Source: Bacteroidota bacterium (GTDB lineage: Bacteria; Bacteroidota; Bacteroidia; B-17B0; Aurantibacillaceae). From it: 64,000 nt of DNA. Shown piece after piece: positions 1 to 64,000 of this stretch; the first letter of the stretch is position 1; each line of letters opens with the position of its first letter. The position numbers and the translations under genes are program-made. Below the pieces are notes generated by a model, which did no database searches, was not told the DNA's origin, and saw only the letters and a list, made by a program, of their open reading frames with translations. Location: the NCBI GenBank assembly GCA_021156365.1, contig JAJNDK010000003.1, positions 372,001-436,000 on the forward strand, written 5' to 3'.

Positions 1-584
1 CCCGGGAGCAATGTAACGGACTGGCCGGCATCGAATTCTGCTAAACCATTGACCGGGCTCACGCTGGATGAAACAGATAAGTAACTGGTTACTTCATAAT
101 CCTGCGGTGGCAAGGGAGAGAAACCCTGTGTAAGTGTCGCCGCATTGGGGCAGGTCGTATTTACATAATAGTAAAAAGTACTCTGCCAGTCCCAGATAAG
201 GCCGATGTGCTTACGGATCTCGAATTTCAGCAGCTGTGTCTGGCCTATAGGAGTACCCGGAGGCAGATAGTAGCTTATATTAAACTCGTCGAATTCGGCA
301 AACGTAAAGACAGACCCGGAATCCCAGGAAGTAAGTCCTACAACAATATCCAGGTTCTGTACAAGATTCGGAGCATCCTGGGTAATAAGGATCTTGTATT
401 CAGCACCGATGTCGAAATTATCCATACTCAGGTACCCGGAGTTGGTAGTGACTATTCCTACAAGCGGTACGCCGTCATATTGCCAGATACTTACATTCCC
501 ATTAATGGTTGCAGGATCCGAGACGGCGAATTTTGGCAGACAAACGATCATGATCGCTGTCAGTATTGAAATGATCGTTTTCAT
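1..584 (-). CDS. Secreted hypothetical protein, 3' end cut by the left window edge
   Basis: The minus strand is open from an ATG at 584 to the first base of the window, about 194 codons without a stop, so only the N-terminal part is visible. It starts with a signal-peptide-like stretch (MKTIISILTAIMIVCLPKFA), followed by a short beta-rich segment with the motif NGNVSIWQYDGVPLVGIVTT and later a region around YYLPPGTPIGQ. I do not recognise the family. The beta-rich, Thr/Ser-rich composition fits a large secreted surface protein. Its ATG lies only 3 bases after the stop of the S74-like gene upstream, so the two are probably co-transcribed. The C-terminus, where a T9SS sorting domain would be, is outside the window. 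Confidence 0.75.
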   Translation of the reverse strand, partial: MKTIISILTAIMIVCLPKFAVSDPATINGNVSIWQYDGVPLVGIVTTNSGYLSMDNFDIGAEYKILITQDAPNLVQNLDIVVGLTSWDSGSVFTFAEFDEFNISYYLPPGTPIGQTQLLKFEIRKHIGLIWDWQSTFYYYVNTTCPNAATLTQGFSPLPPQDYEVTSYLSVSSSVSPVNGLAEFDAGQSVTLLP

Positions 585-587
585 GAT

Positions 588-1328
588 TTATTTTTTTTGT
601 TTCAGGTCTTTCACTTCTTTTTCCAGACGGATCACATACAGTGTGAGTTCCTCGATCTTTTCCAAAAGCTTCGCATCCATCGAGGCCACGTCCAGCCCAT
701 TCGTTACCATTTCCTGTGCAGAAGGAACTCCTGGAAGATGTTTGTGCTCGTTCACATAAGCTTCCACTTCGGGCAGCGACAGCATTTTGTAGTTTTTATC
801 AAACACATAATCCGACCAGTTGCCGGTAGTTTCCACGGCCACTTTCACCTTTTCCGTCAGGATCCCTGTTTCCACATAGAGCTTGTAACCAGCAGGAAGG
901 CCTATCGTTGCCGGATTCCCGATCAGCACATTACTGTTCACTGTCAGGCCCGCGGTAGGATTGTCGGTTTTGATCCCTACATTTCCGTTGCTGTGTTTCA
1001 GGTAAAGGAAATAATTTCCCGGATTAGGTTGTCCGCTGCCCGGTCTCCAGAAATTCAGGCCGTTAGGTGTACATTCCATTCCCCAGATATTGCTGTTCGA
1101 AGGAGCAGGTCCCAGTGTGATCTGTGGACCACCGTAGGTATTGTTTCCTGTCACAGTAAGGATACCATCCGTCACCTGGAGCTTGGCGCCGGCTGTTACT
1201 GTTGTTGTCCCGATCCCAACGCTTCCCGAACGGTAGGTAGTACCTGTCGTTACGACTGAACCAAGCCATTGAGCCTGTGTTGTCTGGATAGCTATAGCCA
1301 TCGCCGCAAATAGAATTAATTTTTTCAT
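588..1328 (-). CDS. Secreted tail-fibre/S74-like C-terminal domain protein
   Basis: A 246-residue protein with a signal peptide (MKKLILFAAMAIAIQTTQA, ending AQ). The middle is Gly/Thr-rich with pieces such as GSVGIGTTT and NGNVGIKTDNPTAGLTV, the pattern of Bacteroidota proteins related to phage tail-spike/TMF stalks. The C-terminal about 80 residues (VFDKNYKMLSLPEVEAYV, HKHLPGVPS, then a Leu/Glu/Lys-rich coiled coil) match the conserved tail region often annotated next to the S74 chaperone domain. I infer an extracellular trimeric fibre; no catalytic role is visible. The frame extends upstream to a TTG at 1415, but ATG 1328 begins the signal peptide and is preferred. It precedes the left-edge gene by 3 bases. 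Confidence 0.75.
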   Translation of the reverse strand: MKKLILFAAMAIAIQTTQAQWLGSVVTTGTTYRSGSVGIGTTTVTAGAKLQVTDGILTVTGNNTYGGPQITLGPAPSNSNIWGMECTPNGLNFWRPGSGQPNPGNYFLYLKHSNGNVGIKTDNPTAGLTVNSNVLIGNPATIGLPAGYKLYVETGILTEKVKVAVETTGNWSDYVFDKNYKMLSLPEVEAYVNEHKHLPGVPSAQEMVTNGLDVASMDAKLLEKIEELTLYVIRLEKEVKDLKQKK

Positions 1329-1381
1329 GATCTGATTGTGTTTGATTGTGCCTACTCTGTTTAAAGCTTTTCGGCTTCCGC

Positions 1382-1423
1382 TTAGCCCTTTTTGTTCCCG
1401 TTTTGCAGAAACCAAAAAAGCAT
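1382..1423 (-). other. Short upstream ORF in the leader of the S74-like gene
   Basis: A 13-codon ORF (MLFWFLQNGNKKG) begins 5 bases after a TATTTTTG -7 box (1429-1436) and ends at a TAA 53 bases before the ATG at 1328. If transcription starts from that box it would be the first ORF translated on the mRNA. It may be chance or a leader peptide; there is no regulatory codon run to decide. Confidence 0.25.
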
Positions 1424-1428
1424 GGCGG

Positions 1429-1436
1429 CAAAAATA
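1429..1436 (-). promoter_or_regulatory. Bacteroidota -7 promoter box TATTTTTG
   Basis: An exact TAnnTTTG match on the minus strand about 100 bases upstream of the ATG at 1328. It implies a leader of about 95 nt for the two-gene minus-strand unit 1328 to 1. No clear -33 TTG was seen at the usual 19-21 base spacing. Confidence 0.5.
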
Positions 1437-1514
1437 GCTTCGCTAAATAGCTGAATACTAATTAAAACGCAGCGATGTGACGAACCCGGTATAAAATAGT
1501 GACGAACCGGAGGC

Positions 1515-4100
1515 TTAAAATTGGATTTTTTGAAGTTCTCCGACATAGGTTTCACCCACAGCTATTTTTTCGCCACGAACGATCACCTCTTTTTTGCTTT
1601 TTTCCTGTATTTTATCCAGGCGTACAATGCTGGAACGGCTGATACGAAGGTATTCCAGAGGATCCGGCACCAGTTCAAGGAAGCCTCCGATCTTGTAACG
1701 GGTCACAAATTTTTTTGTATCCGTTTGTATTTCAATGTAGTTACCACTTGCTTTTACAAAACAAATATCATTGGTAACGATGCGGATGTGTTTGCCCTGT
1801 TCTTTAAAAACCACATAATTTGTTTTCTTCTTCAGGCGCTTTAACAATTGCCGGAGGAGCTCACGGCTGATATCACGGTTATAGCTCAGGATCCGGAACC
1901 GGAAAAAGAGATACACCATTGCTAAAACAAAAACAAAGACTGCCGCTGCGAACCAGCCAGTTTTCCAGAACGGCGGAGCGATCCGGAATTCAAATTCCCG
2001 ACGCTCGCTCCCCCAGTCAGCATGTGCTCCTCTGGCCTCCACTATAAAAGTGTAATTGCCGGGAGGCAGAGAAGGGTATGTAATGGAAAGCCCGCTCGTA
2101 TAATTCCATTTCTCCTCCAGGCCCTGGAGCCGGTAGCGATACAGGATAGGAGAAGATTCGTGGAAGGAAATAGCCTTGAAACAAAATTCGATGCGATTCT
2201 GATCGTACTCCAGGTTCCCTGACATCTTCTCTGCACAGGCGCGATCATTCACTTTAAAACAATCAATGGAAAAATAATAAGCGCTGCTTTCCTTTTTCTG
2301 CAGGAGCATCGATAGAGGAAAAGAGCACAAACCTTTTCGGGTTCCTACCCAAACGGTGTCGCTGATGATCTCCACATCCGTGATCTCGTTGCTGATCAGG
2401 CCCTCGCTTCCGGAGATGATATGGATGCGAGCGACCTTTCCGTTTTTGAAAACGATCCGGTTGAGCCCGCTGTGGGTGCAGGCCCAGAACGTAGTGTCGT
2501 TTTCGATATGGATCCTGTTCACGAGGTTGTTCACCAGGCCCATCGTTTTGTCTATTTTGTATACTGTATCGGCACCTGCAATGAGGAGTCCATTTCCTTC
2601 CACTGCTATCAGCAGCTTATCGCCCCACGAAGCTATATCGCTGATCTTTGATACGGGCACATCAGGATATGTGCAGCGCCTGATCTGCTGATCGTGGAAT
2701 TCATAAAGCCCTTTGTTGCCGGCCAGAAAAAAACGGTCACGATGAAAACAGATATTGTTCACCCGGAATTGGGTATAGATCTCCTTTTTCTTTCCGGCAT
2801 GCAGGATGTATATGTTCCGGTAACCGGCTGCTATAAATGAATCATTTCGATGCGCGGCAAAATTGACGGGATTGATTTTGAGATCGTATAAGGGCGTTTT
2901 GTGGTTGCCGGCAAAGAGTTTACCATCACTGATAAAATAAACCCCGTTGGTAACAGGATCAGAAGATATCAGTGCAGGTCGTTTAATGCCCGCAGTATAT
3001 TTTTTGGTCATTTTGTTTTTTGCAAGCACAGCCACATCGCCGTTATAAAGCCCCATCCAAAGAGCGCCGGATTCGTCTTTTGTAAGCGAATGCACCCAGG
3101 CATCTGTTGTTTCACTGCTCCCGTAAGAGCTCAGCGAACTATTGTTAGCGTGGAATACCCCGTCATTCAATGTAGACAGCCAATACCCGCCTTCATGATC
3201 GATCAGGACTTTTGTTACGGATTTGCCGGAAAGCAGAGCCTGTATCTTTTTTCCCGACAGGTCGAAAATGCACCCACCTCCATAGCGAAACCCTACCCAA
3301 AAGAGACTGTCATTCAGTTTTCCGAGGGAAACAGGCTCGAGTGTATCCTTGATGATGATTGGATCAGCCACACCTTCTTTTACTATCCGGACACTTTTCA
3401 CGTCGGAAAAAACAGCGCATTTTTGTTTTTCGAAAATGCAGGCTTTCACATAACCGCCCGTATTGTTCTTTTTGGAAGAAATGGAATAAGCCCAATTCGT
3501 TTTAGAAAGCCCTGGTTGGTTAGTGGAGTGGATGAAGAAAAAATCGCGGCCCTGCTTATTTATATATGCAGAGGTTTCATGCCTGCGCTGTAGTATCTGA
3601 AAGGAGTTGTGCAATGTTTTCCCGCAGCTGTCAATGCAAATGTATCCCAAGCCGTTAATGACACTCATGAACAGGGAGCCCTCATCTGAAAAGAAGATAC
3701 AGTTGGCAACAAAATTATCCGGGATAGCCATAAGTGTTTTATTGAAGCGGTAGGGCTTAAATACCGCAGCTCTGCCACGTATGCAAAAAAGACTTTTGTT
3801 AAGTGTCGTACACCAGATATCACCGTTTGCCTGAGGGAAAAATTTGAAGACCGTATTATCTGTCAGCCCATCAGCACTTGTATAATTTTTGAATTGATAC
3901 CCGTCATAGCGCGAAAGCCCCTGGTCGGTAGAGAACCACAAATACCCATACTTGTCCTGTATGATATCATGGACCTGCGTACCCGGCAATCCGTTCTCTG
4001 CCGAATAGTGATTGAAATGAACATCCTGCGCATAAACCAAAGGATCAGACAGGAAGCTGATCGCACATATCGCAATTGGAAATAGTTTTTTTACCAGCAC
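1515..4100 (-). CDS. Propeller / Y_Y_Y membrane sensor with C-terminal LytTR DNA-binding domain
   Basis: 861 residues from a GTG start. The order is: signal peptide (cleavage near VYAQ); about 14 short blades of the two-component-regulator-propeller type (GYLWFSTDQGLSRYDG is the first); a Y_Y_Y Ig-like domain near residues 610-710 (PPGNYTFIVEARG); one membrane helix near 717-734; a short basic linker; and a LytTR domain at about 758-861 (DICFVKASGNYIEIQT, LRISRSSIVRLDKI). It therefore carries periplasmic sensing and DNA binding in one chain, without histidine kinase or receiver domains. The product should be an inner-membrane-tethered transcription factor, probably sensing a surface glycan or envelope signal. 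The ligand cannot be read from sequence. It is transcribed alone, downstream of the sigma-factor operon. An inverted repeat lies just upstream (4122-4141). Confidence 0.9.
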   Translation of the reverse strand: MLVKKLFPIAICAISFLSDPLVYAQDVHFNHYSAENGLPGTQVHDIIQDKYGYLWFSTDQGLSRYDGYQFKNYTSADGLTDNTVFKFFPQANGDIWCTTLNKSLFCIRGRAAVFKPYRFNKTLMAIPDNFVANCIFFSDEGSLFMSVINGLGYICIDSCGKTLHNSFQILQRRHETSAYINKQGRDFFFIHSTNQPGLSKTNWAYSISSKKNNTGGYVKACIFEKQKCAVFSDVKSVRIVKEGVADPIIIKDTLEPVSLGKLNDSLFWVGFRYGGGCIFDLSGKKIQALLSGKSVTKVLIDHEGGYWLSTLNDGVFHANNSSLSSYGSSETTDAWVHSLTKDESGALWMGLYNGDVAVLAKNKMTKKYTAGIKRPALISSDPVTNGVYFISDGKLFAGNHKTPLYDLKINPVNFAAHRNDSFIAAGYRNIYILHAGKKKEIYTQFRVNNICFHRDRFFLAGNKGLYEFHDQQIRRCTYPDVPVSKISDIASWGDKLLIAVEGNGLLIAGADTVYKIDKTMGLVNNLVNRIHIENDTTFWACTHSGLNRIVFKNGKVARIHIISGSEGLISNEITDVEIISDTVWVGTRKGLCSFPLSMLLQKKESSAYYFSIDCFKVNDRACAEKMSGNLEYDQNRIEFCFKAISFHESSPILYRYRLQGLEEKWNYTSGLSITYPSLPPGNYTFIVEARGAHADWGSERREFEFRIAPPFWKTGWFAAAVFVFVLAMVYLFFRFRILSYNRDISRELLRQLLKRLKKKTNYVVFKEQGKHIRIVTNDICFVKASGNYIEIQTDTKKFVTRYKIGGFLELVPDPLEYLRISRSSIVRLDKIQEKSKKEVIVRGEKIAVGETYVGELQKIQF

Positions 4101-4121
4101 AATTGAAATAGTATTTTATTC

Positions 4122-4141
4122 AGTTATCTAAATATATAACT
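4122..4141 (-). promoter_or_regulatory. Inverted repeat over a near-consensus -7 box upstream of the LytTR sensor
   Basis: AGTTAT and ATAACT arms separated by 8 bases lie about 20-40 bases before the GTG start. They flank TATATTTA, which is one base off the TAnnTTTG consensus. The placement suits an operator; autoregulation by the LytTR domain is inference. Confidence 0.35.
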
Positions 4142-4286
4142 ATTAAGGAGGAAAAAAAATTATTCGGGCAGTATTTTAAGGGCTTGCTAATATTAGCGAA
4201 GCATCCGCGATAATTCGCATAGATCTAAAAAAGAAAAGCCCCTGTAAGAGAATGGTGAACACTTTCAGAAACATCATTAAATCGGG

Positions 4287-5522
4287 TCAGGAAAAATAGT
4301 ACAGGCTCTTTATTTTTTTAGCGATCACTTTCCGGTCAGTTTCCGTCTTTGCAAGCGCCATTGCTTTTTCCAAATGTTCTTTTGCTTTTTTAGTGTCGCT
4401 GCCTGTATACAATTCGCCTAACAAATGATAATAATAAGGATTGTCTTTCAGCTGAAGTTTTTCCGCCTCAAGGATCGCCGCCTCTTTTCCGTTTGCTTTC
4501 GAAAGTGCAAAGGTGCGGTTGAGTGCTGCTATCGGTGAGTATTCCATTTGCAGCAGCTGATTGTATAATTGTAAAATGGCTTCCCATTTTTCGTGCGTGT
4601 CTTCTTTTCGTGTGTGCCACCAGGCAATATTTGCTTCGATATGATACTTCGAAAGGTTGTCCCCGCTTGCCGCTTTGTGCAGGTAATACACACCCTTTGC
4701 GATCAGCTCCTGATTCCAGAGGCTTTCGTCCTGGTCGGCGTAGAGAATAATCTCACCGCTTTCTGTGCGGCGGGCACCAAATCGCGAGGAGTAAAAACAC
4801 ATAAGGGCGAACAAAGCATTCACTGCCGGTGTGTTGGTTCCTTCGTTTTCCATCAACAGGTAGGTAAGCCTCATTGCTTCGAGGCATAGTTCCTCGCGCA
4901 ATATAGAATTGTATGTTTCGGAGTAATACCCCTCGTTGTACAGGAGATACAAAGTAGTGAGCACTGTTTCCAGTCGTTTGTCGATCTCCTTTACAGAAGG
5001 AACTTCAATCTGAACTTTTTCTGCCCGCAGTTTTTCACGCGCCCGGAACAGCCGTTTGTTGATGGTTTCCTTATTGCTCAGGAAAGCATTGGCGATTTCA
5101 TCAATCCCGAATCCACAGAGGATGCGCAGTGCCAGGCCGATCTGCGCCTCTGCGGGGATGCAAGGATGGCAGATCGTGAATAACATCTGCAGTTGGCTGT
5201 CGCTGATATTCTTGTCCGAGAGATCGATCATTTCTTCTTTTGCCGGCAGGGAATTTTTTAATTCGGCAGCTATCTTTCCCGTAAAAAGCTGATAGCGCTG
5301 CAGGTGATTTTTTGCTTTGTTCTTCGCTACGGAATACAGCCACGCAGCGGGATTCTCCGGTACACCTTTGTAGGGCCAGGTTTCGAGCGCGGCCAAAAAA
5401 GTTTCACCCGCAAGGTCCTCTGCAAGCTCGATATGTGCTATACCGAAATGCTTGCAGAGAACTGCGGTGATCTTCCGGAATTCGGTCCGGAACAGATTTG
5501 GTAAGATTTCCTGCTGCTCCAT
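4287..5522 (-). CDS. ECF42-type RNA polymerase sigma factor with C-terminal TPR-like extension
   Basis: 411 residues. Sigma region 2 lies at about 10-75 (EDLAGETFLAALETWP, PAAWLYSVAKNKA) and sigma region 4 at about 125-170 (GFGIDEIANAFL, KRLFRAREKLR). A long C-terminal extension follows, with LYLLYNEGYY, a DQDESLWNQELI motif and TPR-like helices. That architecture is characteristic of the ECF42 group, known to be encoded beside YCII/DGPF proteins and to lack a classical anti-sigma factor. The extension is thought to regulate the factor itself. Here the YCII gene is immediately upstream (15-base gap), fitting the family pattern exactly. Its target promoters are not obvious in this window. Confidence 0.92.
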   Translation of the reverse strand: MEQQEILPNLFRTEFRKITAVLCKHFGIAHIELAEDLAGETFLAALETWPYKGVPENPAAWLYSVAKNKAKNHLQRYQLFTGKIAAELKNSLPAKEEMIDLSDKNISDSQLQMLFTICHPCIPAEAQIGLALRILCGFGIDEIANAFLSNKETINKRLFRAREKLRAEKVQIEVPSVKEIDKRLETVLTTLYLLYNEGYYSETYNSILREELCLEAMRLTYLLMENEGTNTPAVNALFALMCFYSSRFGARRTESGEIILYADQDESLWNQELIAKGVYYLHKAASGDNLSKYHIEANIAWWHTRKEDTHEKWEAILQLYNQLLQMEYSPIAALNRTFALSKANGKEAAILEAEKLQLKDNPYYYHLLGELYTGSDTKKAKEHLEKAMALAKTETDRKVIAKKIKSLYYFS

Positions 5523-5537
5523 CAGCGTTTTTTAATT

Positions 5538-5891
5538 TTAATGGATCCCATCTCCTTTGGCGATCTTACGTACCTCGACTGTATTACCCTCACCCTGTAA
5601 AACCGGAGAGCCTTTTGCAAATTCCACTGCTTCTTCCAGGGAGTTTGCTTTCACGATCACATAACCACCGATGGTTTCCTTGATATCCCCGAAAGGTCCG
5701 TTGGTTACCACTTTTTTATGATGCACTACTTTTGCTTCTTCGAAAGGCAGGCCATTGCCACCTACAAATTTGTTCTGTGCAGCAATGCCTCCGATCCAGT
5801 CCATGGTCTGTTTCATCCATACCTGTATCTGCTCAGGTGAGGCTACTTTTTTTCCGTCCTCGTGCCTGAAAATTAACATGAATTCGTCCAT
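5538..5891 (-). CDS. YCII/DGPF-domain protein, partner of the ECF42 sigma factor
   Basis: A 117-residue single-domain protein with the YCII-related ferredoxin-like fold pattern: MLIFRHEDGK at the start, TNGPFGDIKETIGGYVIV in the middle (the DGPF-like motif reads NGPF) and EVRKI at the end. It is first in a two-gene operon with the ECF42 sigma factor, separated by 15 bases. In the family these small proteins co-occur with ECF42 factors. Their biochemical role is not firmly established, though a sensing or small-molecule function is often suggested. A second ATG four codons in is an alternative start. Confidence 0.9.
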   Translation of the reverse strand: MDEFMLIFRHEDGKKVASPEQIQVWMKQTMDWIGGIAAQNKFVGGNGLPFEEAKVVHHKKVVTNGPFGDIKETIGGYVIVKANSLEEAVEFAKGSPVLQGEGNTVEVRKIAKGDGIH

Positions 5892-5989
5892 TTGCTTAAT
5901 TTTTTTAATTGATGAATAATGAATTATATACTGATAACAAGCCGGGTTTGTAAAACTGGACAGGCCCCTAGAAATAATTTGTTAAAATA

Positions 5990-6898
5990 TCAGGCACCCG
6001 GAATAGTGAAATTGATCCCTACTCTCAGTACCGGATTGGGTGCGTAGCCGCTGATGAGATAATTGAGTGGGGTATATTCTGCCTGCAGCCCTACATATTT
6101 ATAGGTGATCCGAACGAACCCGTGAAAATCGGTGTAGTTGTGAATGAAGCGGTCCTGCACACGGGTATTGTTATCCAGCCGCTGCACCTGCCTGAAAGTG
6201 AGGGGAAGATTGTAGAGCACACCGATGTCTATCATCAGCCCGGAAAAATCATAATCATATTGAGTGAAATCAAAAAAGCTGAAACGATTGGTAAAGCCTA
6301 CGCAGACATTAGCTGTGGTGTAGCGTTTACTGATGATCTTGTTTCCTGCAAAAGAACTGGTATCTCCGGGGAAATGGGTGTAGCCTACTGTACCTCCCCA
6401 GCTGAATGCCTGCGAACAATACTTGTTTGGCTTTGGGAAAAAATTCATCAGGAAACCTGCTTTATATACTTCATTCTTTATTTTTTCGGGTTGCGGTGAA
6501 ATATCCTGGCTGCCATACATAAACAGGACGTTTCCGTCTACCAATAGATCAATGGAATCTCTTTTGTCACAATAAGAATACTTGTCCACACTGATATCAT
6601 AGTTGACCGTGCAATTGGCCTGTACTTTCAGCTGATCGTATTCGAGGTAATTTTGATCATCCTTTTTCAATACCACTTTATACATTCCCACGGGCAGTGA
6701 ATCGATCTCCCAGTCGTTCTCATATTTATTGAAGGGTATGTACCGCACCAGGCTGTCGTTTTGATATAAGTATCCGGTAACAATGCTGTACCGTGTATAT
6801 TCTATGTCGAAGGAAAGGAAGAGCTTGCCCTGCTCCTGTGCTTTGACTTTAAACGAAAACAACAGCAATAAAAAAGTAAAAGGAATAAGTTTTTTCAT
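5990..6898 (-). CDS. Secreted protein with C-terminal barrel-like region
   Basis: 302 residues with a clear signal peptide (MKKLIPFTFLLLLFSFKVKA, then Q). Residues about 25-105 form a small beta-sandwich-like segment that includes LPVGMYKVVLKK, as in carboxypeptidase-regulatory-like domains. The C-terminal half has alternating hydrophobic strands and aromatic girdles (VRITYKYVGLQAEYTPL, VLRVGINFTI) and ends near the terminus, as outer-membrane beta-barrels do. I infer a small outer-membrane protein of unknown cargo. It has its own -7 box (6913-6920), which overlaps the stop codon of the methyltransferase upstream, so it can be transcribed separately. Confidence 0.65.
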   Translation of the reverse strand: MKKLIPFTFLLLLFSFKVKAQEQGKLFLSFDIEYTRYSIVTGYLYQNDSLVRYIPFNKYENDWEIDSLPVGMYKVVLKKDDQNYLEYDQLKVQANCTVNYDISVDKYSYCDKRDSIDLLVDGNVLFMYGSQDISPQPEKIKNEVYKAGFLMNFFPKPNKYCSQAFSWGGTVGYTHFPGDTSSFAGNKIISKRYTTANVCVGFTNRFSFFDFTQYDYDFSGLMIDIGVLYNLPLTFRQVQRLDNNTRVQDRFIHNYTDFHGFVRITYKYVGLQAEYTPLNYLISGYAPNPVLRVGINFTIPGA

Positions 6899-6912
6899 AT
6901 CTACTAAAGATA

Positions 6913-6920
6913 CAAATTTA
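6913..6920 (-). promoter_or_regulatory. -7 promoter box TAAATTTG overlapping the upstream stop codon
   Basis: An exact TAnnTTTG match whose first three bases are the TAA stop of the methyltransferase gene (stop at 6918-6920). It lies 14 bases before the ATG of the barrel-like protein at 6898. Confidence 0.6.
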
Positions 6921-7709
6921 CTTTTTCACCGCTACAATGGAATACATCATCGGGAGTTTTCCTTCCATTCCCTTTATCCGGAATTTTTTCGGGCTTATTT
7001 CAACCGTGTTATTAAAGCAGTTATAGGGCGAATAATCATATTCTTTAAAATCCAGCAGTTCCATCCCATTCCTGAGCAATCCCTGCATTACATCTGTCAG
7101 CGGATGATTCCAGCTCACCGTTTCGGTAGTGATGGGTGCATCTTTATCGGCATAGGTTCCGGATGTGGTTTCTTCTATATCTTCCACATTAAAATAGGAA
7201 TAGTCGATCTTTGTGAAGTCATTATCGAACATCCATACCACCGGGTGGAACTCTACAAATACCAATTTGCCGCCGGGCTTCAGGAAATGTGCAATCACCT
7301 TTGCCCATTTATCGAGGTCCGGGAGCCAGCCGATAGCACCGCAGCTGGTGAATACCATGTCGAATTGTTTATTCAGGTGCTGTGGAAGCTCATACAGATC
7401 GCAGCAAACAAAATGAGCAGCTGCATTTGTTTGTACGCTTAGCTCTTTTGCTTTTTCAATGGCCTTGTCGGAAAGATCGGCTCCGGTAACTTCTGCTCCC
7501 AGGCGTGCGATCGAGATACTGTCCATCCCGAAATGGCATTGCAGGTGAAGCACCGATTTTCCTTTCGGATCACCAAGCGCGGCGAGTTCCATATCACTCA
7601 GGGAAGAAGCCCCTTTGAGGAAAGCAGGCAGGTTGTAAAAGTCTGAGTTTACATGGTATTCCGTCCGGCTGTTCCAGCTGGCCCTGTTCTTTTCAATATA
7701 ATTATTCAT
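6918..7709 (-). CDS. Class I SAM-dependent methyltransferase
   Basis: 263 residues from the ATG at 7709; the frame opens 12 codons earlier, but that extension lies inside the GH18 gene. Motif I for SAM binding is VLHLQCHFGMDSISIARLG, followed by VTGADLS with the acidic ribose-binding residue. Later motifs are FDMVFTSCGAIGWLPDL and LKPGGKLVFVEFHP. The fold is the Methyltransf_11/25 type acting on a small molecule. The substrate cannot be assigned. Its start overlaps the end of the GH18 gene by 8 bases (ATGAATAA), so the two are translationally coupled. The final stop codon doubles as part of the next gene's promoter box. Confidence 0.88.
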   Translation of the reverse strand: MNNYIEKNRASWNSRTEYHVNSDFYNLPAFLKGASSLSDMELAALGDPKGKSVLHLQCHFGMDSISIARLGAEVTGADLSDKAIEKAKELSVQTNAAAHFVCCDLYELPQHLNKQFDMVFTSCGAIGWLPDLDKWAKVIAHFLKPGGKLVFVEFHPVVWMFDNDFTKIDYSYFNVEDIEETTSGTYADKDAPITTETVSWNHPLTDVMQGLLRNGMELLDFKEYDYSPYNCFNNTVEISPKKFRIKGMEGKLPMMYSIVAVKK

Positions 7710-10700
7710 TCCCAACGATGAGTTTTTTAGTGATCGTTTTATCATCTTTTGTAAAAGAAATAAAATACATGCCCTGCGCGAGGCCTAAGGAAGCCAGATC
7801 GATCTTCAGCGTATTAAGGCCTTTTGAGATCTCCACTGTTTTTACTGCAAGGAGGGTTTTGCCATTTGCATCCTTTAGTATATAGGAAAGCGAAGAATTT
7901 TTTTCCGAAAGTATACTTAGTTGTGCCGATTCTTTTGCAGGGTTGGGATAAAGTGTAATATCCGTTTCGTTTGCCGGATCTTTTAATCCGACAGGCGACA
8001 GGATCAGTACACCATCGCTTACTGTACTATCGCTCATCAGCCCTGCACCGTTCATTGCCTTTACAGCAAAATAATAATGCTGCCCGATGATCATACTTAC
8101 CGGTTGAACAGCATACAGGGATGTATTGTTATTGGTCCATGGGGTTACATCCTGTGCACCAGGCGTTGTTCCAATAGCATAGAAATAATTCATAACACCG
8201 GAATTAGTGTCTGTGGCCATAGTGTATGTACCATCAAGTGCCGAACTGAAGGTGGTAGTATCCAGGTCGATCATGTTCCCGTCAATAACAGATGCGGGTG
8301 GGATCGGTTTGGTCCAGTCTACATTTACATACTGTGCTGAAGGAATAGAAAGATTGTTGGCGCTGTCTTTTACAATGGATGCAACCCATCCTGAAGCGGT
8401 GATTGGAGTGGTGTTCTCATAACGGATATCATTCCCGGGCCCCGGACCTACAGTTACTGTTACTGAAGGCAGGCGGCTGCGGTATACATTCAGGTTGTCG
8501 ACGGTATAGATGCAATTCCCGCTCCGGAACGAAATGTATTTTCCAATCGTATGCGGACTTGGATCCTGCCAGTTAGCAGAGAGTACATTGTCTACCCAGA
8601 TCTGTACCTGTCCGCTGATGCGATCAAAACTGATGGTAAAATCATAAAAGGTGTTGAGTGCAAATGTATATGGAGTAGAGCTCACAAGCGAGAACACATC
8701 ATTATTTACTTTGTAGATCTCGATCACCGATTGATCTACCCGGAACCATGCGAAATACGAATTGTACCGATTGACAGTAGAAGCACTGTCGCAAAAGAAA
8801 TGGAAACCAGCCCGGCGATTATTTCCTGTTCCGTTTATTTTTCCCCGCCAGGAGTATAGATAGCGGTTACTCAGGTTCTGATCGCAGGCTGCCCAGATAT
8901 TAGAATTCCCATTGCCTGCATCACTTTGTTCAAGCGACATGGAATTGATAGCCCATGTTCCCGAAAAGCTGTTCCAGTCGGGATGAATGACCTGATCGAA
9001 ATAATCGCTGAAGAAACCGCGCGACTTGTTCGCTCTCCATTCGCTTCCGTTGAATTCCAGCACCTGGTAAAAACTTTTTTCCACACCTGTTCCGCTCATA
9101 TCATCTTCATCTGTAAAATTCGAAGTGAAGTCCTGCGTGATCCATCCGGTAGGTGCCATTACCTGTGTGGTAGGAGCGATATTGTCATTAATGCAATGAT
9201 AGATAGCCGTAAAGCCCGGATTCACAGTTCCGTTGTCTGATTTGAAGCGCAGTGTAATGCCACCATTGGTAGAAGTGACCGTACCGGGGCTGTTTGTTCC
9301 GGTGTAAGCACCGATGAGCGGGGAAGCTGTTGTCAGGCCATTGTATAGCCAGAGTGTATCGTAATTAAGCTCCACATCGAACTGAGAAAAAGCAAGGGAC
9401 ACATTGGAAGCCCCTGCCGGTTGTATTGTGTACATATACTGTTCCGAATCGTAGTAGTTTCTTCCCGGACCGCCCATGTCGTAGATCGTATCGCTGCAGG
9501 GTACCACTGCGCAGGTAGAGAATTTAGCTTCGATCGCATCCCAGTAATCGGAATAGCCGTCGTCATACCCCAATGCCCAGATACCAATACCACCGATACC
9601 TCTTTGGTTCACGAGATCAAATTTCTTCCGCATGCTGTAGGCATCATCTATCCAGCACTGCCGCCAGTTGCCTGCACTCTGGTAACTGTAGTAAGGGCTG
9701 AAGGAGTTACTTTCCCAATGCCTGTTGGCTGCGGAATAGGTTGTCGGATTATCCTGCACATATGAATAAGTACGGGAAGACGTAAAACCGCCTGTAGTAG
9801 CAGATGGTGCAATACTGCTGCCGGTTTCCCATTCACGTCCATACCAGGGCAGACCTAATAATACTTTGGATGGTGTAGCTCCCTGTTTCAGATAATAGGT
9901 GATGGATTTGGCAAGTGTGTAATTATAACCCGTCTGAAAATTATACAAAGGCGCTTCCGGTCCTGCGGTGCTGCTTCCGCTGTAATAATAATCGTAGCCC
10001 ATGATCGTGTACAGATCGATATAGCTATCGAGAGCAGCGATATCGAAAACGGCGCTCCAGTCAACGGCATAGAGGCATACACTTAATTCGTAATTGGGAT
10101 TGGCCGCATGCAATTGATTGCTGAGGTTTTGCATAAAAGCAGTGAAAGCAGTTTTGTGCGAAGCGCCCATTCCTTCGAAATCGATGTTCACGCCTTTTCC
10201 GCCCCTGCTGTTGAGCAGGTTGATAATATTGGTGATCAGGGTTTGCTGAGCCGTTCCGTTTCCCAGGAAAGAGGTATGGCTACTGAAGAGTGTTACACAA
10301 AAATGCACATTGGTTCCATTGTTGATTGCAGCTGTTACGGCCGCACTACTGTTCCATGCAAAAGATCCGTTGGTGTTGCTCCCGGTGGCAGGATCTATAT
10401 CGTAGCTGAAATAACACAGATCGCTCAGCAGATTCCAGCGGTAGTTTTGGTACACACTTCCTACCCAATACGGATGCCAGCCGAACACGCGTTTGTTGAG
10501 TGTGCAGGTCTGGATCTGTGGCGTAACATTATTACGGAATGCATTAGTGTTTGTTCCCGATTCTTCCATCCGCAGGGCATCCCAATCGGAATCGCTGGTA
10601 TAGGTATAGTTCGAATAGTGGTCCGCTTGTTCCTGCAGGGTGGAACGGAGTACTTCCTGAGCGGTGATCACGGAGCCGGATAAAAGAATGAATAGCAGTA

Positions 10701-10713
10701 ATAGTTTTTTCAT
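7702..10713 (-). CDS. T9SS-exported GH18 family hydrolase with CUB domain
   Basis: 1003 residues. There is a signal peptide (MKKLLLLFILLSGSVITAQ), a GH18 TIM barrel at about 75-398, a CUB domain at about 406-507, a lectin-like/Ig-like region (about 530-900), and a T9SS type A sorting domain at about 915-1003 (ITLYPNPAKE, GLAQGMYFISF). The GH18 active-site strand reads KGVNIDFEG. The last Asp (D178) and the catalytic Glu (E180) are kept, while the first Asp of DxxDxDxE is Lys and the middle one is Asn. That version resembles peptidoglycan-acting YaaH/SleL-type GH18 enzymes more than chitinases. MGYDY (238-242) and GIGIWALGYD (about 376-385) are intact. It is probably surface-bound or released, acting on chitin-like or murein-like glycans. 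Confidence 0.9.
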   Translation of the reverse strand: MKKLLLLFILLSGSVITAQEVLRSTLQEQADHYSNYTYTSDSDWDALRMEESGTNTNAFRNNVTPQIQTCTLNKRVFGWHPYWVGSVYQNYRWNLLSDLCYFSYDIDPATGSNTNGSFAWNSSAAVTAAINNGTNVHFCVTLFSSHTSFLGNGTAQQTLITNIINLLNSRGGKGVNIDFEGMGASHKTAFTAFMQNLSNQLHAANPNYELSVCLYAVDWSAVFDIAALDSYIDLYTIMGYDYYYSGSSTAGPEAPLYNFQTGYNYTLAKSITYYLKQGATPSKVLLGLPWYGREWETGSSIAPSATTGGFTSSRTYSYVQDNPTTYSAANRHWESNSFSPYYSYQSAGNWRQCWIDDAYSMRKKFDLVNQRGIGGIGIWALGYDDGYSDYWDAIEAKFSTCAVVPCSDTIYDMGGPGRNYYDSEQYMYTIQPAGASNVSLAFSQFDVELNYDTLWLYNGLTTASPLIGAYTGTNSPGTVTSTNGGITLRFKSDNGTVNPGFTAIYHCINDNIAPTTQVMAPTGWITQDFTSNFTDEDDMSGTGVEKSFYQVLEFNGSEWRANKSRGFFSDYFDQVIHPDWNSFSGTWAINSMSLEQSDAGNGNSNIWAACDQNLSNRYLYSWRGKINGTGNNRRAGFHFFCDSASTVNRYNSYFAWFRVDQSVIEIYKVNNDVFSLVSSTPYTFALNTFYDFTISFDRISGQVQIWVDNVLSANWQDPSPHTIGKYISFRSGNCIYTVDNLNVYRSRLPSVTVTVGPGPGNDIRYENTTPITASGWVASIVKDSANNLSIPSAQYVNVDWTKPIPPASVIDGNMIDLDTTTFSSALDGTYTMATDTNSGVMNYFYAIGTTPGAQDVTPWTNNNTSLYAVQPVSMIIGQHYYFAVKAMNGAGLMSDSTVSDGVLILSPVGLKDPANETDITLYPNPAKESAQLSILSEKNSSLSYILKDANGKTLLAVKTVEISKGLNTLKIDLASLGLAQGMYFISFTKDDKTITKKLIVGNE

Positions 10714-10897
10714 ACAGAATTATGCGAAGGCTAAAGATAGAAAAAGCAGGCTAAATATCCCGGAAATAGAGGCGTTTATGGGCTAAAACTATTTAGTGTC
10801 AGTGTAGAAGTATAAGCTCCGGAGGAGTGGAATGTTTATAATAAATAGATGTTGTTTGGGATCAGAGCGCCAGAGGTGCGGCATGTTAACGGCTCAC

Positions 10898-11161
10898 TTA
10901 ACTGTTGAGATCTTTTTTTCCGTCCTGCACCTGCTCGTTGATCTCGCGCGTGTGTGTATTCATTTCGCGTTTGATATCATCGGCATGGTTTTGAAGATCG
11001 CGCTGTATGCCGTTGGTGGCATCTTTGAATTCGCGGATGCTTTTTCCAAGCGTACGGGCAATATTGGGAACGCCTTTACCACCGAACAAAAGTAAAATAA
11101 CAACTACTACGAGGAAAACCTCCCCGCCACCTAAGTTCAGAAATAACAACTGCGTATTCAT
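10898..11161 (-). CDS. tatA: Twin-arginine translocase subunit TatA/TatE
   Basis: An 87-residue protein with the standard TatA plan: a short N-terminus NLGGGE, one membrane helix (VFLVVVVILLLFG), the FG hinge, then an amphipathic helix (VPNIARTLGKSIREFKDA) and a charged tail rich in Asp, Lys and Gln. TatA forms the size-variable pore for folded proteins exported by TatBC. No tatC is in the window. It starts 1 base after the stop of a small TatA-like ORF, so both are on one message from the -7 box at 11293-11300. Confidence 0.93.
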   Translation of the reverse strand: MNTQLLFLNLGGGEVFLVVVVILLLFGGKGVPNIARTLGKSIREFKDATNGIQRDLQNHADDIKREMNTHTREINEQVQDGKKDLNS

Positions 11162-11162
11162 A

Positions 11163-11270
11163 CTAAAAATTCCGGCTCTTAAAAAATTTGCGAAGCGTGA
11201 GGATGCCGATGATAAAAATGATGGCTACAATGGAAACCACAACGATCTCCGAAGCACCAAATTCATACAT
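11163..11270 (-). CDS. 35-residue single-TM mini-protein, TatA-like N-terminus
   Basis: A small ORF directly upstream of tatA. From ATG 11270 it encodes MYEFGASEIVVVSIVAI and so on, one membrane helix followed by a short basic tail ending KSRNF. An in-frame ATG at 11288 would add six residues. The start at 11270 is preferred because the -7 box ends at 11293, which puts the transcript start close to 11286. The Gly-Ala-Ser-Glu just before the helix resembles the GGGE of TatA. The hinge and amphipathic helix are missing, so it looks like the membrane part of TatA alone. One base separates it from tatA. The function is unknown; a Tat accessory role is inference. Confidence 0.65.
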   Translation of the reverse strand: MYEFGASEIVVVSIVAIIFIIGILTLRKFFKSRNF

Positions 11271-11292
11271 ACTGTCTTCACTTTGCATCCGG

Positions 11293-11300
11293 CAAATGTA
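11293..11300 (-). promoter_or_regulatory. -7 promoter box TACATTTG for the mini-protein/tatA unit
   Basis: An exact TAnnTTTG match on the minus strand 4 bases before the ATG at 11288 and 22 bases before the ATG at 11270. It points to a very short leader. Confidence 0.6.
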
Positions 11301-11404
11301 CAAAAATTAGCCGGGATTATCTGTTTTTGGGCCCTGACAGACTCATTTTGTCATTATTTATGGAAATCCTGTATCCGGTACATCTAAATGTAAAAATCAG
11401 GTAT

Positions 11405-11899
11405 ATGAATATTTCCATCAATAAATCGTGTAAAGAGAACTGGGATGCGATGACACCGAACGAACAGGGTGCATTTTGCTCCGTTTGTACAAAAAATGTA
11501 GTGGATTTCAGTAAAAAAACGATCGGAGAGATCAAAGATTTTTTCTCCCTGCCAAAGGAAGGAAGAGTTTGCGGACGTTTCAGCAATGAACAACTGACCG
11601 AGCTAAGCTTCGATTCTTTTTTTGAGAAATTCTCGGGCTGGAAACTGAACCGAAAAGTAGCCATCGTTATTGTAACGGCTTTCTTTTCCTGGTTCATCGG
11701 GGCGGGTACTGCTTACGCTCAAAAAAACACACACAAAGTCGGCAAGATCAAGGTGACACCTCCTGTAACGCAAACGAATCCTCCCGTGAAAACCCCAAAA
11801 GATACCACCAAATGTGTAAGACCACCGGAAAGCCATACCAAAGGCGAGATATATGTGGCTCCCCAGACTCAGCCCAAACGGAAAGAAGGAGAGCGCTAA
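11405..11899 (+). CDS. Cysteine-motif membrane protein, tandem copy 1
   Basis: 164 residues from ATG 11405, chosen because MNISINKSC aligns with the start of the second copy; the frame is open further upstream. The N-terminal about 65 residues hold a conserved pattern: Cys-x4-W, MTPNEQGAFCSVCTKNVVDF, then VCGRF. That gives four cysteines with a CxxC pair. One membrane helix (about 85-105) ends in AYAQ. The tail is Pro/Lys/Thr-rich with KDTTKCVRPPE. This N-terminal module recurs in many Bacteroidota membrane proteins, often ahead of carboxypeptidase-like or TonB domains. I know of no established function; metal or redox binding is inferred from the cysteines. The cysteine domain should be cytoplasmic and the tail periplasmic. 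Confidence 0.8.
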   Translation: MNISINKSCKENWDAMTPNEQGAFCSVCTKNVVDFSKKTIGEIKDFFSLPKEGRVCGRFSNEQLTELSFDSFFEKFSGWKLNRKVAIVIVTAFFSWFIGAGTAYAQKNTHKVGKIKVTPPVTQTNPPVKTPKDTTKCVRPPESHTKGEIYVAPQTQPKRKEGER

Positions 11900-11946
11900 G
11901 ATGTTAAATCCCGGATCGAACGAATAATAATCCTAAATTTATTCCT

Positions 11947-12528
11947 ATGAAAATCGCTATCAACAAACCCTGCCACGAAGACTGGGAAAAAATGACACCC
12001 AACGAACAAGGTGTATTTTGCACTGTTTGCACCAAAAACGTGATCGACTTCACCAGCAAAACACTCGATGAGATCAAATCTTTCTTTTCGAAACCAATGG
12101 ATGGTCGGGTGTGTGCCCGGTTCAAAGAAGAGCAGCTGGATACCCTGAATGTGGATTCCTTTGTGGAGCGTTTTATCGGGATGCGACTTACCCGCAAGAT
12201 AGCCATGATCGTTGCCCTCGCTTTTGTAAGCTGGCTATCGGGTGTCAATACAGTGAACGCGCAGGATGAGAATACGAAGAAAGGGCGGGTAAGTGTAAAA
12301 ACAGAGAATCCCGGAACCGTGTCCACCTCTACGGTAACTCCAACGAAAGTAGGGATGGTAGCGCCCATGAAAGATACGACCAAATGTGTAAAGGATCCGA
12401 AAACCAACACAGACGGCAAAGGTAAAACAGGCAAAAAGAAGGAAAAGAACAAAAACACAACAACCGCGAACGCCACTACTCAAAAGCCTAAAGAAGAAAA
12501 GATCATTATGGGTGATGTAGCGCCATAA
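11947..12528 (+). CDS. Cysteine-motif membrane protein, tandem copy 2
   Basis: 193 residues, a paralogue of the preceding gene with the same plan: Cys-x4-W, MTPNEQGVFCTVCTKNVIDF, VCARF, a membrane helix (about 78-98) ending VNAQ, and a low-complexity tail containing KDTTKCVKDP. The four N-terminal cysteines and the tail cysteine are all kept, so both copies appear to be under selection. The tails diverge; copy 2 is richer in Lys and Thr. A TAAATTTA sequence (11934-11941), one base off the -7 consensus, lies 5 bases before the ATG and may give this copy its own transcript. Confidence 0.8.
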   Translation: MKIAINKPCHEDWEKMTPNEQGVFCTVCTKNVIDFTSKTLDEIKSFFSKPMDGRVCARFKEEQLDTLNVDSFVERFIGMRLTRKIAMIVALAFVSWLSGVNTVNAQDENTKKGRVSVKTENPGTVSTSTVTPTKVGMVAPMKDTTKCVKDPKTNTDGKGKTGKKKEKNKNTTTANATTQKPKEEKIIMGDVAP

Positions 12529-12534
12529 AAATAG

Positions 12535-12542
12535 TATTTTTG
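12535..12542 (+). promoter_or_regulatory. -7 promoter box TATTTTTG for rsmE
   Basis: An exact TAnnTTTG match 4 bases before the GTG start of rsmE. Transcription would start at or within a few bases of the GTG, so the message is probably leaderless. Confidence 0.55.
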
Positions 12543-12546
12543 TCCG

Positions 12547-13254
12547 GTGCAATTATTTATCGGGCATATCCTCTCAGAAACAGAAGCCGCTTTGTCGGAA
12601 GATGAATCCTGGCATTGTATAAAAGTACTGCGTCACAAGGCGGGTGATCCTATCACCATGATGGACGGAAAAGGCAGTTACTATTCCTGCACACTGCTGG
12701 ATCCGAATCCGAAAAAGTGTATCCTCGCGATCAACACGGTCGATTTCAGGGAGAATACCATTCTCTATGATCTGCACATTGCAATTGCTCCTACCAAGAA
12801 CATCGACCGGATCGAATGGTTTGTGGAAAAAGCAGTGGAGATCGGTATCCGCGAGATCAGCTTTATCAATTGTAAAAATTCGGAACGGAAGATCATCAAG
12901 CTCGATCGTATTCAGAAGATCGTTGAAAGTGCCTGTAAACAATCATTGCAGCGCTACATCCCACAGCTGAATGAGCTGGCCGATTACACTCCTTTCATAA
13001 AAAATATTCCGGTGGGAACACATGCGTACATTGCGCATTGCCAGACTAAGGATCTCCCGCACTATACAACTTTGGTAAAGCCGGCCGGTAAGCTCTTGTT
13101 CCTGATTGGTCCTGAAGGTGATTTTACTATGAATGAGGTAACGCTCGCCATGGAACATGGCTGCAAAGAGTTGAGCCTGGGCGCTAACCGCCTTCGTACG
13201 GAAACAGCTGCCCTGTTTGTTTGCAATGCAATGTCTGTTTTAGCTTCTCTTTGA
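12547..13254 (+). CDS. rsmE: 16S rRNA (uracil-1498-N3)-methyltransferase RsmE
   Basis: 235 residues from a GTG start, the usual RsmE length. A PUA-like N-terminal domain (about 1-70, SWHCIKVLRHKAGD) is followed by the SPOUT/trefoil-knot domain with EWFVEKAVEIGI, LIGPEGDFTMNE and LGANRLRTETAAL, which form the SAM pocket at the knot. The enzyme methylates N3 of U1498 in the 30S decoding region. It is a single-gene unit with its own -7 box. Confidence 0.95.
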   Translation: MQLFIGHILSETEAALSEDESWHCIKVLRHKAGDPITMMDGKGSYYSCTLLDPNPKKCILAINTVDFRENTILYDLHIAIAPTKNIDRIEWFVEKAVEIGIREISFINCKNSERKIIKLDRIQKIVESACKQSLQRYIPQLNELADYTPFIKNIPVGTHAYIAHCQTKDLPHYTTLVKPAGKLLFLIGPEGDFTMNEVTLAMEHGCKELSLGANRLRTETAALFVCNAMSVLASL

Positions 13255-13340
13255 TTTTCTCATCCCCCCTTTTGTTCACAAACGGTGAAACAAAAAGCAT
13301 CTAAACCGGGAAACCCCGGATCAGGAGACTCTTATTTTTT

Positions 13341-13348
13341 TATTTTTG
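13341..13348 (+). promoter_or_regulatory. -7 promoter box TATTTTTG for the SET-domain gene
   Basis: An exact TAnnTTTG match exactly 8 bases before the ATG at 13357. It supports that ATG over an in-frame upstream start at 13285. Confidence 0.55.
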
Positions 13349-13356
13349 CACCCGTT

Positions 13357-13794
13357 ATGGCATTAAAAGTAAAAAAATCAACTTTACCGGATGCCGGTAA
13401 AGGGCTCTTCACAACTACTCCGATCAAAAAGGGAGAAAGGATAGTGGAATATTTAGGTGAGATCATTGACTGGAAGGAATATGAACGCCGTGTGGCAAAG
13501 GATGAGGACGGTTACCTCTTCTTTGTAAATAAAAAACATTGTATCGATGCTTTTAATACACCACAACATGTGGCTCGGTATGCAAATGATGCACAGGGAC
13601 TCTCTAAGGTAAAAGGGTTAAAGAACAATTCGGTTTACGAAACAGAAGGCAACCGTTGTTTTATCATTGCAAAAAAAGACATTGCAAAAAACGAAGAGAT
13701 CTTCGTGAGTTACACGAAGGAATACTGGGATTGCATCCGTTATAATATCAAGCTGAAAAAAGGCAAGACTTCGAAGCCGAAGACTAAAAAGTAA
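13357..13794 (+). CDS. SET-domain protein (putative protein-lysine methyltransferase)
   Basis: 145 residues, essentially one SET domain. Near the start are GKGLFTTTPIKKGERIVEYLGE (residues 14-35), then RYANDAQG (74-81) in place of the usual RFxNHSCxPN, and EIFVSYTKEYW (113-124) with the conserved catalytic-site Tyr. A Lys-rich tail follows. SET proteins transfer methyl groups from SAM to lysines; bacterial members are few and their targets mostly unknown. The altered NHSC motif (Asn-Asp-Ala) makes the activity less certain. The stop codon lies inside a hairpin shared with the convergent mscS-like gene. The start is set by the -7 box at 13341. Confidence 0.85.
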   Translation: MALKVKKSTLPDAGKGLFTTTPIKKGERIVEYLGEIIDWKEYERRVAKDEDGYLFFVNKKHCIDAFNTPQHVARYANDAQGLSKVKGLKNNSVYETEGNRCFIIAKKDIAKNEEIFVSYTKEYWDCIRYNIKLKKGKTSKPKTKK

Positions 13795-13816
13795 AACAGC
13801 TTTACAACTGTTTTAC
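13791..13816. terminator. Convergent hairpin containing both stop codons
   Basis: GTAAAACAG (13791-13799) pairs with CTGTTTTAC (13808-13816) around an 8-base loop. The TAA of the SET gene is in the left arm, and the TAA of the opposing MscS gene starts in the loop. A-rich sequence precedes it and T-rich sequence closes it, so it can act as a bidirectional terminator. Confidence 0.65.
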
Positions 13817-14665
13817 AAATTGTGTAGTTCTCGGTCCTTCGATCTGTTTTTCGTCGAAGGTCTTCTTAATGCTTTCCATTAAATCACCTTTCATATCGGA
13901 AGAATCAGCCGGAAGTGAAAATACCTTTATGGAGATAAAATAACCACCCGGACAATAATTCAGAAAACCGATAGACGGCGCAGGTAAAGGCAGTACACGT
14001 TTTTCAGCGGCTACAACACCCCTGAGAATAGTTTTCACTTCTTCTATCGGATGCATATCGGAAACACTGATCTCGATATCCGTACGGATACTTCCGTATT
14101 TTGTATGATTGATGATAAAACCGTTAGACACTGCTCCGTTCGGTAAGATGATCGTTTTGTGATCGCCGGTTATGAGGATCGTATTAAAGATCTGGATCTC
14201 TTTTACTTCTCCTTTTTGTCCCTGTGCCTCAATGGTATCGCCGACACGATAGGGTTTGAATACAAGGATCAGTACCCCGCCTGCAAAATTACCAAGACTT
14301 CCCTGCAGGGCCAGACCAACTGCCAGACCGGCAGCACCCAGAATGGCAACAAAGGAAGTTGTTTGCACACCGATCATTCCCGCCACCATGATGAACAAAA
14401 TAACTTTCAATCCGATGCCTATCAGGCTTTTCAGGAATGTGCGCAGGGAGACCTCGATATTCCTTCGCTCCATGGCTTTCACTGCGAGGTAGGCAATTTT
14501 TTTGATCAGCCACAAGCCAACGAACAGTGTGATCAGTGCAAAAAACAACTGGGGAATAAAAACCTTTGCCCATTCGACTATTTTGGTGGAGTATTCTTCA
14601 AGAAGACCAACCTTATGGATTACATGGTCTGTGATGTTGCTTGGTGGTGTGGTAGGAGTAGGCAT
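13802..14665 (-). CDS. Small-conductance mechanosensitive channel, MscS family
   Basis: 287 residues, the length of a minimal MscS. Three membrane helices fall at about 33-52, 72-95 and 98-128. The pore-lining TM3 has the Gly/Ala-rich pattern FVAILGAAGLAVGLALQGSL, followed by the signature FAGGVLILVFKPYRVGDTIE. The C-terminal cytoplasmic cage has QIFNTILITGDHKTIILPNG. The channel opens under membrane tension to release solutes after hypo-osmotic shock. It lies 14 bases downstream of dprA and is probably co-transcribed with it. Confidence 0.93.
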   Translation of the reverse strand: MPTPTTPPSNITDHVIHKVGLLEEYSTKIVEWAKVFIPQLFFALITLFVGLWLIKKIAYLAVKAMERRNIEVSLRTFLKSLIGIGLKVILFIMVAGMIGVQTTSFVAILGAAGLAVGLALQGSLGNFAGGVLILVFKPYRVGDTIEAQGQKGEVKEIQIFNTILITGDHKTIILPNGAVSNGFIINHTKYGSIRTDIEISVSDMHPIEEVKTILRGVVAAEKRVLPLPAPSIGFLNYCPGGYFISIKVFSLPADSSDMKGDLMESIKKTFDEKQIEGPRTTQFVKQL

Positions 14666-14679
14666 AATTCTTTATTTTT

Positions 14680-15801
14680 TTATTGGTTCAGTTGATACAT
14701 TTTTCCAGGAAGTGATTTGACGATATTTGTGAACTCCAGCTGCAGCAGGTTGGCGGCTACATCGCTCACAGTGAAACCGGAGAGATGGCAGATCTCGTCG
14801 ATATGAACGCTCTGCCGGTCTTTAAAAGTGTCCATTATTTTTTTCTCTTTTGCATTCAGGTTCAATGGCAAAGGAATCTGTTTGTTAGCGGAAATTTTTT
14901 TCTCCTTGTTCTCCCAGCCCATCACATACAGGAGATCAGCTGCACTTTCGATCAGCGCCGCTTTGTTCCGTTTGATGAAGGCATTGCAGCCGCTGGAAAA
15001 TTCATCGTTGGCACGCCCCGGGAATGCAAATACATCACGCCCGTATGAATTGGCAATTTCTGCCGTGATAAGCGAGCCCCCGCGGATCCTCGTTTCTATC
15101 ACCACCAGGGCATCGCATATACCTGCTACGATCCGGTTCCTGCTCGGAAAATTCTCACGGTCAGGATTTGTTTCACTCATGTAATCACAGAGAATGCCTC
15201 CCTGTTGGAGCATCTGCTGCGCAATTTTTTTGTGTACCGAAGGGTAGATCCGGTCGAGCCCGTGCGCTACCACACCCACTGTATCCAACTGTGTATCCAG
15301 CGCGGTTTTATGGGCAAGCACATCGATGCCGTATGCCAGTCCGCTTACGACCAGGATACCGGTGCCCGAAAGCTCTTCGATAAATTGTTTTGTCAGCTCT
15401 TTGCCATAATCGGTAGGTGTGCGGGTTCCCACCACGGAAACAACCCTGGCGGCATTGAGGTCTGCAGTTCCTTTGTAATAGAGCAACACAGGACTGTCGT
15501 GACAATATTTCAGACGGGTAGGATAGGAGACATCGGTGTAAAAAACAACCTGCACCTTATTCTCTTCTATAAAACGGAGCTCCTTTTCGGCGCGTTTCAG
15601 ATACTCTTTGTTGCTGAGCTCAGTGAGCAGCTTATCGGCCGTTTTTTCGGCAATGCCCGGGATCTTCAGCAATCCGTTTCTTTTCTCCCTGAAAACAGCC
15701 TCGGCAGTTCCGCTGAATGCAAGAAGATTTTTAGCAGTAACACTGCCCACATCCGGCAATAAGGTAAGCGCGATTTTATATAAAAGATCCTGCTGGTTCA
15801 C
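14680..15801 (-). CDS. dprA: DNA-processing protein DprA
   Basis: 373 residues from a GTG start. An N-terminal helix-hairpin-helix/SAM-like region (IPGIAEKTADKLL) precedes the Rossmann DNA-processing domain (VVGTRTPTDYGKE, VSGLAYGIDVLAHKTA, FPSRNRIVAGI, GGSLITAEIA) and a C-terminal winged-helix region. DprA protects incoming single-stranded DNA and loads RecA during natural transformation. A -7 box (15821-15828) lies 20 bases upstream. It follows sprA on the same strand but has its own promoter. Confidence 0.95.
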   Translation of the reverse strand: MNQQDLLYKIALTLLPDVGSVTAKNLLAFSGTAEAVFREKRNGLLKIPGIAEKTADKLLTELSNKEYLKRAEKELRFIEENKVQVVFYTDVSYPTRLKYCHDSPVLLYYKGTADLNAARVVSVVGTRTPTDYGKELTKQFIEELSGTGILVVSGLAYGIDVLAHKTALDTQLDTVGVVAHGLDRIYPSVHKKIAQQMLQQGGILCDYMSETNPDRENFPSRNRIVAGICDALVVIETRIRGGSLITAEIANSYGRDVFAFPGRANDEFSSGCNAFIKRNKAALIESAADLLYVMGWENKEKKISANKQIPLPLNLNAKEKKIMDTFKDRQSVHIDEICHLSGFTVSDVAANLLQLEFTNIVKSLPGKMYQLNQ

Positions 15802-15820
15802 AAAAAGTGCTCTTGGAAAA

Positions 15821-15828
15821 CAAATGTA
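15821..15828 (-). promoter_or_regulatory. -7 promoter box TACATTTG for dprA
   Basis: An exact TAnnTTTG match on the minus strand, 19 bases before the GTG start of dprA. Confidence 0.55.
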
Positions 15829-15873
15829 AAATTTTTTTTCGGGAGCTTTTCCTGTTTTTTGTGAACAATCTCC

Positions 15874-18800
15874 TTACTGAGCCAGACTGAAGCGTAAGCT
15901 AAATCCTGCATTGGTATTAGCCGTAGGGAAGGAGGTAGATACCACCGGTTTGTTGATGATCTTGTCGAAATACAAACGAAGGTTGATATTTTGCGACAGG
16001 GCGTAATCCACCGAAGTTTTCAGGGTAATGATGTTCTGTCCCTGCGACGGAACGCTGATGCCATCGATAACCCTTCGCTGTGTGGTAACGTTGTTCCGAA
16101 GGGAAAGATCCACTTTACAGTTCAGATCGCTCTCCAGGCTCTTGCCCCTGATCTTGATCCGGTTGATCTTCAGTTTCGGATAGCGGTAACCTGCTCCGGC
16201 AATGAATTCGCGGCCTCTTGTTTCCGTGATCTGTGGAATGTTGGCATTTAAGCTCACAGTCCTGTCCTTACGTACTTCAAAGCTGGCGGTAATAGCTCCT
16301 TTTGATTTCTGTTCTTTTCCGTCGGCGGTCTTTTTACCTTTTTTCTCGTTCAGTACCACATCTACTTTAAAAAGCGGTGCAAAACTTTCCTGGATCGTTA
16401 CGGTAGTGATCAGGTATTTCGACACGAAATTGGATTTCGGATTGGCAGGATCAATACGTCCCGGTGAGAAAGTAGCCTCGTCGAAGCCCTGCCCGTTGAC
16501 CGGCGTGAAGAGTTGGTTATTGCTGAATGCACCCACGTTGTAAGTTGATTTATAACTGTGACGCAGGGTGATGGATTTAATGTTCTTCTTGATGAATTTT
16601 GATTTCAGCTTGCTCAATCCGTCATAGGTCAGTGTCCAGTTTGGCAACGGTATTTTCGGGAATTCCGTTTGTTTGGCGCCGGTGCCTTTTCCGGAGTAAG
16701 CGGCAGTAAATGATTTCAGGATCACATCCTGCTGGTTCCTCGAATACCCGTCGTAACCATCAGCTGTAGCAGCTTTGGAAGAGAATGGATTATCTGTGGC
16801 CAGCTGTTGTGCATATTCCTGACGGTAGCTTAAGAAATTATCGAAAGCAGCATTGGAGTATGTTGTTTTATCATCTTTCTGGAAAGCGGATCTGATGCTT
16901 ATAGTAGAGATACTGAAATTACCCGTTTGTGTGAAGGTGCTGCTGGTGTATCTTCCTTCGGCCGAATTCCAGCCGAGGTATTGCGAGCTGTTATACCCGA
17001 CGGATTTGCTTCCGGTAACATCCACACGGAAATCGCGGAAAGGTTCCAGCTTGGCCGTGAAATTGAACTGCCTGCTGATCGTTTGTGCAAAAGGACTGTT
17101 CAGGTTGTCGCGCCGTATCAGTAAACTGTCGGCCTGCGCATTTGCAAGGATGTTCCGTTGGCTTCCGATCACGAAAGGTATGCCCGGATTAAAGTTTCCT
17201 GTATTCATGCCCAGTATGCGGGTGGAATCGATATAGCCCGGAAGGTTGGTACCATTGTTTTCCGAATAGGTCGCCTGCACCTGTTTTAAAGTCATGATAA
17301 GGCGGGCAATGTGCTCCATTATTTTGAAATCATTCTTTTTGGTGCTGTCTTTTACCGCTGGCGTTGCAGATTTCGGGTCTTTTGGATCCTTGCCTTTATC
17401 CGGAGTTTTTTTAGCACCGGTATTCACGCGTTTGAAATAAGGGATCTTGTTATAAAGCGTTACCATGTTGAACTGTGCGTTCAGCGATTTGGTATTCCCG
17501 TTCATGATCGTGTTCCCGAGGCTGTCGGAAGCAAACGGACGGCGGGTGAACTGGTAATTGGATTTATAGCTGGCTGTAGCCGTAACCCAGTCAAAGATCG
17601 GGATCTTGTTGATTGGGATCGTATAGGTCAGGTTGATCGCATGACGGTAACCGATATTGATACCACCCGAAAGGATATTGTTCTTAATAACCTCTTTTTC
17701 TTCTTTGGTATCGATCTCACCGATCGGTTCCAGTACACGGGCATCGTTCGAAGCGTTAAAATCGAATTTCAGCGCCTTGGTGAAATCCCATTTCAGGTCA
17801 TACGTACGATTCATGATGAACGTTTTGTTGTACTGCGATGGAATATTTGCATCGGAAGAAGAGATGTTCCTGCTTTTGTACTCATTGTAGTTACGCACGA
17901 TATCCGTATTGAAACCTACACGCGACGGGGCAGGAGTGAAGTTGATATCCTTGATGAGGGCAAACCATTTATTGTTGAGCCACTTTGCTTTTACCTTGCC
18001 AAACGGTTTGATATTCTTAGGTGTGGCAGTAAATCCGTAGGTCAGCGCAGCCCTGTAGTTTTTCTGCAGGTTGAGCTCCTGTGTGATATTGCGTTTTTCC
18101 TGCTCACTGAATGCATAGGTGACGGAGAAATTCTCGATATCCCATAAATGGCTTTTCGTTTTTCCGGGTGATCGTTGTTTGCTCACATTACTGAAGTTCA
18201 AACCTTTTCTCTCGGTATAATCCAGGGCACGTTCCCTTATTTCCTTCAATTCTGCGTCCGTAATATCTTTGTAATTCGTAACATCCTTATCGGAAAGCCC
18301 TTTAATGTCTTTCATCAGTACATCCGGATTCGACGGATCGTATTGAGGTGTGATCTTGATCTCTCCGTAATTTAAATAGATCGGGAGATTGATCTTCCAA
18401 TCGGCAGGAAAGAATTTCCCTAACTGTATAGTTGTACTTGCATCGTATTGAAAATTCGTTTCGCGGCTTCTTTCACTGATCTTTTTCTCAATACTTCCGA
18501 AAAACGGTGTCATATACGAAGTGGAAAAAGCCAATTGTCCAAGATCTGCCAGTTTTGCGGTTACACGGCCTGTGGCAGCCCATCCGCCTTTCTGAACGAA
18601 GTCAGTGAGGCGTAATTCGTTGATCCACACTTCCACGCATTTCGGTTCGTTGCCTATGTCTTTCGGGTTCCGGATACCCACCATGATCGTTCTTAATTCA
18701 GAGATCGTAGGATTACCGACAATGCGTATTGTTTTTCCGCCATCTATTCCCATCTGCACGGTCTCTGTACTTCCTGCACCGCGCAGGAATTTCAGGTTGA

Positions 18801-21800
18801 TCATTTGTTCGAAATCGATATCCACTTCATTGGAAGCCGGCCATACTATGCCTCTGTCTCCCTCGCTGTCGGCGCTGTAATTTCCTTCCGGGGTTAATTT
18901 GAGTGGTACAATGTATTCATAATAGTTGCTGACGAAATCCGTACCGAAACGGACGAACATCTGCATCTCGTCATCCTGCAATGGATTGGTGCCTAATTTT
19001 TCAGCATGAACGAACATTTTCATGTGTTTGTATGAACGCACGTCATTGGTGATGTTTTTGTAAGCCGCTTTTGCATAACCGTCCTGCAATCCGCAGGTAC
19101 GCAATACCAGCGCCTGCTCATTCAGTAATACCAGGTTAGTGGTCTGTACATTTTGCTGCTGGTTCACTCCCGGAGGGATCACATAATTGATAGGAGTTTT
19201 GGTTCCGTTCTCCTGGATGTTCACTGCCGAAAGATCAAAGGTTGCACCATCTCCGGGACCTCCGATATAATCACCAGGCAATGCGCCCACCCCATCAAAC
19301 TGCCTCCAGTCGCTCCGCACCAGTTCCATACGAGCCATACGACAAACTACCGGTGCACTGAAACCTTTCAGGATCGTACGCATAAAACGGATAGAGTTGA
19401 ATCCTTCAATAGAGCCTATCTTCTGCTCGAAGCTGTTGATAGGAATTTTTATCTGGTACCACAATACGGATTTCGGATTGTTATTGGCATCGGTGAAAGA
19501 AGATTCGTAAACGTTTGTGATGTAATTGTTACCCACATTGCCCGGGCTCAGATCCTGCGGTGTAATTTTCAAACGGTATTGATAGTAGGCTTCTGTTTCG
19601 CTCAAAGTATTATCCCTGTTCACATCTTCCGAGTTGGGAGTAAGGGAACCTGTGGTTGGGTATCTGTCACCATTGAGCGGCTCGTACTGAGACTGGGTAG
19701 GAGAGTTGGCCTCCATGTTGTTGAACCATTTGTAGCGGTACAATGTATTGGCAGAGGAAAGAGCATCGAAATCATCACCCCTGTAGAAATGATAATTATC
19801 AGCAGAAGGATCGGCATTGGCTGCATCCAGTGCTCCACCACTTAAACCATTAAGGTAGCTGGAAAAAAAGCCACGCTCATCTGCATTCTTTAATCCATCA
19901 AAACCTACATCCTGGTTCTCACGTGTAGTTTCATCTATATCAAAAGCAGGTGTAATGATCGGTAAATTGGAAACATATCCCCAGTTGGTCTGATCCACTT
20001 TGTCAGGATCGTTCAATGCACCAGCTTTAGGAATACCATTTTCAAAGGACATTTTCCCGTCTTTCAGAATATCCTCCGACACGTTACCGATCTGTACGAG
20101 CATTTCTCCATTGGTTGGCGGCGCATATCCCGGGAAGGTCGCGGCATAATCCGCATTGAACGGATCCATCATCCAGAACTGGATAAACTCTACGTTGGCT
20201 GTCTGGAAATCCACGTTCTCCATACGGCGCATGATACCACCCCAGCGTGTTTCCGGCTCATTCAGGCGCACACCATTGCTAAGGTTTGAGTTGGCGAAAT
20301 CAACACCTCTTGAAAAAAAAGTAGGATTTACATCATAATTGTAAGGACCTCTTTCATTTGGATACAGCGCAAGATCGAGGACAGGAAGCAATACCGGCTG
20401 CCCGTTAGGCGGTTGTTTGTTTGGGAATATCTCCGTTTCGATGATAACCCGCATAAAGTTATTGGACTGGATATTTGCTGTAATGTTTGCAGGTTTCAAA
20501 GACCCCTCCATATAAAAAACCGATTGATCGACAGCATACCAGGCAAGTCTCGCCCTGTTGAAACCGGATTGATAACCAGGCTGTGTCGCTTCCGGAAATT
20601 CATCATCCAAACCCTGCGGAACGCTTGCAAGACTCCAGGCACTTGGGCTGCGGAGATCGATCTGGGAAATACTACCTTCAAAATCATCGAGGTAAGAGTT
20701 ACCCGCATTGCTTCCTGCGGTGTTGATAGCTTTGGAGTGGCCTGCAATAAGCTGTGCGAATTCACCCGATGACTGGATAGAAGATTTTTCCTTTGTGTTG
20801 ATCAGTGGTATCTTATCGATAAGCCGTGTCAGCCAGGGTGCATCTGCACGATGATTGAAATCAAATCCCCACATGATATTGGAAATAGGCTCGTCACCGA
20901 AATTCACTTTTTGTGTCAGAGGTCTTTCCGTAAGTCGGAGAAATGTACCTCCCACCGAAAAATCTTTATTCACTTTATAATCCAGGCGTGTCCCGATCAG
21001 ACTCTTCTGCTGGATGTTGAACATGGAATTACTTTCGGAGGAAACCTTGATCGGCTGCCCTGAATTCATAATACTTTCGTTGATGATCTTCACGCGCCCC
21101 AATGTATAGTCCACCGTGTAATCCACATTTTCCGTGAGCGGAACACCACCGGCAGTTACTTTCACGGATCCCTGCGGAACGTTCAATGCATTCAGTGAGA
21201 TCTCCGAACTGCTGGATGATTTATATTGTCCTTTTATTTTATATACATTTTTCTTGGTTTGCTGCTGTGCGATAACTTTGGTGGAATCGTACAGTTCCTG
21301 GAAAATATAGTCGACGGTAGTCGGGCTCAGACCAATGGTGTCTGCAAGATCACTTCCAAAAGGCTCAATGCGCGGGAAATACACACGCCCGTTGGCAGAA
21401 ATGATTGTAGTACCTTCGATAAAATCAAAATACCCATCGTTCATTTTATCGCCGTTCACGTTCACGATATCAAGGCCCATCACTTGTAAGAGCGGTGTAC
21501 TTGCTACCGGCGCCACATTGATATACGGAAGATCCACACCTTTTGTATTCCGGAAGATCTCGAATTTGAAATCCTGCGGATTGATCTGGTAGCCTCCGAT
21601 GGAATAAACGTTTTTCATCATCAGATCCCACATCGCAACACGGGTGTTCAACACCGTACTTTTTAATAATTTCAGGTACAAAGGTTTGTCGCCGGTAGGG
21701 AACTGATCGGAAAACTCACCCACCTGGTACGTTTGCCCGCCTGAGGTATACTGGAAAGCAACACAAAGTACCTCATCGTAATTCAGCGACTGATTCAGGG

Positions 21801-23271
21801 AAATATATCCAAGACGTTTGTTCCAGGTATACTCCGTCGGTTTTAATTTTCGTGCACGGTTCACCACATCAAAATCACGTCCCTGCTCCATGAACTGGTT
21901 ACCGGAGTTACAGGAGTTCGGATAAATGGACGTGTTTTTTAATTTACTGGTAACGGTAGAGAAGTCGCGGTCTCTAATAATACCATAGCCAGTATCTACT
22001 AATATGGAATACAAACTGTTTGCATTGTTACTTGGTAAAGGACTTGTGGTAAGATCCTGGATCCTGTAGGGACTACTAACACAACCCGGATTGGTAAGGT
22101 TGCCGACAATTTTGGAAGAGTCTTCACCTAAATCGGCAAAACCGGCAACGTTACGAACCTCATCCTGCTGGTTGCTCCGGTTGGTCACCCACACCTCAAC
22201 CCTTGTGATCACTACCGCGGAGCTGATCATTGGGATCGTTTTCATCGAGTTGTTGTAACTGTCGCGGAAGTACTGGGATAAAAAGTAGTGACGATTGGCT
22301 TCATAATTATCGGCCGCTATCGTATAATTAGTCGTTTGCGAACCGCCCTGCAGGGTTACCTCCGTTTTTTTACCGCGTTCCTGCGAAAGAACCGTAGTAG
22401 CGGTAAGCTTACCGAACTGCATTTTTGTTTTTACACCAAAAAGACTCTGGCTTCCTGTAATGAGCGAAGTCGTGAGTGGCAACGTAACGTTACCTGCTTC
22501 AATACTTTTCAGGATCTCATCTTCCAGACCATTGTATTCGAGCTTCATTTGATTTTCGAAATCGAAGGATGCTTCCGTATTATAGTTGGTTGTTAATTTC
22601 AATTTCTCGCCGATCTTACCTACGAGGTTCAACTGCACTTTCATGCCAAAGTCGAAGTTACTGATCTTACGTTGTTTTACAGGGATGGCGGGATTACCAT
22701 TTTTGTTGGTAACAACGCCGAAGGATAATTCGGCGGAGCCATTCGGACGTATGTCAACGGTGTTCCCTCCGAAGATACGGTCGAACAATTCTCCGCCCAC
22801 GTTCAGTTTCGGGATCAGCTGGTTCGGGTTGGCGGCTGCATTGGTGGCATCGTCCGCTTTGATCCTCGATTTGAAATAACCCTTTACCTGTTTTTTAAAT
22901 AAATAATCCTGGTATTCTTCTTCCGTCATATAGATCGGCGGACGGTAATCATTGTTCCCCATTTTTTGTTCGAAGAGGAATTCCTTTTTCAGCGGATCGT
23001 ATGTGGTTGTGTTTTTAACATTCGAAGGATTGTTTAGCTCCAGCGGATGTTGTTGTTGGTAAATGTATTCATCATAACCCGTCGGGTGGATCGGGTAGGG
23101 CAGATCTTCGTTGGTAACCGGTGTATCCGGAGCAGCGATGTGCGTTCCGTTGAAAGAAAGATCATGATATTTTGCAAGCGGTTTACGGCTATCGGCATGC
23201 GACTGTGTGATCACAGCCAACATGGATATGGACAATCCACCAACAAGCGTATATTTAACAAATGCATTCAA
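15874..23271 (-). CDS. sprA: T9SS outer-membrane translocon SprA (Sov family)
   Basis: 2465 residues, within the 2400-2500 typical of SprA/Sov. It begins with an export signal (MNAFVKYTLVGGLSISMLAV) and runs as almost continuous amphipathic beta-strands, ending in KPVVSTSFPTANTNAGFSLRFSLAQ-type barrel strands with the last strand at the C-terminus. Recognisable SprA segments include LTTNYNTEASFDFENQ, SYLDDFEGS and WINELRLTDF. SprA is the very large single-chain barrel through which T9SS cargo crosses the outer membrane, working with PorV and a plug protein, neither of which is encoded nearby. It starts 2 bases after ruvA and is the last gene of the maeB-ruvA-sprA operon. Confidence 0.97.
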   Translation of the reverse strand: MNAFVKYTLVGGLSISMLAVITQSHADSRKPLAKYHDLSFNGTHIAAPDTPVTNEDLPYPIHPTGYDEYIYQQQHPLELNNPSNVKNTTTYDPLKKEFLFEQKMGNNDYRPPIYMTEEEYQDYLFKKQVKGYFKSRIKADDATNAAANPNQLIPKLNVGGELFDRIFGGNTVDIRPNGSAELSFGVVTNKNGNPAIPVKQRKISNFDFGMKVQLNLVGKIGEKLKLTTNYNTEASFDFENQMKLEYNGLEDEILKSIEAGNVTLPLTTSLITGSQSLFGVKTKMQFGKLTATTVLSQERGKKTEVTLQGGSQTTNYTIAADNYEANRHYFLSQYFRDSYNNSMKTIPMISSAVVITRVEVWVTNRSNQQDEVRNVAGFADLGEDSSKIVGNLTNPGCVSSPYRIQDLTTSPLPSNNANSLYSILVDTGYGIIRDRDFSTVTSKLKNTSIYPNSCNSGNQFMEQGRDFDVVNRARKLKPTEYTWNKRLGYISLNQSLNYDEVLCVAFQYTSGGQTYQVGEFSDQFPTGDKPLYLKLLKSTVLNTRVAMWDLMMKNVYSIGGYQINPQDFKFEIFRNTKGVDLPYINVAPVASTPLLQVMGLDIVNVNGDKMNDGYFDFIEGTTIISANGRVYFPRIEPFGSDLADTIGLSPTTVDYIFQELYDSTKVIAQQQTKKNVYKIKGQYKSSSSSEISLNALNVPQGSVKVTAGGVPLTENVDYTVDYTLGRVKIINESIMNSGQPIKVSSESNSMFNIQQKSLIGTRLDYKVNKDFSVGGTFLRLTERPLTQKVNFGDEPISNIMWGFDFNHRADAPWLTRLIDKIPLINTKEKSSIQSSGEFAQLIAGHSKAINTAGSNAGNSYLDDFEGSISQIDLRSPSAWSLASVPQGLDDEFPEATQPGYQSGFNRARLAWYAVDQSVFYMEGSLKPANITANIQSNNFMRVIIETEIFPNKQPPNGQPVLLPVLDLALYPNERGPYNYDVNPTFFSRGVDFANSNLSNGVRLNEPETRWGGIMRRMENVDFQTANVEFIQFWMMDPFNADYAATFPGYAPPTNGEMLVQIGNVSEDILKDGKMSFENGIPKAGALNDPDKVDQTNWGYVSNLPIITPAFDIDETTRENQDVGFDGLKNADERGFFSSYLNGLSGGALDAANADPSADNYHFYRGDDFDALSSANTLYRYKWFNNMEANSPTQSQYEPLNGDRYPTTGSLTPNSEDVNRDNTLSETEAYYQYRLKITPQDLSPGNVGNNYITNVYESSFTDANNNPKSVLWYQIKIPINSFEQKIGSIEGFNSIRFMRTILKGFSAPVVCRMARMELVRSDWRQFDGVGALPGDYIGGPGDGATFDLSAVNIQENGTKTPINYVIPPGVNQQQNVQTTNLVLLNEQALVLRTCGLQDGYAKAAYKNITNDVRSYKHMKMFVHAEKLGTNPLQDDEMQMFVRFGTDFVSNYYEYIVPLKLTPEGNYSADSEGDRGIVWPASNEVDIDFEQMINLKFLRGAGSTETVQMGIDGGKTIRIVGNPTISELRTIMVGIRNPKDIGNEPKCVEVWINELRLTDFVQKGGWAATGRVTAKLADLGQLAFSTSYMTPFFGSIEKKISERSRETNFQYDASTTIQLGKFFPADWKINLPIYLNYGEIKITPQYDPSNPDVLMKDIKGLSDKDVTNYKDITDAELKEIRERALDYTERKGLNFSNVSKQRSPGKTKSHLWDIENFSVTYAFSEQEKRNITQELNLQKNYRAALTYGFTATPKNIKPFGKVKAKWLNNKWFALIKDINFTPAPSRVGFNTDIVRNYNEYKSRNISSSDANIPSQYNKTFIMNRTYDLKWDFTKALKFDFNASNDARVLEPIGEIDTKEEKEVIKNNILSGGINIGYRHAINLTYTIPINKIPIFDWVTATASYKSNYQFTRRPFASDSLGNTIMNGNTKSLNAQFNMVTLYNKIPYFKRVNTGAKKTPDKGKDPKDPKSATPAVKDSTKKNDFKIMEHIARLIMTLKQVQATYSENNGTNLPGYIDSTRILGMNTGNFNPGIPFVIGSQRNILANAQADSLLIRRDNLNSPFAQTISRQFNFTAKLEPFRDFRVDVTGSKSVGYNSSQYLGWNSAEGRYTSSTFTQTGNFSISTISIRSAFQKDDKTTYSNAAFDNFLSYRQEYAQQLATDNPFSSKAATADGYDGYSRNQQDVILKSFTAAYSGKGTGAKQTEFPKIPLPNWTLTYDGLSKLKSKFIKKNIKSITLRHSYKSTYNVGAFSNNQLFTPVNGQGFDEATFSPGRIDPANPKSNFVSKYLITTVTIQESFAPLFKVDVVLNEKKGKKTADGKEQKSKGAITASFEVRKDRTVSLNANIPQITETRGREFIAGAGYRYPKLKINRIKIRGKSLESDLNCKVDLSLRNNVTTQRRVIDGISVPSQGQNIITLKTSVDYALSQNINLRLYFDKIINKPVVSTSFPTANTNAGFSLRFSLAQ

Positions 23272-23273
23272 AA

Positions 23274-23867
23274 TTATAAATTCTTTAGTGCGGCTTTCAC
23301 CAATTGTTCTACATTGTCACTCGAAACACCCTGTTGCTTAATGGCTTTCTCCATCGCTTTCTCGGCAGCTTGTTTGTTGAACCCCAGCATTACAAGAGCC
23401 ATTAACGCCTCTTCTTTATTTTTATTGTACGTTGGTGACAAAATCTGAGAGATACCTCCTTCGTGTTTTCCTAATTTGCCTTTTAGATCAACAACAATAC
23501 GCTGCGCGGTTTTTTCACCGATGCCTTTGATACTTTTCAGCAGGGCAACATTTGCAGTATTGATAGCTCCGATTATTTCCATCGGTTCCATGGAAGAAAG
23601 CATTAGCAAAGCGCTGCCGCCACCTACTCCCGAAACGGAGATCAGCTTGCGGAACAATTCACGCTCATCAAAATCAGAGAAACCATACCAGCGCGGATTG
23701 TCATCACGCACATATACCTGTTCCACAAATAATTTGCAGGAGCCGGCCTCGTTTATTTTTGCATAGGTGTTCAGAGAGATGTTCAGGCCGTAGCCGATAC
23801 CACCTGCCTCTATTACAGCATGTGCAGGATTTTTCTCCGTAATTTTCCCTTCGATGTAACTGATCAT
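23274..23867 (-). CDS. ruvA: Holliday junction branch-migration protein RuvA
   Basis: 197 residues. There is an N-terminal OB-fold domain (MISYIEGKITEKNPAHAVIE), then two helix-hairpin-helix motifs (LISVSGVGGGSALLML and LKSIKGIGEKTAQRIVVDL), and a C-terminal domain III that contacts RuvB (ALMALVMLGFNKQAAEKA). RuvA tetramers bind four-way junctions and recruit the RuvB motor. It lies 6 bases after maeB and 2 bases before sprA, a recurrent arrangement in Bacteroidota. Confidence 0.97.
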   Translation of the reverse strand: MISYIEGKITEKNPAHAVIEAGGIGYGLNISLNTYAKINEAGSCKLFVEQVYVRDDNPRWYGFSDFDERELFRKLISVSGVGGGSALLMLSSMEPMEIIGAINTANVALLKSIKGIGEKTAQRIVVDLKGKLGKHEGGISQILSPTYNKNKEEALMALVMLGFNKQAAEKAMEKAIKQQGVSSDNVEQLVKAALKNL

Positions 23868-23873
23868 TCCTGC

Positions 23874-26144
23874 TTATCGTTTGTTTTGCGCGTCTACAAC
23901 GGCAATAGTTATCATGTTAACGATCTCTCTTACGGAACTGCCCAGCTGAAGTACATGCACCGGTTTTTTCATGCCCAACAGAATAGGACCGATGGCTTCA
24001 GCGCCACCTAATTCCTGCATCAGTTTGTAGGCAATGTTACCGGCAGCAAGATTCGGGAATATGAGGGTGTTCACATTCTTATCCACTAAGGTGGAGAACG
24101 GGAATTGTTCTTTTAATAAATTGTTGTTCACGGCAAAATTCGCCTGCAGGTCGCCGTCTACGATCAGTCCCGGGTAATCGCGGTGAAGGATCGCAGCTGC
24201 TTTGGAAACCGTGGAAGGAATAGTGCCTGCCGAAGAACCGAAATTGGTATACGAGAGCATGGCAATACGCGGAATGAAGCTGAACTGACGTACTGCGGAA
24301 GCAGTCAATGCCGTTATTTCCACTAACTGTTCCGGAGTAGGATCCACATTCATGGTACAATCGGCAAAGAAGAACGGGCCGCGTTGTGTCATCATGATAT
24401 ACAATCCGGCCACAAGTGTATTTCCTTCCTGTACACCGATGCATTGCAGTGCGGAAACAATGGGTTGTGAATACTTGCGTGTGAGACCTGAGATCATTCC
24501 ATCTGCGTCGCCGGTTTCCACCATCATGGCGCCGAAATAATTCCGCTCGCGCATTAATTTTCTTGCATCGTATTGAGTAAGTCCTTTGCGCTGGCGTTTT
24601 TTCCAGAGCAGGTCGCCGTATACGCTTCGTTTCTCTTCTTCTTCTTTGTGCTGCGGATCGATCACCGGAACATCGTGAAGCTCGAGATGATGTTCTTTGA
24701 TGAGCGCTTCGATCTTTTCTTTGTTACCTAACAGGATTGGTTTTGCAATGCCTTCGTCTTTTGCCACCTGTGCGGCTTTCAGTATTTTGTATGTATCTGC
24801 TTCTGCAAACACAATGCGTTTCGGATTTGATTTTGCTTTGGTGGTCAGTGAGCGGATGAGCTTATTGTCTTTGCCCAGGCGGTTCTCGAGTTGTAATACG
24901 TAAGCATCCCAGTCGGTGATCGGGTTTTTAGCCACTCCTGATTCCATCGCTGCTTTTGCAACAGCAGGTGATACTGTCCAGATGAGGCGGTTGTCGATCG
25001 GTTTTGGAATAATGTATTCGGGCCCGAAGGAAAGATTTTTGGAATTGTAAGCAATATTCACATAATCAGGAACAGGTTCTTTGGCAAGATTGGCAATGGC
25101 ATACACTGCTGCCAGCTTCATAGCTTCATTGATCTGTGTAGCGCGCACATCCAGCGCACCGCGGAAGATAAAGGGGAATCCCAGCACGTTGTTTACCTGG
25201 TTCGGATTATCACTGCGGCCGGTAGCCACGATGATATCTTCACGTGCTGCGATCGCTTCTTCATAAGATATTTCAGGAGTTGGATTGGCAAGTGCAAAAA
25301 CGATACAGTTCTTTGCCATGCTCTGGACCATTTCTTTATTCAGGATATTTCCTTTGGAAAGACCTAAGAACACATCTGCACCAACCATGGCTTCTGCCAG
25401 TGATGTAATTTCCGTGCGGGAAGAAGCAAAAAACTGTTTGTTCTCATCCAGGTCCGTTCTAGTAGTGGTGATAGGGCCTTTGCTGTCGCACATCAGGATG
25501 TTTTCCTTTTTTACGCCCACACCGATATGCAGCTTAGCACAGGAAATAGCCGAGGCACCTGCACCATTGATCACTACTTTGATCTCGCTCATTTTTTTTC
25601 CGGAGATCTCTACCGCGTTCAGTAATCCTGCAGCAGAGATGATGGCTGTTCCGTGCTGGTCATCGTGCATCAGCGGAATATCCAGCTCTTCTTTTAAGCG
25701 TCTTTCTATTTCGAAGCACTCAGGTGCCTTGATATCTTCAAGGTTGATCCCTCCAAACGTTGGAGCGATGGCCTTTACCGTTTGAACAAACGTTTCGATA
25801 TCCTTGGCATCCACTTCAATGTCGAACACATCAATGTCTGCATAGATTTTGAACAACAAACCTTTTCCTTCCATTACGGGCTTGGAAGCAGCAGGGCCGA
25901 TATCGCCAAGTCCGAGAACAGCTGTGCCGTTTGAAATAACAGCGACAAGGTTCCCCTTGGCGGTGTATTTGTAAACGTCTTCAGGGTTTGCAGCAATTTC
26001 CAGACAGGGTTCAGCCACTCCGGGCGAGTATGCCAGGGTAAGATCCCGCTGGGTGCTGTAGGGTTTGGTTGGAATTACTTCAATCTTACCGGGTTTTCCC
26101 TGAGAATGGTAGTCCAACGCATCTTGTTTTCTAAAATTAGCCAT
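23874..26144 (-). CDS. maeB: NADP-dependent malic enzyme with C-terminal phosphotransacetylase domain
   Basis: 756 residues from ATG 26144; the frame opens 11 codons earlier, but [13 protein letters not shown] is the family start. The N-terminal malic domain has [15 protein letters not shown] and [15 protein letters not shown], followed by a Rossmann NADP-binding domain. The C-terminal part, about 430-756, is a phosphotransacetylase-like domain ([18 protein letters not shown]). MaeB decarboxylates malate to pyruvate with NADPH formation; in related enzymes the PTA-like domain is a regulatory acetyl-CoA-binding module rather than a transferase. It is first in the maeB-ruvA-sprA operon. Confidence 0.95.
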
Positions 26145-26543
26145 AGTGCTTAAAATACGAACTGCGAAAATAAGCAATAAAGGCGAATAAAACGCAGATT
26201 AATGAAAGTGTAAGTTGTTGATATTCAATATAATTAAATGATTAAAATAGTTTCTTTTTCCAATAAAATCTTCCCGATACCGGGGCCGATCAGAAATGGG
26301 CGAAGAGCCGCTGTTTACGGATGATTCGAAACAATCGGTTTGTGGAACGAATTTTCCGGGTTTTATGCACGGTGTTTTTGAAAAAGACTTTTCCACGTTA
26401 TGTGGAACAAATTCCCTTTTTATTTTAGCTACGGTTGTATGTAATCAAGCGTTTATGCTGTTTTTAATGGGCAAGCGTTTGCTGTTTTTGTGTGGAACAG
26501 AATTGGCTTATGATTTTGGTTCGAGTAGTAAATAAAAGAAAGG
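26145..26543. other. Divergent intergenic region, maeB / type B adhesin operon
   Basis: About 400 bases with no convincing gene. They separate the divergent maeB and T9SS adhesin operons, so both promoters should lie here, although no exact TAnnTTTG box was found. The distinctive content is three TGTGGAAC direct repeats and a TTCCAC-GTTAT-GTGGAA inverted repeat, described separately. A 79-codon frame across it (26296-26535) looks non-coding. Confidence 0.6.
26341..26498 (+). repeat. Three TGTGGAAC direct repeats with an embedded inverted repeat
   Basis: TGTGGAAC occurs at 26341, 26401 and 26491, each followed by an AATT-containing A/T-rich run. The spacings are 60 and 90 bases, close to whole helical turns. 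The middle copy forms TTCCAC-GTTAT-GTGGAA (26391-26407). The layout suits an array of regulator sites upstream of the adhesin operon. Confidence 0.5.
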
Positions 26544-29500
26544 GTGAAAAAGATGCAGAGAATATATATTCTTTCTTTATTTTTTTTAATTGCGGCTTCT
26601 GCAATGGAAGCCCAATCCTGGCAATGGGCTAAGGAAGCAAATTCTGCTGCCGATGAGTTGGCATGGGATCTCAGCTGTGATACTTCATCAGGTGTTATTT
26701 ATGCGGGCGGATATTTCAAAGGTAATATCAGCGCGGCTTACGGAGCATCGTTCACTGTAACGGGTGGAGGAGCAGACGGTTTTGTGGCTAAATACGATCC
26801 GAATGGAAATGTACTTTGGGCCTTTAAGATAGGTGGAAGTGGGGAGGATGAGGTGAGGACTGTAGCTACGGACGTTTCAGGTAATGTGTATGCCTCCGGT
26901 TATTTTACCGGCACGGTGGATTTTGATCCGGGAGTGGCAAGTTTCAATTTGACTTCAACTGGTATGTCTGATGGTTTCCTTGCAAAATATACGACTTCCG
27001 GAACACTCATATGGGCTGTGAAATTCGGTAGTACTGCCGAAGATGAAGCCTGGAAAGTGACCTGCGATCCCGCCGGTAACGCATATGTCACAGGGCAATA
27101 TAATAACAGCGCAGTAACATTTCACTCAACAAGCGCAGCCACAGCTACCACTTTTTCTACAGCCGGCCAGATCGATATGTTTACCTGTAAATACAACCCG
27201 GGTGGTGTTGTACAATGGGCTATTTCAGGCGGAGGCAGCAAAGATGATATAGGGTATAAAGTAGTAGCGGACAACAGCAATGTTTATATCACCGGGATCT
27301 TCAGTAATAGCTTTGATCTATTGTCGACAAGCGGTTCTACAGTATCCTTGCTGAATTCTAACAGCGGTAATAAGTCCGATATTTTTGTGGCAGCTTATAG
27401 CCAGGCCGGCTCGTTCTTGTGGTCTACGAGTGCTGGGTCCAACGAAGATGATATCGGTATGGGCATTGCGCAGGATGCGAACAATCTTTATATTACGGGA
27501 AGCATTAAAGGCGTTGCCGATTTTCCTTATCCTGCCGCTGTATTCACCAAAGCCTGCCAGGGGGCTACCGATATTTTTCTTGCCTGTATGTCCAAATCAA
27601 ACGGAATTTTTCAATGGGTGTCTTCTGAAACCGGCTCAGGCGTGGGTGAAGAAGAAGCCAAAGCGATCCGCATGAATCATGATGGAACTCTACTGGTGAC
27701 GGGATATTTTAAAAACACACTGACGTATAGTCCTTTTGGGTTGTCCAATCTGAGTGCGAATGCCAAGGATGTATTCCTGTGTAACTTTGATGTCTCGGGA
27801 AATATCCTTTGGGCAAAAAGTGCCGGAGGTCCGGGCGATGATGCAGGATATGGATTGGCAAACAATAACCTGAACAATGCCTTTGTTGGTGGCGAACATA
27901 AGGATGCAGCGGTATTCGGTACATATACGCTTACGAATGCCGGGGCAAAAAATGTGTTTGTTGCCAAATACGGTTGTTCGCCTGTTACCGGCAATACGAT
28001 TTCTGCAGCGCAAACGATCTGTTCCGGCAACGCACCTTCCACACTGACAGGAACTGCACCATCCGGAGGATCACCTCCCTATTCATATCTATGGAAACAA
28101 AGCACCGACAATGTTACCTGGACAAATGCATCCGGGACCAATAACACGGTATCGTATTCACCTCCGCCTTTAACATCGAACATGTATTATTTGCGCACAG
28201 TAAGCTCGGGAGGTTATTGCACTGATTATTCGAACAGCGCCTCGATACTCATTACTGTTACTCCTCTCCCCACAAGCTCTTCTGCCGGCAGTGATCAAGC
28301 CGTCTGTGCTTCCTCTTCCATTCTTGCAGCAAACAATCCAATTATAGGAACAGGTACATGGTCTCTACTCTCAGGCTCCGGAAATATCAGCAATGCGAAC
28401 CAGCACAATTCATCGGTTACCGCTCTTGGAGTGGGGACTAACAGGTTTATCTGGAGAATTTCGAATGGGAGCTGCCCTTCGTCAAGAGACACTGTTAGTA
28501 TCATACGAAGCATAAACCCTTCTACTGCCAGTGCAGGCAGCAATCAAACTATCTGCAGTAATTCCGCTTTTCTGAATGCAATCAATCCCTCTGTCGGAAC
28601 AGGCTTATGGCAGGTATACAGTGGCACAGGTGTTTTCAATGATCCACTTTCAGATAATACAACTGTCAATGGTCTAAGCACAGGGACTAATTCTTTTGTG
28701 TGGACAGTCAGTAATGGAAGCTGTCCTTCTTCTTCTGATACGGTTCGCATTACGGTAGATGCTCTACCTACTACATCTGTTGCCGGAAGTGACCAGGCGA
28801 TCTGTTCTTCTGCGTCGGCACTCAATGGGAATATCCCTGCAGTGGGCAGCGGTACATGGTCGGTATTGTCGGGCTCCGGAAATATCAGCAATCCGAATAC
28901 ATTCAATACTACCGTTACTTCGTTGGGCACAGGCACCAACAGATTTATCTGGAGAATTTCGAATGGGAGCTGCCCTTCGTCAAGAGACACTGTTAGTATC
29001 ATACGAAGCATAAACCCATCTACCGCCAGTGCAGGGAACAATCAAACTATCTGCAGCAGCTCCGCATTTCTGAATGCAGTCAATCCCTCTGTCGGAACCG
29101 GCCTGTGGCAGGTGTTTACAGGTGGCGCAAATATCAGTAATCCTTTGTCGGATAACACAACCGTAACCGGACTTACAACGGGGAGTAATGCTTTTGTATG
29201 GACCGTCAGCAATGGAAGCTGTCCGCCATCTACGGATACAGTTATTGTAACGGTAGATGCATTTCCTTCTGCTTCCAACGCCGGAAGCGATCAGGCGATT
29301 TGTTCATCTTCTGCTTTGTTGGGTGCGAACACGCCTTCTACGGGAACAGGCATCTGGTCTGTGCTGGCAGGTTCGGGTAGCATCTTGTCTCCCGGTTCAG
29401 GTGTCACCTCTGTTAATACATTGAGCACAGGCACCAATAGTTTTATCTGGACCATTTCGAACGGGGTTTGTCCTTCCACGCGCGATACGGTATTGATCCA

Positions 29501-31277
29501 TGTAAGTGCAATGCCTACAGTTGCCAATGCAGGAACGGATCAGAGTGTATGTGAGCTCAGTGTTTATCTGTTAACAGCCAATCTACCGCTCGTAGGCACA
29601 GGCAGCTGGTCGGTACTGAATGGCGGAGCAACACTTTCTTTGCCTGCACAAAATATTTCTACAGCGACGGGTATGACGACCGGCGATAACATTTTTAAAT
29701 GGACGATCAGCAATGGCGTGTGCCCTTCTTCAGCAGACACCGTGATCATACATGTAGATGAGTTTCCTACTGTTTCTAATGCGGGCTCCGACCAGGGACT
29801 CTGTGGTCAGGCTACTTCCGTGCTCACAGCCAATACACCAGTAGTGGGAACAGGACAATGGTCTTCGTTATTGGGAACTGCGCTTATTATTGATCCTATA
29901 TTACCTGTTACCAACATATCAGGTATTAGTCCCGGTAATTCTATTTTCAGGTGGACCATTTCAAATGGTGTTTGTCCTTCTTCAAACGATACAGTGCTTA
30001 TTCATATGGACGCTCAACCCGATCCGGCGGTTGCCGGCCCTGATCAGGCGATTTGCTCTGCTGTTTCGTCTCTTTCCGCTGCTTCTGTTAGCACCGGTCT
30101 TGCAGTTTGGTCGGTTATAGGCGGATCAGGAATTCCTTTAAATCCTCTACAGGAAAATACGGCTATCATGAATTTAAGTGCAGGTGATAATATGTTTGTA
30201 TGGACAGTAAGCAATGGCTTGTGTCCGCTGCTTCGTGATACTGTGATCATTCACCGCGATGAAATGCCAACTGTTGCTAATGCCGGCATTGACCATGTGC
30301 TGTGTACAGACACGATCTTACTTTCGGGTAACACACCTCAAACGGGAACAGGCAATTGGAGCTTGCTCAACGGTAGTTGTAATTTTTCTGATGCTCAGTC
30401 CGGGAACTCTTCAGTGACGGGCTTTCCGTATGGCCAGGATGTTTTTGTATGGACGATCAGCAATGGTGTATGTCCACCGTCTGTTGATACAGTGAGCATT
30501 CAAGTAGATGCAAAACCCGATGCAGCAAATGCAGGAACAGACAAAACAGTTTGCGCTTCTTCCCTTGTACTTTCGGCTAACACTCCTGTTACAGGAGCAG
30601 GTACCTGGATCGTTTTGACAGGAAGCGCTACTACAGCGACACCTGCATTGGCTGCTGCAGTTGTAGATAACCTGGATATCGGACAGACCATCCTGCGCTG
30701 GAAAATAAGCAATGGCGTTTGTCCGGACACTTTCGATGATATAGTGATAATGCGTGATGCTATGCCGGATCCGGCTATTGCCGGTAGTGATGTAAGCAGC
30801 GATATTCCTGTTGTTCAGCTCAGTGCCAATGCTCCACTGACCGGCACAGGTACCTGGAGCATCGTAACGGGAACAGCGGTTTTTGAAGATGCAGCAGATG
30901 CAAACACACATATTACAGATCTCGGTCCCGGAAAAAATATCTTTAAGTGGAGTATACACAATGGCGTATGCCCTGCCAGCACAGATGAGGTGGAGATCAC
31001 ACTCAACCCCTTAAAGATCCCCAATGGATTTTCACCGAACGATGACGGGGTGAACGATTTTTTTGTTATTCCTTCACTCGAATATTATAAGAATACGCAC
31101 ATGAGTATTTTCAATCGTTGGGGAAGCACTGTGTATGAAAGCGAAGATTATAAGAACGATTGGGACGGTAAAAACAACAGCAGCCAATTGTTAAGTGATG
31201 ATACCTATTATTATTTGCTTGAAGTAAAACCGGGTGAGCATTACAATGGATTTATCATTTTAAAAACAGGTAAATGA
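26544..31277 (+). CDS. Giant T9SS type B surface protein with beta-propeller and 11 Ig-like repeats
   Basis: 1577 residues from GTG 26544; ATG 26553 in the same frame is equally possible. A signal peptide (ILSLFFLIAASAMEAQ) is followed by SBBP-type beta-propeller repeats to about residue 480 (DVSGNVYASGYFTGTVDFDPG), then a short Ig-like piece, 11 tandem repeats of about 83 residues (about 575-1490), and a T9SS type B / gliding-motility C-terminal domain (IPNGFSPNDDGVNDFF, IFNRWGSTVYES, YYYLLEVKPG). Such proteins are exported by T9SS and held at the surface with a PorP/SprF partner, which is the next gene and overlaps by 4 bases. I infer an adhesin or filament. It heads a five-gene operon. Confidence 0.9.
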   Translation: MKKMQRIYILSLFFLIAASAMEAQSWQWAKEANSAADELAWDLSCDTSSGVIYAGGYFKGNISAAYGASFTVTGGGADGFVAKYDPNGNVLWAFKIGGSGEDEVRTVATDVSGNVYASGYFTGTVDFDPGVASFNLTSTGMSDGFLAKYTTSGTLIWAVKFGSTAEDEAWKVTCDPAGNAYVTGQYNNSAVTFHSTSAATATTFSTAGQIDMFTCKYNPGGVVQWAISGGGSKDDIGYKVVADNSNVYITGIFSNSFDLLSTSGSTVSLLNSNSGNKSDIFVAAYSQAGSFLWSTSAGSNEDDIGMGIAQDANNLYITGSIKGVADFPYPAAVFTKACQGATDIFLACMSKSNGIFQWVSSETGSGVGEEEAKAIRMNHDGTLLVTGYFKNTLTYSPFGLSNLSANAKDVFLCNFDVSGNILWAKSAGGPGDDAGYGLANNNLNNAFVGGEHKDAAVFGTYTLTNAGAKNVFVAKYGCSPVTGNTISAAQTICSGNAPSTLTGTAPSGGSPPYSYLWKQSTDNVTWTNASGTNNTVSYSPPPLTSNMYYLRTVSSGGYCTDYSNSASILITVTPLPTSSSAGSDQAVCASSSILAANNPIIGTGTWSLLSGSGNISNANQHNSSVTALGVGTNRFIWRISNGSCPSSRDTVSIIRSINPSTASAGSNQTICSNSAFLNAINPSVGTGLWQVYSGTGVFNDPLSDNTTVNGLSTGTNSFVWTVSNGSCPSSSDTVRITVDALPTTSVAGSDQAICSSASALNGNIPAVGSGTWSVLSGSGNISNPNTFNTTVTSLGTGTNRFIWRISNGSCPSSRDTVSIIRSINPSTASAGNNQTICSSSAFLNAVNPSVGTGLWQVFTGGANISNPLSDNTTVTGLTTGSNAFVWTVSNGSCPPSTDTVIVTVDAFPSASNAGSDQAICSSSALLGANTPSTGTGIWSVLAGSGSILSPGSGVTSVNTLSTGTNSFIWTISNGVCPSTRDTVLIHVSAMPTVANAGTDQSVCELSVYLLTANLPLVGTGSWSVLNGGATLSLPAQNISTATGMTTGDNIFKWTISNGVCPSSADTVIIHVDEFPTVSNAGSDQGLCGQATSVLTANTPVVGTGQWSSLLGTALIIDPILPVTNISGISPGNSIFRWTISNGVCPSSNDTVLIHMDAQPDPAVAGPDQAICSAVSSLSAASVSTGLAVWSVIGGSGIPLNPLQENTAIMNLSAGDNMFVWTVSNGLCPLLRDTVIIHRDEMPTVANAGIDHVLCTDTILLSGNTPQTGTGNWSLLNGSCNFSDAQSGNSSVTGFPYGQDVFVWTISNGVCPPSVDTVSIQVDAKPDAANAGTDKTVCASSLVLSANTPVTGAGTWIVLTGSATTATPALAAAVVDNLDIGQTILRWKISNGVCPDTFDDIVIMRDAMPDPAIAGSDVSSDIPVVQLSANAPLTGTGTWSIVTGTAVFEDAADANTHITDLGPGKNIFKWSIHNGVCPASTDEVEITLNPLKIPNGFSPNDDGVNDFFVIPSLEYYKNTHMSIFNRWGSTVYESEDYKNDWDGKNNSSQLLSDDTYYYLLEVKPGEHYNGFIILKTGK
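28270..31010 (+). repeat. Eleven tandem Ig-like repeats inside the type B adhesin gene
   Basis: Units of about 83 codons follow AGSDQxIC...GTGxWSVLxGSG...GxNxFxWxISNGxCP. Ten units have two cysteines, likely a disulfide; the last unit has lost the first (AGSDVSSD). Units 1-2 and 3-4 form a duplicated pair offset by 498 bases with a 74-base identical stretch, showing recent expansion. Confidence 0.9.
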
Positions 31278-32158
31278 AAAAAGCAGTATGCATAATTTTT
31301 GTTTGTATCTGTAGTTTTGCAAAGGCACAACACAATAGTGCATACAGCCAGTATATGTTCAATATGCTGCTGGTTAATCCTGCATATGCCGGAAGCCAGG
31401 ATGCCCTTAATCTCACTGGACTTTATCGCGAGCAATGGGTCGGGATAGATGGTGCGCCAAGGACGCTGACACTTAGTGCACACACACCTTTTAAGAATAA
31501 AAAGCTGAATGCCGGAATTGTTTTTTCGAATGACAGGATTAGCATCTATGATCACAACAGGGTAAGCGCCATGTATGCATACCGGATAAAAGCAGGCAAA
31601 GGTTTTCTGTCTTTCGGTCTGCAGGCAGGAATTAATTCGTTCAGGCAGAACTGGCAGAATATAAATACCACCCAGGCCAATGATGTTAGTTTCCAGGTAG
31701 CACCGGTCCGGAATATATTGCCGGAAACAGGCTTTGGGATCTATTATCATTCACAGCGTTTTTTTATGGGAGCAGCAGTTCCTTCGGTATTGATAGACGG
31801 GCAATCCACCATATACTCGCCTGCTAATTTATATACAGGAGCAGTCTTGAATGCCGGAACCTCTTTTAAAATAAGACCTGCTGTCCTGTTGAAGTATGTG
31901 AAAGGCTCACCGCTTTCGTTGGATGTAAATACCATTTTTTACTGGAGGGATGTGCTTGGCCTTGGTCTTGGGTATCGTATGAACGATGCAGCTATGGCAC
32001 TTGTGGATCTGAAACTGAATGATCAGCTACGTATAGGTTATTGCTACGATTATACGTTGTCAAAGCTGCGTAATTATTCAAACGGCAGCCATGAGTTTAT
32101 GATCCGCTACCTGTTCTTTTATAAACTGCAACCCGCGAAAGGTATGCGCTATTTTTAG
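31274..32158 (+). CDS. PorP/SprF-family T9SS outer-membrane protein
   Basis: 294 residues with a signal peptide (MKKAVCIIFVCICSFAKAQ). The family hallmark follows at once: YSQYMFNMLLVNPAYAGS, then LYREQWVGIDGAP. The rest is a beta-barrel of 12-14 strands (FLSFGLQAGINSF, GLGLGYRMND) ending with aromatic strands. PorP/SprF proteins bind type B substrates at the outer membrane and are needed for their secretion and attachment, as SprF is for SprB. The 4-base overlap with the type B adhesin makes that adhesin the likely client. Confidence 0.93.
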   Translation: MKKAVCIIFVCICSFAKAQHNSAYSQYMFNMLLVNPAYAGSQDALNLTGLYREQWVGIDGAPRTLTLSAHTPFKNKKLNAGIVFSNDRISIYDHNRVSAMYAYRIKAGKGFLSFGLQAGINSFRQNWQNINTTQANDVSFQVAPVRNILPETGFGIYYHSQRFFMGAAVPSVLIDGQSTIYSPANLYTGAVLNAGTSFKIRPAVLLKYVKGSPLSLDVNTIFYWRDVLGLGLGYRMNDAAMALVDLKLNDQLRIGYCYDYTLSKLRNYSNGSHEFMIRYLFFYKLQPAKGMRYF

Positions 32159-32159
32159 T

Positions 32160-33620
32160 ATGAAAAAAGCATCTACATATCCAATACTTTCCCTGCTGGT
32201 AATGAGCTTTTCCCTGCGGTCCCAGACTGTTGACTCACTTGCTTTTTCGGATGAAGAGGATACCTGCCGTATAAAAATTGTAAAACTGAAACTGAATTCG
32301 CGGGAGGATGATTTTGCGCCGGTCGTTTGTAACAATAAAATGCTCTTTACATCATCAAGGCCGGCTTCATTCGGAGTGGTTTACCAGGAACCGGGAAGTG
32401 AACATACTACCGGTATTTATTATGCTGAAAAAAAAGATTCCATACATTTTTCAGAACCAAAACTATGGCCGGGCACGGTTAATACGCATTACAATGAAGG
32501 TAATGCTGCGTTGAACCGGGAAGAGAACCTGCTCATATATACGGGTAACGAAAGGAATGCGTCGAAAAAAAGCGAAAGGACAAAACTATGCTTGTATGCC
32601 TGTGAGAAGATCGGTGGAAAATGGCAGGAGCCGCAGCCATTATGGTTTTGCGGAGATGGATATTCATATTGTCATCCGGCTCTGCAGAAAGACGGGAAGA
32701 CTTTATTCTTTGCCTCTGACCGACCGGGTTCAGCAGGTGGTATGGATATTTATTGCAGCATTTTTACCAACGGAAAATGGAATGAACCACAAAATGTCGG
32801 AAGCAAAGTAAATACATCCTTCAACGAGATCTTCCCGGCAATAAGTGAAAACAATACGCTCTATTTTTCCAGCAATCGCCCGGGTGGTATCGGTGGACTG
32901 GATATTTATGCACTTAACCTGAACGATCCTATTGAAAGCGAGCTCGTGGTATTGGAAAGCCCCGTCAACTCTACATTTGATGACTTCGGGATCTTTCCGG
33001 ATTCTACCGGGGAAAGCGGATACTTTTCTTCCTCGAGGGATCTGAAAAACAAAGATGAGATCTATTATTACAGAGTAACAAGCCCTGATTTCAAAGATGC
33101 GACAACACCTGTTGTAAGAAACACATTCTGCTACACTTTTTATGAAGAAACCAGTCCGGACGAGTTTAATACGGACAGTCTCGTATACGAATGGGACCTC
33201 GGTGACGGCACTGTTGTGAGAGGTGCAAAAGCAAAGCACTGTTATACAAAATGTGGCACTTATACTATACAATTGAATATTGTGGAAAAGAACACCGGCG
33301 CTTTGTTCTATAACCAGGTGAGCTACGATCATATCATCCCGGAACCTGAACAATTGAAAATAGAGTACAGTGATGAGCTTTTAAGCAATCAGAAACTGAA
33401 ATTTTGTTGCGAAGGATCTGCTATTCCCGGTTATTCCATTCAACAGACCTTCTGGATATTCGGAGATCAGACATATAGCTACGGAAACAAGGTGAAGCAT
33501 TTGTATAAAACAAAAGGCACCTATACGGTCACACTTGGTGTAATAGCAAAAAATAATAACACGGGGCAAGTAGAAAAATTCAAAACTGAAAAAACAATCA
33601 CTGTAAGAGATAATTTTTAA
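32160..33620 (+). CDS. PD40-repeat secreted protein with two C-terminal PKD-like domains
   Basis: 486 residues with a signal peptide (YPILSLLVMSFSLRSQ). WD40-like PD40 blades cover about 40-310, including FASDRPGSAGGMDIY (184-198) and YFSSNRPGGIGGLDIY (235-250). Two PKD-like Ig domains follow (about 323-390 with YEWDLGDG, and about 397-486 with FWIFGDQ and YKTKGTYTVTLGV). PorP/SprF loci usually carry a PD40 protein ending in an OmpA peptidoglycan-binding domain (PorE-like). Here that domain is absent and PKD domains take its place, so it may bind surface protein or glycan rather than murein. It starts 1 base after the PorP/SprF stop and belongs to the same operon. Confidence 0.85.
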   Translation: MKKASTYPILSLLVMSFSLRSQTVDSLAFSDEEDTCRIKIVKLKLNSREDDFAPVVCNNKMLFTSSRPASFGVVYQEPGSEHTTGIYYAEKKDSIHFSEPKLWPGTVNTHYNEGNAALNREENLLIYTGNERNASKKSERTKLCLYACEKIGGKWQEPQPLWFCGDGYSYCHPALQKDGKTLFFASDRPGSAGGMDIYCSIFTNGKWNEPQNVGSKVNTSFNEIFPAISENNTLYFSSNRPGGIGGLDIYALNLNDPIESELVVLESPVNSTFDDFGIFPDSTGESGYFSSSRDLKNKDEIYYYRVTSPDFKDATTPVVRNTFCYTFYEETSPDEFNTDSLVYEWDLGDGTVVRGAKAKHCYTKCGTYTIQLNIVEKNTGALFYNQVSYDHIIPEPEQLKIEYSDELLSNQKLKFCCEGSAIPGYSIQQTFWIFGDQTYSYGNKVKHLYKTKGTYTVTLGVIAKNNNTGQVEKFKTEKTITVRDNF

Positions 33621-33628
33621 ACACCATT

Positions 33629-34609
33629 ATGATACAAAAACCATACTTTCTTAAACGCTTTGTTCCCGGACTTATTGTCATCATTGCGACTTCATCATTG
33701 TTTGCGCAGCCGGTTCCTTCCATAGATGAAAAGATCCCTTATCTCTGCACCTTCGGAAAAGATGCTCAAAAGCAATGGGGCGATGACGATTTTGTGCAGA
33801 CTTTTTTCTTTACAATACCCGAAAATTACAAAAGCCCTGTTTACTTCCGGGTTTTTGATCCGGATGTGGCAGGTGCAATAGATGAGAACCATGCCGCATT
33901 CAACAGTAAAACCAGGTTTACCATATTTGGCGGGAAAGGAGCTCATTCGGAACCTGCAGCAAAAAAACAGGATCCTGTAGGGAATTTTAAGAGTGGGGTA
34001 CAGCTGGCAAGCAAAACATTTGGTAACGAAAAGGAATATGACAATGGCTGGTATACCTTCGGTCCTTTTAATCCGAAGGAAGGAGAGCTGCAGTCCGAAT
34101 TTGGGGGATATATATTTAAAATTACGGCAGAAGGTATCGAAGGCGATGACGGCAACCTGTACAAATATTTTATGTCGGCAGATGAAAATAATAATAAGCA
34201 GGTGGAAGGAGGCAATGCTTTTGCTTACGAATATTCCTTCCGCCTGTCAGATGCAAAAGGATCCGTCTCTCATCTTTATCCTTTTGTGGGTAAGAATGTA
34301 GTGGCCATTAAAACCAATGTTTTTGATTTTGATAATGACGGGATCATACGTATTGTTTCCGTGGCAAAAAAGGGAGATGTGTTGAAAACAACGGCTGACG
34401 GAATGTGGCTGGAAGATATTCATAAGATCACGGAAGCTGAGATCAGTACTTCGCTGGATGTGCAGTTTATAAAACCGAAGGAGCTCAGGAACAATAATAT
34501 TGTTGTATATTTTACCAATCAGTACGGAGAGCTCATGCCGTTTTTTACAACTCCGATAGGCGGTATACCACGTTATAAGTATAAGATCGGTGTAAAAGAA
34601 GAAAAATAA
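33629..34609 (+). CDS. Secreted protein of unknown function in the adhesin operon
   Basis: 326 residues. An N-terminal signal (GLIVIIATSSLFAQ, after a basic MIQKPYFLKR) precedes a soluble beta-rich protein. Visible pieces are FFFTIPENYKSPVYFRVFDPDVAGAID, a TRFTIFGGKGAHS segment and a second half with DFDNDGIIRIVSVAKKG, Asp-rich and possibly Ca-binding. I do not recognise a domain. The first half resembles a jelly-roll/C2-like sandwich in strand pattern only. It lies 8 bases after the PD40-PKD gene and 4 bases before the sensor phosphatase, so it is an integral member of the operon. It may be a ligand or adaptor for the sensor, which is inference. Confidence 0.8.
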   Translation: MIQKPYFLKRFVPGLIVIIATSSLFAQPVPSIDEKIPYLCTFGKDAQKQWGDDDFVQTFFFTIPENYKSPVYFRVFDPDVAGAIDENHAAFNSKTRFTIFGGKGAHSEPAAKKQDPVGNFKSGVQLASKTFGNEKEYDNGWYTFGPFNPKEGELQSEFGGYIFKITAEGIEGDDGNLYKYFMSADENNNKQVEGGNAFAYEYSFRLSDAKGSVSHLYPFVGKNVVAIKTNVFDFDNDGIIRIVSVAKKGDVLKTTADGMWLEDIHKITEAEISTSLDVQFIKPKELRNNNIVVYFTNQYGELMPFFTTPIGGIPRYKYKIGVKEEK

Positions 34610-34613
34610 TTTT

Positions 34614-37600
34614 ATGAAAACTCCCTTTTTTTGTTTCCTTTTCCTGTTTGTCTGTTTTTTGCCTGCTACTTCGCAAACGTATGAATTCCGTCATTATACC
34701 AGGGATCAGGGGTTGACCAATTCTTATATTTATGCAATCGATCAGTCGAAAAATGGTTTTCTTAACCTTTCAACGGGAGATGGTTTTTATTCTTTTGACG
34801 GGCAGAATTTTAATCCGCCAAAAGGAATAAATGTACTCCCCGAAAATTTCGTAACCACTCACTTTACCGATTCGAGAGGAATTACCTGGCTGGGTTATTT
34901 CCAGGAGGGTATTTCCTGCCTTTCCAATTCGAAACATCATAAAATAAATTACCAGGCGCTTAAAGGATCCCGGGTCACCCAGTTTATCGAGTGTGCTGGA
35001 AAAAGACTGCTGATCGCTACGCTGGGCAGTGGAATATTCAGCATGGATTCGGCTTTCCATATCACTCCCTTCAACAAGACTCCCGCACAAAGTGTCAATA
35101 CCATTGCACTGAATAAGGATGAGGTGTTGGCAGGTACCAACGAAGGTTTGTTCATATGCACCCCAAAAAGCTGTGAGCCTTCAGGGATCACGGAACTGAC
35201 AGATAAAAAAATAAAGAAAATAATCCCTGCTTATTTTATCTCAGAGGCATTCTGGGTAGCTACAGAAGGAGACGGGTTGTATTGTATACGAAGGAAGGGC
35301 AATAGTTTTATCCTTCTTCGCAAGATCAATACTGAATTGGGATCCGGCGAAAAAAAGATCTCCGATATATATTACGATGCGGATCATCATCTCTGGGTTT
35401 CACTGTTTGGAGAGGGTGTAAGAAGACTGAGTTTTTTAAACGCAAATCCTTCTGCCATTACCGAGATCCTGATCATTGATGAGTCCAGTGGTCTTCCGAA
35501 TAAAGATGTACAGACCATTTTCCAGGATTTTGAAGGCAATATGTGGTTTGGAACATTCGGTGGCGGACTTATAGAAAAACCCGTTGAGCGGTTTTCGTTT
35601 TATAACAATAAGGATACAGAAAAGAAAGAACCCGTTCTTTCCGTTCTTATAGACAGAGAGCAAAATCTGTGGGCCGGCACGGATAAAGGACTTTCCGGGA
35701 ACGCTTTTTCCAGGGACAAAGAGACCCTGATTTTTGATCCGGATGAATTCAGAGAAGGCCAGGTGAATGCCATGATGCAGGATGTGGGTGGTACCATATG
35801 GATAGGGACAGGTCAGAGTGGGATCTATACCTATGATCCTGGAAAAGGGAGGCTGAAGAATTTTTCGAAAGAAAACAGGCTGCCGGTATCTTCTGTGAAT
35901 TGCATCCTGCAAACCAAAAGCGGAAATATTGCCATAGGTACACAGGAAGGCGCCTGCGTATATGACCCGGTTTCTAAAAAAGTGAAGTGTATAACAACCC
36001 TCGAAGGTTTGCTTCATAATGATGTCATCAGCCTGTTCGAAGATAGCAGGCAGCGTCTCTGGATCTGCTCGCATCAGGCACCTCCTTACTATTTGCACGA
36101 CAGTGAGTTTACTGTTTTCAAAGATATTCCCGGACTTAAATCCTACAACATAAACGGAGTGACAGAAGATGAAGCCGGAAACATATGGATCGCTTCCGAA
36201 GGCGACGGGATTTTTGTATACAATGGGAACACGTTCAAAAATTATACGGAAAAGAACGGTTTGCTTTCCGATTATTGCTATGCAGTGGTGGTAGATAAAA
36301 ACGGTTCGGTATGGATCACGCATAAAAACGGCCTGAGCGAAAAGAAAAAAACATATGCCGGTTTTCGCACCTACACCAAAGCGGATGGATTAAAGTTTAC
36401 GGAAAATAACCTGAATGCTTTTTCAAAAGATCCGGACGGAAATATCTGGTTCGGAACGACAGATGGAATTGTACGGTACAATCCCGAAACCGGTGGAAGC
36501 ATTGTGGCCGAGCCCCGGCTGAATATTTCCGGGGTTTACCTGAATAATTCATTTCACAAAGCCGGATCCGTTATTGTAAAGCGTTTCGATAACTACGATA
36601 CCCGGATCGAATTTATTGCGGTGTCGTTGACCGATCCGGCTAAAGTACTGTACAAATACAGGCTCCTGGGTGTTGACAGTGTGTGGCGTACCACTGCGAA
36701 TCGATTTGTGGAGTATCCCCGGCTTTCAGATGGAACTTATATATTCCAGGTGATGGCCAGGAATAGCGGCGGGCTGTGGACAAGTACCCCGGCGGAAATG
36801 AAATTCGAGATTAGCCTGCCATTTTGGAAGCGGATCTGGTTTTACATTGCATTGGTCCTTCTTGTTATTGCCATTGCTTCGGTCATCACCTATCTGCGGA
36901 CAAAAAACCTGCGCCGTGCCAAATTATTACTGGAAGTGAAAGTAAAACAAAAAACATATCTGCTCCAGCGGGAAAAAGACAATGTGGAACAAATAAAAGG
37001 CGAGCTCGAAATAAAAAATAAAGACATAACGGATAGTATCAATTATGCCAAGCGAATACAGGAGGCCCTCTTGCCGAGCAAGCATTATATTTTCAAAAAA
37101 CTGTCGCAGACTTTTATTTATTTCCGCCCCCGCGATATTGTAAGCGGTGATTTTTATTGGTTTACGGAGACACCTGACAGCTATATTATAGCGGCGGTAG
37201 ATTGTACCGGGCATGGTGTGCCAGGAGCTTTCATGTCGCTCATTGGTTCTACGCTGCTTAATGAGATCATTAATACCAATGGGATTACTTCACCTGCGCG
37301 TATACTCACCGAGCTGAATGCAAAAATAGTAGAAACGCTGAAACAGGAAAGATCCGGTTTTTATTCCTACGACGGAATGGATATGGCGCTTTGTACGATC
37401 AATAAACAAAAGACCAAATGTCTGTTTGCATCTGCTTACCGCCCTCTTTATTTTATTCGAAATGGTGATCTGAGGGAAATAAAAGGCAATAGTTACTCTA
37501 TCGGCGGAAAATCCATCCTTGGAGAGAAAGTGTTTAATGAACATGAACTTGAGCTGGAAAAAAACGATATGCTGTATATTTTTTCCGATGGATACGGAGA

Positions 37601-37778
37601 TCAGTTCAGCGAAGTAAATCACAAAAAATTTACTACAAAGCGCCTGAAAACACTGCTTACCCTGATCTCGGGGTACGATGTAAACCTGCAGCGTGAAAAA
37701 GTAAAGGAGAATTTTGAGTACTGGAAAGGAAATGAAGAACAGATCGACGATATACTCGTCATCGGCATAAAAATATAA
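34614..37778 (+). CDS. Propeller / Y_Y_Y membrane sensor with SpoIIE-type PP2C phosphatase
   Basis: 1054 residues. The order is: signal peptide (MKTPFFCFLFLFVCFLPATS); two seven-bladed propellers of the two-component-regulator type (NMWFGTFGGGLIEKP, GTIWIGTGQSGIYTYDP, NIWFGTTDGIVRYNP); a Y_Y_Y domain near 640-735; a membrane helix at about 742-761; a coiled coil to about 815; and a SpoIIE/PP2C domain at 833-1054. Metal-binding aspartates are present in VSGDFYW (D846), DCTGHGVPGAF (D863), SDGYGD (D992) and QIDDILVIG (D1046), so it should be active. Such phosphatases dephosphorylate STAS anti-anti-sigma factors; a lone STAS gene lies at 58935. It is last in the adhesin operon. Confidence 0.92.
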   Translation: MKTPFFCFLFLFVCFLPATSQTYEFRHYTRDQGLTNSYIYAIDQSKNGFLNLSTGDGFYSFDGQNFNPPKGINVLPENFVTTHFTDSRGITWLGYFQEGISCLSNSKHHKINYQALKGSRVTQFIECAGKRLLIATLGSGIFSMDSAFHITPFNKTPAQSVNTIALNKDEVLAGTNEGLFICTPKSCEPSGITELTDKKIKKIIPAYFISEAFWVATEGDGLYCIRRKGNSFILLRKINTELGSGEKKISDIYYDADHHLWVSLFGEGVRRLSFLNANPSAITEILIIDESSGLPNKDVQTIFQDFEGNMWFGTFGGGLIEKPVERFSFYNNKDTEKKEPVLSVLIDREQNLWAGTDKGLSGNAFSRDKETLIFDPDEFREGQVNAMMQDVGGTIWIGTGQSGIYTYDPGKGRLKNFSKENRLPVSSVNCILQTKSGNIAIGTQEGACVYDPVSKKVKCITTLEGLLHNDVISLFEDSRQRLWICSHQAPPYYLHDSEFTVFKDIPGLKSYNINGVTEDEAGNIWIASEGDGIFVYNGNTFKNYTEKNGLLSDYCYAVVVDKNGSVWITHKNGLSEKKKTYAGFRTYTKADGLKFTENNLNAFSKDPDGNIWFGTTDGIVRYNPETGGSIVAEPRLNISGVYLNNSFHKAGSVIVKRFDNYDTRIEFIAVSLTDPAKVLYKYRLLGVDSVWRTTANRFVEYPRLSDGTYIFQVMARNSGGLWTSTPAEMKFEISLPFWKRIWFYIALVLLVIAIASVITYLRTKNLRRAKLLLEVKVKQKTYLLQREKDNVEQIKGELEIKNKDITDSINYAKRIQEALLPSKHYIFKKLSQTFIYFRPRDIVSGDFYWFTETPDSYIIAAVDCTGHGVPGAFMSLIGSTLLNEIINTNGITSPARILTELNAKIVETLKQERSGFYSYDGMDMALCTINKQKTKCLFASAYRPLYFIRNGDLREIKGNSYSIGGKSILGEKVFNEHELELEKNDMLYIFSDGYGDQFSEVNHKKFTTKRLKTLLTLISGYDVNLQREKVKENFEYWKGNEEQIDDILVIGIKI

Positions 37779-37801
37779 ACCAATAGGCATGCGGAATTCC
37801 C

Positions 37802-37817
37802 GTAATGGTTTCATTAC
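37802..37817. other. Small hairpin between convergent genes
   Basis: GTAATG and CATTAC arms with a 4-base GTTT loop lie 24 bases after the sensor phosphatase stop and before the end of the opposing small gene. There is no T-run on either side, so a terminator role is weak. Confidence 0.3.
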
Positions 37818-37839
37818 AGGTAAAAGAGCTTAAATAAGG

Positions 37840-38052
37840 TTACATGTTAAGCGTTTCATTTCTTCTGAATAAGCGGTTTGCTTTTTCCTGGAAATTTTTC
37901 CATGCAGTGGAAATATCCGAAAAAAGATTGCTCCTTTTTTGGGTTTTCGTTGCAGGTGAGTAATTCGCGTCAGTCATCATTTCCTTAATTTCTTCCTGCA
38001 CATGCTTTGGCAGGCCTCCCAATGAATTTATATATTCTTCGTTCCATATCAT
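37840..38052 (-). CDS. Small hypothetical protein (70 residues)
   Basis: From ATG 38052 it encodes a hydrophilic, helix-forming protein, MIWNEEYINSLGGLPKHVQ at the start, with a basic C-terminus (NRLFRRNETLNM). A start six codons further upstream is possible. There is no signal peptide, membrane segment or known domain. Composition is plausible for a real gene: even codon use, with no long antisense gene beneath it. It converges on the adhesin operon. Its expression is uncertain because no -7 box was found. Confidence 0.45.
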   Translation of the reverse strand: MIWNEEYINSLGGLPKHVQEEIKEMMTDANYSPATKTQKRSNLFSDISTAWKNFQEKANRLFRRNETLNM

Positions 38053-38386
38053 CCTACCCTGAGATAACAAACCGGATACCAGCCTGATTTACCTGTATTT
38101 CGAAGGATTGAGAGTTTTTAGGGACAGTATTTTTACGCGATTGTGGAAAATATGTTTTTTCCGGGGAATCACGAAAATCGAGCCAATGTTGTTTATGCCG
38201 GCAGAACAAGCCGCAATAGTACAGCAGGACAAGTAGGTTTCGCAGGTTCAATTATCATCGAAAGTCGGGATTTGAAAGCGAAGTAAAAAATGGATAAAAA
38301 GGAGCCAAAATCCCTAAAAATCAGGTTTGTGAAATGGAAAAATCCTAAATAATCCGCTATCTTTGCTCCTCTTTAATTTTTACACT
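38053..38386. other. Intergenic region upstream of ffh
   Basis: About 330 bases. The only supported element is the ffh -7 box at 38358-38365. A 65-codon minus-strand frame (38054-38251) has an unprotein-like composition and is not called. No repeat or RNA gene was seen. Confidence 0.5.
38358..38365 (+). promoter_or_regulatory. -7 promoter box TATCTTTG for ffh
   Basis: An exact TAnnTTTG match 21 bases before the ATG at 38387. A TTTG lies further upstream (38326-38329), but the 28-base gap is longer than usual. Confidence 0.6.
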
Positions 38387-39721
38387 ATGTTCAATACTTT
38401 ATCCGATAAAATAGAAAGGGCCTTTAAGGTTTTAAAAGGCCAGGGAAAGATCACGGAGATCAATGTGGCAGAGACCATGAAAGAGGTTCGAAAAGCCTTG
38501 CTGGATGCCGATGTGAACTACAAAGTCGCGAAACAATTTACGGATACGATCAAGGAAAAAGCGCTTGGTCAGAATGTATTGACTTCGGTATCCCCGGGGC
38601 AATTACTGATCAAGATCACGCACGACGAGCTGGCTCAGCTGATGGGCGGCGAGCGTACGGATATCAAGCTGAACAACAATCCTACTATCATCCTGATGTC
38701 GGGCTTGCAGGGTTCGGGTAAAACAACGTTCTCCGGTAAACTGGCGAATCACTTAAAGACCAAAAGAGGAAAAAACCCTTTATTGGTTGCCTGCGATATA
38801 TACCGTCCTGCTGCTATCGATCAGTTACATGTCTTGGGCGAGCAGATCGGTGTGGAAGTATTCTCCGACCGTGATAATAAAGATCCGGTGGATATTTCGC
38901 GTAAAGCGATCAAACAGGCGAAAGAGAACGGGAACTCGGTGGTGATCATCGATACCGCAGGTCGTTTGGCGATAGACGAGCAGATGATGAACGAGATCGC
39001 TAAAGTAAAAAAAGAGATCAAGCCGGATGAGATCCTTTTCGTGGTGGATGCCATGACAGGACAGGACGCTGTGAATACCGCAAAAGCCTTCAACGATCGC
39101 CTGGATTTTGATGGCGTGGTATTGACCAAGCTGGATGGTGATACACGCGGTGGAGCGGCTTTATCCATTAAATCCATCGTTAATAAACCGATCAAATTTG
39201 TTGGTACTGGTGAGAAAATGGATGCGATCGATGTGTTCCACCCGGAGAGGATGGCAGATCGCATCCTTGGAATGGGTGATGTGGTAACACTCGTAGAGCG
39301 TGCACAGGAACAATTCAATGAAGAAGAGGCGAGAAAACTTTCCAAAAAGATCGCGAAGAACCAGTTCGGTTTCAACGACTTCCTTGCGCAATTGCAACAG
39401 ATCAAAAAGATGGGTAACATCAAGGATCTGGTAGGCATGATACCGGGAGTAGGTAAAGCGGTGAAAGATATGGACATCAATGAGGATGCATTTAAATCCA
39501 TTGAAGCGATCATCTATTCAATGACACCCCAGGAGCGTGAAAAACCGGAACTGTTGAACGGTTCGCGCCGGGCACGTATTGCAAAAGGAAGCGGCACCAA
39601 TATCCAGGAAGTGAACAAGCTGATCAAACAATTTGATGAAACACGGAAAATGATGCGTATGATGCAGGATAAAAATGCCATGGCAAAAATGATGCGCAAC
39701 ATGCCAAAAATGGGGCAGTAA
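38387..39721 (+). CDS. ffh: Signal recognition particle GTPase Ffh
   Basis: 444 residues. The start MFNTLSDKIERAFK matches the family, and the upstream in-frame ATG at 38363 lies within the promoter. The N domain is followed by the G domain with P-loop GLQGSGKTT (about 106-114), DTAGR and TKLDGDTRGGA, then a Met-rich M domain ending MMRMMQDKNAMAKMMRNMPK, which binds 4.5S RNA and signal sequences. Ffh directs nascent membrane proteins to FtsY and SecYEG. No 4.5S RNA gene was recognised in the window. Confidence 0.98.
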   Translation: MFNTLSDKIERAFKVLKGQGKITEINVAETMKEVRKALLDADVNYKVAKQFTDTIKEKALGQNVLTSVSPGQLLIKITHDELAQLMGGERTDIKLNNNPTIILMSGLQGSGKTTFSGKLANHLKTKRGKNPLLVACDIYRPAAIDQLHVLGEQIGVEVFSDRDNKDPVDISRKAIKQAKENGNSVVIIDTAGRLAIDEQMMNEIAKVKKEIKPDEILFVVDAMTGQDAVNTAKAFNDRLDFDGVVLTKLDGDTRGGAALSIKSIVNKPIKFVGTGEKMDAIDVFHPERMADRILGMGDVVTLVERAQEQFNEEEARKLSKKIAKNQFGFNDFLAQLQQIKKMGNIKDLVGMIPGVGKAVKDMDINEDAFKSIEAIIYSMTPQEREKPELLNGSRRARIAKGSGTNIQEVNKLIKQFDETRKMMRMMQDKNAMAKMMRNMPKMGQ

Positions 39722-39808
39722 TTATTTCGGGTTTCAGGTTTCGGGTATTTTGTTGGCCTGGGACGTAGATAATTCGTTTAAAGTAAGGCTAACCAGAAAC
39801 TTGCAATA

Positions 39809-40693
39809 ATGAATAACTTAATAGACGGAAAAAAGATATCGCTCGACCTGCAACAGGAAATTGCTGCTGAAGTAAAACGAATGAAAGAGCAGGGCAGGCG
39901 TGCACCACACCTGGCAGCGATCCTGGTAGGGAATGACGGAGGCAGCGAAACTTATGTGGCCAGCAAGATAAAAGCCTGTGAAAATGTAGGCTTTACTTCT
40001 ACCATGATCCGTCACCCGGAGTATGTGACCGAAGAAAAATTACTGCAATCCGTGTATGACCTGAACAACAATCCGGAGATAGACGGTTTTATTGTACAGC
40101 TTCCGCTCCCGCGCCAGATCAACGAGCACAAGATCATCGAGTCTATATTACCTTCCAAGGATGTGGATGGTTTTCATCCTATCAACGTGGGCAGAATGGT
40201 GTTGAACCTTCCCTGCTATGTAAGCGCTACGCCATACGGAATCGTTCACCTGCTTCAAAAATACAATGTGGAAACATCCGGGAAACATTGTGTGGTGATC
40301 GGAAGAAGTCACATCGTAGGCTCGCCAATGAGCATATTGCTGGCAAAAAACACACAGTTGGGAAATTGTACGGTAACGCTTTGTCACAGCAAAACCAAGG
40401 ATCTGAAATCACATACGCTCACTGCCGATATCCTGATCTGTGCATTGGGTAGCCCGGAGTTCGTTACGGCAGACATGGTGAAGGAAGGCGCCGTAGTGAT
40501 CGATGTGGGCACCACGCGTGTAGTAAGTACAGAAACCAAATCCGGTTTCAAACTGAAAGGTGATATTAAATTTGATGAGGTCGCTCCCAAATGCAGCCTG
40601 ATAACGCCTGTTCCCGGTGGAGTAGGGCCGATGACCATTGCTTCTCTTTTGCGCAACACCTTGTTGGCGGCAAAGAAAGAAATTTATTCGTAG
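39809..40693 (+). CDS. folD: Bifunctional methylene-THF dehydrogenase / methenyl-THF cyclohydrolase FolD
   Basis: 294 residues, normal FolD length. Catalytic residues are visible in [15 protein letters not shown] (Tyr49 and Lys53), with later signatures [12 protein letters not shown], the NADP-binding loop [11 protein letters not shown] and [11 protein letters not shown]. The enzyme interconverts 5,10-methylene-THF and 10-formyl-THF for purine and formyl-methionine synthesis. It lies 87 bases after ffh and 59 bases before uvrB, so the three may share transcription. Confidence 0.98.
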
Positions 40694-40752
40694 TAGATAG
40701 TTATATAACACACATACATCTTTCGGGATCTTGTGATTATTCGTTTTAAGAC

Positions 40753-42774
40753 ATGCCATTCGAATTAGAATCTGAATTTGTGCCTACCGGTGATCAGCCG
40801 GAGGCCATCCGCCAACTTGTAGAAGGTCTCAACAGCGGGATAAAACACCAGACACTTTTAGGTGTTACCGGTTCCGGAAAAACATTTACTGCAGCAAACG
40901 TGATCGCGCAGGTGAACAAGCCCACACTCGTGTTCAGTCATAACAAAACGTTAGCAGCCCAGCTGTACAATGAGCTGAAGCAATTCTTCCCGAACAATGC
41001 AGTGGAATATTTTGTGTCGTATTACGATTATTACCAGCCGGAAGCCTACCTGCCTACAACGGATACCTATATTGAAAAAGACCTTGCGATCAATGATGAG
41101 ATCGAAAAGCTGCGGCTGAGCACTACTTCGTCCTTGCTTTCCGGCAGAAGGGATGTGATCGTTGTTTGTTCGGTTTCCTGTATCTATGGTATCGGTAATC
41201 CGTCTGAATTCCGGACCAACATCATTTCCATAAAGGTCGGGCAAAAGATCAGCCGGAACAGGTTTCTGCATCAGTTGGTACAGAGCTTGTATTCACGTAC
41301 GACAGAGCAATTCAGTCGTGGGAATTTCAGGGTAAAAGGTGATACCGTGGATGTGAACCTGGCTTATGCGGATCATTCGGTGCGTGTTTGTTTTTTTGGT
41401 GATGAGATTGAAACCATCGAAACCTTCGATCATGGAAACGGCTACGTTATTCAGAAGTTTGAGGAGTTTAATATTTACCCCGCGAATATCTTCGTTACGA
41501 GCCCGGACACGATGAAGGGTGCGATGACGGAGATCCAGGATGATATGGTGAAGCAGGTGGACTATTTCAAACAGATAGGGAAACCACTCGAAGCAAAACG
41601 TTTGGAAGAGCGGGTGAACTACGATCTTGAGATGATGCGTGAACTGGGCTATTGCAGTGGTATCGAGAATTACTCGCGGTATTTCGACCGTCGTTTACCG
41701 GGCACACGTCCATTCTGTTTGCTGGATTATTTTCCGGAAGATTTCCTGATGGTGGTGGACGAAAGTCATGTAACCATTCCGCAGATCCGTGCAATGTTCG
41801 GAGGAGATTTTTCCCGTAAGCTAAACCTGGTGGAATTCGGATTCCGCCTGCCTGCTGCCATGGACAACCGGCCTCTCAAGTTTGAAGAATTTCAGGCGAT
41901 CACCAACCAGATGATCTATGTCAGCGCCACACCGGCAGATTATGAGCTGGACATGAGTGAAGGAGTGGTGGTAGAGCAATTGATCCGTCCAACAGGTGTG
42001 TTGGATCCGCTCATAGAAGTGAGGCCATGTACCAACCAGGTGGATGATTTGTTGGATGAGATTCACAAAGTAGTGGAAAAAGATGAGCGTATACTGGTAA
42101 CAACGCTCACGAAGCGAATGGCGGAAGAGCTCACCAAATACATGACCAAGCTGAACATCCGTTGCCGGTATATTCATTCGGATGTGGACACGCTCGACAG
42201 AATAGAGATACTCCGGCAGCTGCGGATCGGAATGTTCGATGTACTCATCGGGATAAATTTATTACGGGAAGGATTGGATCTTCCGGAAGTGTCGCTGGTT
42301 GCGATACTTGATGCGGATAAAGAAGGTTTTTTACGAAATGAAAGAAGTCTTGTACAAACGGTAGGCCGTGCAGCCCGGAATGTGAACGGACGTGTGATCA
42401 TGTATGCAGATAAGATCACGGATAGCATGCGTTACACAATGGAAGAAACAGAACGAAGAAGACTAAGACAGATCGAATATAATTTTAAGCATGGCATCAC
42501 ACCAACGCAGGCAGGTAAAAAAGCGCTGGACACGCCAATGTCATCCATGGAAGTTTCCTACGAAGGCAAGCTGGTGAAAGCCTATGTTGACCATAATATC
42601 GAAAGTATTGCAGCGGACCCGGTGGTTCAGTATATGAACGAGGACGAGCTGAAAAAGCAGATCACCCGCATCAAATCGGCGATGCTGAAAGCTGCGAAGG
42701 ACCTGGATTTTGCTACAGCCGCCGGATTGCGTGATGAGATGCATGCACTGGAGAAAATGCTGAGTGGGAAATAA
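40753..42774 (+). CDS. uvrB: Excinuclease ABC subunit UvrB
   Basis: 673 residues. Walker A is GVTGSGKTFT (37-46). The beta-hairpin has YYDYYQPEAY, the helicase motifs include VDESHVTIPQ and GINLLREGLDLPEV, and the C-terminus has a UVR motif (LKAAKDLDFATAAGLRDEM) for UvrC contact. UvrB verifies damage handed over by UvrA in nucleotide excision repair. uvrA and uvrC are not in the window. Confidence 0.98.
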   Translation: MPFELESEFVPTGDQPEAIRQLVEGLNSGIKHQTLLGVTGSGKTFTAANVIAQVNKPTLVFSHNKTLAAQLYNELKQFFPNNAVEYFVSYYDYYQPEAYLPTTDTYIEKDLAINDEIEKLRLSTTSSLLSGRRDVIVVCSVSCIYGIGNPSEFRTNIISIKVGQKISRNRFLHQLVQSLYSRTTEQFSRGNFRVKGDTVDVNLAYADHSVRVCFFGDEIETIETFDHGNGYVIQKFEEFNIYPANIFVTSPDTMKGAMTEIQDDMVKQVDYFKQIGKPLEAKRLEERVNYDLEMMRELGYCSGIENYSRYFDRRLPGTRPFCLLDYFPEDFLMVVDESHVTIPQIRAMFGGDFSRKLNLVEFGFRLPAAMDNRPLKFEEFQAITNQMIYVSATPADYELDMSEGVVVEQLIRPTGVLDPLIEVRPCTNQVDDLLDEIHKVVEKDERILVTTLTKRMAEELTKYMTKLNIRCRYIHSDVDTLDRIEILRQLRIGMFDVLIGINLLREGLDLPEVSLVAILDADKEGFLRNERSLVQTVGRAARNVNGRVIMYADKITDSMRYTMEETERRRLRQIEYNFKHGITPTQAGKKALDTPMSSMEVSYEGKLVKAYVDHNIESIAADPVVQYMNEDELKKQITRIKSAMLKAAKDLDFATAAGLRDEMHALEKMLSGK

Positions 42775-43074
42775 AGAAATTTTGCGCCCGCAAACTGATT
42801 AAAAAAGAAGTATTTAATAGTGTTTGGTGTAAAACCGGAACAGGTTAAATACGTTGAATGTAGAAAAACAAAATTATTCGTTTCATGCGCTGAAATTTTC
42901 CACGGGTAATCGTTGAATATAAAGATGTTACTCTCTTTTATTTTGCACCTGTTTCGCCCACATACATATCCACATCCGCATATTTTTTTTGGTAATTAAA
43001 CAAATAGGAATATCTTTTCCGAAAATTTCCACGTTATCTTTCGTAGGAAATGAGTAATTAAAAAATAGCTTATT
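42775..43074. other. Intergenic region upstream of the 2684-residue surface protein
   Basis: 300 bases without a gene. TATCTTTC (43035-43042), one base off the -7 consensus, lies 32 bases before the ATG. It sits directly after TTTCCACGTTAT (43026-43037), a 12-base sequence also found upstream of the type B adhesin operon at 26390. A similar GAAATTTTCCACG occurs near 42890. A small TTTGCG-CC-CGCAAA palindrome follows uvrB but has no T-run. Confidence 0.5.
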
Positions 43075-46000
43075 ATGATTAAACTACCCTTAATCACTTC
43101 CATTGCTCTCCTGTTGTTTTTTTGTGGAATCCAAAAAGCGGAGGCTAAACACAAAGTACCTGTGTGTTATACGATAACTGCAAACGAGACCGCCTATTTT
43201 CCGTCTTCGTCCGTACCGCAATATACACTGTCGCCCTGCACGACCTATGATTTTGTGTACCAGTTGAGCACCACCAGTACAAGTGCTGTTACTGATAACG
43301 TGACTATCAACCTGCCCGCCGGCATCAGTTATGTATCCCTTACTCCTCCAGGCAGCGGACCTTCGGTGGTCAATGTTTCCGGAGGCACCAGCCCTGTGTT
43401 TACGGTCTCGGCCTGGGACAACACTGCTCCTGCCAGTTTTACGGTTACTGTTACGACGCCTTCTATCTGTGTGCAGGCATCAGGCTTAACTACTATCACC
43501 GGCAGTAACAGCTGCAATACCTATTCGGCCAGCAGCAGCCTGCACATTGAGCCACCTGTATTGCATGCAATAAATACAGCAGGTTCGAGTTCTTTATTGC
43601 TCAACATAGGTGATGTAAATGAGCTTGTATTCAGCCTCGAGAATGCCAGTTCAAACGGGGCCGGTATTCCGAATATCGACATTACCTCTATTACAGCAGA
43701 TCCTACTGTTACTTTGTATGGTGATTACTATCTTTCCACATCTCCCACGCCGCTTACCGGGAATTTTTATACTTACAGTTATCCAACCCCGGTTGCCGGC
43801 AGCATTTCAGCGAATTCGCCGATCACTTCGGGTAGCATACATATCGGTAGTTCGGATTTCACATATTTTTTCGGCAGCAGCGTTTTTCCTGCGCAGCCCC
43901 AGGAATTGTATGTACATATTCCATATAAGGTGATCGATTGCGGGCTTGGTGGCGGAACGTATATAGCTTCGTGGGGTTGTGGCAGCACGTCCTGTACCAG
44001 CATTCCACTTACGTCCAGTATCAATGTGCAAACAGGTACGCCACATATGGCGGTAGTCGGTTATCCTGCATTCCAGAATGGGAGCTATTGTGGCCCCGGC
44101 AGCAACTCTTCCGTGATCGGATTTATTTATAAGAATACCGGTACTCCTATCGGATCGCCTGCGCCTGCGGGAAATGCGAGGGCAACGGATCTTCAGTTAT
44201 ATCTATACAGCCAGGCTTCTTTCGGTACGCTTGATCTGAACAGCTTCCAGGTTGCCTCCGGTATCAATACTTTGACGCTTTCAGCCCCGGTGGTAAGCAG
44301 CGCAGGAACGTTTTATTTCGGCGCTGATTTATACGATGCCTACCTTGTCGATTTTTCCCAGCTCAGTGCAGGCCTTGTAGGATGGAATCCTTTGGGTACC
44401 GGTAATACACTGGCCGACCTGGATGCCGACGGAAAAGTAAATGATCTCGCGGAGGCCGGTACTTTTACCATTACAGCTACTTATAATTACAATACCACTT
44501 CCTGCCCCGAGTTTGATGCATGCGGAGGCTCGTTTAAAAATCTCCCTTATATCATTTCGAGATACAATAACCAATGTTATTCTTTGCCACCGATGCCTAC
44601 AACACCTACCGGTTACGGCGATGCTTCTTATTACTATCACGCTTCCGGGTCGGGAGGATCGATTAACGGACCTGCCGATGTAGTGGAGGGCGCACCTTTC
44701 AGTGTGGAGATCTGCACCGCGCCGTATACGCAGCGTTGGGGACCAACCGGATTTGATTTTGACTGTCCGAATGGGTATCACCAGATAAAGGTAAACCTGC
44801 CTTTGGGCTACCACCTCGATTTTTCGTCACTCACTTCCATTGGTTCCGGTATCTATAATTTGCCAAATGTGGTTGCAAACGGAAGATGCGGCGGAACCCA
44901 AACAATTACTCCTACCGTACAAGAGATCTGCGGAGCAAACCCGCTCGACCCTTCTTATGTAATTATTAATTTTGGTAAGATCCTTTACAGCAATTGCGGT
45001 CCATGGAATGAAACGTATGTGCTCGATTGTTTCAATCTTCCGCTTTACCTGGATTGCTCCGGCACAGCAGCAGCATGTGCTACGGTGCCTCTGAACTTCG
45101 GTGCAGACAATATCAGCTTCGCGCTTCAATATATATGCGATCAGAGCTGTGCTACCTGCGTTTCCGATATTGAATGTGGGGGTTCTTCCATTTATCATCA
45201 TTGCAGTGGGAGCTGTGACTCGTATTTTTCCACAGCCACCAATAGCTTTAGCTTTAAACGGACTACTTTGGGGTGGACAAACCCCGGCGCAACATCTGCC
45301 TGTGGCACTCCGCTATCTGCCTTGACGGAAAGCACAGATCCACCTATTGACCTGGAGGCAGCTTATCCGGGCGATGTGATCGAAGCGAAACTGCAGGGAA
45401 GTTTCACCGGAACACTTTCTACTCCTGCTCCTGTGTATAACGGTTCGAGCTTTTCAACTATGGGTTTGCAGATCCGCTACGACGATCTTCCGGCCGGCGT
45501 GCGCGCTTCGCCTTATCTGTTCGATTTTGATCAGCAAAACGGATACATAACAATAACCAATAGTGTGACCACCGCATCTATAACGGTTCTTTCAAGTACG
45601 ATCACGTATGTTCCTGTTGTGAACGGATCGGTGGTAGAAATGAATTTCTGGCTACCGGCCAGTGCACAAACGTTTATGAGCAGCTCTACTGACACGTACG
45701 TTTTTGATGCCGACCTCTTCCTGATTGCCCGTGCAACTCCGGCAGTGGGAGCGGGTACCACATTTTATGCGGGTCATGCATCGTTTCCGCTGACCGATCT
45801 GCGCGCAGAATATATCGGACAGCGGCCAGGCTCACCTCTTCCGGCTCCTGATGTTTCCTGCGATTCATGGGGTACACATTTTACCATGATCCAGCCGAGT
45901 ACGAATGTCGGGTATTACCCCGACGTGTCCTATAACAATGTTTCTACCTGTGAGCCGTACCCGGTTATGTTCATGTTTCAGAGCGCCAATGGAAGATACG

Positions 46001-49000
46001 GATCGGCAGATGATGATTTTCCATATGAGTTCAGACCATATGCAGGTTTGGATCCGCAGGTAACCATTACACTCCCGCCGGGTTATCAATATATTTCTTC
46101 TACTTTTAATATTATGCAATCGGCCAGCTCTTCTGCACCAGGTTCTCATAATGCCTTTGCTTCATCGCCATCGCCGATCACGTTTAATCCGTATCCGATA
46201 TCCGGAGAGGTAGTTACCTCTTCCTCTTCGGGCACAACGATTCAGTACAACGGGCTTTCCGCATCGAATACGTGCTGGCCACTGCTGGATGGAAAATACA
46301 ATGCATACGTGCCTTTTTATACAATAACTGTATTGATGCAGCCAACATGTACTGCTCCGGCCAGCGATCATTTTGAATTTGCCGGCGGTTATACGGAAGG
46401 CATTCAGCAATCCGATCCTGCTTACCAGGTACATACGAATTTTAATCTCACCAATCTCCCGGTGTATCATATCAATCCTACACTGTCTGTAGTACCTTCT
46501 GCCACATCCGTAAGTGTATACAGTAATCAGGCAGATTTTGAATTTACGATTTGCGATGGCATCCCTGCCAATGGAAATCATCCGTGGATAGCGATCGAAA
46601 ACTCCCTTCTCAATTCGCTCGACCTTTCTACTGCAGTTGTTCAGCAAACGGCCCCGACCACTGCAACGCTTACTACTGTTCCCTATACGGACGGCAACGG
46701 TAATACCGGAATTTTGGTAAGCACGGCAAACATTCCTGCCGGGCAATGTATCGAGCTTTTGTTAAGTGCAACTGTGAACAGTAATGGTTGTGTTCCTACA
46801 GGTAATCCGCCGGCGCTTGATCAGCTCACTGTGCGATACGGAAATGAATGTGCAGGGAATATAATTACTTCGCCCGACGAGATTTGTGAGCAGGGCTCTG
46901 TTCTTTTCCAGTTCGAGCGCTATCCTTCCGATCTGCAGTTGTTCCAGGCTCTGGTGCCTTCGGCTCCGGTAGATCTTTGTGATGGTACACTGCAATATGA
47001 GCTAATCGTAAGTAGTTCCGATATAGGGACGATCACCAATCCTTCTTTGCTGATCGATCTCCCTACCGGCATCAGCGTCACCGGCCTTGCATTCGAATAC
47101 CCGATCGGTGGCCCGTCTGTTACGGTAAGCACTCCGGATGCTTATGATGTGAACGGAGATCCGATCTGGAATATATATTCACATGTTACACTGCCGGGAG
47201 GCAATGGACTTACAGGGGTTACAACAGCGCCGGCCAACCAGGTAAAAGTATATGTTACACTGCAAACGAGCTGTACGTATAATGTAACCGATTATATCAA
47301 TTTTTATGCAGAGGGTATTTCTTCCTGCAGCCAGCAGCTTACAACATTACCTGTACAGCACAGACCGACTATTAATAATGCTTTACCGATCGATGAGCTG
47401 AATGTACAGGTTACTATGTCTACGAGCGACATGGCGGCCGGTCTGAACTGCAGTAACACTGCTACGTTTACAGTAACTGTGAATAATACAGGAGCGCAGG
47501 CAAACCTGCATAATGAAACCGTAACGGTTACAGTTCCCGGCTCACCTTTGGTGCTGAGCAATACGGGATCGGCTGTTGTAAGCGGATCTACACTTACCTG
47601 GATCATTCCAACAGGTACATTGGCAGCAAGTAGTTCTATTACATTTACCTTTGACTTAAGTCTTGCCAATTCAGTGTATTGTGAAACGCATCTGCCGGTA
47701 GCTGCCGTGGTGGGATATACCGAACTTGTGAATTGTGAAGAGTCGGGAGGACATTGCAATGTTGGTTTTTCCTCCGAACCCGACAGCCTGTTTATTGACG
47801 CATGCTGTCCATGTATTCTTGAGCTCGGAGCAAACCACACGATTTGCAGTGGACAGGGAGTAAGCCTGGATGCAACCACGTCGGGCGCTATAGGCTATTC
47901 ATGGGCTCCGGCAACAGGATTGAGCTGCACGAACTGTGCAAATCCTACTGCAAGTCCTACGGTTACAACAACATATACTGCAACTGTAACAACCGCAACA
48001 GGAAGCTGCTCCGATAATGTGACGATCTCCGTCAATCCACTTCCGTCAATTAATGTAAATTCTCCTGCTATATGCTACAGGCAGATGGCCGCTACCCTTA
48101 TTGCCAGCGGTGCATCAACGTATACCTGGACCCCGGCCGGAACTTTATCTCCTACTACCGGCGCTACGGTTACTGCAACACCTTCCACTACTATTGTATA
48201 CACAGTAACAGGCACCGATGCGAATGGTTGTATTTCTTCAGCTACCAGTACCGTTACGGTGAATGCGCTGCCGGTCATTGCAGTGAATTCCGCTTCAGTA
48301 TGTGGTATCACACCCACCACTTTAATTGCAGGTGGAGCTCTTACATACACCTGGGCACCGGCCATCAGCGTATCTCCCACTACGGGGGCTACCGTTACGG
48401 CAACGCCGATGGCAACCACCATATATACCGTTACAGGTACGGATGCAAATGGATGTTATTCTTCGGCAACGAGCACGGTTACTGTTAACCCGTTTCCGGT
48501 AGTGACTGTAAATTCCCCGTCGGTATGTATCGGAAGCAGTGTTAATTTAAATGCTTCGGGAGCAAGTACCTATTCATGGACTCCATCAACCGGCTTATCT
48601 GCTACAACCGGGACCACTGTTAGTGCAACGCCAACGGTTACCACAGTTTATACGGTTACGGGTACCAATGCATTTGGCTGTTCATCTTCTGCGAGCAGCA
48701 CAGTTACAGTGAATGCTCTTCCGAATGTTACAGTAAACTCTGCTGGTTTTTGTTCGGATGAAGGTGTTACGCTTACAGCCAATGGTGCTAATACATATAC
48801 CTGGTTGCCACCAACCGGCTTGTCGGCTACTACCGGATCAGTGGTTACAGCAGCTCCATCTTCCACAACGATTTATACTGTAACCGGCACAGCAGTGAAT
48901 GGTTGCACCGCTACTGCAACAAGCACGGTCACTGTAGTTTCACCGCCTGTACTCACCGTTACACCTTCTCTTACGATCTGTATCGGTGCTTCAGCCTCCC

Positions 49001-51129
49001 TTTCAGCCTCTGGTGCGTCAGGTTACCAATGGAACAGACTGTTACCAACTCCGGTTACCTACCTCGCATCGACGCCGGGAATAACAGTAACACCAACAGT
49101 TACAACGGTGTACCAGGTAATAGGCTCAACCAATCCTGTTGTGGATGTCTGTGCCACCATTGCTACAGTAACCGTTACAGTTCTCGATCCAATACCTGTT
49201 ATTACCGGCACAACCAGCATTAATTGCGGGCAGTCGGTTACACTCAATGCATCGGCAGTTACTCCATCTACCACATTTAGCTGGCAGCCGGTAAATACTA
49301 CAGGCCCATCAATGACAGATTACCCTTCAGTTACGACTGTTTATACGGTTACCGGAACAGCAGGGGCCTGCACAGCTACTTCGTATTATACAGTTACTGT
49401 TAATGCTGTTGGTTCTCCGCTATGGCCTAAACATCCTGATTCGGGAAGCAACGGCACAGATGAGGTAACGGACGTAGTGCAGGATGGATCGGGAAATACA
49501 TTTGTTGTAGGTAATTTCACAGGTACACTGATAGCAGGCGGCATAACTGTTTCAAGTCCTTCAAGTACTTCTTCCTGTTTTGTGGCAAAATTCTCAGATT
49601 GTGGAACGGAATGGGTTCGCTCGTTCACTTCGAATGCTCCTACAGGCTCCCTGGTTATACCACATACCTATGGCCGTGCCATTACGCTTGATAATAGCGG
49701 AGATGTGATCATTACCGGCGGGTTCTATGGCAACAATATGTCGCTTACACCAATGCAGAGCGGATACATGGTCACCAGCTTAAGTGCGGGGGCGCACACC
49801 GCTGCATATGTTATTCGTCTGAATGGCAACACCGGTAATACGATGGATGCGATCCGTAGTACGAACGATGCCCCTGTGACTGAAGGAACCGGTATTGTTT
49901 TCAAAAGTCCGTATGTATATGTAAGCGGGCATTCGAACGGACAGCTTACCATTTCTCCTGTTAATGTTGCGATACCTGCAAACGACAGGGACATTTTCGT
50001 AACCAAGCTAAACACTTCAGGACTTACTGCGGTATGGCTCAAAAAATTCGGCTTTGCTTCTACTTCCGTCCCTAAATGGGAGGGTACAGAAACAGAAGTT
50101 GGCGTGGATGCATCGAATAATGTGTATGTAGGCGGAACTATTTATGGTCAGATCAATTTCGGAATTCCATCTGCATCGTATGGAAACGGATCCGGTAAAA
50201 TGACCGGGCTGATTGCCAGCTATAACAGTTCGGGTGCAGAGCGGTTTGGAAATGCGTTCCATAATACTACCGATGATATCTACCTGAATGATCTTGCCTG
50301 TGATGCCAATGGTAACTGTTATGTTACAGGCTCCTGGAAGGGAACTATACAGGGCGGCAGCAGCTCCGCATCTACACGGGATGTTTTCCAGGCACGTGTT
50401 AATCACAGTGGCACGGCCTTAAATCTCAGCTGGAACAAAAAGGCCTCCGGTACAGGCGTTGATGAAGGAAGCGGTGTAGCACTGGATAATGCAGGCAACG
50501 TATACTTCACAGGTAAAGTAACTCCGGGTGGAACCTTTGAAGGAATGAGCTCCATTTCTACAGGTATGAGCTCAGGTGGTGAGGCCTTTGTTTGTCAGCG
50601 GAATGCAAGTACAGGTGCAGGCGGAACATATGCCGTAGCCAGCAGTACATCTCCTTCAGCAGCCACGCATATAGTTCAGGGGAAAGCGGTGAGTGCAAAT
50701 TCCAACGGATCCAGTGTGGTGTTTGGTGGTAGCTATGTTATTGCGAGCGCAGCCAGCGTAACATTCAATTCAGCGATCACTACGACCCTGGCCAATGCCC
50801 CGGAGTTTTTTGCCGCACGGACCAATCTGTCGGGTGCATTCTTCAGGCAAATGAACGGAGAAGAAGAACTGCCTTTTGTAAAAGAAGGTTTGCAGCTCTA
50901 TCCGAATCCGAACAATGGTACTTTCACTTTACAATTTGCCGGCCGTATATTGAATGCTTCGAATGTCGAAGTATACGATGGGCAGGGTAAGAAGGTAGAG
51001 GTCGTAACTAAAGCCATTTCGGATGAACAGCTGGAACTGAGCCTGCAGAATGTAGCGCAGGGGATTTATATGGTAGTGGTGCAGGAGGAAGGCGAGGTAT
51101 ACAGCAAACGCGTTGTGATCAACTGGTAG
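43075..51129 (+). CDS. Giant T9SS type A surface protein (2684 residues)
   Basis: The signal peptide (ITSIALLLFFCGIQKAEA) is followed by a long N-terminal half of DUF11-like Ig domains with paired cysteines (TINLPAGISYVSLTPPG is typical). A run of about eight SprB-like repeats of about 75 residues lies near 1580-2100 (TYTWTPAG, TGATVTATP, TVYTVTGTDANGC). An SBBP-type beta-propeller region follows to about 2590 (DEVTDVVQDGSGNTFVVGNF), then a T9SS type A sorting domain (LQLYPNPNNGTFTLQF, VAQGIYMVVVQEEG). It is probably an adhesin or surface-layer component. It is transcribed alone, and a strong terminator follows. Composition (Thr, Ser, Asn, few Lys) is typical of such proteins. Confidence 0.9.
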   Translation: MIKLPLITSIALLLFFCGIQKAEAKHKVPVCYTITANETAYFPSSSVPQYTLSPCTTYDFVYQLSTTSTSAVTDNVTINLPAGISYVSLTPPGSGPSVVNVSGGTSPVFTVSAWDNTAPASFTVTVTTPSICVQASGLTTITGSNSCNTYSASSSLHIEPPVLHAINTAGSSSLLLNIGDVNELVFSLENASSNGAGIPNIDITSITADPTVTLYGDYYLSTSPTPLTGNFYTYSYPTPVAGSISANSPITSGSIHIGSSDFTYFFGSSVFPAQPQELYVHIPYKVIDCGLGGGTYIASWGCGSTSCTSIPLTSSINVQTGTPHMAVVGYPAFQNGSYCGPGSNSSVIGFIYKNTGTPIGSPAPAGNARATDLQLYLYSQASFGTLDLNSFQVASGINTLTLSAPVVSSAGTFYFGADLYDAYLVDFSQLSAGLVGWNPLGTGNTLADLDADGKVNDLAEAGTFTITATYNYNTTSCPEFDACGGSFKNLPYIISRYNNQCYSLPPMPTTPTGYGDASYYYHASGSGGSINGPADVVEGAPFSVEICTAPYTQRWGPTGFDFDCPNGYHQIKVNLPLGYHLDFSSLTSIGSGIYNLPNVVANGRCGGTQTITPTVQEICGANPLDPSYVIINFGKILYSNCGPWNETYVLDCFNLPLYLDCSGTAAACATVPLNFGADNISFALQYICDQSCATCVSDIECGGSSIYHHCSGSCDSYFSTATNSFSFKRTTLGWTNPGATSACGTPLSALTESTDPPIDLEAAYPGDVIEAKLQGSFTGTLSTPAPVYNGSSFSTMGLQIRYDDLPAGVRASPYLFDFDQQNGYITITNSVTTASITVLSSTITYVPVVNGSVVEMNFWLPASAQTFMSSSTDTYVFDADLFLIARATPAVGAGTTFYAGHASFPLTDLRAEYIGQRPGSPLPAPDVSCDSWGTHFTMIQPSTNVGYYPDVSYNNVSTCEPYPVMFMFQSANGRYGSADDDFPYEFRPYAGLDPQVTITLPPGYQYISSTFNIMQSASSSAPGSHNAFASSPSPITFNPYPISGEVVTSSSSGTTIQYNGLSASNTCWPLLDGKYNAYVPFYTITVLMQPTCTAPASDHFEFAGGYTEGIQQSDPAYQVHTNFNLTNLPVYHINPTLSVVPSATSVSVYSNQADFEFTICDGIPANGNHPWIAIENSLLNSLDLSTAVVQQTAPTTATLTTVPYTDGNGNTGILVSTANIPAGQCIELLLSATVNSNGCVPTGNPPALDQLTVRYGNECAGNIITSPDEICEQGSVLFQFERYPSDLQLFQALVPSAPVDLCDGTLQYELIVSSSDIGTITNPSLLIDLPTGISVTGLAFEYPIGGPSVTVSTPDAYDVNGDPIWNIYSHVTLPGGNGLTGVTTAPANQVKVYVTLQTSCTYNVTDYINFYAEGISSCSQQLTTLPVQHRPTINNALPIDELNVQVTMSTSDMAAGLNCSNTATFTVTVNNTGAQANLHNETVTVTVPGSPLVLSNTGSAVVSGSTLTWIIPTGTLAASSSITFTFDLSLANSVYCETHLPVAAVVGYTELVNCEESGGHCNVGFSSEPDSLFIDACCPCILELGANHTICSGQGVSLDATTSGAIGYSWAPATGLSCTNCANPTASPTVTTTYTATVTTATGSCSDNVTISVNPLPSINVNSPAICYRQMAATLIASGASTYTWTPAGTLSPTTGATVTATPSTTIVYTVTGTDANGCISSATSTVTVNALPVIAVNSASVCGITPTTLIAGGALTYTWAPAISVSPTTGATVTATPMATTIYTVTGTDANGCYSSATSTVTVNPFPVVTVNSPSVCIGSSVNLNASGASTYSWTPSTGLSATTGTTVSATPTVTTVYTVTGTNAFGCSSSASSTVTVNALPNVTVNSAGFCSDEGVTLTANGANTYTWLPPTGLSATTGSVVTAAPSSTTIYTVTGTAVNGCTATATSTVTVVSPPVLTVTPSLTICIGASASLSASGASGYQWNRLLPTPVTYLASTPGITVTPTVTTVYQVIGSTNPVVDVCATIATVTVTVLDPIPVITGTTSINCGQSVTLNASAVTPSTTFSWQPVNTTGPSMTDYPSVTTVYTVTGTAGACTATSYYTVTVNAVGSPLWPKHPDSGSNGTDEVTDVVQDGSGNTFVVGNFTGTLIAGGITVSSPSSTSSCFVAKFSDCGTEWVRSFTSNAPTGSLVIPHTYGRAITLDNSGDVIITGGFYGNNMSLTPMQSGYMVTSLSAGAHTAAYVIRLNGNTGNTMDAIRSTNDAPVTEGTGIVFKSPYVYVSGHSNGQLTISPVNVAIPANDRDIFVTKLNTSGLTAVWLKKFGFASTSVPKWEGTETEVGVDASNNVYVGGTIYGQINFGIPSASYGNGSGKMTGLIASYNSSGAERFGNAFHNTTDDIYLNDLACDANGNCYVTGSWKGTIQGGSSSASTRDVFQARVNHSGTALNLSWNKKASGTGVDEGSGVALDNAGNVYFTGKVTPGGTFEGMSSISTGMSSGGEAFVCQRNASTGAGGTYAVASSTSPSAATHIVQGKAVSANSNGSSVVFGGSYVIASAASVTFNSAITTTLANAPEFFAARTNLSGAFFRQMNGEEELPFVKEGLQLYPNPNNGTFTLQFAGRILNASNVEVYDGQGKKVEVVTKAISDEQLELSLQNVAQGIYMVVVQEEGEVYSKRVVINW
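47810..49410 (+). repeat. SprB-like tandem repeats inside the 2684-residue gene
   Basis: About eight diverged units of 72-80 codons, each with an ICxGxSVxLxASGAxTYxW start and a TVTTVYTVTGTDANGC end. The middle five are the most alike. Unlike the type B adhesin repeats, I saw no long identical DNA stretch between units. Confidence 0.8.
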
Positions 51130-51158
51130 AAAATAACGATAATTACTATCAAATGAAC

Positions 51159-51197
51159 AAAGCGGGAACGAATAACAATCGTTCCCGCTTTTTATTT
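51159..51197 (+). terminator. Rho-independent terminator after the 2684-residue gene
   Basis: AGCGGGAACGA (51161-51171) pairs perfectly with TCGTTCCCGCT (51179-51189) around a 7-base loop, extended by two A-T pairs and followed by TTTTATTTT. It also lies just beyond the stop (51205) of the opposing caspase gene, so it may serve both. Confidence 0.9.
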
Positions 51198-51204
51198 TAA
51201 AGCT

Positions 51205-54200
51205 TTACCACAATTCGTAATCCAGCACCGTGTTTTCCAAGCGGTATGTTGGCATTTGTTTTCCATCTGAGAGTTTGTATACTTCATCTGCTACGAATTT
51301 TTGTAATTCGGACAAAGATATTTTTCCATCCAGGTTGTAATCCGCTTTCAGGTTGGTCATACCATCCAGCAGGCAGTGTGTGAATAAACCGTTGTTCCAC
51401 TTCTCTCCTTCAAAGGCAGCTTCTGTTCCGCCGGCAGAAGAGATCACTGTTGCTCCGGAGGATTGCCGCAGATCGGAAAAAACGGTCTTCGACATTTCCA
51501 GCGCAGTGCTTTGCGCAAAAGCTGCAGTGTTGGCCCGCACAGAACGTGAGCTGTCTTTGTCATGATTGCCGTCGCTTTTATCAAAAAAAGTTTCATCCAC
51601 ATCTACCTCACCACTGAAGCAGGCATCGATAAACATCAGCTTACGCAAGGGTTTCACCTCCTTCAACAATTTTTCGAATGCATTGTAAGATACCGAATTG
51701 ATCTTCGGATCGTTGAAATCCGTATAGTAAGTCGGGAAATAATAACTGAAGTCACTGTCCAGAAAACCATGCCCGGCAAAGAAGATCATCACCACATCAT
51801 TGACGCCTGCCGCCGAAAAGAATTTTTTCAGTCCTGCAATAGAATCGTTGGCAAATGATTTATTGAATACTTTTTTTACTTCGATCTTATTGAAAGATTT
51901 GGAATTGGCCATGGCACCTGCCATGTCATTTGCGTCTTTCACGGCATAGGCAAGATCGAATTCAGTGTCTTTGAATTTTTCGCTGGCGATCACTGCCATA
52001 TACAGATTGGGTTTTACAAGACTGGTATTATTATAAAAACGGGTTGTATGCGGACTTTCCAGGCCCAGTTCATCTACGGCAACGAACTCAAAGCGGTTGA
52101 TCCCTGACGAAGTTTCGAAGCTCAGGTTTTTTTCATAGCGGTCTGCTTTATCTGCCGGGATCGATTCGGTAAGAATAAGGTTTCCATTGTTGTATACTTT
52201 CAGGCTCTGCAGTTTGTTGCCTCCTTTGTTGGCACTGACAGAGAAATTAACGGTGCCGTTTTTTTCTTCCCCTATTTTTATATGCTGAAAAGTGGGCAGC
52301 GATGCAAAATTAACCTTTGTACCGGGTTTGATGCCAAGCAGTTTGAGACGTTTGGTGTAGGCCTTTTCGTAGGCCTGGATCAGCGCACTATCCGAACAGG
52401 AAAAAGCGCGAAGTACCTGGTGGGGTTGATTCAGATAGGCATCGAATTGTTCGAATCCGTATATCTCATTGTTATACCGGAAACGAATGTTCTTTACAAA
52501 CTCTTTTGATCCGAGGTAATGCAGGTCAGAGCTCACGAGAAAGTATTGATCGCCTTCCGCATTGGCCAGCTGCCCGATCACTTTTTTTGCTTTCAGGTCA
52601 ACGAATATGGCCATGGTATTGTAGGGAGAAGTGATGATGAGCAGGTCTCTGCTTTCAACAAAGAAGCATCTTGGATTGGAAATGTTCATGTTCTTCAGAT
52701 CGATCAGCTCGTTGCCTTTGTTGTCGAAAACCTTGAAGTAAGCAGTATATACATCGGCAAGTGCAAAATACTTTCCGGAATCGCTGGTAAAATGAAAAGG
52801 CACAATGGAAGGCAATTTGTCAATTGTTTTGGAATATTTTTCGGAGCCACTTCGTACGTCGTATTCGGTGTACATGATCTCCTGCTCATTCGCATTGTAA
52901 TGTCCCAGATCGTATTTTACGTACCACATACCGATAGTAGTTCCTTTTTCTTTTATCCTGAAATCATAGGGATAAAAACTGGCGGCATAACTGGCGGTGA
53001 TCTTTTTGGTTTGAAGGTCTATTCGCGAAATGGCATTGACAGGTGAATCGAATTCCATTCCGTTCAGTTTTTGTTTCCTGGTGACCTGTGCGGAAGTGAA
53101 CAAAAAATTGCCGTCATCGCTGAATAGGACTTTGTTGTTCACTGCCCAGGTATCGCTCTCGTAGATGGTCTTTTTATTTTTTCTGTTCATTACGCTGAAT
53201 TTACCGCTGCCCGGAACAAAGACGAGCTCATCCGTAAAGTTGATGATCTTATACGTTGGAACTGCTGCTAATGAGAACTGGCCTTCGTATGTTTCTTCTT
53301 TTTTCGTGATAAGGTTCACAATGTATAGATGTGTGTAATCCGCATAATAAAATTCATTGTTTATAAAACCGGAAGTGATGGAATAGATGTCTTTTTTTAT
53401 GACACGCACCACTTGCTTTTTCAGGAAATTATAAATGAAAAGATTCAGGTGATTCAGGCTGGTGCCTGAATTAACTACGACTTCCGAATCATTCAGGAAT
53501 TGTACGCTCATGATAAAGGAAGAGTCCTTGCCCGAAATATCCTTGATCTCCACATGTTTGGTGAAATTGCTCAGGTTCCAGATAAAGCCCGAATTGCTGC
53601 CATTGGTATACAACCATTTTTTATCAGGACTTATATTCGCAGAATAGATCGGGTTTCCCATTGTGCTTCTTTCGGCGATCAGGGCAAGTGTTTTGGGATT
53701 GTATACACGAAGCGCTTTGTAGAATATATAACCATTGCCCACCATCCTGTTCCCGGAAGGAGCGATCTTCATATTGTTGTAGATGCCTTTTACCCTGCGG
53801 ATAACCTTCTTTGTTTTAAGGTCGATATATTTCAGCTCTTTGGAAGTGGCATATACTACAAGGCCTTCGCTTCGTTCAAAATCCATGTCCAGCACATATT
53901 CGTCGGCTTTGAAATTCTCTTTATCCGGTGTGGTAATGGGCGAACGTTTGTTCATCGTCTCGGTGGTTTTTTTATCGAGGCCCATTGCCATTGTAACGAC
54001 CGGCATGGTGATCTCGTGTAATATTTTCCCGGTCTCAATGTTCAGTACAAAATATTTATCTACATCAAAACACATCAGCAGCGAATCACAGAGCTTCATT
54101 TTGTAGGTTGTGGATTTCTCTTTAAGGATCCGCTCTTTTTTCGAAAGATCACTGAGCGATTGCCGGAAGATACCACCATCTGTCCCTTCCAGCAGGCTCA

Positions 54201-54762
54201 CCAGCACTTCATTCTTTTTTTTATTATACGTAGCCGTAAACATATTACTACCAACCGGCAGCGTATGTGAGGCGGTCATGGATTTTTTCTCAATGTCGTA
54301 CGTCAATGTAAAATTACCTATGCAGATATAGATCTCATATCCCTTGTTGATGAAAAAAGCGGAACCGATGGGCATGTCTTTGTAATATTCCGTTTCGGGA
54401 ATGGCTTTTAATAATTCGGCACCGGAGATCTTTGCATACAGGTTCAGTTTCTGGTTGGCAAACGTGAAGATCATGAGCTGGTTGTTGACCGAAACAAGGA
54501 TGTATTTTCCATCGGGGCTCAGGGAAAGGCTTTTGGCACCAAATAGCAGATCGTATTCATCTACAAGTTCGCAGGTTTCCGTATTAAAAACAGAAACGGC
54601 ATTTCCACTGGTTATAAAATATTTTTCATCCGGGAAGTACTGCAGAAAATCATTTTGTGAATAACCGATCTCTTTCGGAATGATGATCTTTACATCGCCA
54701 AGCTGGGCTTCACTTTTCACAAACAGCAGGAAGAAAATGAAAGTGAGATAGAATTTAGTCAT
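51205..54762 (-). CDS. Exported caspase-like (C14) protease with WD40-like repeats and EF-hand
   Basis: 1185 residues from ATG 54762, chosen because it begins a signal peptide (MTKFYLTFIFFLLFVKSEAQ); the frame opens 22 codons earlier. Residues about 25-780 form weak WD40/propeller-like blades. A beta-sandwich (about 850-930) precedes a caspase fold at about 940-1185 with the catalytic His in FFAGHGF (His998) and Cys in IDACFSG (Cys1048). Near the end, DYNLDGKISLSE (1141-1152) is a canonical EF-hand loop. Bacterial caspase-like proteases cut after basic residues and some need calcium. No T9SS domain is seen, so it is probably periplasmic. A TACATTTA box (54781-54788) lies 18 bases upstream. 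Confidence 0.88.
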   Translation of the reverse strand: MTKFYLTFIFFLLFVKSEAQLGDVKIIIPKEIGYSQNDFLQYFPDEKYFITSGNAVSVFNTETCELVDEYDLLFGAKSLSLSPDGKYILVSVNNQLMIFTFANQKLNLYAKISGAELLKAIPETEYYKDMPIGSAFFINKGYEIYICIGNFTLTYDIEKKSMTASHTLPVGSNMFTATYNKKKNEVLVSLLEGTDGGIFRQSLSDLSKKERILKEKSTTYKMKLCDSLLMCFDVDKYFVLNIETGKILHEITMPVVTMAMGLDKKTTETMNKRSPITTPDKENFKADEYVLDMDFERSEGLVVYATSKELKYIDLKTKKVIRRVKGIYNNMKIAPSGNRMVGNGYIFYKALRVYNPKTLALIAERSTMGNPIYSANISPDKKWLYTNGSNSGFIWNLSNFTKHVEIKDISGKDSSFIMSVQFLNDSEVVVNSGTSLNHLNLFIYNFLKKQVVRVIKKDIYSITSGFINNEFYYADYTHLYIVNLITKKEETYEGQFSLAAVPTYKIINFTDELVFVPGSGKFSVMNRKNKKTIYESDTWAVNNKVLFSDDGNFLFTSAQVTRKQKLNGMEFDSPVNAISRIDLQTKKITASYAASFYPYDFRIKEKGTTIGMWYVKYDLGHYNANEQEIMYTEYDVRSGSEKYSKTIDKLPSIVPFHFTSDSGKYFALADVYTAYFKVFDNKGNELIDLKNMNISNPRCFFVESRDLLIITSPYNTMAIFVDLKAKKVIGQLANAEGDQYFLVSSDLHYLGSKEFVKNIRFRYNNEIYGFEQFDAYLNQPHQVLRAFSCSDSALIQAYEKAYTKRLKLLGIKPGTKVNFASLPTFQHIKIGEEKNGTVNFSVSANKGGNKLQSLKVYNNGNLILTESIPADKADRYEKNLSFETSSGINRFEFVAVDELGLESPHTTRFYNNTSLVKPNLYMAVIASEKFKDTEFDLAYAVKDANDMAGAMANSKSFNKIEVKKVFNKSFANDSIAGLKKFFSAAGVNDVVMIFFAGHGFLDSDFSYYFPTYYTDFNDPKINSVSYNAFEKLLKEVKPLRKLMFIDACFSGEVDVDETFFDKSDGNHDKDSSRSVRANTAAFAQSTALEMSKTVFSDLRQSSGATVISSAGGTEAAFEGEKWNNGLFTHCLLDGMTNLKADYNLDGKISLSELQKFVADEVYKLSDGKQMPTYRLENTVLDYELW

Positions 54763-54851
54763 GAAATTTGTCTTGATTTGTAAATGTACTAAAATTACCA
54801 AAATCAGATTTGGGACATGCTCCTGCACTGCTTCGGAATGAGTCTGACAAT

Positions 54852-54928
54852 CATGTTGGTGACAACACCAACATGGGAATCTATATATTTAAGGCAGAAA
54901 TTTTTCAGCCACTGTTGGTGTTGTCACC
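54852..54928. repeat. Palindrome and inverted partial copy
   Basis: CATGTTGGTG and CACCAACATG form a 10-bp stem around ACAA at 54852-54875. Sixteen bases of it, GGTGACAACACCAACA (54858-54873), recur in reverse complement at 54913-54928. The shared core is GGTG-N4-CACC. The copies are about 57 bases apart, centre to centre. They could be paired operator sites or arms of a larger RNA or DNA hairpin. Confidence 0.7.
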
Positions 54929-55093
54929 GGCAGTAATCCGGATTTACTAAACAGGTGATATTGATGAGTTTTGTACACAAAAGCATAGAAATTAACAAAA
55001 GCCGCAGCCGGAGGGCTTTTTTTTGAACTTTTTTGGCTTGAAAGCCCCATAAACAGGCTTTTTTTCTTTTTTTTCTATATACAAAATATCGGT

Positions 55094-55101
55094 TATATTT
55101 G
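55094..55101 (+). promoter_or_regulatory. -7 promoter box TATATTTG for the E1 dehydrogenase
   Basis: An exact TAnnTTTG match 102 bases before the ATG at 55204, implying a leader of about 95 nt, long compared with other genes in the window. Confidence 0.6.
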
Positions 55102-55110
55102 TAGGGATTG

Positions 55111-55163
55111 TCCGGAATTTAAATCGTGGGAAAGATGCCTGATCGGTGCAGATAAATTCCGGA
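55111..55163 (+). promoter_or_regulatory. Leader inverted repeat in the E1 dehydrogenase 5' UTR
   Basis: TCCGGAATTTA (55111-55121) is the exact reverse complement of TAAATTCCGGA (55153-55163). The 11-bp stem with a 31-base loop begins just after the predicted transcript start. It is too far from a T-run to be a simple terminator. It may be an RNA control element or a two-site operator. Confidence 0.5.
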
Positions 55164-55203
55164 TCTCGTAGAGGTAAGGATGAATTAATTTTTAAAGCAG
55201 GAT

Positions 55204-57627
55204 ATGAGTAACGAGGTACAAAAAATAAAGGAAGGCTTGAGCTTTGAAGAGTTTAAAACGATCGTTTTAAATGATTTTCGTTTGATAAACGAGAGCCGCC
55301 AGGCAAGTTTGCTGGGAAGGAAAGAAGTGCTTACCGGAAAAGCCAAGTTTGGCATATTCGGTGATGGAAAGGAACTTGCACAGGTTGCCATGTCCAAAGT
55401 ATTTAAAGAAGGCGATTTCAGAAGCGGGTATTACCGCGATCAGACATTTATGTTCGCTATCGGTGCATTGAATATAGAGCAGTGGTTTGCCGGCCTGTAT
55501 GCCAATACCAACCAGGAAGAAGAACCGATGAGCGCCGGCCGCCAGATGGGAGGCCATTTTGGTACACGCAGCCTGAATGCAGACGGGACCTGGAGAGACC
55601 TTGCCAAACAGAAGAATTCCTCTTCCGATATTTCTCCTACTGCCGGCCAGATGCCGCGTCTCTTAGGGCTTGCCTACGCATCGCATTTCTACCGGATCAA
55701 TGCCGAGCTTCACAAGGATCCATTCACGAAATTTTCGAATAAAGGGAATGAAATAGCATTTGGTACTATCGGTGATGCAAGTACTTCCGAAGGTTTGTTC
55801 TGGGAAACCATCAATGCAGCCGGCGTGCTACAGGTGCCCATGCTGATGAGCGTATGGGATGACGGGCACGGTATTTCTGTTCCGAAAAAATTCCAGACAA
55901 CCAAAGAAAGCATTTCCGAAATATTGAAAGGTTTCCAGCGTGACGAGAACGGAAAAGGCTACGAGATATTCAAAACAAAAGGCTGGGATTATGCCCACCT
56001 GTGCGAGACCTATGAAAAGGCTGCAAAGGTGTGCCGCGAAGAACATGTACCGGTGCTGGTGCACGTGGAAGAAGTAACACAACCTCAGGGACACAGTACA
56101 TCAGGCTCCCACGAACGATATAAGTCCAAGGAGCGCCTTCAATGGGAAACTGATTTCGACTGCGTGAAAAAAATGCGCGAGTGGATCATCGAAAATGCGA
56201 TCTCCACAACAGAAGAGCTGGACAAGATAGAAGAAAATGCAAAAAACCTGGTGCGGGAAGGAAAGACTGCTGCCTGGGGTTCCTGTTGTGCACCTATCAA
56301 GGCCGAGTTGAATGAAGTGTTAGGTATACTAACAGAGGTAGCCGCTTCAGCCAACAGTCAGGCTTTTGTGGAGAAAGTGAAAAACGATCTTGCCACTGCC
56401 ATGGAACCGATCCGCAAAGATCTTCACATAGCTGTGAAAAAAGTATTACGTCTTACCAAAGACGACCAAAGTCCTGCCCGCGAAAAACTCATGAACTGGC
56501 TGAACAAATCGCGTGAAGAGAATTTCGATCGCTACAGCTCGTACCTGCATTCGCAATCTGCTATGGCAGTCGGCAACATTGAACCAAATGCAGTTACGTA
56601 CGATGCAGAAATGAAACAATGTGACGGTCGTGAGGTACTGAGAGATAATTTTGACAAGATCCTGCAGAAATACCCGGAAGTAATGATCTTCGGGGAAGAC
56701 TCCGGTAAGATCGGTGGCGTGAACCAGGGCCTGGAAGGATTGCAGGCAAAATACGGAGAACACCGGGTGTTCGATACCGGTATCCGTGAAGCGACCATTA
56801 TGGGGCAGGCGATAGGCCTTTCTATGCGTGGCTTGCGCCCGATCGCTGAGATCCAATACCTCGATTATTTGTTATATGCATTGCAGATCATGAGCGATGA
56901 CCTCGCTACTGTTCAATACCGTACCAAAGGTTTCCAGAAAGCTCCTGTGATCATCCGGACACGCGGGCATCGCCTCGAAGGTGTATGGCACAGTGGATCA
57001 CCGATGGGAATGATCGTTCATGCCTGCCGCGGTATCCATGTGTGCGTGCCACGTAACATGACCCAGGCCGCAGGATTTTACAATACATTGCTGAAAGCCG
57101 ACGAACCGGCCTTGGTCATAGAGCCATTGAATGCCTATCGTTTGAAAGAACAGGTACCGGCCAATTTCGGAGAGTTCAGGGTGCCATTGGGGATACCTGA
57201 AGTATTGCAGGAAGGAAGCGATGTTACACTGGTTACCTATGGTTCCTGCGTACGTATTGCCCAGGAGGCGATCAAAATGCTGAATGAAGCGGGGATCAGC
57301 GTGGAGCTCATCGATGTGCAGACCTTATTGCCGTTCGATATCCATCAATCGATCGTGGAATCTGTGAAGAAAACCAACAGGGTGGTATTCCTGGATGAAG
57401 ATGTACCAGGAGGAGCGAGCGCTTATATGATGCAGAAAGTGGTGGAAGAGCAGGGAGCTTACCAATACCTTGATTCGGCACCGCTCACTATTTCGGCAAA
57501 GGATCATCGTCCGGCCTATGGAAGCGATGGCGACTATTTCAGCAAGCCAAATGCGGATGATGTTTTCGATTTGGTATATAATTTGATTAGTGAGACCGAA
57601 CCTCAAAAATATCCGAAGATTTACTAA
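55204..57627 (+). CDS. 2-oxoacid dehydrogenase E1, alpha and beta subunits fused
   Basis: 807 residues. The alpha-type half (about 40-400) contains the thiamine-diphosphate region GDASTSEGLFWETINAAG (190-207) and VWDDGHGISVP (217-227). The usual GDG...NN metal motif reads GDA...DD. The beta-type half (about 455-807) has EVMIFGEDSGKIGGVNQG, GMRGLRPIAEIQYLDY-like residues and a transketolase C-terminal domain (DVTLVTYGSCVRIAQEA, VFLDEDVPGG). It decarboxylates a branched-chain or pyruvate-like 2-oxoacid and passes the acyl group to lipoyl-E2. No E2 or E3 gene is adjacent, so the complex is assembled from distant loci. A single-chain alpha-beta E1 is common in Bacteroidota. The long leader carries a hairpin. 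Confidence 0.92.
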   Translation: MSNEVQKIKEGLSFEEFKTIVLNDFRLINESRQASLLGRKEVLTGKAKFGIFGDGKELAQVAMSKVFKEGDFRSGYYRDQTFMFAIGALNIEQWFAGLYANTNQEEEPMSAGRQMGGHFGTRSLNADGTWRDLAKQKNSSSDISPTAGQMPRLLGLAYASHFYRINAELHKDPFTKFSNKGNEIAFGTIGDASTSEGLFWETINAAGVLQVPMLMSVWDDGHGISVPKKFQTTKESISEILKGFQRDENGKGYEIFKTKGWDYAHLCETYEKAAKVCREEHVPVLVHVEEVTQPQGHSTSGSHERYKSKERLQWETDFDCVKKMREWIIENAISTTEELDKIEENAKNLVREGKTAAWGSCCAPIKAELNEVLGILTEVAASANSQAFVEKVKNDLATAMEPIRKDLHIAVKKVLRLTKDDQSPAREKLMNWLNKSREENFDRYSSYLHSQSAMAVGNIEPNAVTYDAEMKQCDGREVLRDNFDKILQKYPEVMIFGEDSGKIGGVNQGLEGLQAKYGEHRVFDTGIREATIMGQAIGLSMRGLRPIAEIQYLDYLLYALQIMSDDLATVQYRTKGFQKAPVIIRTRGHRLEGVWHSGSPMGMIVHACRGIHVCVPRNMTQAAGFYNTLLKADEPALVIEPLNAYRLKEQVPANFGEFRVPLGIPEVLQEGSDVTLVTYGSCVRIAQEAIKMLNEAGISVELIDVQTLLPFDIHQSIVESVKKTNRVVFLDEDVPGGASAYMMQKVVEEQGAYQYLDSAPLTISAKDHRPAYGSDGDYFSKPNADDVFDLVYNLISETEPQKYPKIY

Positions 57628-57632
57628 CTTTG
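57625..57632 (+). promoter_or_regulatory. -7 promoter box TAACTTTG overlapping the E1 stop codon
   Basis: An exact TAnnTTTG match whose first three bases are the TAA stop of the E1 gene. It lies exactly 8 bases before the ATG at 57641. Confidence 0.6.
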
Positions 57633-57640
57633 TTCTAATT

Positions 57641-58318
57641 ATGAAAAAACTCTTTTTACTAAGTATTCTCTGTATAGCCGGTCCTTTTGTCTCTATGGCC
57701 CAGGAAGAGGAAGAAGATCCTAAGAAAATGATACGTGAGGTTATTTCCGTGGAAATGGAAAAACCCAAAGCAGTAAAACCTCCTCCGGTGGCAGTGGAAG
57801 AGCCGAAAGGGAAAAAAGGAAAAAAGAAACCTGCGGAAGAGCCACCTCCGGTAGAGGAGGAAGTGGATACTACTTCTATTACAATGATTCCTGCAACTCC
57901 TGCAGAGCTCTCGAAACGTGCCAATTCCTGGTACAACGCGAAAACAAAAAAATACAAAAAAGATCAGGGTGCCACATCCGGAAATAAAATGACCTGTGTA
58001 GTGCTCTTCGATTACAAACCAAAAGAGCTCAACCCGGTGAATGATGTGGAAGGAACGATCTCTATGAACCTCACGATCGATTTTAAAGAAGGCAGATACC
58101 GTTACACCATCGATAAAATGGAGCACAAAGCAAAACGTGGTGTTTCTTCCGGTGGCGATGTTTTTAATGACGTTCCTGCCTGCGGATCCATGAACCTCAA
58201 TTCGGTGATCTGGAAACAAATCAGAAGCGCTGCATTGACACAAGGCAAACTTCTCGCAGACGATCTGAAAGTTAAAATGGGAGTTCCTGTGGTGGAAAAA
58301 GGAAAAGACGAATGGTAG
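57641..58318 (+). CDS. Exported DUF4468-like protein with Pro/Lys/Glu-rich linker
   Basis: 225 residues from ATG 57641; an upstream in-frame ATG at 57590 lies within the E1 gene and is rejected because of the -7 box at 57625. The signal peptide is FLLSILCIAGPFVSMAQ. Residues about 20-80 are low complexity (EEPKGKKGKKKPAEEPPP). The rest resembles the DUF4468 TBP-like domain: ELSKRANSWYNAKTKKY, ISMNLTIDFKEGRYRYTIDK. These are periplasmic or envelope proteins of unknown function. A good terminator follows. Confidence 0.75.
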   Translation: MKKLFLLSILCIAGPFVSMAQEEEEDPKKMIREVISVEMEKPKAVKPPPVAVEEPKGKKGKKKPAEEPPPVEEEVDTTSITMIPATPAELSKRANSWYNAKTKKYKKDQGATSGNKMTCVVLFDYKPKELNPVNDVEGTISMNLTIDFKEGRYRYTIDKMEHKAKRGVSSGGDVFNDVPACGSMNLNSVIWKQIRSAALTQGKLLADDLKVKMGVPVVEKGKDEW

Positions 58319-58340
58319 TCCATTAAATCATATTTAAGAG

Positions 58341-58375
58341 AAAAGCCGCTGTTTGTAATGAACGCGGCTTTTTTG
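58341..58375 (+). terminator. Rho-independent terminator
   Basis: AAAAGCCGC (58341-58349) pairs with GCGGCTTTT (58364-58372) around a 14-base loop, followed by TTTT. It ends the E1/DUF4468 unit before the Fur promoter. Confidence 0.85.
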
Positions 58376-58435
58376 TTGCCCTGCACCGTAGAATAATTAG
58401 ATCCCTAAATACTTGATAAACTTGCCAAAAACCGA

Positions 58436-58443
58436 TACATTTG
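58436..58443 (+). promoter_or_regulatory. Promoter of the Fur operon (-7 TACATTTG, -33 CTTG)
   Basis: An exact TAnnTTTG match exactly 8 bases before the ATG of the Fur gene. CTTG at 58412-58415 sits 20 bases upstream, the usual -33 spacing, making this the best-formed promoter in the window. Confidence 0.7.
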
Positions 58444-58451
58444 ACTAAGAT

Positions 58452-58934
58452 ATGATCAAAGAAGAAACGAAAGATACGGTAAGGCAGCTTTTTTCCGACT
58501 TTCTCGAAAAGAACGGGCATCGCAAAACATCCGAACGTTTTGCCATACTCAATGAGATCTATTCGCACGAGGGGCATTTTGATATTGAGTCGCTGTACGT
58601 ATTGATGAAGAATAAGAAGTATCGTGTAAGCCGGGCAACCTTGTATAATACCATTGAGATCCTGCTCGAATGCGGTTTGGTCACCAAACACCAGTTCGGC
58701 AAGAACCAGGCTCAGTTTGAACGCGCATATATGTTCAAACAACATGATCACCTGATCTGTTCGGATTGTGAGAAAGTGTTTGAGTTTTGTGATCCGCGCA
58801 TTCAGCAGATACAGCAGATGGCGGGTGAAATATTGAATTTTAATATAAACAGCCATTCACTTAATTTTTATGGCAATTGTAAATTCCTGGAGCAGACGGG
58901 CAAATGCAAACATTATAACCCGGTAAAAAAATAA
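58452..58934 (+). CDS. Fur-family metal-responsive transcriptional regulator
   Basis: 160 residues. A winged-helix DNA-binding half (about 1-85, [33 protein letters not shown]) is followed by a dimerisation half with the metal site [15 protein letters not shown] and a second cysteine pair ([11 protein letters not shown]). It represses iron or zinc uptake genes when loaded with metal; which metal is not readable here. The stop codon is immediately followed by the ATG of the STAS gene (no gap). No obvious Fur box lies in its own promoter. Confidence 0.93.
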
Positions 58935-59279
58935 ATGTTATTCAGCTTTCAAATAAAAAAGGATGCAGATATCCAGGTCGTCTACTTCGAAGGCGAGCTG
59001 ATCGAGCGAAGCCAGGCCACTGAGCTGATGGCGGCTGTGCAGGCCCTTTTAGAGAATAAAGAGCTGAAATATATTTTTGACCTGAACGATCTGAGGTATA
59101 TGAACAGCAGCGGATTGAACGTACTGATCAACCTGCTGACGAAAGCACGGAAAGAAGGCGGGGAAGTGATCATCACACACGTCAATAAAAAGATCAGGGA
59201 ACTGCTGATCATTACCAAGCTTACTTCTATGTTCGCGGTTACCGACTCTATCGAACAGGCTGTTTCCCGTTTCAAATAA
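58935..59279 (+). CDS. STAS-domain anti-anti-sigma factor-like protein
   Basis: A 114-residue single STAS domain. VVYFEGELIERSQATEL (about 15-31) and YIFDLNDLRYMNSSGLNVL (46-64) are typical; the SSG at 58-60 contains the serine that kinase-type anti-sigma factors phosphorylate. In partner-switching, the unphosphorylated STAS protein frees a sigma factor or other target, and SpoIIE-type PP2C enzymes reactivate it. No anti-sigma kinase is adjacent. The PP2C sensor at 34614-37778 is a candidate partner, by inference. It abuts Fur upstream and the hydroxyacid dehydrogenase downstream with zero spacing. Confidence 0.9.
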   Translation: MLFSFQIKKDADIQVVYFEGELIERSQATELMAAVQALLENKELKYIFDLNDLRYMNSSGLNVLINLLTKARKEGGEVIITHVNKKIRELLIITKLTSMFAVTDSIEQAVSRFK

Positions 59280-60245
59280 ATGCTGTCAACTCTTATGCAG
59301 AAGAAGATCCTGTTCGCAGACTCCAATCACCCGGCGCTTCATGAGATATTGATGGAAAAAGGATTTCAATGCGACCTTTTTTGGGACAAACCCATTGAAG
59401 AGCTGATCCGGCTGATCCCTGCTTATCATGGTATTGTGATCCGCAGTCGTTTCCTTATTACAAAAGAGATCATTGATACCGCTACGCTTCTGGAATGCAT
59501 TGGAAGAGCAGGAGCGGGGATGGAAAATATCGATGTGGCTTATGCCGGAAAAAAAGGAATTGTATGTGTGCATGCACCGGAAGGCAACCGGGATGCGGTA
59601 GCCGAGCAGGCAATGGCAATGCTCCTGGGTTTGTTTAATAATATCAACAGGGCCGACAGGGAAGTACGACAGGGAAAATGGTTCCGTGAGCAGAACCGGG
59701 GAGAAGAGCTGAAAGGAAAAACAGTAGGCATCATCGGCTATGGAAATATGGGAAGCGCATTTGCAGAAAGACTGCGCGGCTTTTCCTGCAAGGTATTAGC
59801 TTACGATAAATACAAAAGTGGTTTCGGCAATGAATATATAAAGGAAAGCACTTTGCAAGGGCTATTCGAAGAAACCGACGTGATCAGCCTGCATACTCCC
59901 CTGACAGAAGAAACAAGGTATTTGCTGAACGATGCTTTTTTTAATTCGTTCCGGAAAAATATTTATGTGATCAACACCGCACGTGGCAAATGCCTGAATA
60001 CGGCTGATCTGGTGAAAAACCTGCAATCCGGAAAAGTAAAAGGCGCTTGCCTGGACGTACTGGAATACGAAGCTGTTTCGTTCGAGCATATCGATGCGGC
60101 ACAACTGCCGGAGCCATTCAAATACCTGATCGCTTCCGATAAAGTGATCTTAACCCCGCATATAGCAGGCTGGACGCAGGAGTCGAACGAGAAGATCGCT
60201 ACGGTATTGGCAAATAAAATGGCTGAGGTATTGGCGGCGGATTAG
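59280..60245 (+). CDS. D-isomer 2-hydroxyacid dehydrogenase (SerA-like)
   Basis: 321 residues; ATG 59280 abuts the STAS stop, and ATG 59295 (MQKKILFADS) is an alternative. The NAD-binding GxGxxG is GYGNMGS (153-159). Catalytic residues are Arg235 (NTARGK), Glu in LDVLEYE (about 262-264) and His294 (TPHIAGW). A substrate-binding loop GRAGAGMENID is present. The short form without an ACT domain could be a phosphoglycerate dehydrogenase or another 2-hydroxyacid dehydrogenase; serC is not adjacent, so the substrate is open. It is last in the Fur operon. Confidence 0.88.
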   Translation: MLSTLMQKKILFADSNHPALHEILMEKGFQCDLFWDKPIEELIRLIPAYHGIVIRSRFLITKEIIDTATLLECIGRAGAGMENIDVAYAGKKGIVCVHAPEGNRDAVAEQAMAMLLGLFNNINRADREVRQGKWFREQNRGEELKGKTVGIIGYGNMGSAFAERLRGFSCKVLAYDKYKSGFGNEYIKESTLQGLFEETDVISLHTPLTEETRYLLNDAFFNSFRKNIYVINTARGKCLNTADLVKNLQSGKVKGACLDVLEYEAVSFEHIDAAQLPEPFKYLIASDKVILTPHIAGWTQESNEKIATVLANKMAEVLAAD

Positions 60246-60269
60246 CACAAATATATTCTGTAGCTATAA

Positions 60270-60299
60270 TAAAAAACCCCGGACATTTCTGCCGGGGTT
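60270..60299 (-). terminator. Terminator between convergent genes
   Basis: AACCCCGG (60275-60282) pairs with CCGGGGTT (60292-60299) around a 9-base loop. Read on the minus strand it is followed by TTTTTT, so it mainly serves the DUF4142 gene ending at 60335; on the plus strand the tail is TTAATT, weaker but usable for the Fur operon. Confidence 0.85.
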
Positions 60300-60334
60300 A
60301 ATTATGGTTTGTTATATGTATCAATAAGTATTTC

Positions 60335-60910
60335 TTATTTCATGTCTTTTAAACGATTGCAGGATCCCTGCACCATGCCGAGGTGAGACTGTACTTCGGT
60401 AATGGTGTTGGAAGCCCAGTTTTTTACTTCTGCGTCTTCTGCATTGTTGGCGATCTTGCTGTATGTTTTTACTGCATCTTCGTGTTTGTCTTTCATCATG
60501 CTGGTATATTCCTTATCGTATTCGATACCGGTTTTTTCAGATAGCTTGGTGATCTTGTCGCGCTGATCGTCCGTAAGGTCGGTAGGAAGCGTTACGCTTT
60601 TCTGCTCGGCCAGTGCACGGATGTCGTTATTCATTTTGGTGTGTTTTTCTACCAGCATGGCTGCCAGTTCTTTCACGTCTGCAGTATATGCGTTGGCTGC
60701 TGCATGTTGAGAAACCTGGATCTCGAATAAATTCGACAGGTAAGAGTTAGCCAGGTAATCGGCATCTTTCTCGGTTTTGCCATCAAATTTTGCATCATTG
60801 CTATCCTCGGCAATTTCTTTGCTGTCTTTCTCATTGCTGCATGACGGAGCTACGAGGCAAAGGAAACCAGCCGCGAGGGCATAAACGGTTATTTTTTTCA
60901 GACTTGTCAT
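60335..60910 (-). CDS. DUF4142 lipoprotein
   Basis: 191 residues. A lipobox-type signal (AAGFLCLVAPSC, Cys24) is followed by an acidic linker and a four-helix, ferritin-like DUF4142 domain (about 48-188: YLANSYLSNLFEIQVSQHAAA, LVEKHTKMNNDI, YDKEYTSMMKDKHEDAVK). It is an envelope lipoprotein; DUF4142 members are widespread, stress-associated and of unknown mechanism. It is transcribed alone, ending at the terminator at 60270-60299. Confidence 0.85.
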   Translation of the reverse strand: MTSLKKITVYALAAGFLCLVAPSCSNEKDSKEIAEDSNDAKFDGKTEKDADYLANSYLSNLFEIQVSQHAAANAYTADVKELAAMLVEKHTKMNNDIRALAEQKSVTLPTDLTDDQRDKITKLSEKTGIEYDKEYTSMMKDKHEDAVKTYSKIANNAEDAEVKNWASNTITEVQSHLGMVQGSCNRLKDMK

Positions 60911-61037
60911 TTTTTTCTTTTTTTAGTTTCCCTGCTTATTATAAAAGCATGCCAGGCGAAAAAAGGCTGAAATGCCTGTGAATAGGCGTATGGAACAATA
61001 AATTTTATGGGATGTGAGTAAAGTTTTGTGTAAATAT

Positions 61038-62234
61038 CTACTCATCTGCTCTCCGGTGCAGTTCATCCTTCAATGCAGGCAATTTCCGCCAGTTGAGGGC
61101 TTTTCCTTTCAGGATATACTGTTTTGAATCATGTACATAATGTATGCTCAATGTGCTGTCGGAAGCGCTGTATTCAAAAGGTACCGGGTAGGTTTTGAGA
61201 TCGTAATCGGTGAGGTACAAAATGCTGTGAAGGCTGTCGGTGAGAATGTTGAAATCCTGCATGCTGTCATCCTGTTTCTGAAAGATGATGTAATTGTGGC
61301 GGTGAATAAAAAAACGTTTGGCAGGAGACAGGTGTACAGGAATAAGCGTATCATTCCTGTATGCTTCTGTTGTTTCGTAAGCTCCGTGCAGGTATGGACG
61401 GGGAGCAGTATCGTCATTAAAAGTACCGGCCTGCAGATACGGAAAAAGAGACTCGAGCAGGAACAGGCCGATAATGAAAGTCTTCATTGACACATACACA
61501 AAGAAGGATTTGTGAAAGAACGGTTTTTCGGGGCTTATCTGTTCTGTGCGCTGAAAGAGCAATAAACCAAACAGTGGCTTTACAACCGGGATAAGCAATA
61601 ACAACGTCAGAAAGATCAGGAAACAGGTATATAATTTCACGGAAATATCGAAGCCAAGATTGATGCAAAGCACATGAAGCAATGCAGCTAAAGAAAACAA
61701 AAGAGCAAGGTTACGTGTTCTCCTGAAAAGCAATAGAGCTCCTGCAAGCACTTCGAACATCCCGGTGAGTATGTTGTAGAGATGAGAAGTGCCCATGCTG
61801 CTCCAGAACAAAATATCCTTATCCAGCCTGCCAAGCGGCGTATACAGGATGTTGGGCTCCGGCAAATAGAACTGCCCTTTGAATACTTTATCGAATCCGT
61901 ATTTGAGCAGAATGAGCGCGAGGTAGTAGAAAGCTGTGAGGCGGATTATCCGGATGAGCTTTGTTTTCCCACTGTCGGATACTTTTGTAAGCAAGAGACT
62001 CAGCAGTACCGAAAGAACAAGCAATACCAGCACCAGCCAATACATGCTGCCTGAATCGGATGAAACATCGTTGTTTTTAGAAGAACCGGCTAATACTGAC
62101 AAGAGACCTCCAAAAACAGTTTTTGTTATCTCTGCCTGAAAAGGAAAAATGCGAAATGAAAAAGGAATGAAAAGGATGCATAAAGATGTGAAAACATAAG
62201 GGATCAGTCGGAAGCTTCCGGATAGTACTTTCAT
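61038..62234 (-). CDS. Polytopic membrane protein, DoxX-like core
   Basis: 398 residues with about seven hydrophobic helices. The central part (about 100-215) has a DoxX-like look: YYLALILLKYGFDKVFKG, then NILTGMFEVLAGALLLF and LLHVLCINL. The C-terminal about 130 residues are soluble, with RPYLHGAYETTEAYRND and KRFFIHRHNYIIFQ, probably periplasmic. No catalytic motif was recognised. Its ATG overlaps the stop of the preceding small-paralogue gene (TAATG), so it is translationally coupled to the three-paralogue operon and probably works with those proteins. Confidence 0.75.
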   Translation of the reverse strand: MKVLSGSFRLIPYVFTSLCILFIPFSFRIFPFQAEITKTVFGGLLSVLAGSSKNNDVSSDSGSMYWLVLVLLVLSVLLSLLLTKVSDSGKTKLIRIIRLTAFYYLALILLKYGFDKVFKGQFYLPEPNILYTPLGRLDKDILFWSSMGTSHLYNILTGMFEVLAGALLLFRRTRNLALLFSLAALLHVLCINLGFDISVKLYTCFLIFLTLLLLIPVVKPLFGLLLFQRTEQISPEKPFFHKSFFVYVSMKTFIIGLFLLESLFPYLQAGTFNDDTAPRPYLHGAYETTEAYRNDTLIPVHLSPAKRFFIHRHNYIIFQKQDDSMQDFNILTDSLHSILYLTDYDLKTYPVPFEYSASDSTLSIHYVHDSKQYILKGKALNWRKLPALKDELHRRADE

Positions 62235-62770
62235 TAGCGGGCAGGAGTATGGAGCTGTTTGTATTGCCAGGAAAACAAACCTGCAAAAAGCGAGAAGAGA
62301 GCAAGAAGGCTGATATAGAATGCCGGGATCCCGGATGCAGAAGGTTTTGGACGATCGTTACCGGAAAAGGGAATAATGGAATTATTCTTTTTTATACTCT
62401 CCCCGGTGTTGGACCTGCTGGCAGGATACGAGGGTGTTTTAAATAAGTGTTGTACACTGTCGATGAGGTGCTCTTTGGAAAATATCGAATCCCTTGTCAG
62501 CGCTGCTTTACGTGAAGAAATCAGTTTGTTGCGGACTACAATGAAGGTATCCGGCAGGTGATTCAATTCCATTTTACGGCCGTACTCGTATGCTTCTTCA
62601 TTCAGGCCTTCGTTGTGAAGGTCCATGCCGAACAAATGATTTTCATACGCGAGGGCAAATGCTTCTTCGTTGCCACTATGGCTTTTGTGGGCAATTCGTT
62701 TGGTTTGTGCAGGAAGGAAACTCCATCCGATAATAATGAACAAGCCTGCCAGAATAAAGTGTTTTTTCAT
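62234..62770 (-). CDS. Tandem KSHSG-family protein, copy 3 (secreted, C-terminal TM anchor)
   Basis: 178 residues. A signal peptide (HFILAGLFIIIGWSFLPAQ) is followed at once by KRIAHKSHSGNEEAF, a variable middle with FSKEHLIDSV, and a C-terminal membrane helix ending SLFAGLFSWQYKQ and a short tail. It is the most diverged of the three copies and lacks the DSVKFIGFDNKK segment. The body should sit in the periplasm with a C-terminal inner-membrane anchor. I do not recognise the family. It overlaps the polytopic membrane gene by 1 base. Confidence 0.8.
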   Translation of the reverse strand: MKKHFILAGLFIIIGWSFLPAQTKRIAHKSHSGNEEAFALAYENHLFGMDLHNEGLNEEAYEYGRKMELNHLPDTFIVVRNKLISSRKAALTRDSIFSKEHLIDSVQHLFKTPSYPASRSNTGESIKKNNSIIPFSGNDRPKPSASGIPAFYISLLALFSLFAGLFSWQYKQLHTPAR

Positions 62771-62782
62771 GATTTATATGTA

Positions 62783-63430
62783 TTAACAGGATTGACGGTA
62801 TTTCCAGGAGAACAGACCTGCGAATAAAGAACTTAACAGAAGTAGGCAGACATACAATGGAAGCTTATCGGAAAAAGGCGGTTTGGGGTTTTCCGGTGAG
62901 GAAACGGGAAACACACTTTCTTTTTTCGATTTGGATTTCTTTTTTGCAGCCTGCTTTTTATTATCAAAGCCTATGAATTTCACACTATCGGCAGGATTCG
63001 AAAAATGGTATTGCAGTGTAATAATTGATTTGATACTGCCCAGTGCATGTTGCTTAGAGAAGAGTGGATGGTTGATCACTGTATCCCTGCCCGGAGCCCA
63101 TATACCTTTGTATATACTATCGATCGAAGTGATGCCACAATCCTTACTGGTAACCATAATAGCTTTGTTCTCTGAGAGGAAGATCACACTGTCCAGCCTG
63201 GCAGCGCGTTCTTTTATGGTGAAGGTTGGCACCGTGGAAAATTTCAGTTTATTATCCATTGGATACGCGCCAAAGTTGGAAAAACTCATATCAAAGAGAT
63301 CGGCTTCGAATGCAGTTCGGAACGTTTCTATGCTTCCGCTATGACTTTTGTGGGCTATTTTTTTTGTTTGACCTAAACAGGAAAAACCGGCAAGAAGCAA
63401 CAGGCAAATGAAGGAATTGATTTTTTTCAT
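62783..63430 (-). CDS. Tandem KSHSG-family protein, copy 2 (secreted, C-terminal TM anchor)
   Basis: 215 residues with a signal peptide (SFICLLLLAGFSCLGQ), then KKIAHKSHSGSIETF, SNFGAYP, DSVIFLSENKAIMVTS, FSKQHALGSIK, DSVKFIGFDNKK, a Lys/Ser-rich linker, PKPPF and a membrane helix ending SLFAGLFSWKYRQSC. Motif order is the same as in the right-edge copy. Both ends are the most conserved parts, suggesting the mature N-terminus and the membrane anchor are functional. It lies 12 bases from the neighbours on each side. Confidence 0.85.
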   Translation of the reverse strand: MKKINSFICLLLLAGFSCLGQTKKIAHKSHSGSIETFRTAFEADLFDMSFSNFGAYPMDNKLKFSTVPTFTIKERAARLDSVIFLSENKAIMVTSKDCGITSIDSIYKGIWAPGRDTVINHPLFSKQHALGSIKSIITLQYHFSNPADSVKFIGFDNKKQAAKKKSKSKKESVFPVSSPENPKPPFSDKLPLYVCLLLLSSLFAGLFSWKYRQSC

Positions 63431-63442
63431 GTAGGTAATAAA

Positions 63443-64000
63443 TTAGGATTGACGATAATTCCAGGAAAACAAGCCTGCAAACAGGGAGCCGATGACCAGT
63501 ATGCCAATGTATACTGGCAATCCACCGAAAGGAGGTTTTGAATTACCGGAGCCTGAAACGGGTATCACTACCTGCTCATCAGGTTTTTGTTGTGAGGAAG
63601 AAGAAGAGGGTGGCGGGATCGATGACGCAGGTATTTTTTTGTTGTCAAAGCCAATGAATTTTACGCTATCGACCGGATTGCGGAAATAATAATGGTGCTT
63701 CACCACATTTTTTATGCTGTCGAGTGAATGTTGCCTGGAAAACAAGGGATGATCAATGACGGTATCTTTTCCAGCTTCCCAGAGCGTAGTGGTCTTCTCA
63801 TAGCGGTCGTAGCAATACTCGCTGGTAACCATGATGGCTTTGTGATCCGATATAAATATCACGCTGTCTAATTTTGCATTCTTCACGATCTTAGTGGGAG
63901 CCATTCCGAAATTGGAAAAATTCATATCGAACAGCTCATTTTCGAAGGCGGCAGAAAACGTTGCTGCACTTCCGCTATGGCTTTTCCAGGCGATCTTTTT
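63443..64000 (-). CDS. Tandem KSHSG-family protein, copy 1, 5' end cut by the right window edge
   Basis: The frame is open from the right edge; the first visible residues are KKIAWKSHSGSAATFSAAF, so only the signal peptide is missing. Internal ATG 63925 is not the start. Later motifs match copy 2: SNFGMAP, DSVIFISDHKAIMVTS, FSRQHSLDSIK, DSVKFIGFDNKK, a Ser/Pro-rich linker, and a membrane helix ending SLFAGLFSWNYRQS. The first His of AHKSHSG is Trp here. It is the first visible gene of the operon that continues into copies 2 and 3 and the polytopic membrane protein. Confidence 0.85.
   Translation of the reverse strand, partial: KKIAWKSHSGSAATFSAAFENELFDMNFSNFGMAPTKIVKNAKLDSVIFISDHKAIMVTSEYCYDRYEKTTTLWEAGKDTVIDHPLFSRQHSLDSIKNVVKHHYYFRNPVDSVKFIGFDNKKIPASSIPPPSSSSSQQKPDEQVVIPVSGSGNSKPPFGGLPVYIGILVIGSLFAGLFSWNYRQS

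What the first reader, a model, noticed from the sequence alone, without database searches (positions are those of the whole stretch)
26544..37778. Five-gene T9SS surface module coupled to a sensor PP2C phosphatase
A type B adhesin, PorP/SprF, a PD40-PKD protein, an unknown secreted protein and a propeller-Y_Y_Y-TM-PP2C sensor are packed with gaps of -4, 1, 8 and 4 bases. Adhesin plus PorP/SprF pairs are known; a dedicated SpoIIE-type phosphatase in the same transcription unit suggests that surface attachment status feeds a partner-switch inside the cell.
Basis: partly seen in the sequence, partly recalled or inferred. Interest (0 to 1): 0.75.

Follow-up and report, generated by a model that had tools for sequence, protein, structure and literature searches.

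The report
Surface-adhesin operon with built-in phosphatase sensor
In many Bacteroidota a surface-adhesin gene set is packed together with an undescribed secreted protein and a membrane sensor whose inner end is a phosphatase, and in some relatives the sensor's probable kinase and target protein follow it directly, which points to a signalling route from the cell surface to the cell interior.

Summary
In detail: five genes at the stated coordinates, gaps -4, 1, 8 and 4 bases. The neighbourhood is conserved: 46 of 79 readable loci among the 80 best hits have adhesin, PorP, PD40, unknown gene and sensor in order, and 16 of 53 loci from an even sample of 395 class genomes have the triad before the unknown gene. 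The firmest pair is unknown gene plus sensor: 101 of 112 distinct loci with a readable downstream gene. PorP comes and goes around this pair (at least 10 changes).

The phosphatase resembles SiaA (14 of 14 sensors scanned). In 11 of 89 loci a SiaC gene lies within two genes downstream, 10 on the same strand, with a SiaB-like gene between in several. All 49 class genomes with the unknown gene also have SiaC, against 163 of 346 without it. The window's genome has no GGDEF protein.

Best reading: an outside-in SiaABC-type phospho-switch, the secreted protein being the sensor's periplasmic partner. That it reads adhesin or PorP status is inferred. No description was found in the papers searched.

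The parts
26544..31277 (+). Large secreted adhesin-like protein, 1577 aa: signal peptide (read from the sequence), PKD-like repeats, C-terminal type B T9SS sorting domain (CHU_C, residues 1490-1572, about 31011-31259)
   Evidence: CHU_C 90.8 bits; TIGR04131 62.4 bits
31274..32158 (+). PorP/SprF-family outer-membrane barrel, the expected anchor of the type B protein
   Evidence: 232.5 bits; TIGR03519 244.9 bits
32160..33620 (+). PorE-like PD40-PKD secreted protein without OmpA match
   Evidence: PorE 181 bits over residues 38-305, far below the whole-protein cut-off of 600; 49 module homologues scanned: PKD in 49, PD40 in 39, OmpA in 14
33629..34609 (+). Conserved secreted protein of no Pfam or NCBIfam family, modelled as two all-beta domains that I read as tandem jelly rolls (about residues 25-198 and 199-300); here called UNK
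   Evidence: no family; 75 sequences, 57% mean column identity; pLDDT 87.8
34614..37778 (+). Membrane sensor, 1054 aa: Reg_prop propeller, Y_Y_Y domain (residues 673-733, about 36630-36812), hydrophobic stretch and linker (read from the sequence), SpoIIE/PP2C phosphatase domain (residues 854-1053, about 37173-37772) closest to SiaA
   Evidence: NF038263 SiaA 172 bits over residues 773-1053; solved relatives 4a2l for the propeller, 6k4e for the phosphatase; D846, D863, D992, D1045, D1046 invariant in 14 sequences

Best explanation
A single transcription unit for surface display plus outside-in signalling. The type B adhesin is exported by the T9SS and held on the surface by its PorP/SprF partner, with the PorE-like PD40-PKD protein on the periplasmic side (inferred from the known PorE-PorP-type B complex). 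UNK, a secreted two-domain jelly-roll protein, is the dedicated periplasmic partner of the propeller/Y_Y_Y sensor and probably the adaptor between the PD40 protein and the sensor. Change in the outer complex or in UNK alters the sensor, which switches its cytoplasmic SiaA-like PP2C domain. The phosphatase removes phosphate from SiaC at the conserved Ser/Thr; a SiaB-like (DUF6272) kinase puts it back. Dephosphorylated SiaC then acts on an unknown partner that is not a GGDEF diguanylate cyclase in this genome. Shown here: gene order and its conservation, domain content, conserved acidic residues of the phosphatase, linkage to SiaB/SiaC in relatives, co-occurrence with SiaC. Inferred: operon transcription, UNK-sensor contact, SiaC as substrate, nature of the signal, output.
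For: UNK is followed by the propeller sensor in 101 of 112 distinct loci with a readable neighbour (94 with PP2C; 11 of 123 set aside as cut or at a contig end). No locus lacks both PD40 and sensor: all 11 UNK loci without sensor keep PD40, as do 8 of 8 in the class sample, an overlapping set. The output can be another signalling module: kinase-type HATPase_c in the four kinase loci scanned of five (L109, L110, L116, L120; HisKA in three of them, above cut-off in L110 only; L112 known only by absence of my PP2C profile) and a hybrid kinase-AraC protein in Flexithrix; the five propellers nest among module propellers. The phosphatase part matches SiaA in 14 of 14; 6k4e is the best solved relative for that part. 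SiaC lies within two genes of the sensor in 11 of 89 loci, 10 on the same strand with gaps of at most 44 bases to the preceding gene; of ten downstream genes scanned Pfam finds SiaC in six and DUF6272 in four; at least 7 changes of this state on the UNK tree. The phosphorylated Thr of P. aeruginosa SiaC (peptide LLYLNTSSIK, passages of PMC7647112) is Ser or Thr in the 10 sensor-linked SiaC aligned of 11, and in one of two SiaC of this genome. 49 of 49 UNK genomes have SiaC against 163 of 346 others.
Against: In this genome SiaB and SiaC are not in the operon; they lie together on another contig. The genome has 48 SpoIIE matches and 2 SiaC, so the phosphatase could have another target. 78 of 89 PP2C loci show no SiaC in the next two genes. 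SiaC is also in 163 of 346 genomes without UNK, and in all 6 genomes examined whose module sensor lacks PP2C, so co-occurrence is not specific and is not corrected for kinship. 24 of 53 class-sample loci lack PD40, PorP and adhesin just upstream, one of them at a contig start, so T9SS status cannot be the only signal. Module sensors are not a clade of their own: propeller-PP2C paralogues without UNK fall among them (at least 5 changes, one row being half of a split module sensor). No contact between UNK and any partner was tested. SiaA hits are far below the equivalog cut-off (172 of 700 bits).
Confidence: 0.5

Rival explanations
1. UNK plus sensor form an ordinary nutrient or glycan sensor. 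UNK (jelly-roll, like many carbohydrate-binding modules) or the propeller binds a soluble ligand; the T9SS genes are regulated neighbours, not signal givers.
For: Solved relatives of the propeller part are named two-component sensor kinases (that they are Bacteroides glycan sensors is recalled). UNK is modelled as two all-beta domains with jelly-roll-like matches. UNK-sensor pairs without the triad are common (30 of 94 PP2C loci had none of PD40, PorP, CTD beside UNK; some of these are at contig ends).
Against: The triad recurs with the pair in 46 of 79 best-hit loci, and UNK loci without sensor keep the PD40 gene (11 of 11). Fold matches are weak (best Z 8.9, rmsd 2.7 over 93 residues) and give no ligand.
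Confidence: 0.28
2. The phosphatase feeds an RsbU/RsbV/RsbW-type switch with a STAS antagonist and an anti-sigma factor, one form of the partner switch the first reader suggested.
For: The genome has 3 STAS matches, one of them in this window at 58935-59279, and an RsbW-like HATPase_c_2 protein.
Against: STAS and HATPase_c_2 genes were not sought systematically at module loci; none turned up among the neighbours scanned with Pfam there, whereas SiaC is linked in 11 of 89 loci. The RsbW-like gene lies one gene away from a different SpoIIE protein (L195). The PP2C part scores best with SiaA among NCBIfam models.
Confidence: 0.1
3. Conserved order reflects shared descent and co-expressed clustering of surface genes, with no direct signalling link between them.
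For: Most loci are related by descent; PorP genes are abundant (24 in this genome).
Against: UNK and sensor mostly stay together while the PorP position (at least 10 changes), the output state including loss of the sensor (11) and the SiaC neighbour (7) change on the UNK tree.
Confidence: 0.12

Closest known systems
SiaABC(D) threonine-phosphorylation switch of Pseudomonas aeruginosa
   Same: SiaA-like PP2C, DUF6272 protein and SiaC with the conserved Ser/Thr, in tandem in several relatives; control of biofilm and aggregation is the known role (abstract and passages of PMC7647112)
   Different: Sensor part is a propeller/Y_Y_Y domain; no GGDEF protein in this genome; coupled to T9SS surface genes and to UNK; in the window's genome SiaB and SiaC are unlinked to the module
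Type B CTD protein - PorP/SprF - PorE anchoring complexes of the T9SS
   Same: Type B CTD protein, PorP-like barrel and PorE-like PD40 protein encoded together; such a complex is described in PMC9143113 (passages), which also states that six F. johnsoniae porP-like genes lie next to porE-like genes
   Different: The PD40 protein has PKD domains and, in the window, no OmpA match; UNK and a phosphatase sensor are added
Hybrid two-component sensors (HTCS) with Reg_prop and Y_Y_Y domains
   Same: Same extracytoplasmic architecture; solved relatives 4a2l, 3v9f
   Different: Output here is PP2C, not kinase-receiver-AraC; of the module loci scanned only the Flexithrix one carries such a hybrid, and its propeller groups with non-module paralogues

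Membership tests
SiaABC-type partner switch | PP2C phosphatase of the SiaA subfamily | tested here: inconclusive
   NF038263 matches 14 of 14 module sensors scanned, window 172 bits over residues 773-1053 against a whole-protein cut-off of 700; acidic residues invariant in 14
SiaABC-type partner switch | SiaC target with phosphorylatable Ser/Thr | tested here: met
   Two SiaC in the genome, one with the NTSS motif, one with Ile at the site; Ser/Thr in the 10 sensor-linked SiaC of relatives that were aligned. Phosphorylation itself not tested
SiaABC-type partner switch | SiaB kinase (DUF6272) encoded with SiaA and SiaC | tested here: not met
   Not in the window operon; a DUF6272 gene lies beside SiaC on another contig. 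DUF6272 beside sensor and SiaC in relatives L228, L105, L049, L039
SiaABCD | SiaD diguanylate cyclase (GGDEF) as output | tested here: not met
   0 GGDEF matches in the genome (98.7% complete), while 8 of 14 control genomes match
Type B CTD - PorP - PorE anchoring complex | Type B sorting domain and PorP/SprF partner, adjacent | tested here: met
Type B CTD - PorP - PorE anchoring complex | PorE: PD40 lipoprotein with OmpA-like domain (domain make-up of PorE partly recalled) | tested here: not met
   PD40 part matches PorE, but no OmpA match and a signal peptide ending before Gln without lipobox (my reading of the sequence); OmpA in 14 of 49 module homologues
RsbU/RsbV/RsbW sigma switch | Linked STAS antagonist and HATPase_c_2 anti-sigma factor | tested here: not met
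   Neither is among the window genes scanned near the module; the STAS gene at 58935-59279 is 21 kb away beside a dehydrogenase
HTCS | HisKA, HATPase, receiver and AraC domains after Y_Y_Y | tested here: not met
   Window sensor has SpoIIE instead

The most novel reading that the evidence does not exclude
A widespread, so far undescribed trans-envelope pathway of Bacteroidota: a T9SS-anchored adhesin complex reports its state through a new family of secreted tandem jelly-roll adaptors to a propeller PP2C sensor, which sets a SiaC phospho-switch in cells without GGDEF proteins; many SpoIIE sensors of one genome (48 matches here) would converge on very few SiaC proteins as a hub.
Probability: 0.3. 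Interest if true: 0.82.

Novelty: new variant of a known kind. Interest (0 to 1): 0.66.

Why it matters
How Bacteroidota learn the state of their T9SS-exported surface layer, and what the many SpoIIE phosphatases of these genomes act on, appear to be open (as far as my searches and recall go). This module gives a concrete, testable chain for both: a secreted protein family, a sensor, and a kinase-target pair that are neighbours in some relatives. It also predicts a SiaC output other than a GGDEF diguanylate cyclase.

Tried and rejected
Sigma-factor switch: considered because of SpoIIE and STAS genes; set behind SiaABC because the linked genes found are SiaC and DUF6272. PorZ: the propeller scores 83 bits with NF052228, below its cut-off of 260, and the protein ends in a PP2C domain with no T9SS sorting domain found, so it is not PorZ. 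UNK as a solved fold family: a profile search of PDB sequences found none; Foldseek and VIA-align gave only weak matches (extracellular domains of SIDT1/2, DeCLIC channel N-terminal domains, a subtilisin jelly roll among them; best Z 8.9 over 93 residues), so no function is drawn from them. SiaC presence as a test between PP2C and kinase outputs failed: 50 of 50 module genomes given have it, including all 6 with non-PP2C sensors. A module-sensor clade was expected and not found: paralogues without UNK fall among module sensors. UNK in other classes first looked fused to PD40 with my profile; Pfam on one (L178) shows a PKD array instead. The first genome-contig scan, with a single sequence, found nothing; the alignment-based one found 486 loci, of which only the best 80 were returned. 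Promoter and terminator scans gave chance-level results. First gene calls missed UNK in L157 and L228; a later caller that seeds on profile hits mended this. In counts, sensors split over two neighbouring frames (L105, L151, L215, L223 among them) were counted as one sensor; their pieces were not joined. Literature searches covered an open-access library only, and searches listed only part of their hits (20 of 315, 20 of 23, 10 of 8,463).
Full report
Observation. They encode a 1577-aa protein with a type B T9SS sorting domain and PKD-like repeats, a PorP/SprF barrel, a PD40-PKD protein whose closest curated relatives are CHU_0125 and PorE (PD40 part only), a 326-aa secreted protein with no Pfam or NCBIfam match, and a 1054-aa Reg_prop / Y_Y_Y / SpoIIE protein. 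Promoter- and terminator-like sites are at chance level, and the only TTTG-N(17-22)-TAnnTTTG site in the window is outside the module (that motif is recalled). Upstream lies a 366-base gap to a divergent gene that reads as malic enzyme (recalled from its sequence, no family search), then ruvA and a 2465-aa SprA homologue, so a T9SS translocon gene is in the same window.

Spread of the unknown protein (UNK). 22 of 60 relatives including the window's genome carry it, and 49 of 395 genomes drawn evenly from the class. In a phylum sample 12 of 395 carry it; 10 of these 12, from other classes, have a divergent copy inside a much longer reading frame. In the stretches fetched for these ten, nine long proteins from seven genomes show it again with my profile near their N-terminus, one more (L186) more weakly, and two (L187, L188) not, so those two rest alone. 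One of the nine, scanned with Pfam (in L178), continues with 15 PKD stretches. Among the neighbours scanned are sensor kinases, adenylate/guanylate cyclases, FecR proteins and receiver-SpoIIE proteins, besides ordinary genes. An alignment-based scan of GTDB contigs found 486 loci; the best 80 were returned. The window's UNK and 74 homologues align with 57% mean column identity and 39 invariant columns. Most have a Gln soon after a small residue near the end of the signal peptide (116 of 121 by a simple motif), which fits the Bacteroidota signal-peptidase I pattern (PMC5837995, abstract and outline). The structure model is confident (pLDDT 87.8, pTM 0.84); I read it as two tandem beta jelly rolls, with only weak matches to solved structures.

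Neighbourhood. In 79 readable loci of the best 80, a sensor follows UNK in 73 (57 with PP2C, 8 cut by the contig end or by masked bases, 8 without my PP2C profile, two of those being split frames), and 46 have adhesin, PorP, PD40, UNK and sensor (any output) in order. These 80 are the closest relatives, so I repeated the count on the even class sample: of 53 loci other than the window, 39 have the PP2C sensor downstream, 3 a cut or masked sensor, 1 a sensor without PP2C, 8 none, 2 end there; upstream, 16 have adhesin-PorP-PD40, 13 PD40 alone and 24 none of these. Pooled and made distinct (144 loci to 125; two UNK fragments under 250 aa then dropped, leaving 123), UNK is followed by a PP2C sensor in 94, another sensor in 7, none in 11, cut in 10, end in 1. 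All 11 without sensor keep the PD40 gene. The PorP position, the output state and the SiaC neighbour change at least 10, 11 and 7 times on the UNK tree (quick method, 39 of 121 inner branches weak).

Output swap. Five loci (L109, L110, L112, L116 labelled Cytophagales, L120 labelled only Bacteroidetes) and Flexithrix (L123) have a sensor without my PP2C profile. Pfam finds kinase-type HATPase_c in the four of the five scanned (L109, L110, L116, L120; HisKA in the first three, above cut-off in L110 only; L112 not scanned) and a hybrid kinase with receiver and AraC-type domain in Flexithrix. The propellers of the five nest among module propellers, whereas the Flexithrix one groups with non-module paralogues. 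In L231 a propeller protein with no output domain found sits beside a LytS-type kinase and a LytTR regulator. The constant element is therefore UNK with a propeller sensor, not the phosphatase itself. Against a strict one-to-one story, module sensors are not a clade: propeller-PP2C paralogues without UNK fall among them (at least 5 changes, one row being half of a split module sensor, half of the PP2C module sensors used).

What the phosphatase probably acts on. Its PP2C part and linker match SiaA in 14 of 14 module sensors scanned, and 6k4e is the best solved relative of that part (that this entry is SiaA is recalled). Reading gene starts suggested SiaB and SiaC next to the L228 sensor. I then searched all held neighbourhoods with the genome's own two SiaC and one DUF6272 protein and the L228 pair. 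SiaC lies within two genes downstream of the sensor in 11 of 89 loci with two visible genes: L035, L039, L042, L043, L049, L100, L105, L156, L203, L228 on the same strand and L096 on the other. L042 and L043 are near-identical, and four more copies of the same contigs (L097, L118, L199, L209) were removed before the count. Of ten such genes scanned, Pfam gives SiaC for six and DUF6272 for four; the SiaC of L042, L043, L096, L100 and L105 rest on phmmer alone. The site phosphorylated in P. aeruginosa SiaC (peptide LLYLNTSSIK, passages of PMC7647112) is Ser or Thr in the 10 linked SiaC aligned (L043 left out), and in one of the two SiaC of the window's genome, the other having Ile. In the window's genome a SiaB-like and a SiaC gene are neighbours on another contig, beside a TPR-OmpA protein. 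SiaC is in 49 of 49 UNK-bearing class genomes and 163 of 346 others (Fisher p about 5e-15, not corrected for kinship). With a mean of 5.3 SiaC per module genome (genomes of 50 of the 80 loci; mean) and, as an assumption, about 3000 genes per genome, chance would put SiaC within two genes of a given gene in well under 1% of loci.

Limits. The genome holds 48 SpoIIE matches, 2 SiaC, 2 DUF6272, 3 STAS and no GGDEF. I did not measure how often SpoIIE genes outside the module sit beside SiaC in other genomes; in the window's genome the nearest SpoIIE on the SiaC contigs is about 95 kb off (coordinates). Eight stretches around other large SpoIIE genes of this genome were examined: none shows UNK, and the one PorP among them (L242) is on the opposite strand. 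The SiaC reading is thus supported by linkage in relatives and by subfamily, not by anything else inside this operon.

Mechanism. The triad resembles the PorE-PorP-type B complex, which is postulated to tie non-mobile type B proteins to the cell wall (passages of PMC9143113). Here the PD40 protein has PKD domains in 49 of 49 homologues scanned and OmpA in only 14, and UNK with a sensor is added. The simplest chain is adhesin, PorP, PD40-PKD protein, UNK, propeller sensor, SiaA-like phosphatase, SiaC. Each contact is inferred. The alternative that UNK and sensor detect a soluble ligand and only regulate the surface genes is open, because many pairs stand without the triad.

Comparison and novelty. 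It works like SiaABC at the cytoplasmic end and like a type B anchoring complex at the outer end, but fails membership features of each (no linked SiaB, no GGDEF; no OmpA match, no lipobox). I searched an open-access library for SprF/SpoIIE/Y_Y_Y, type IX secretion with SpoIIE, partner switching with SpoIIE and Bacteroidetes, DUF1987/DUF6272, propeller with SpoIIE, and PorP with serine phosphatase RsbU, and for Sia proteins with Bacteroidetes; none of the listed titles and abstract openings describes this module. I rate it a new variant of a known kind, with an undescribed conserved protein family at its centre.

Noticed in passing
Whole genome (G000): 48 SpoIIE matches but only 2 SiaC, 2 DUF6272, 3 STAS and no GGDEF: many phosphatases, few known targets.
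   Followed up: partly
window 58935-59279 and 59280-60245: A STAS-domain gene directly followed (gap 0) by a D-2-hydroxyacid dehydrogenase gene.
   Followed up: no
window 15874-23271 (-): SprA/Sov homologue (SprA_N 594 bits) next to ruvA and about 3.3 kb from the module.
   Followed up: no
L178-L186 (other classes): UNK-like domain near the N-terminus of long proteins (15 PKD stretches in the one scanned), with sensor kinases, cyclases, FecR or receiver-SpoIIE genes nearby in several loci.
   Followed up: partly
L104, L135: A 604-605 aa gene, PD40 protein and UNK in a row with no sensor, in Flavobacteriales-labelled contigs; the first gene is UvrC by Pfam in L104, not scanned in L135.
   Followed up: no
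L240:6245-10829 (window's genome, another contig): Another propeller-PP2C sensor whose start overlaps the end of a 448-aa gene with a signal-peptide-like start (only a weak CarboxypepD_reg match): possibly a second sensor with its own secreted partner.
   Followed up: no
window 51205-54828 (-): 1207-aa protein with a caspase-like peptidase C14 domain and sub-threshold propeller matches.
   Followed up: no
window 43075-51129 (+): 2684-aa protein whose only Pfam match at E 1e-6 is a Por_Secre_tail T9SS sorting domain.
   Followed up: no
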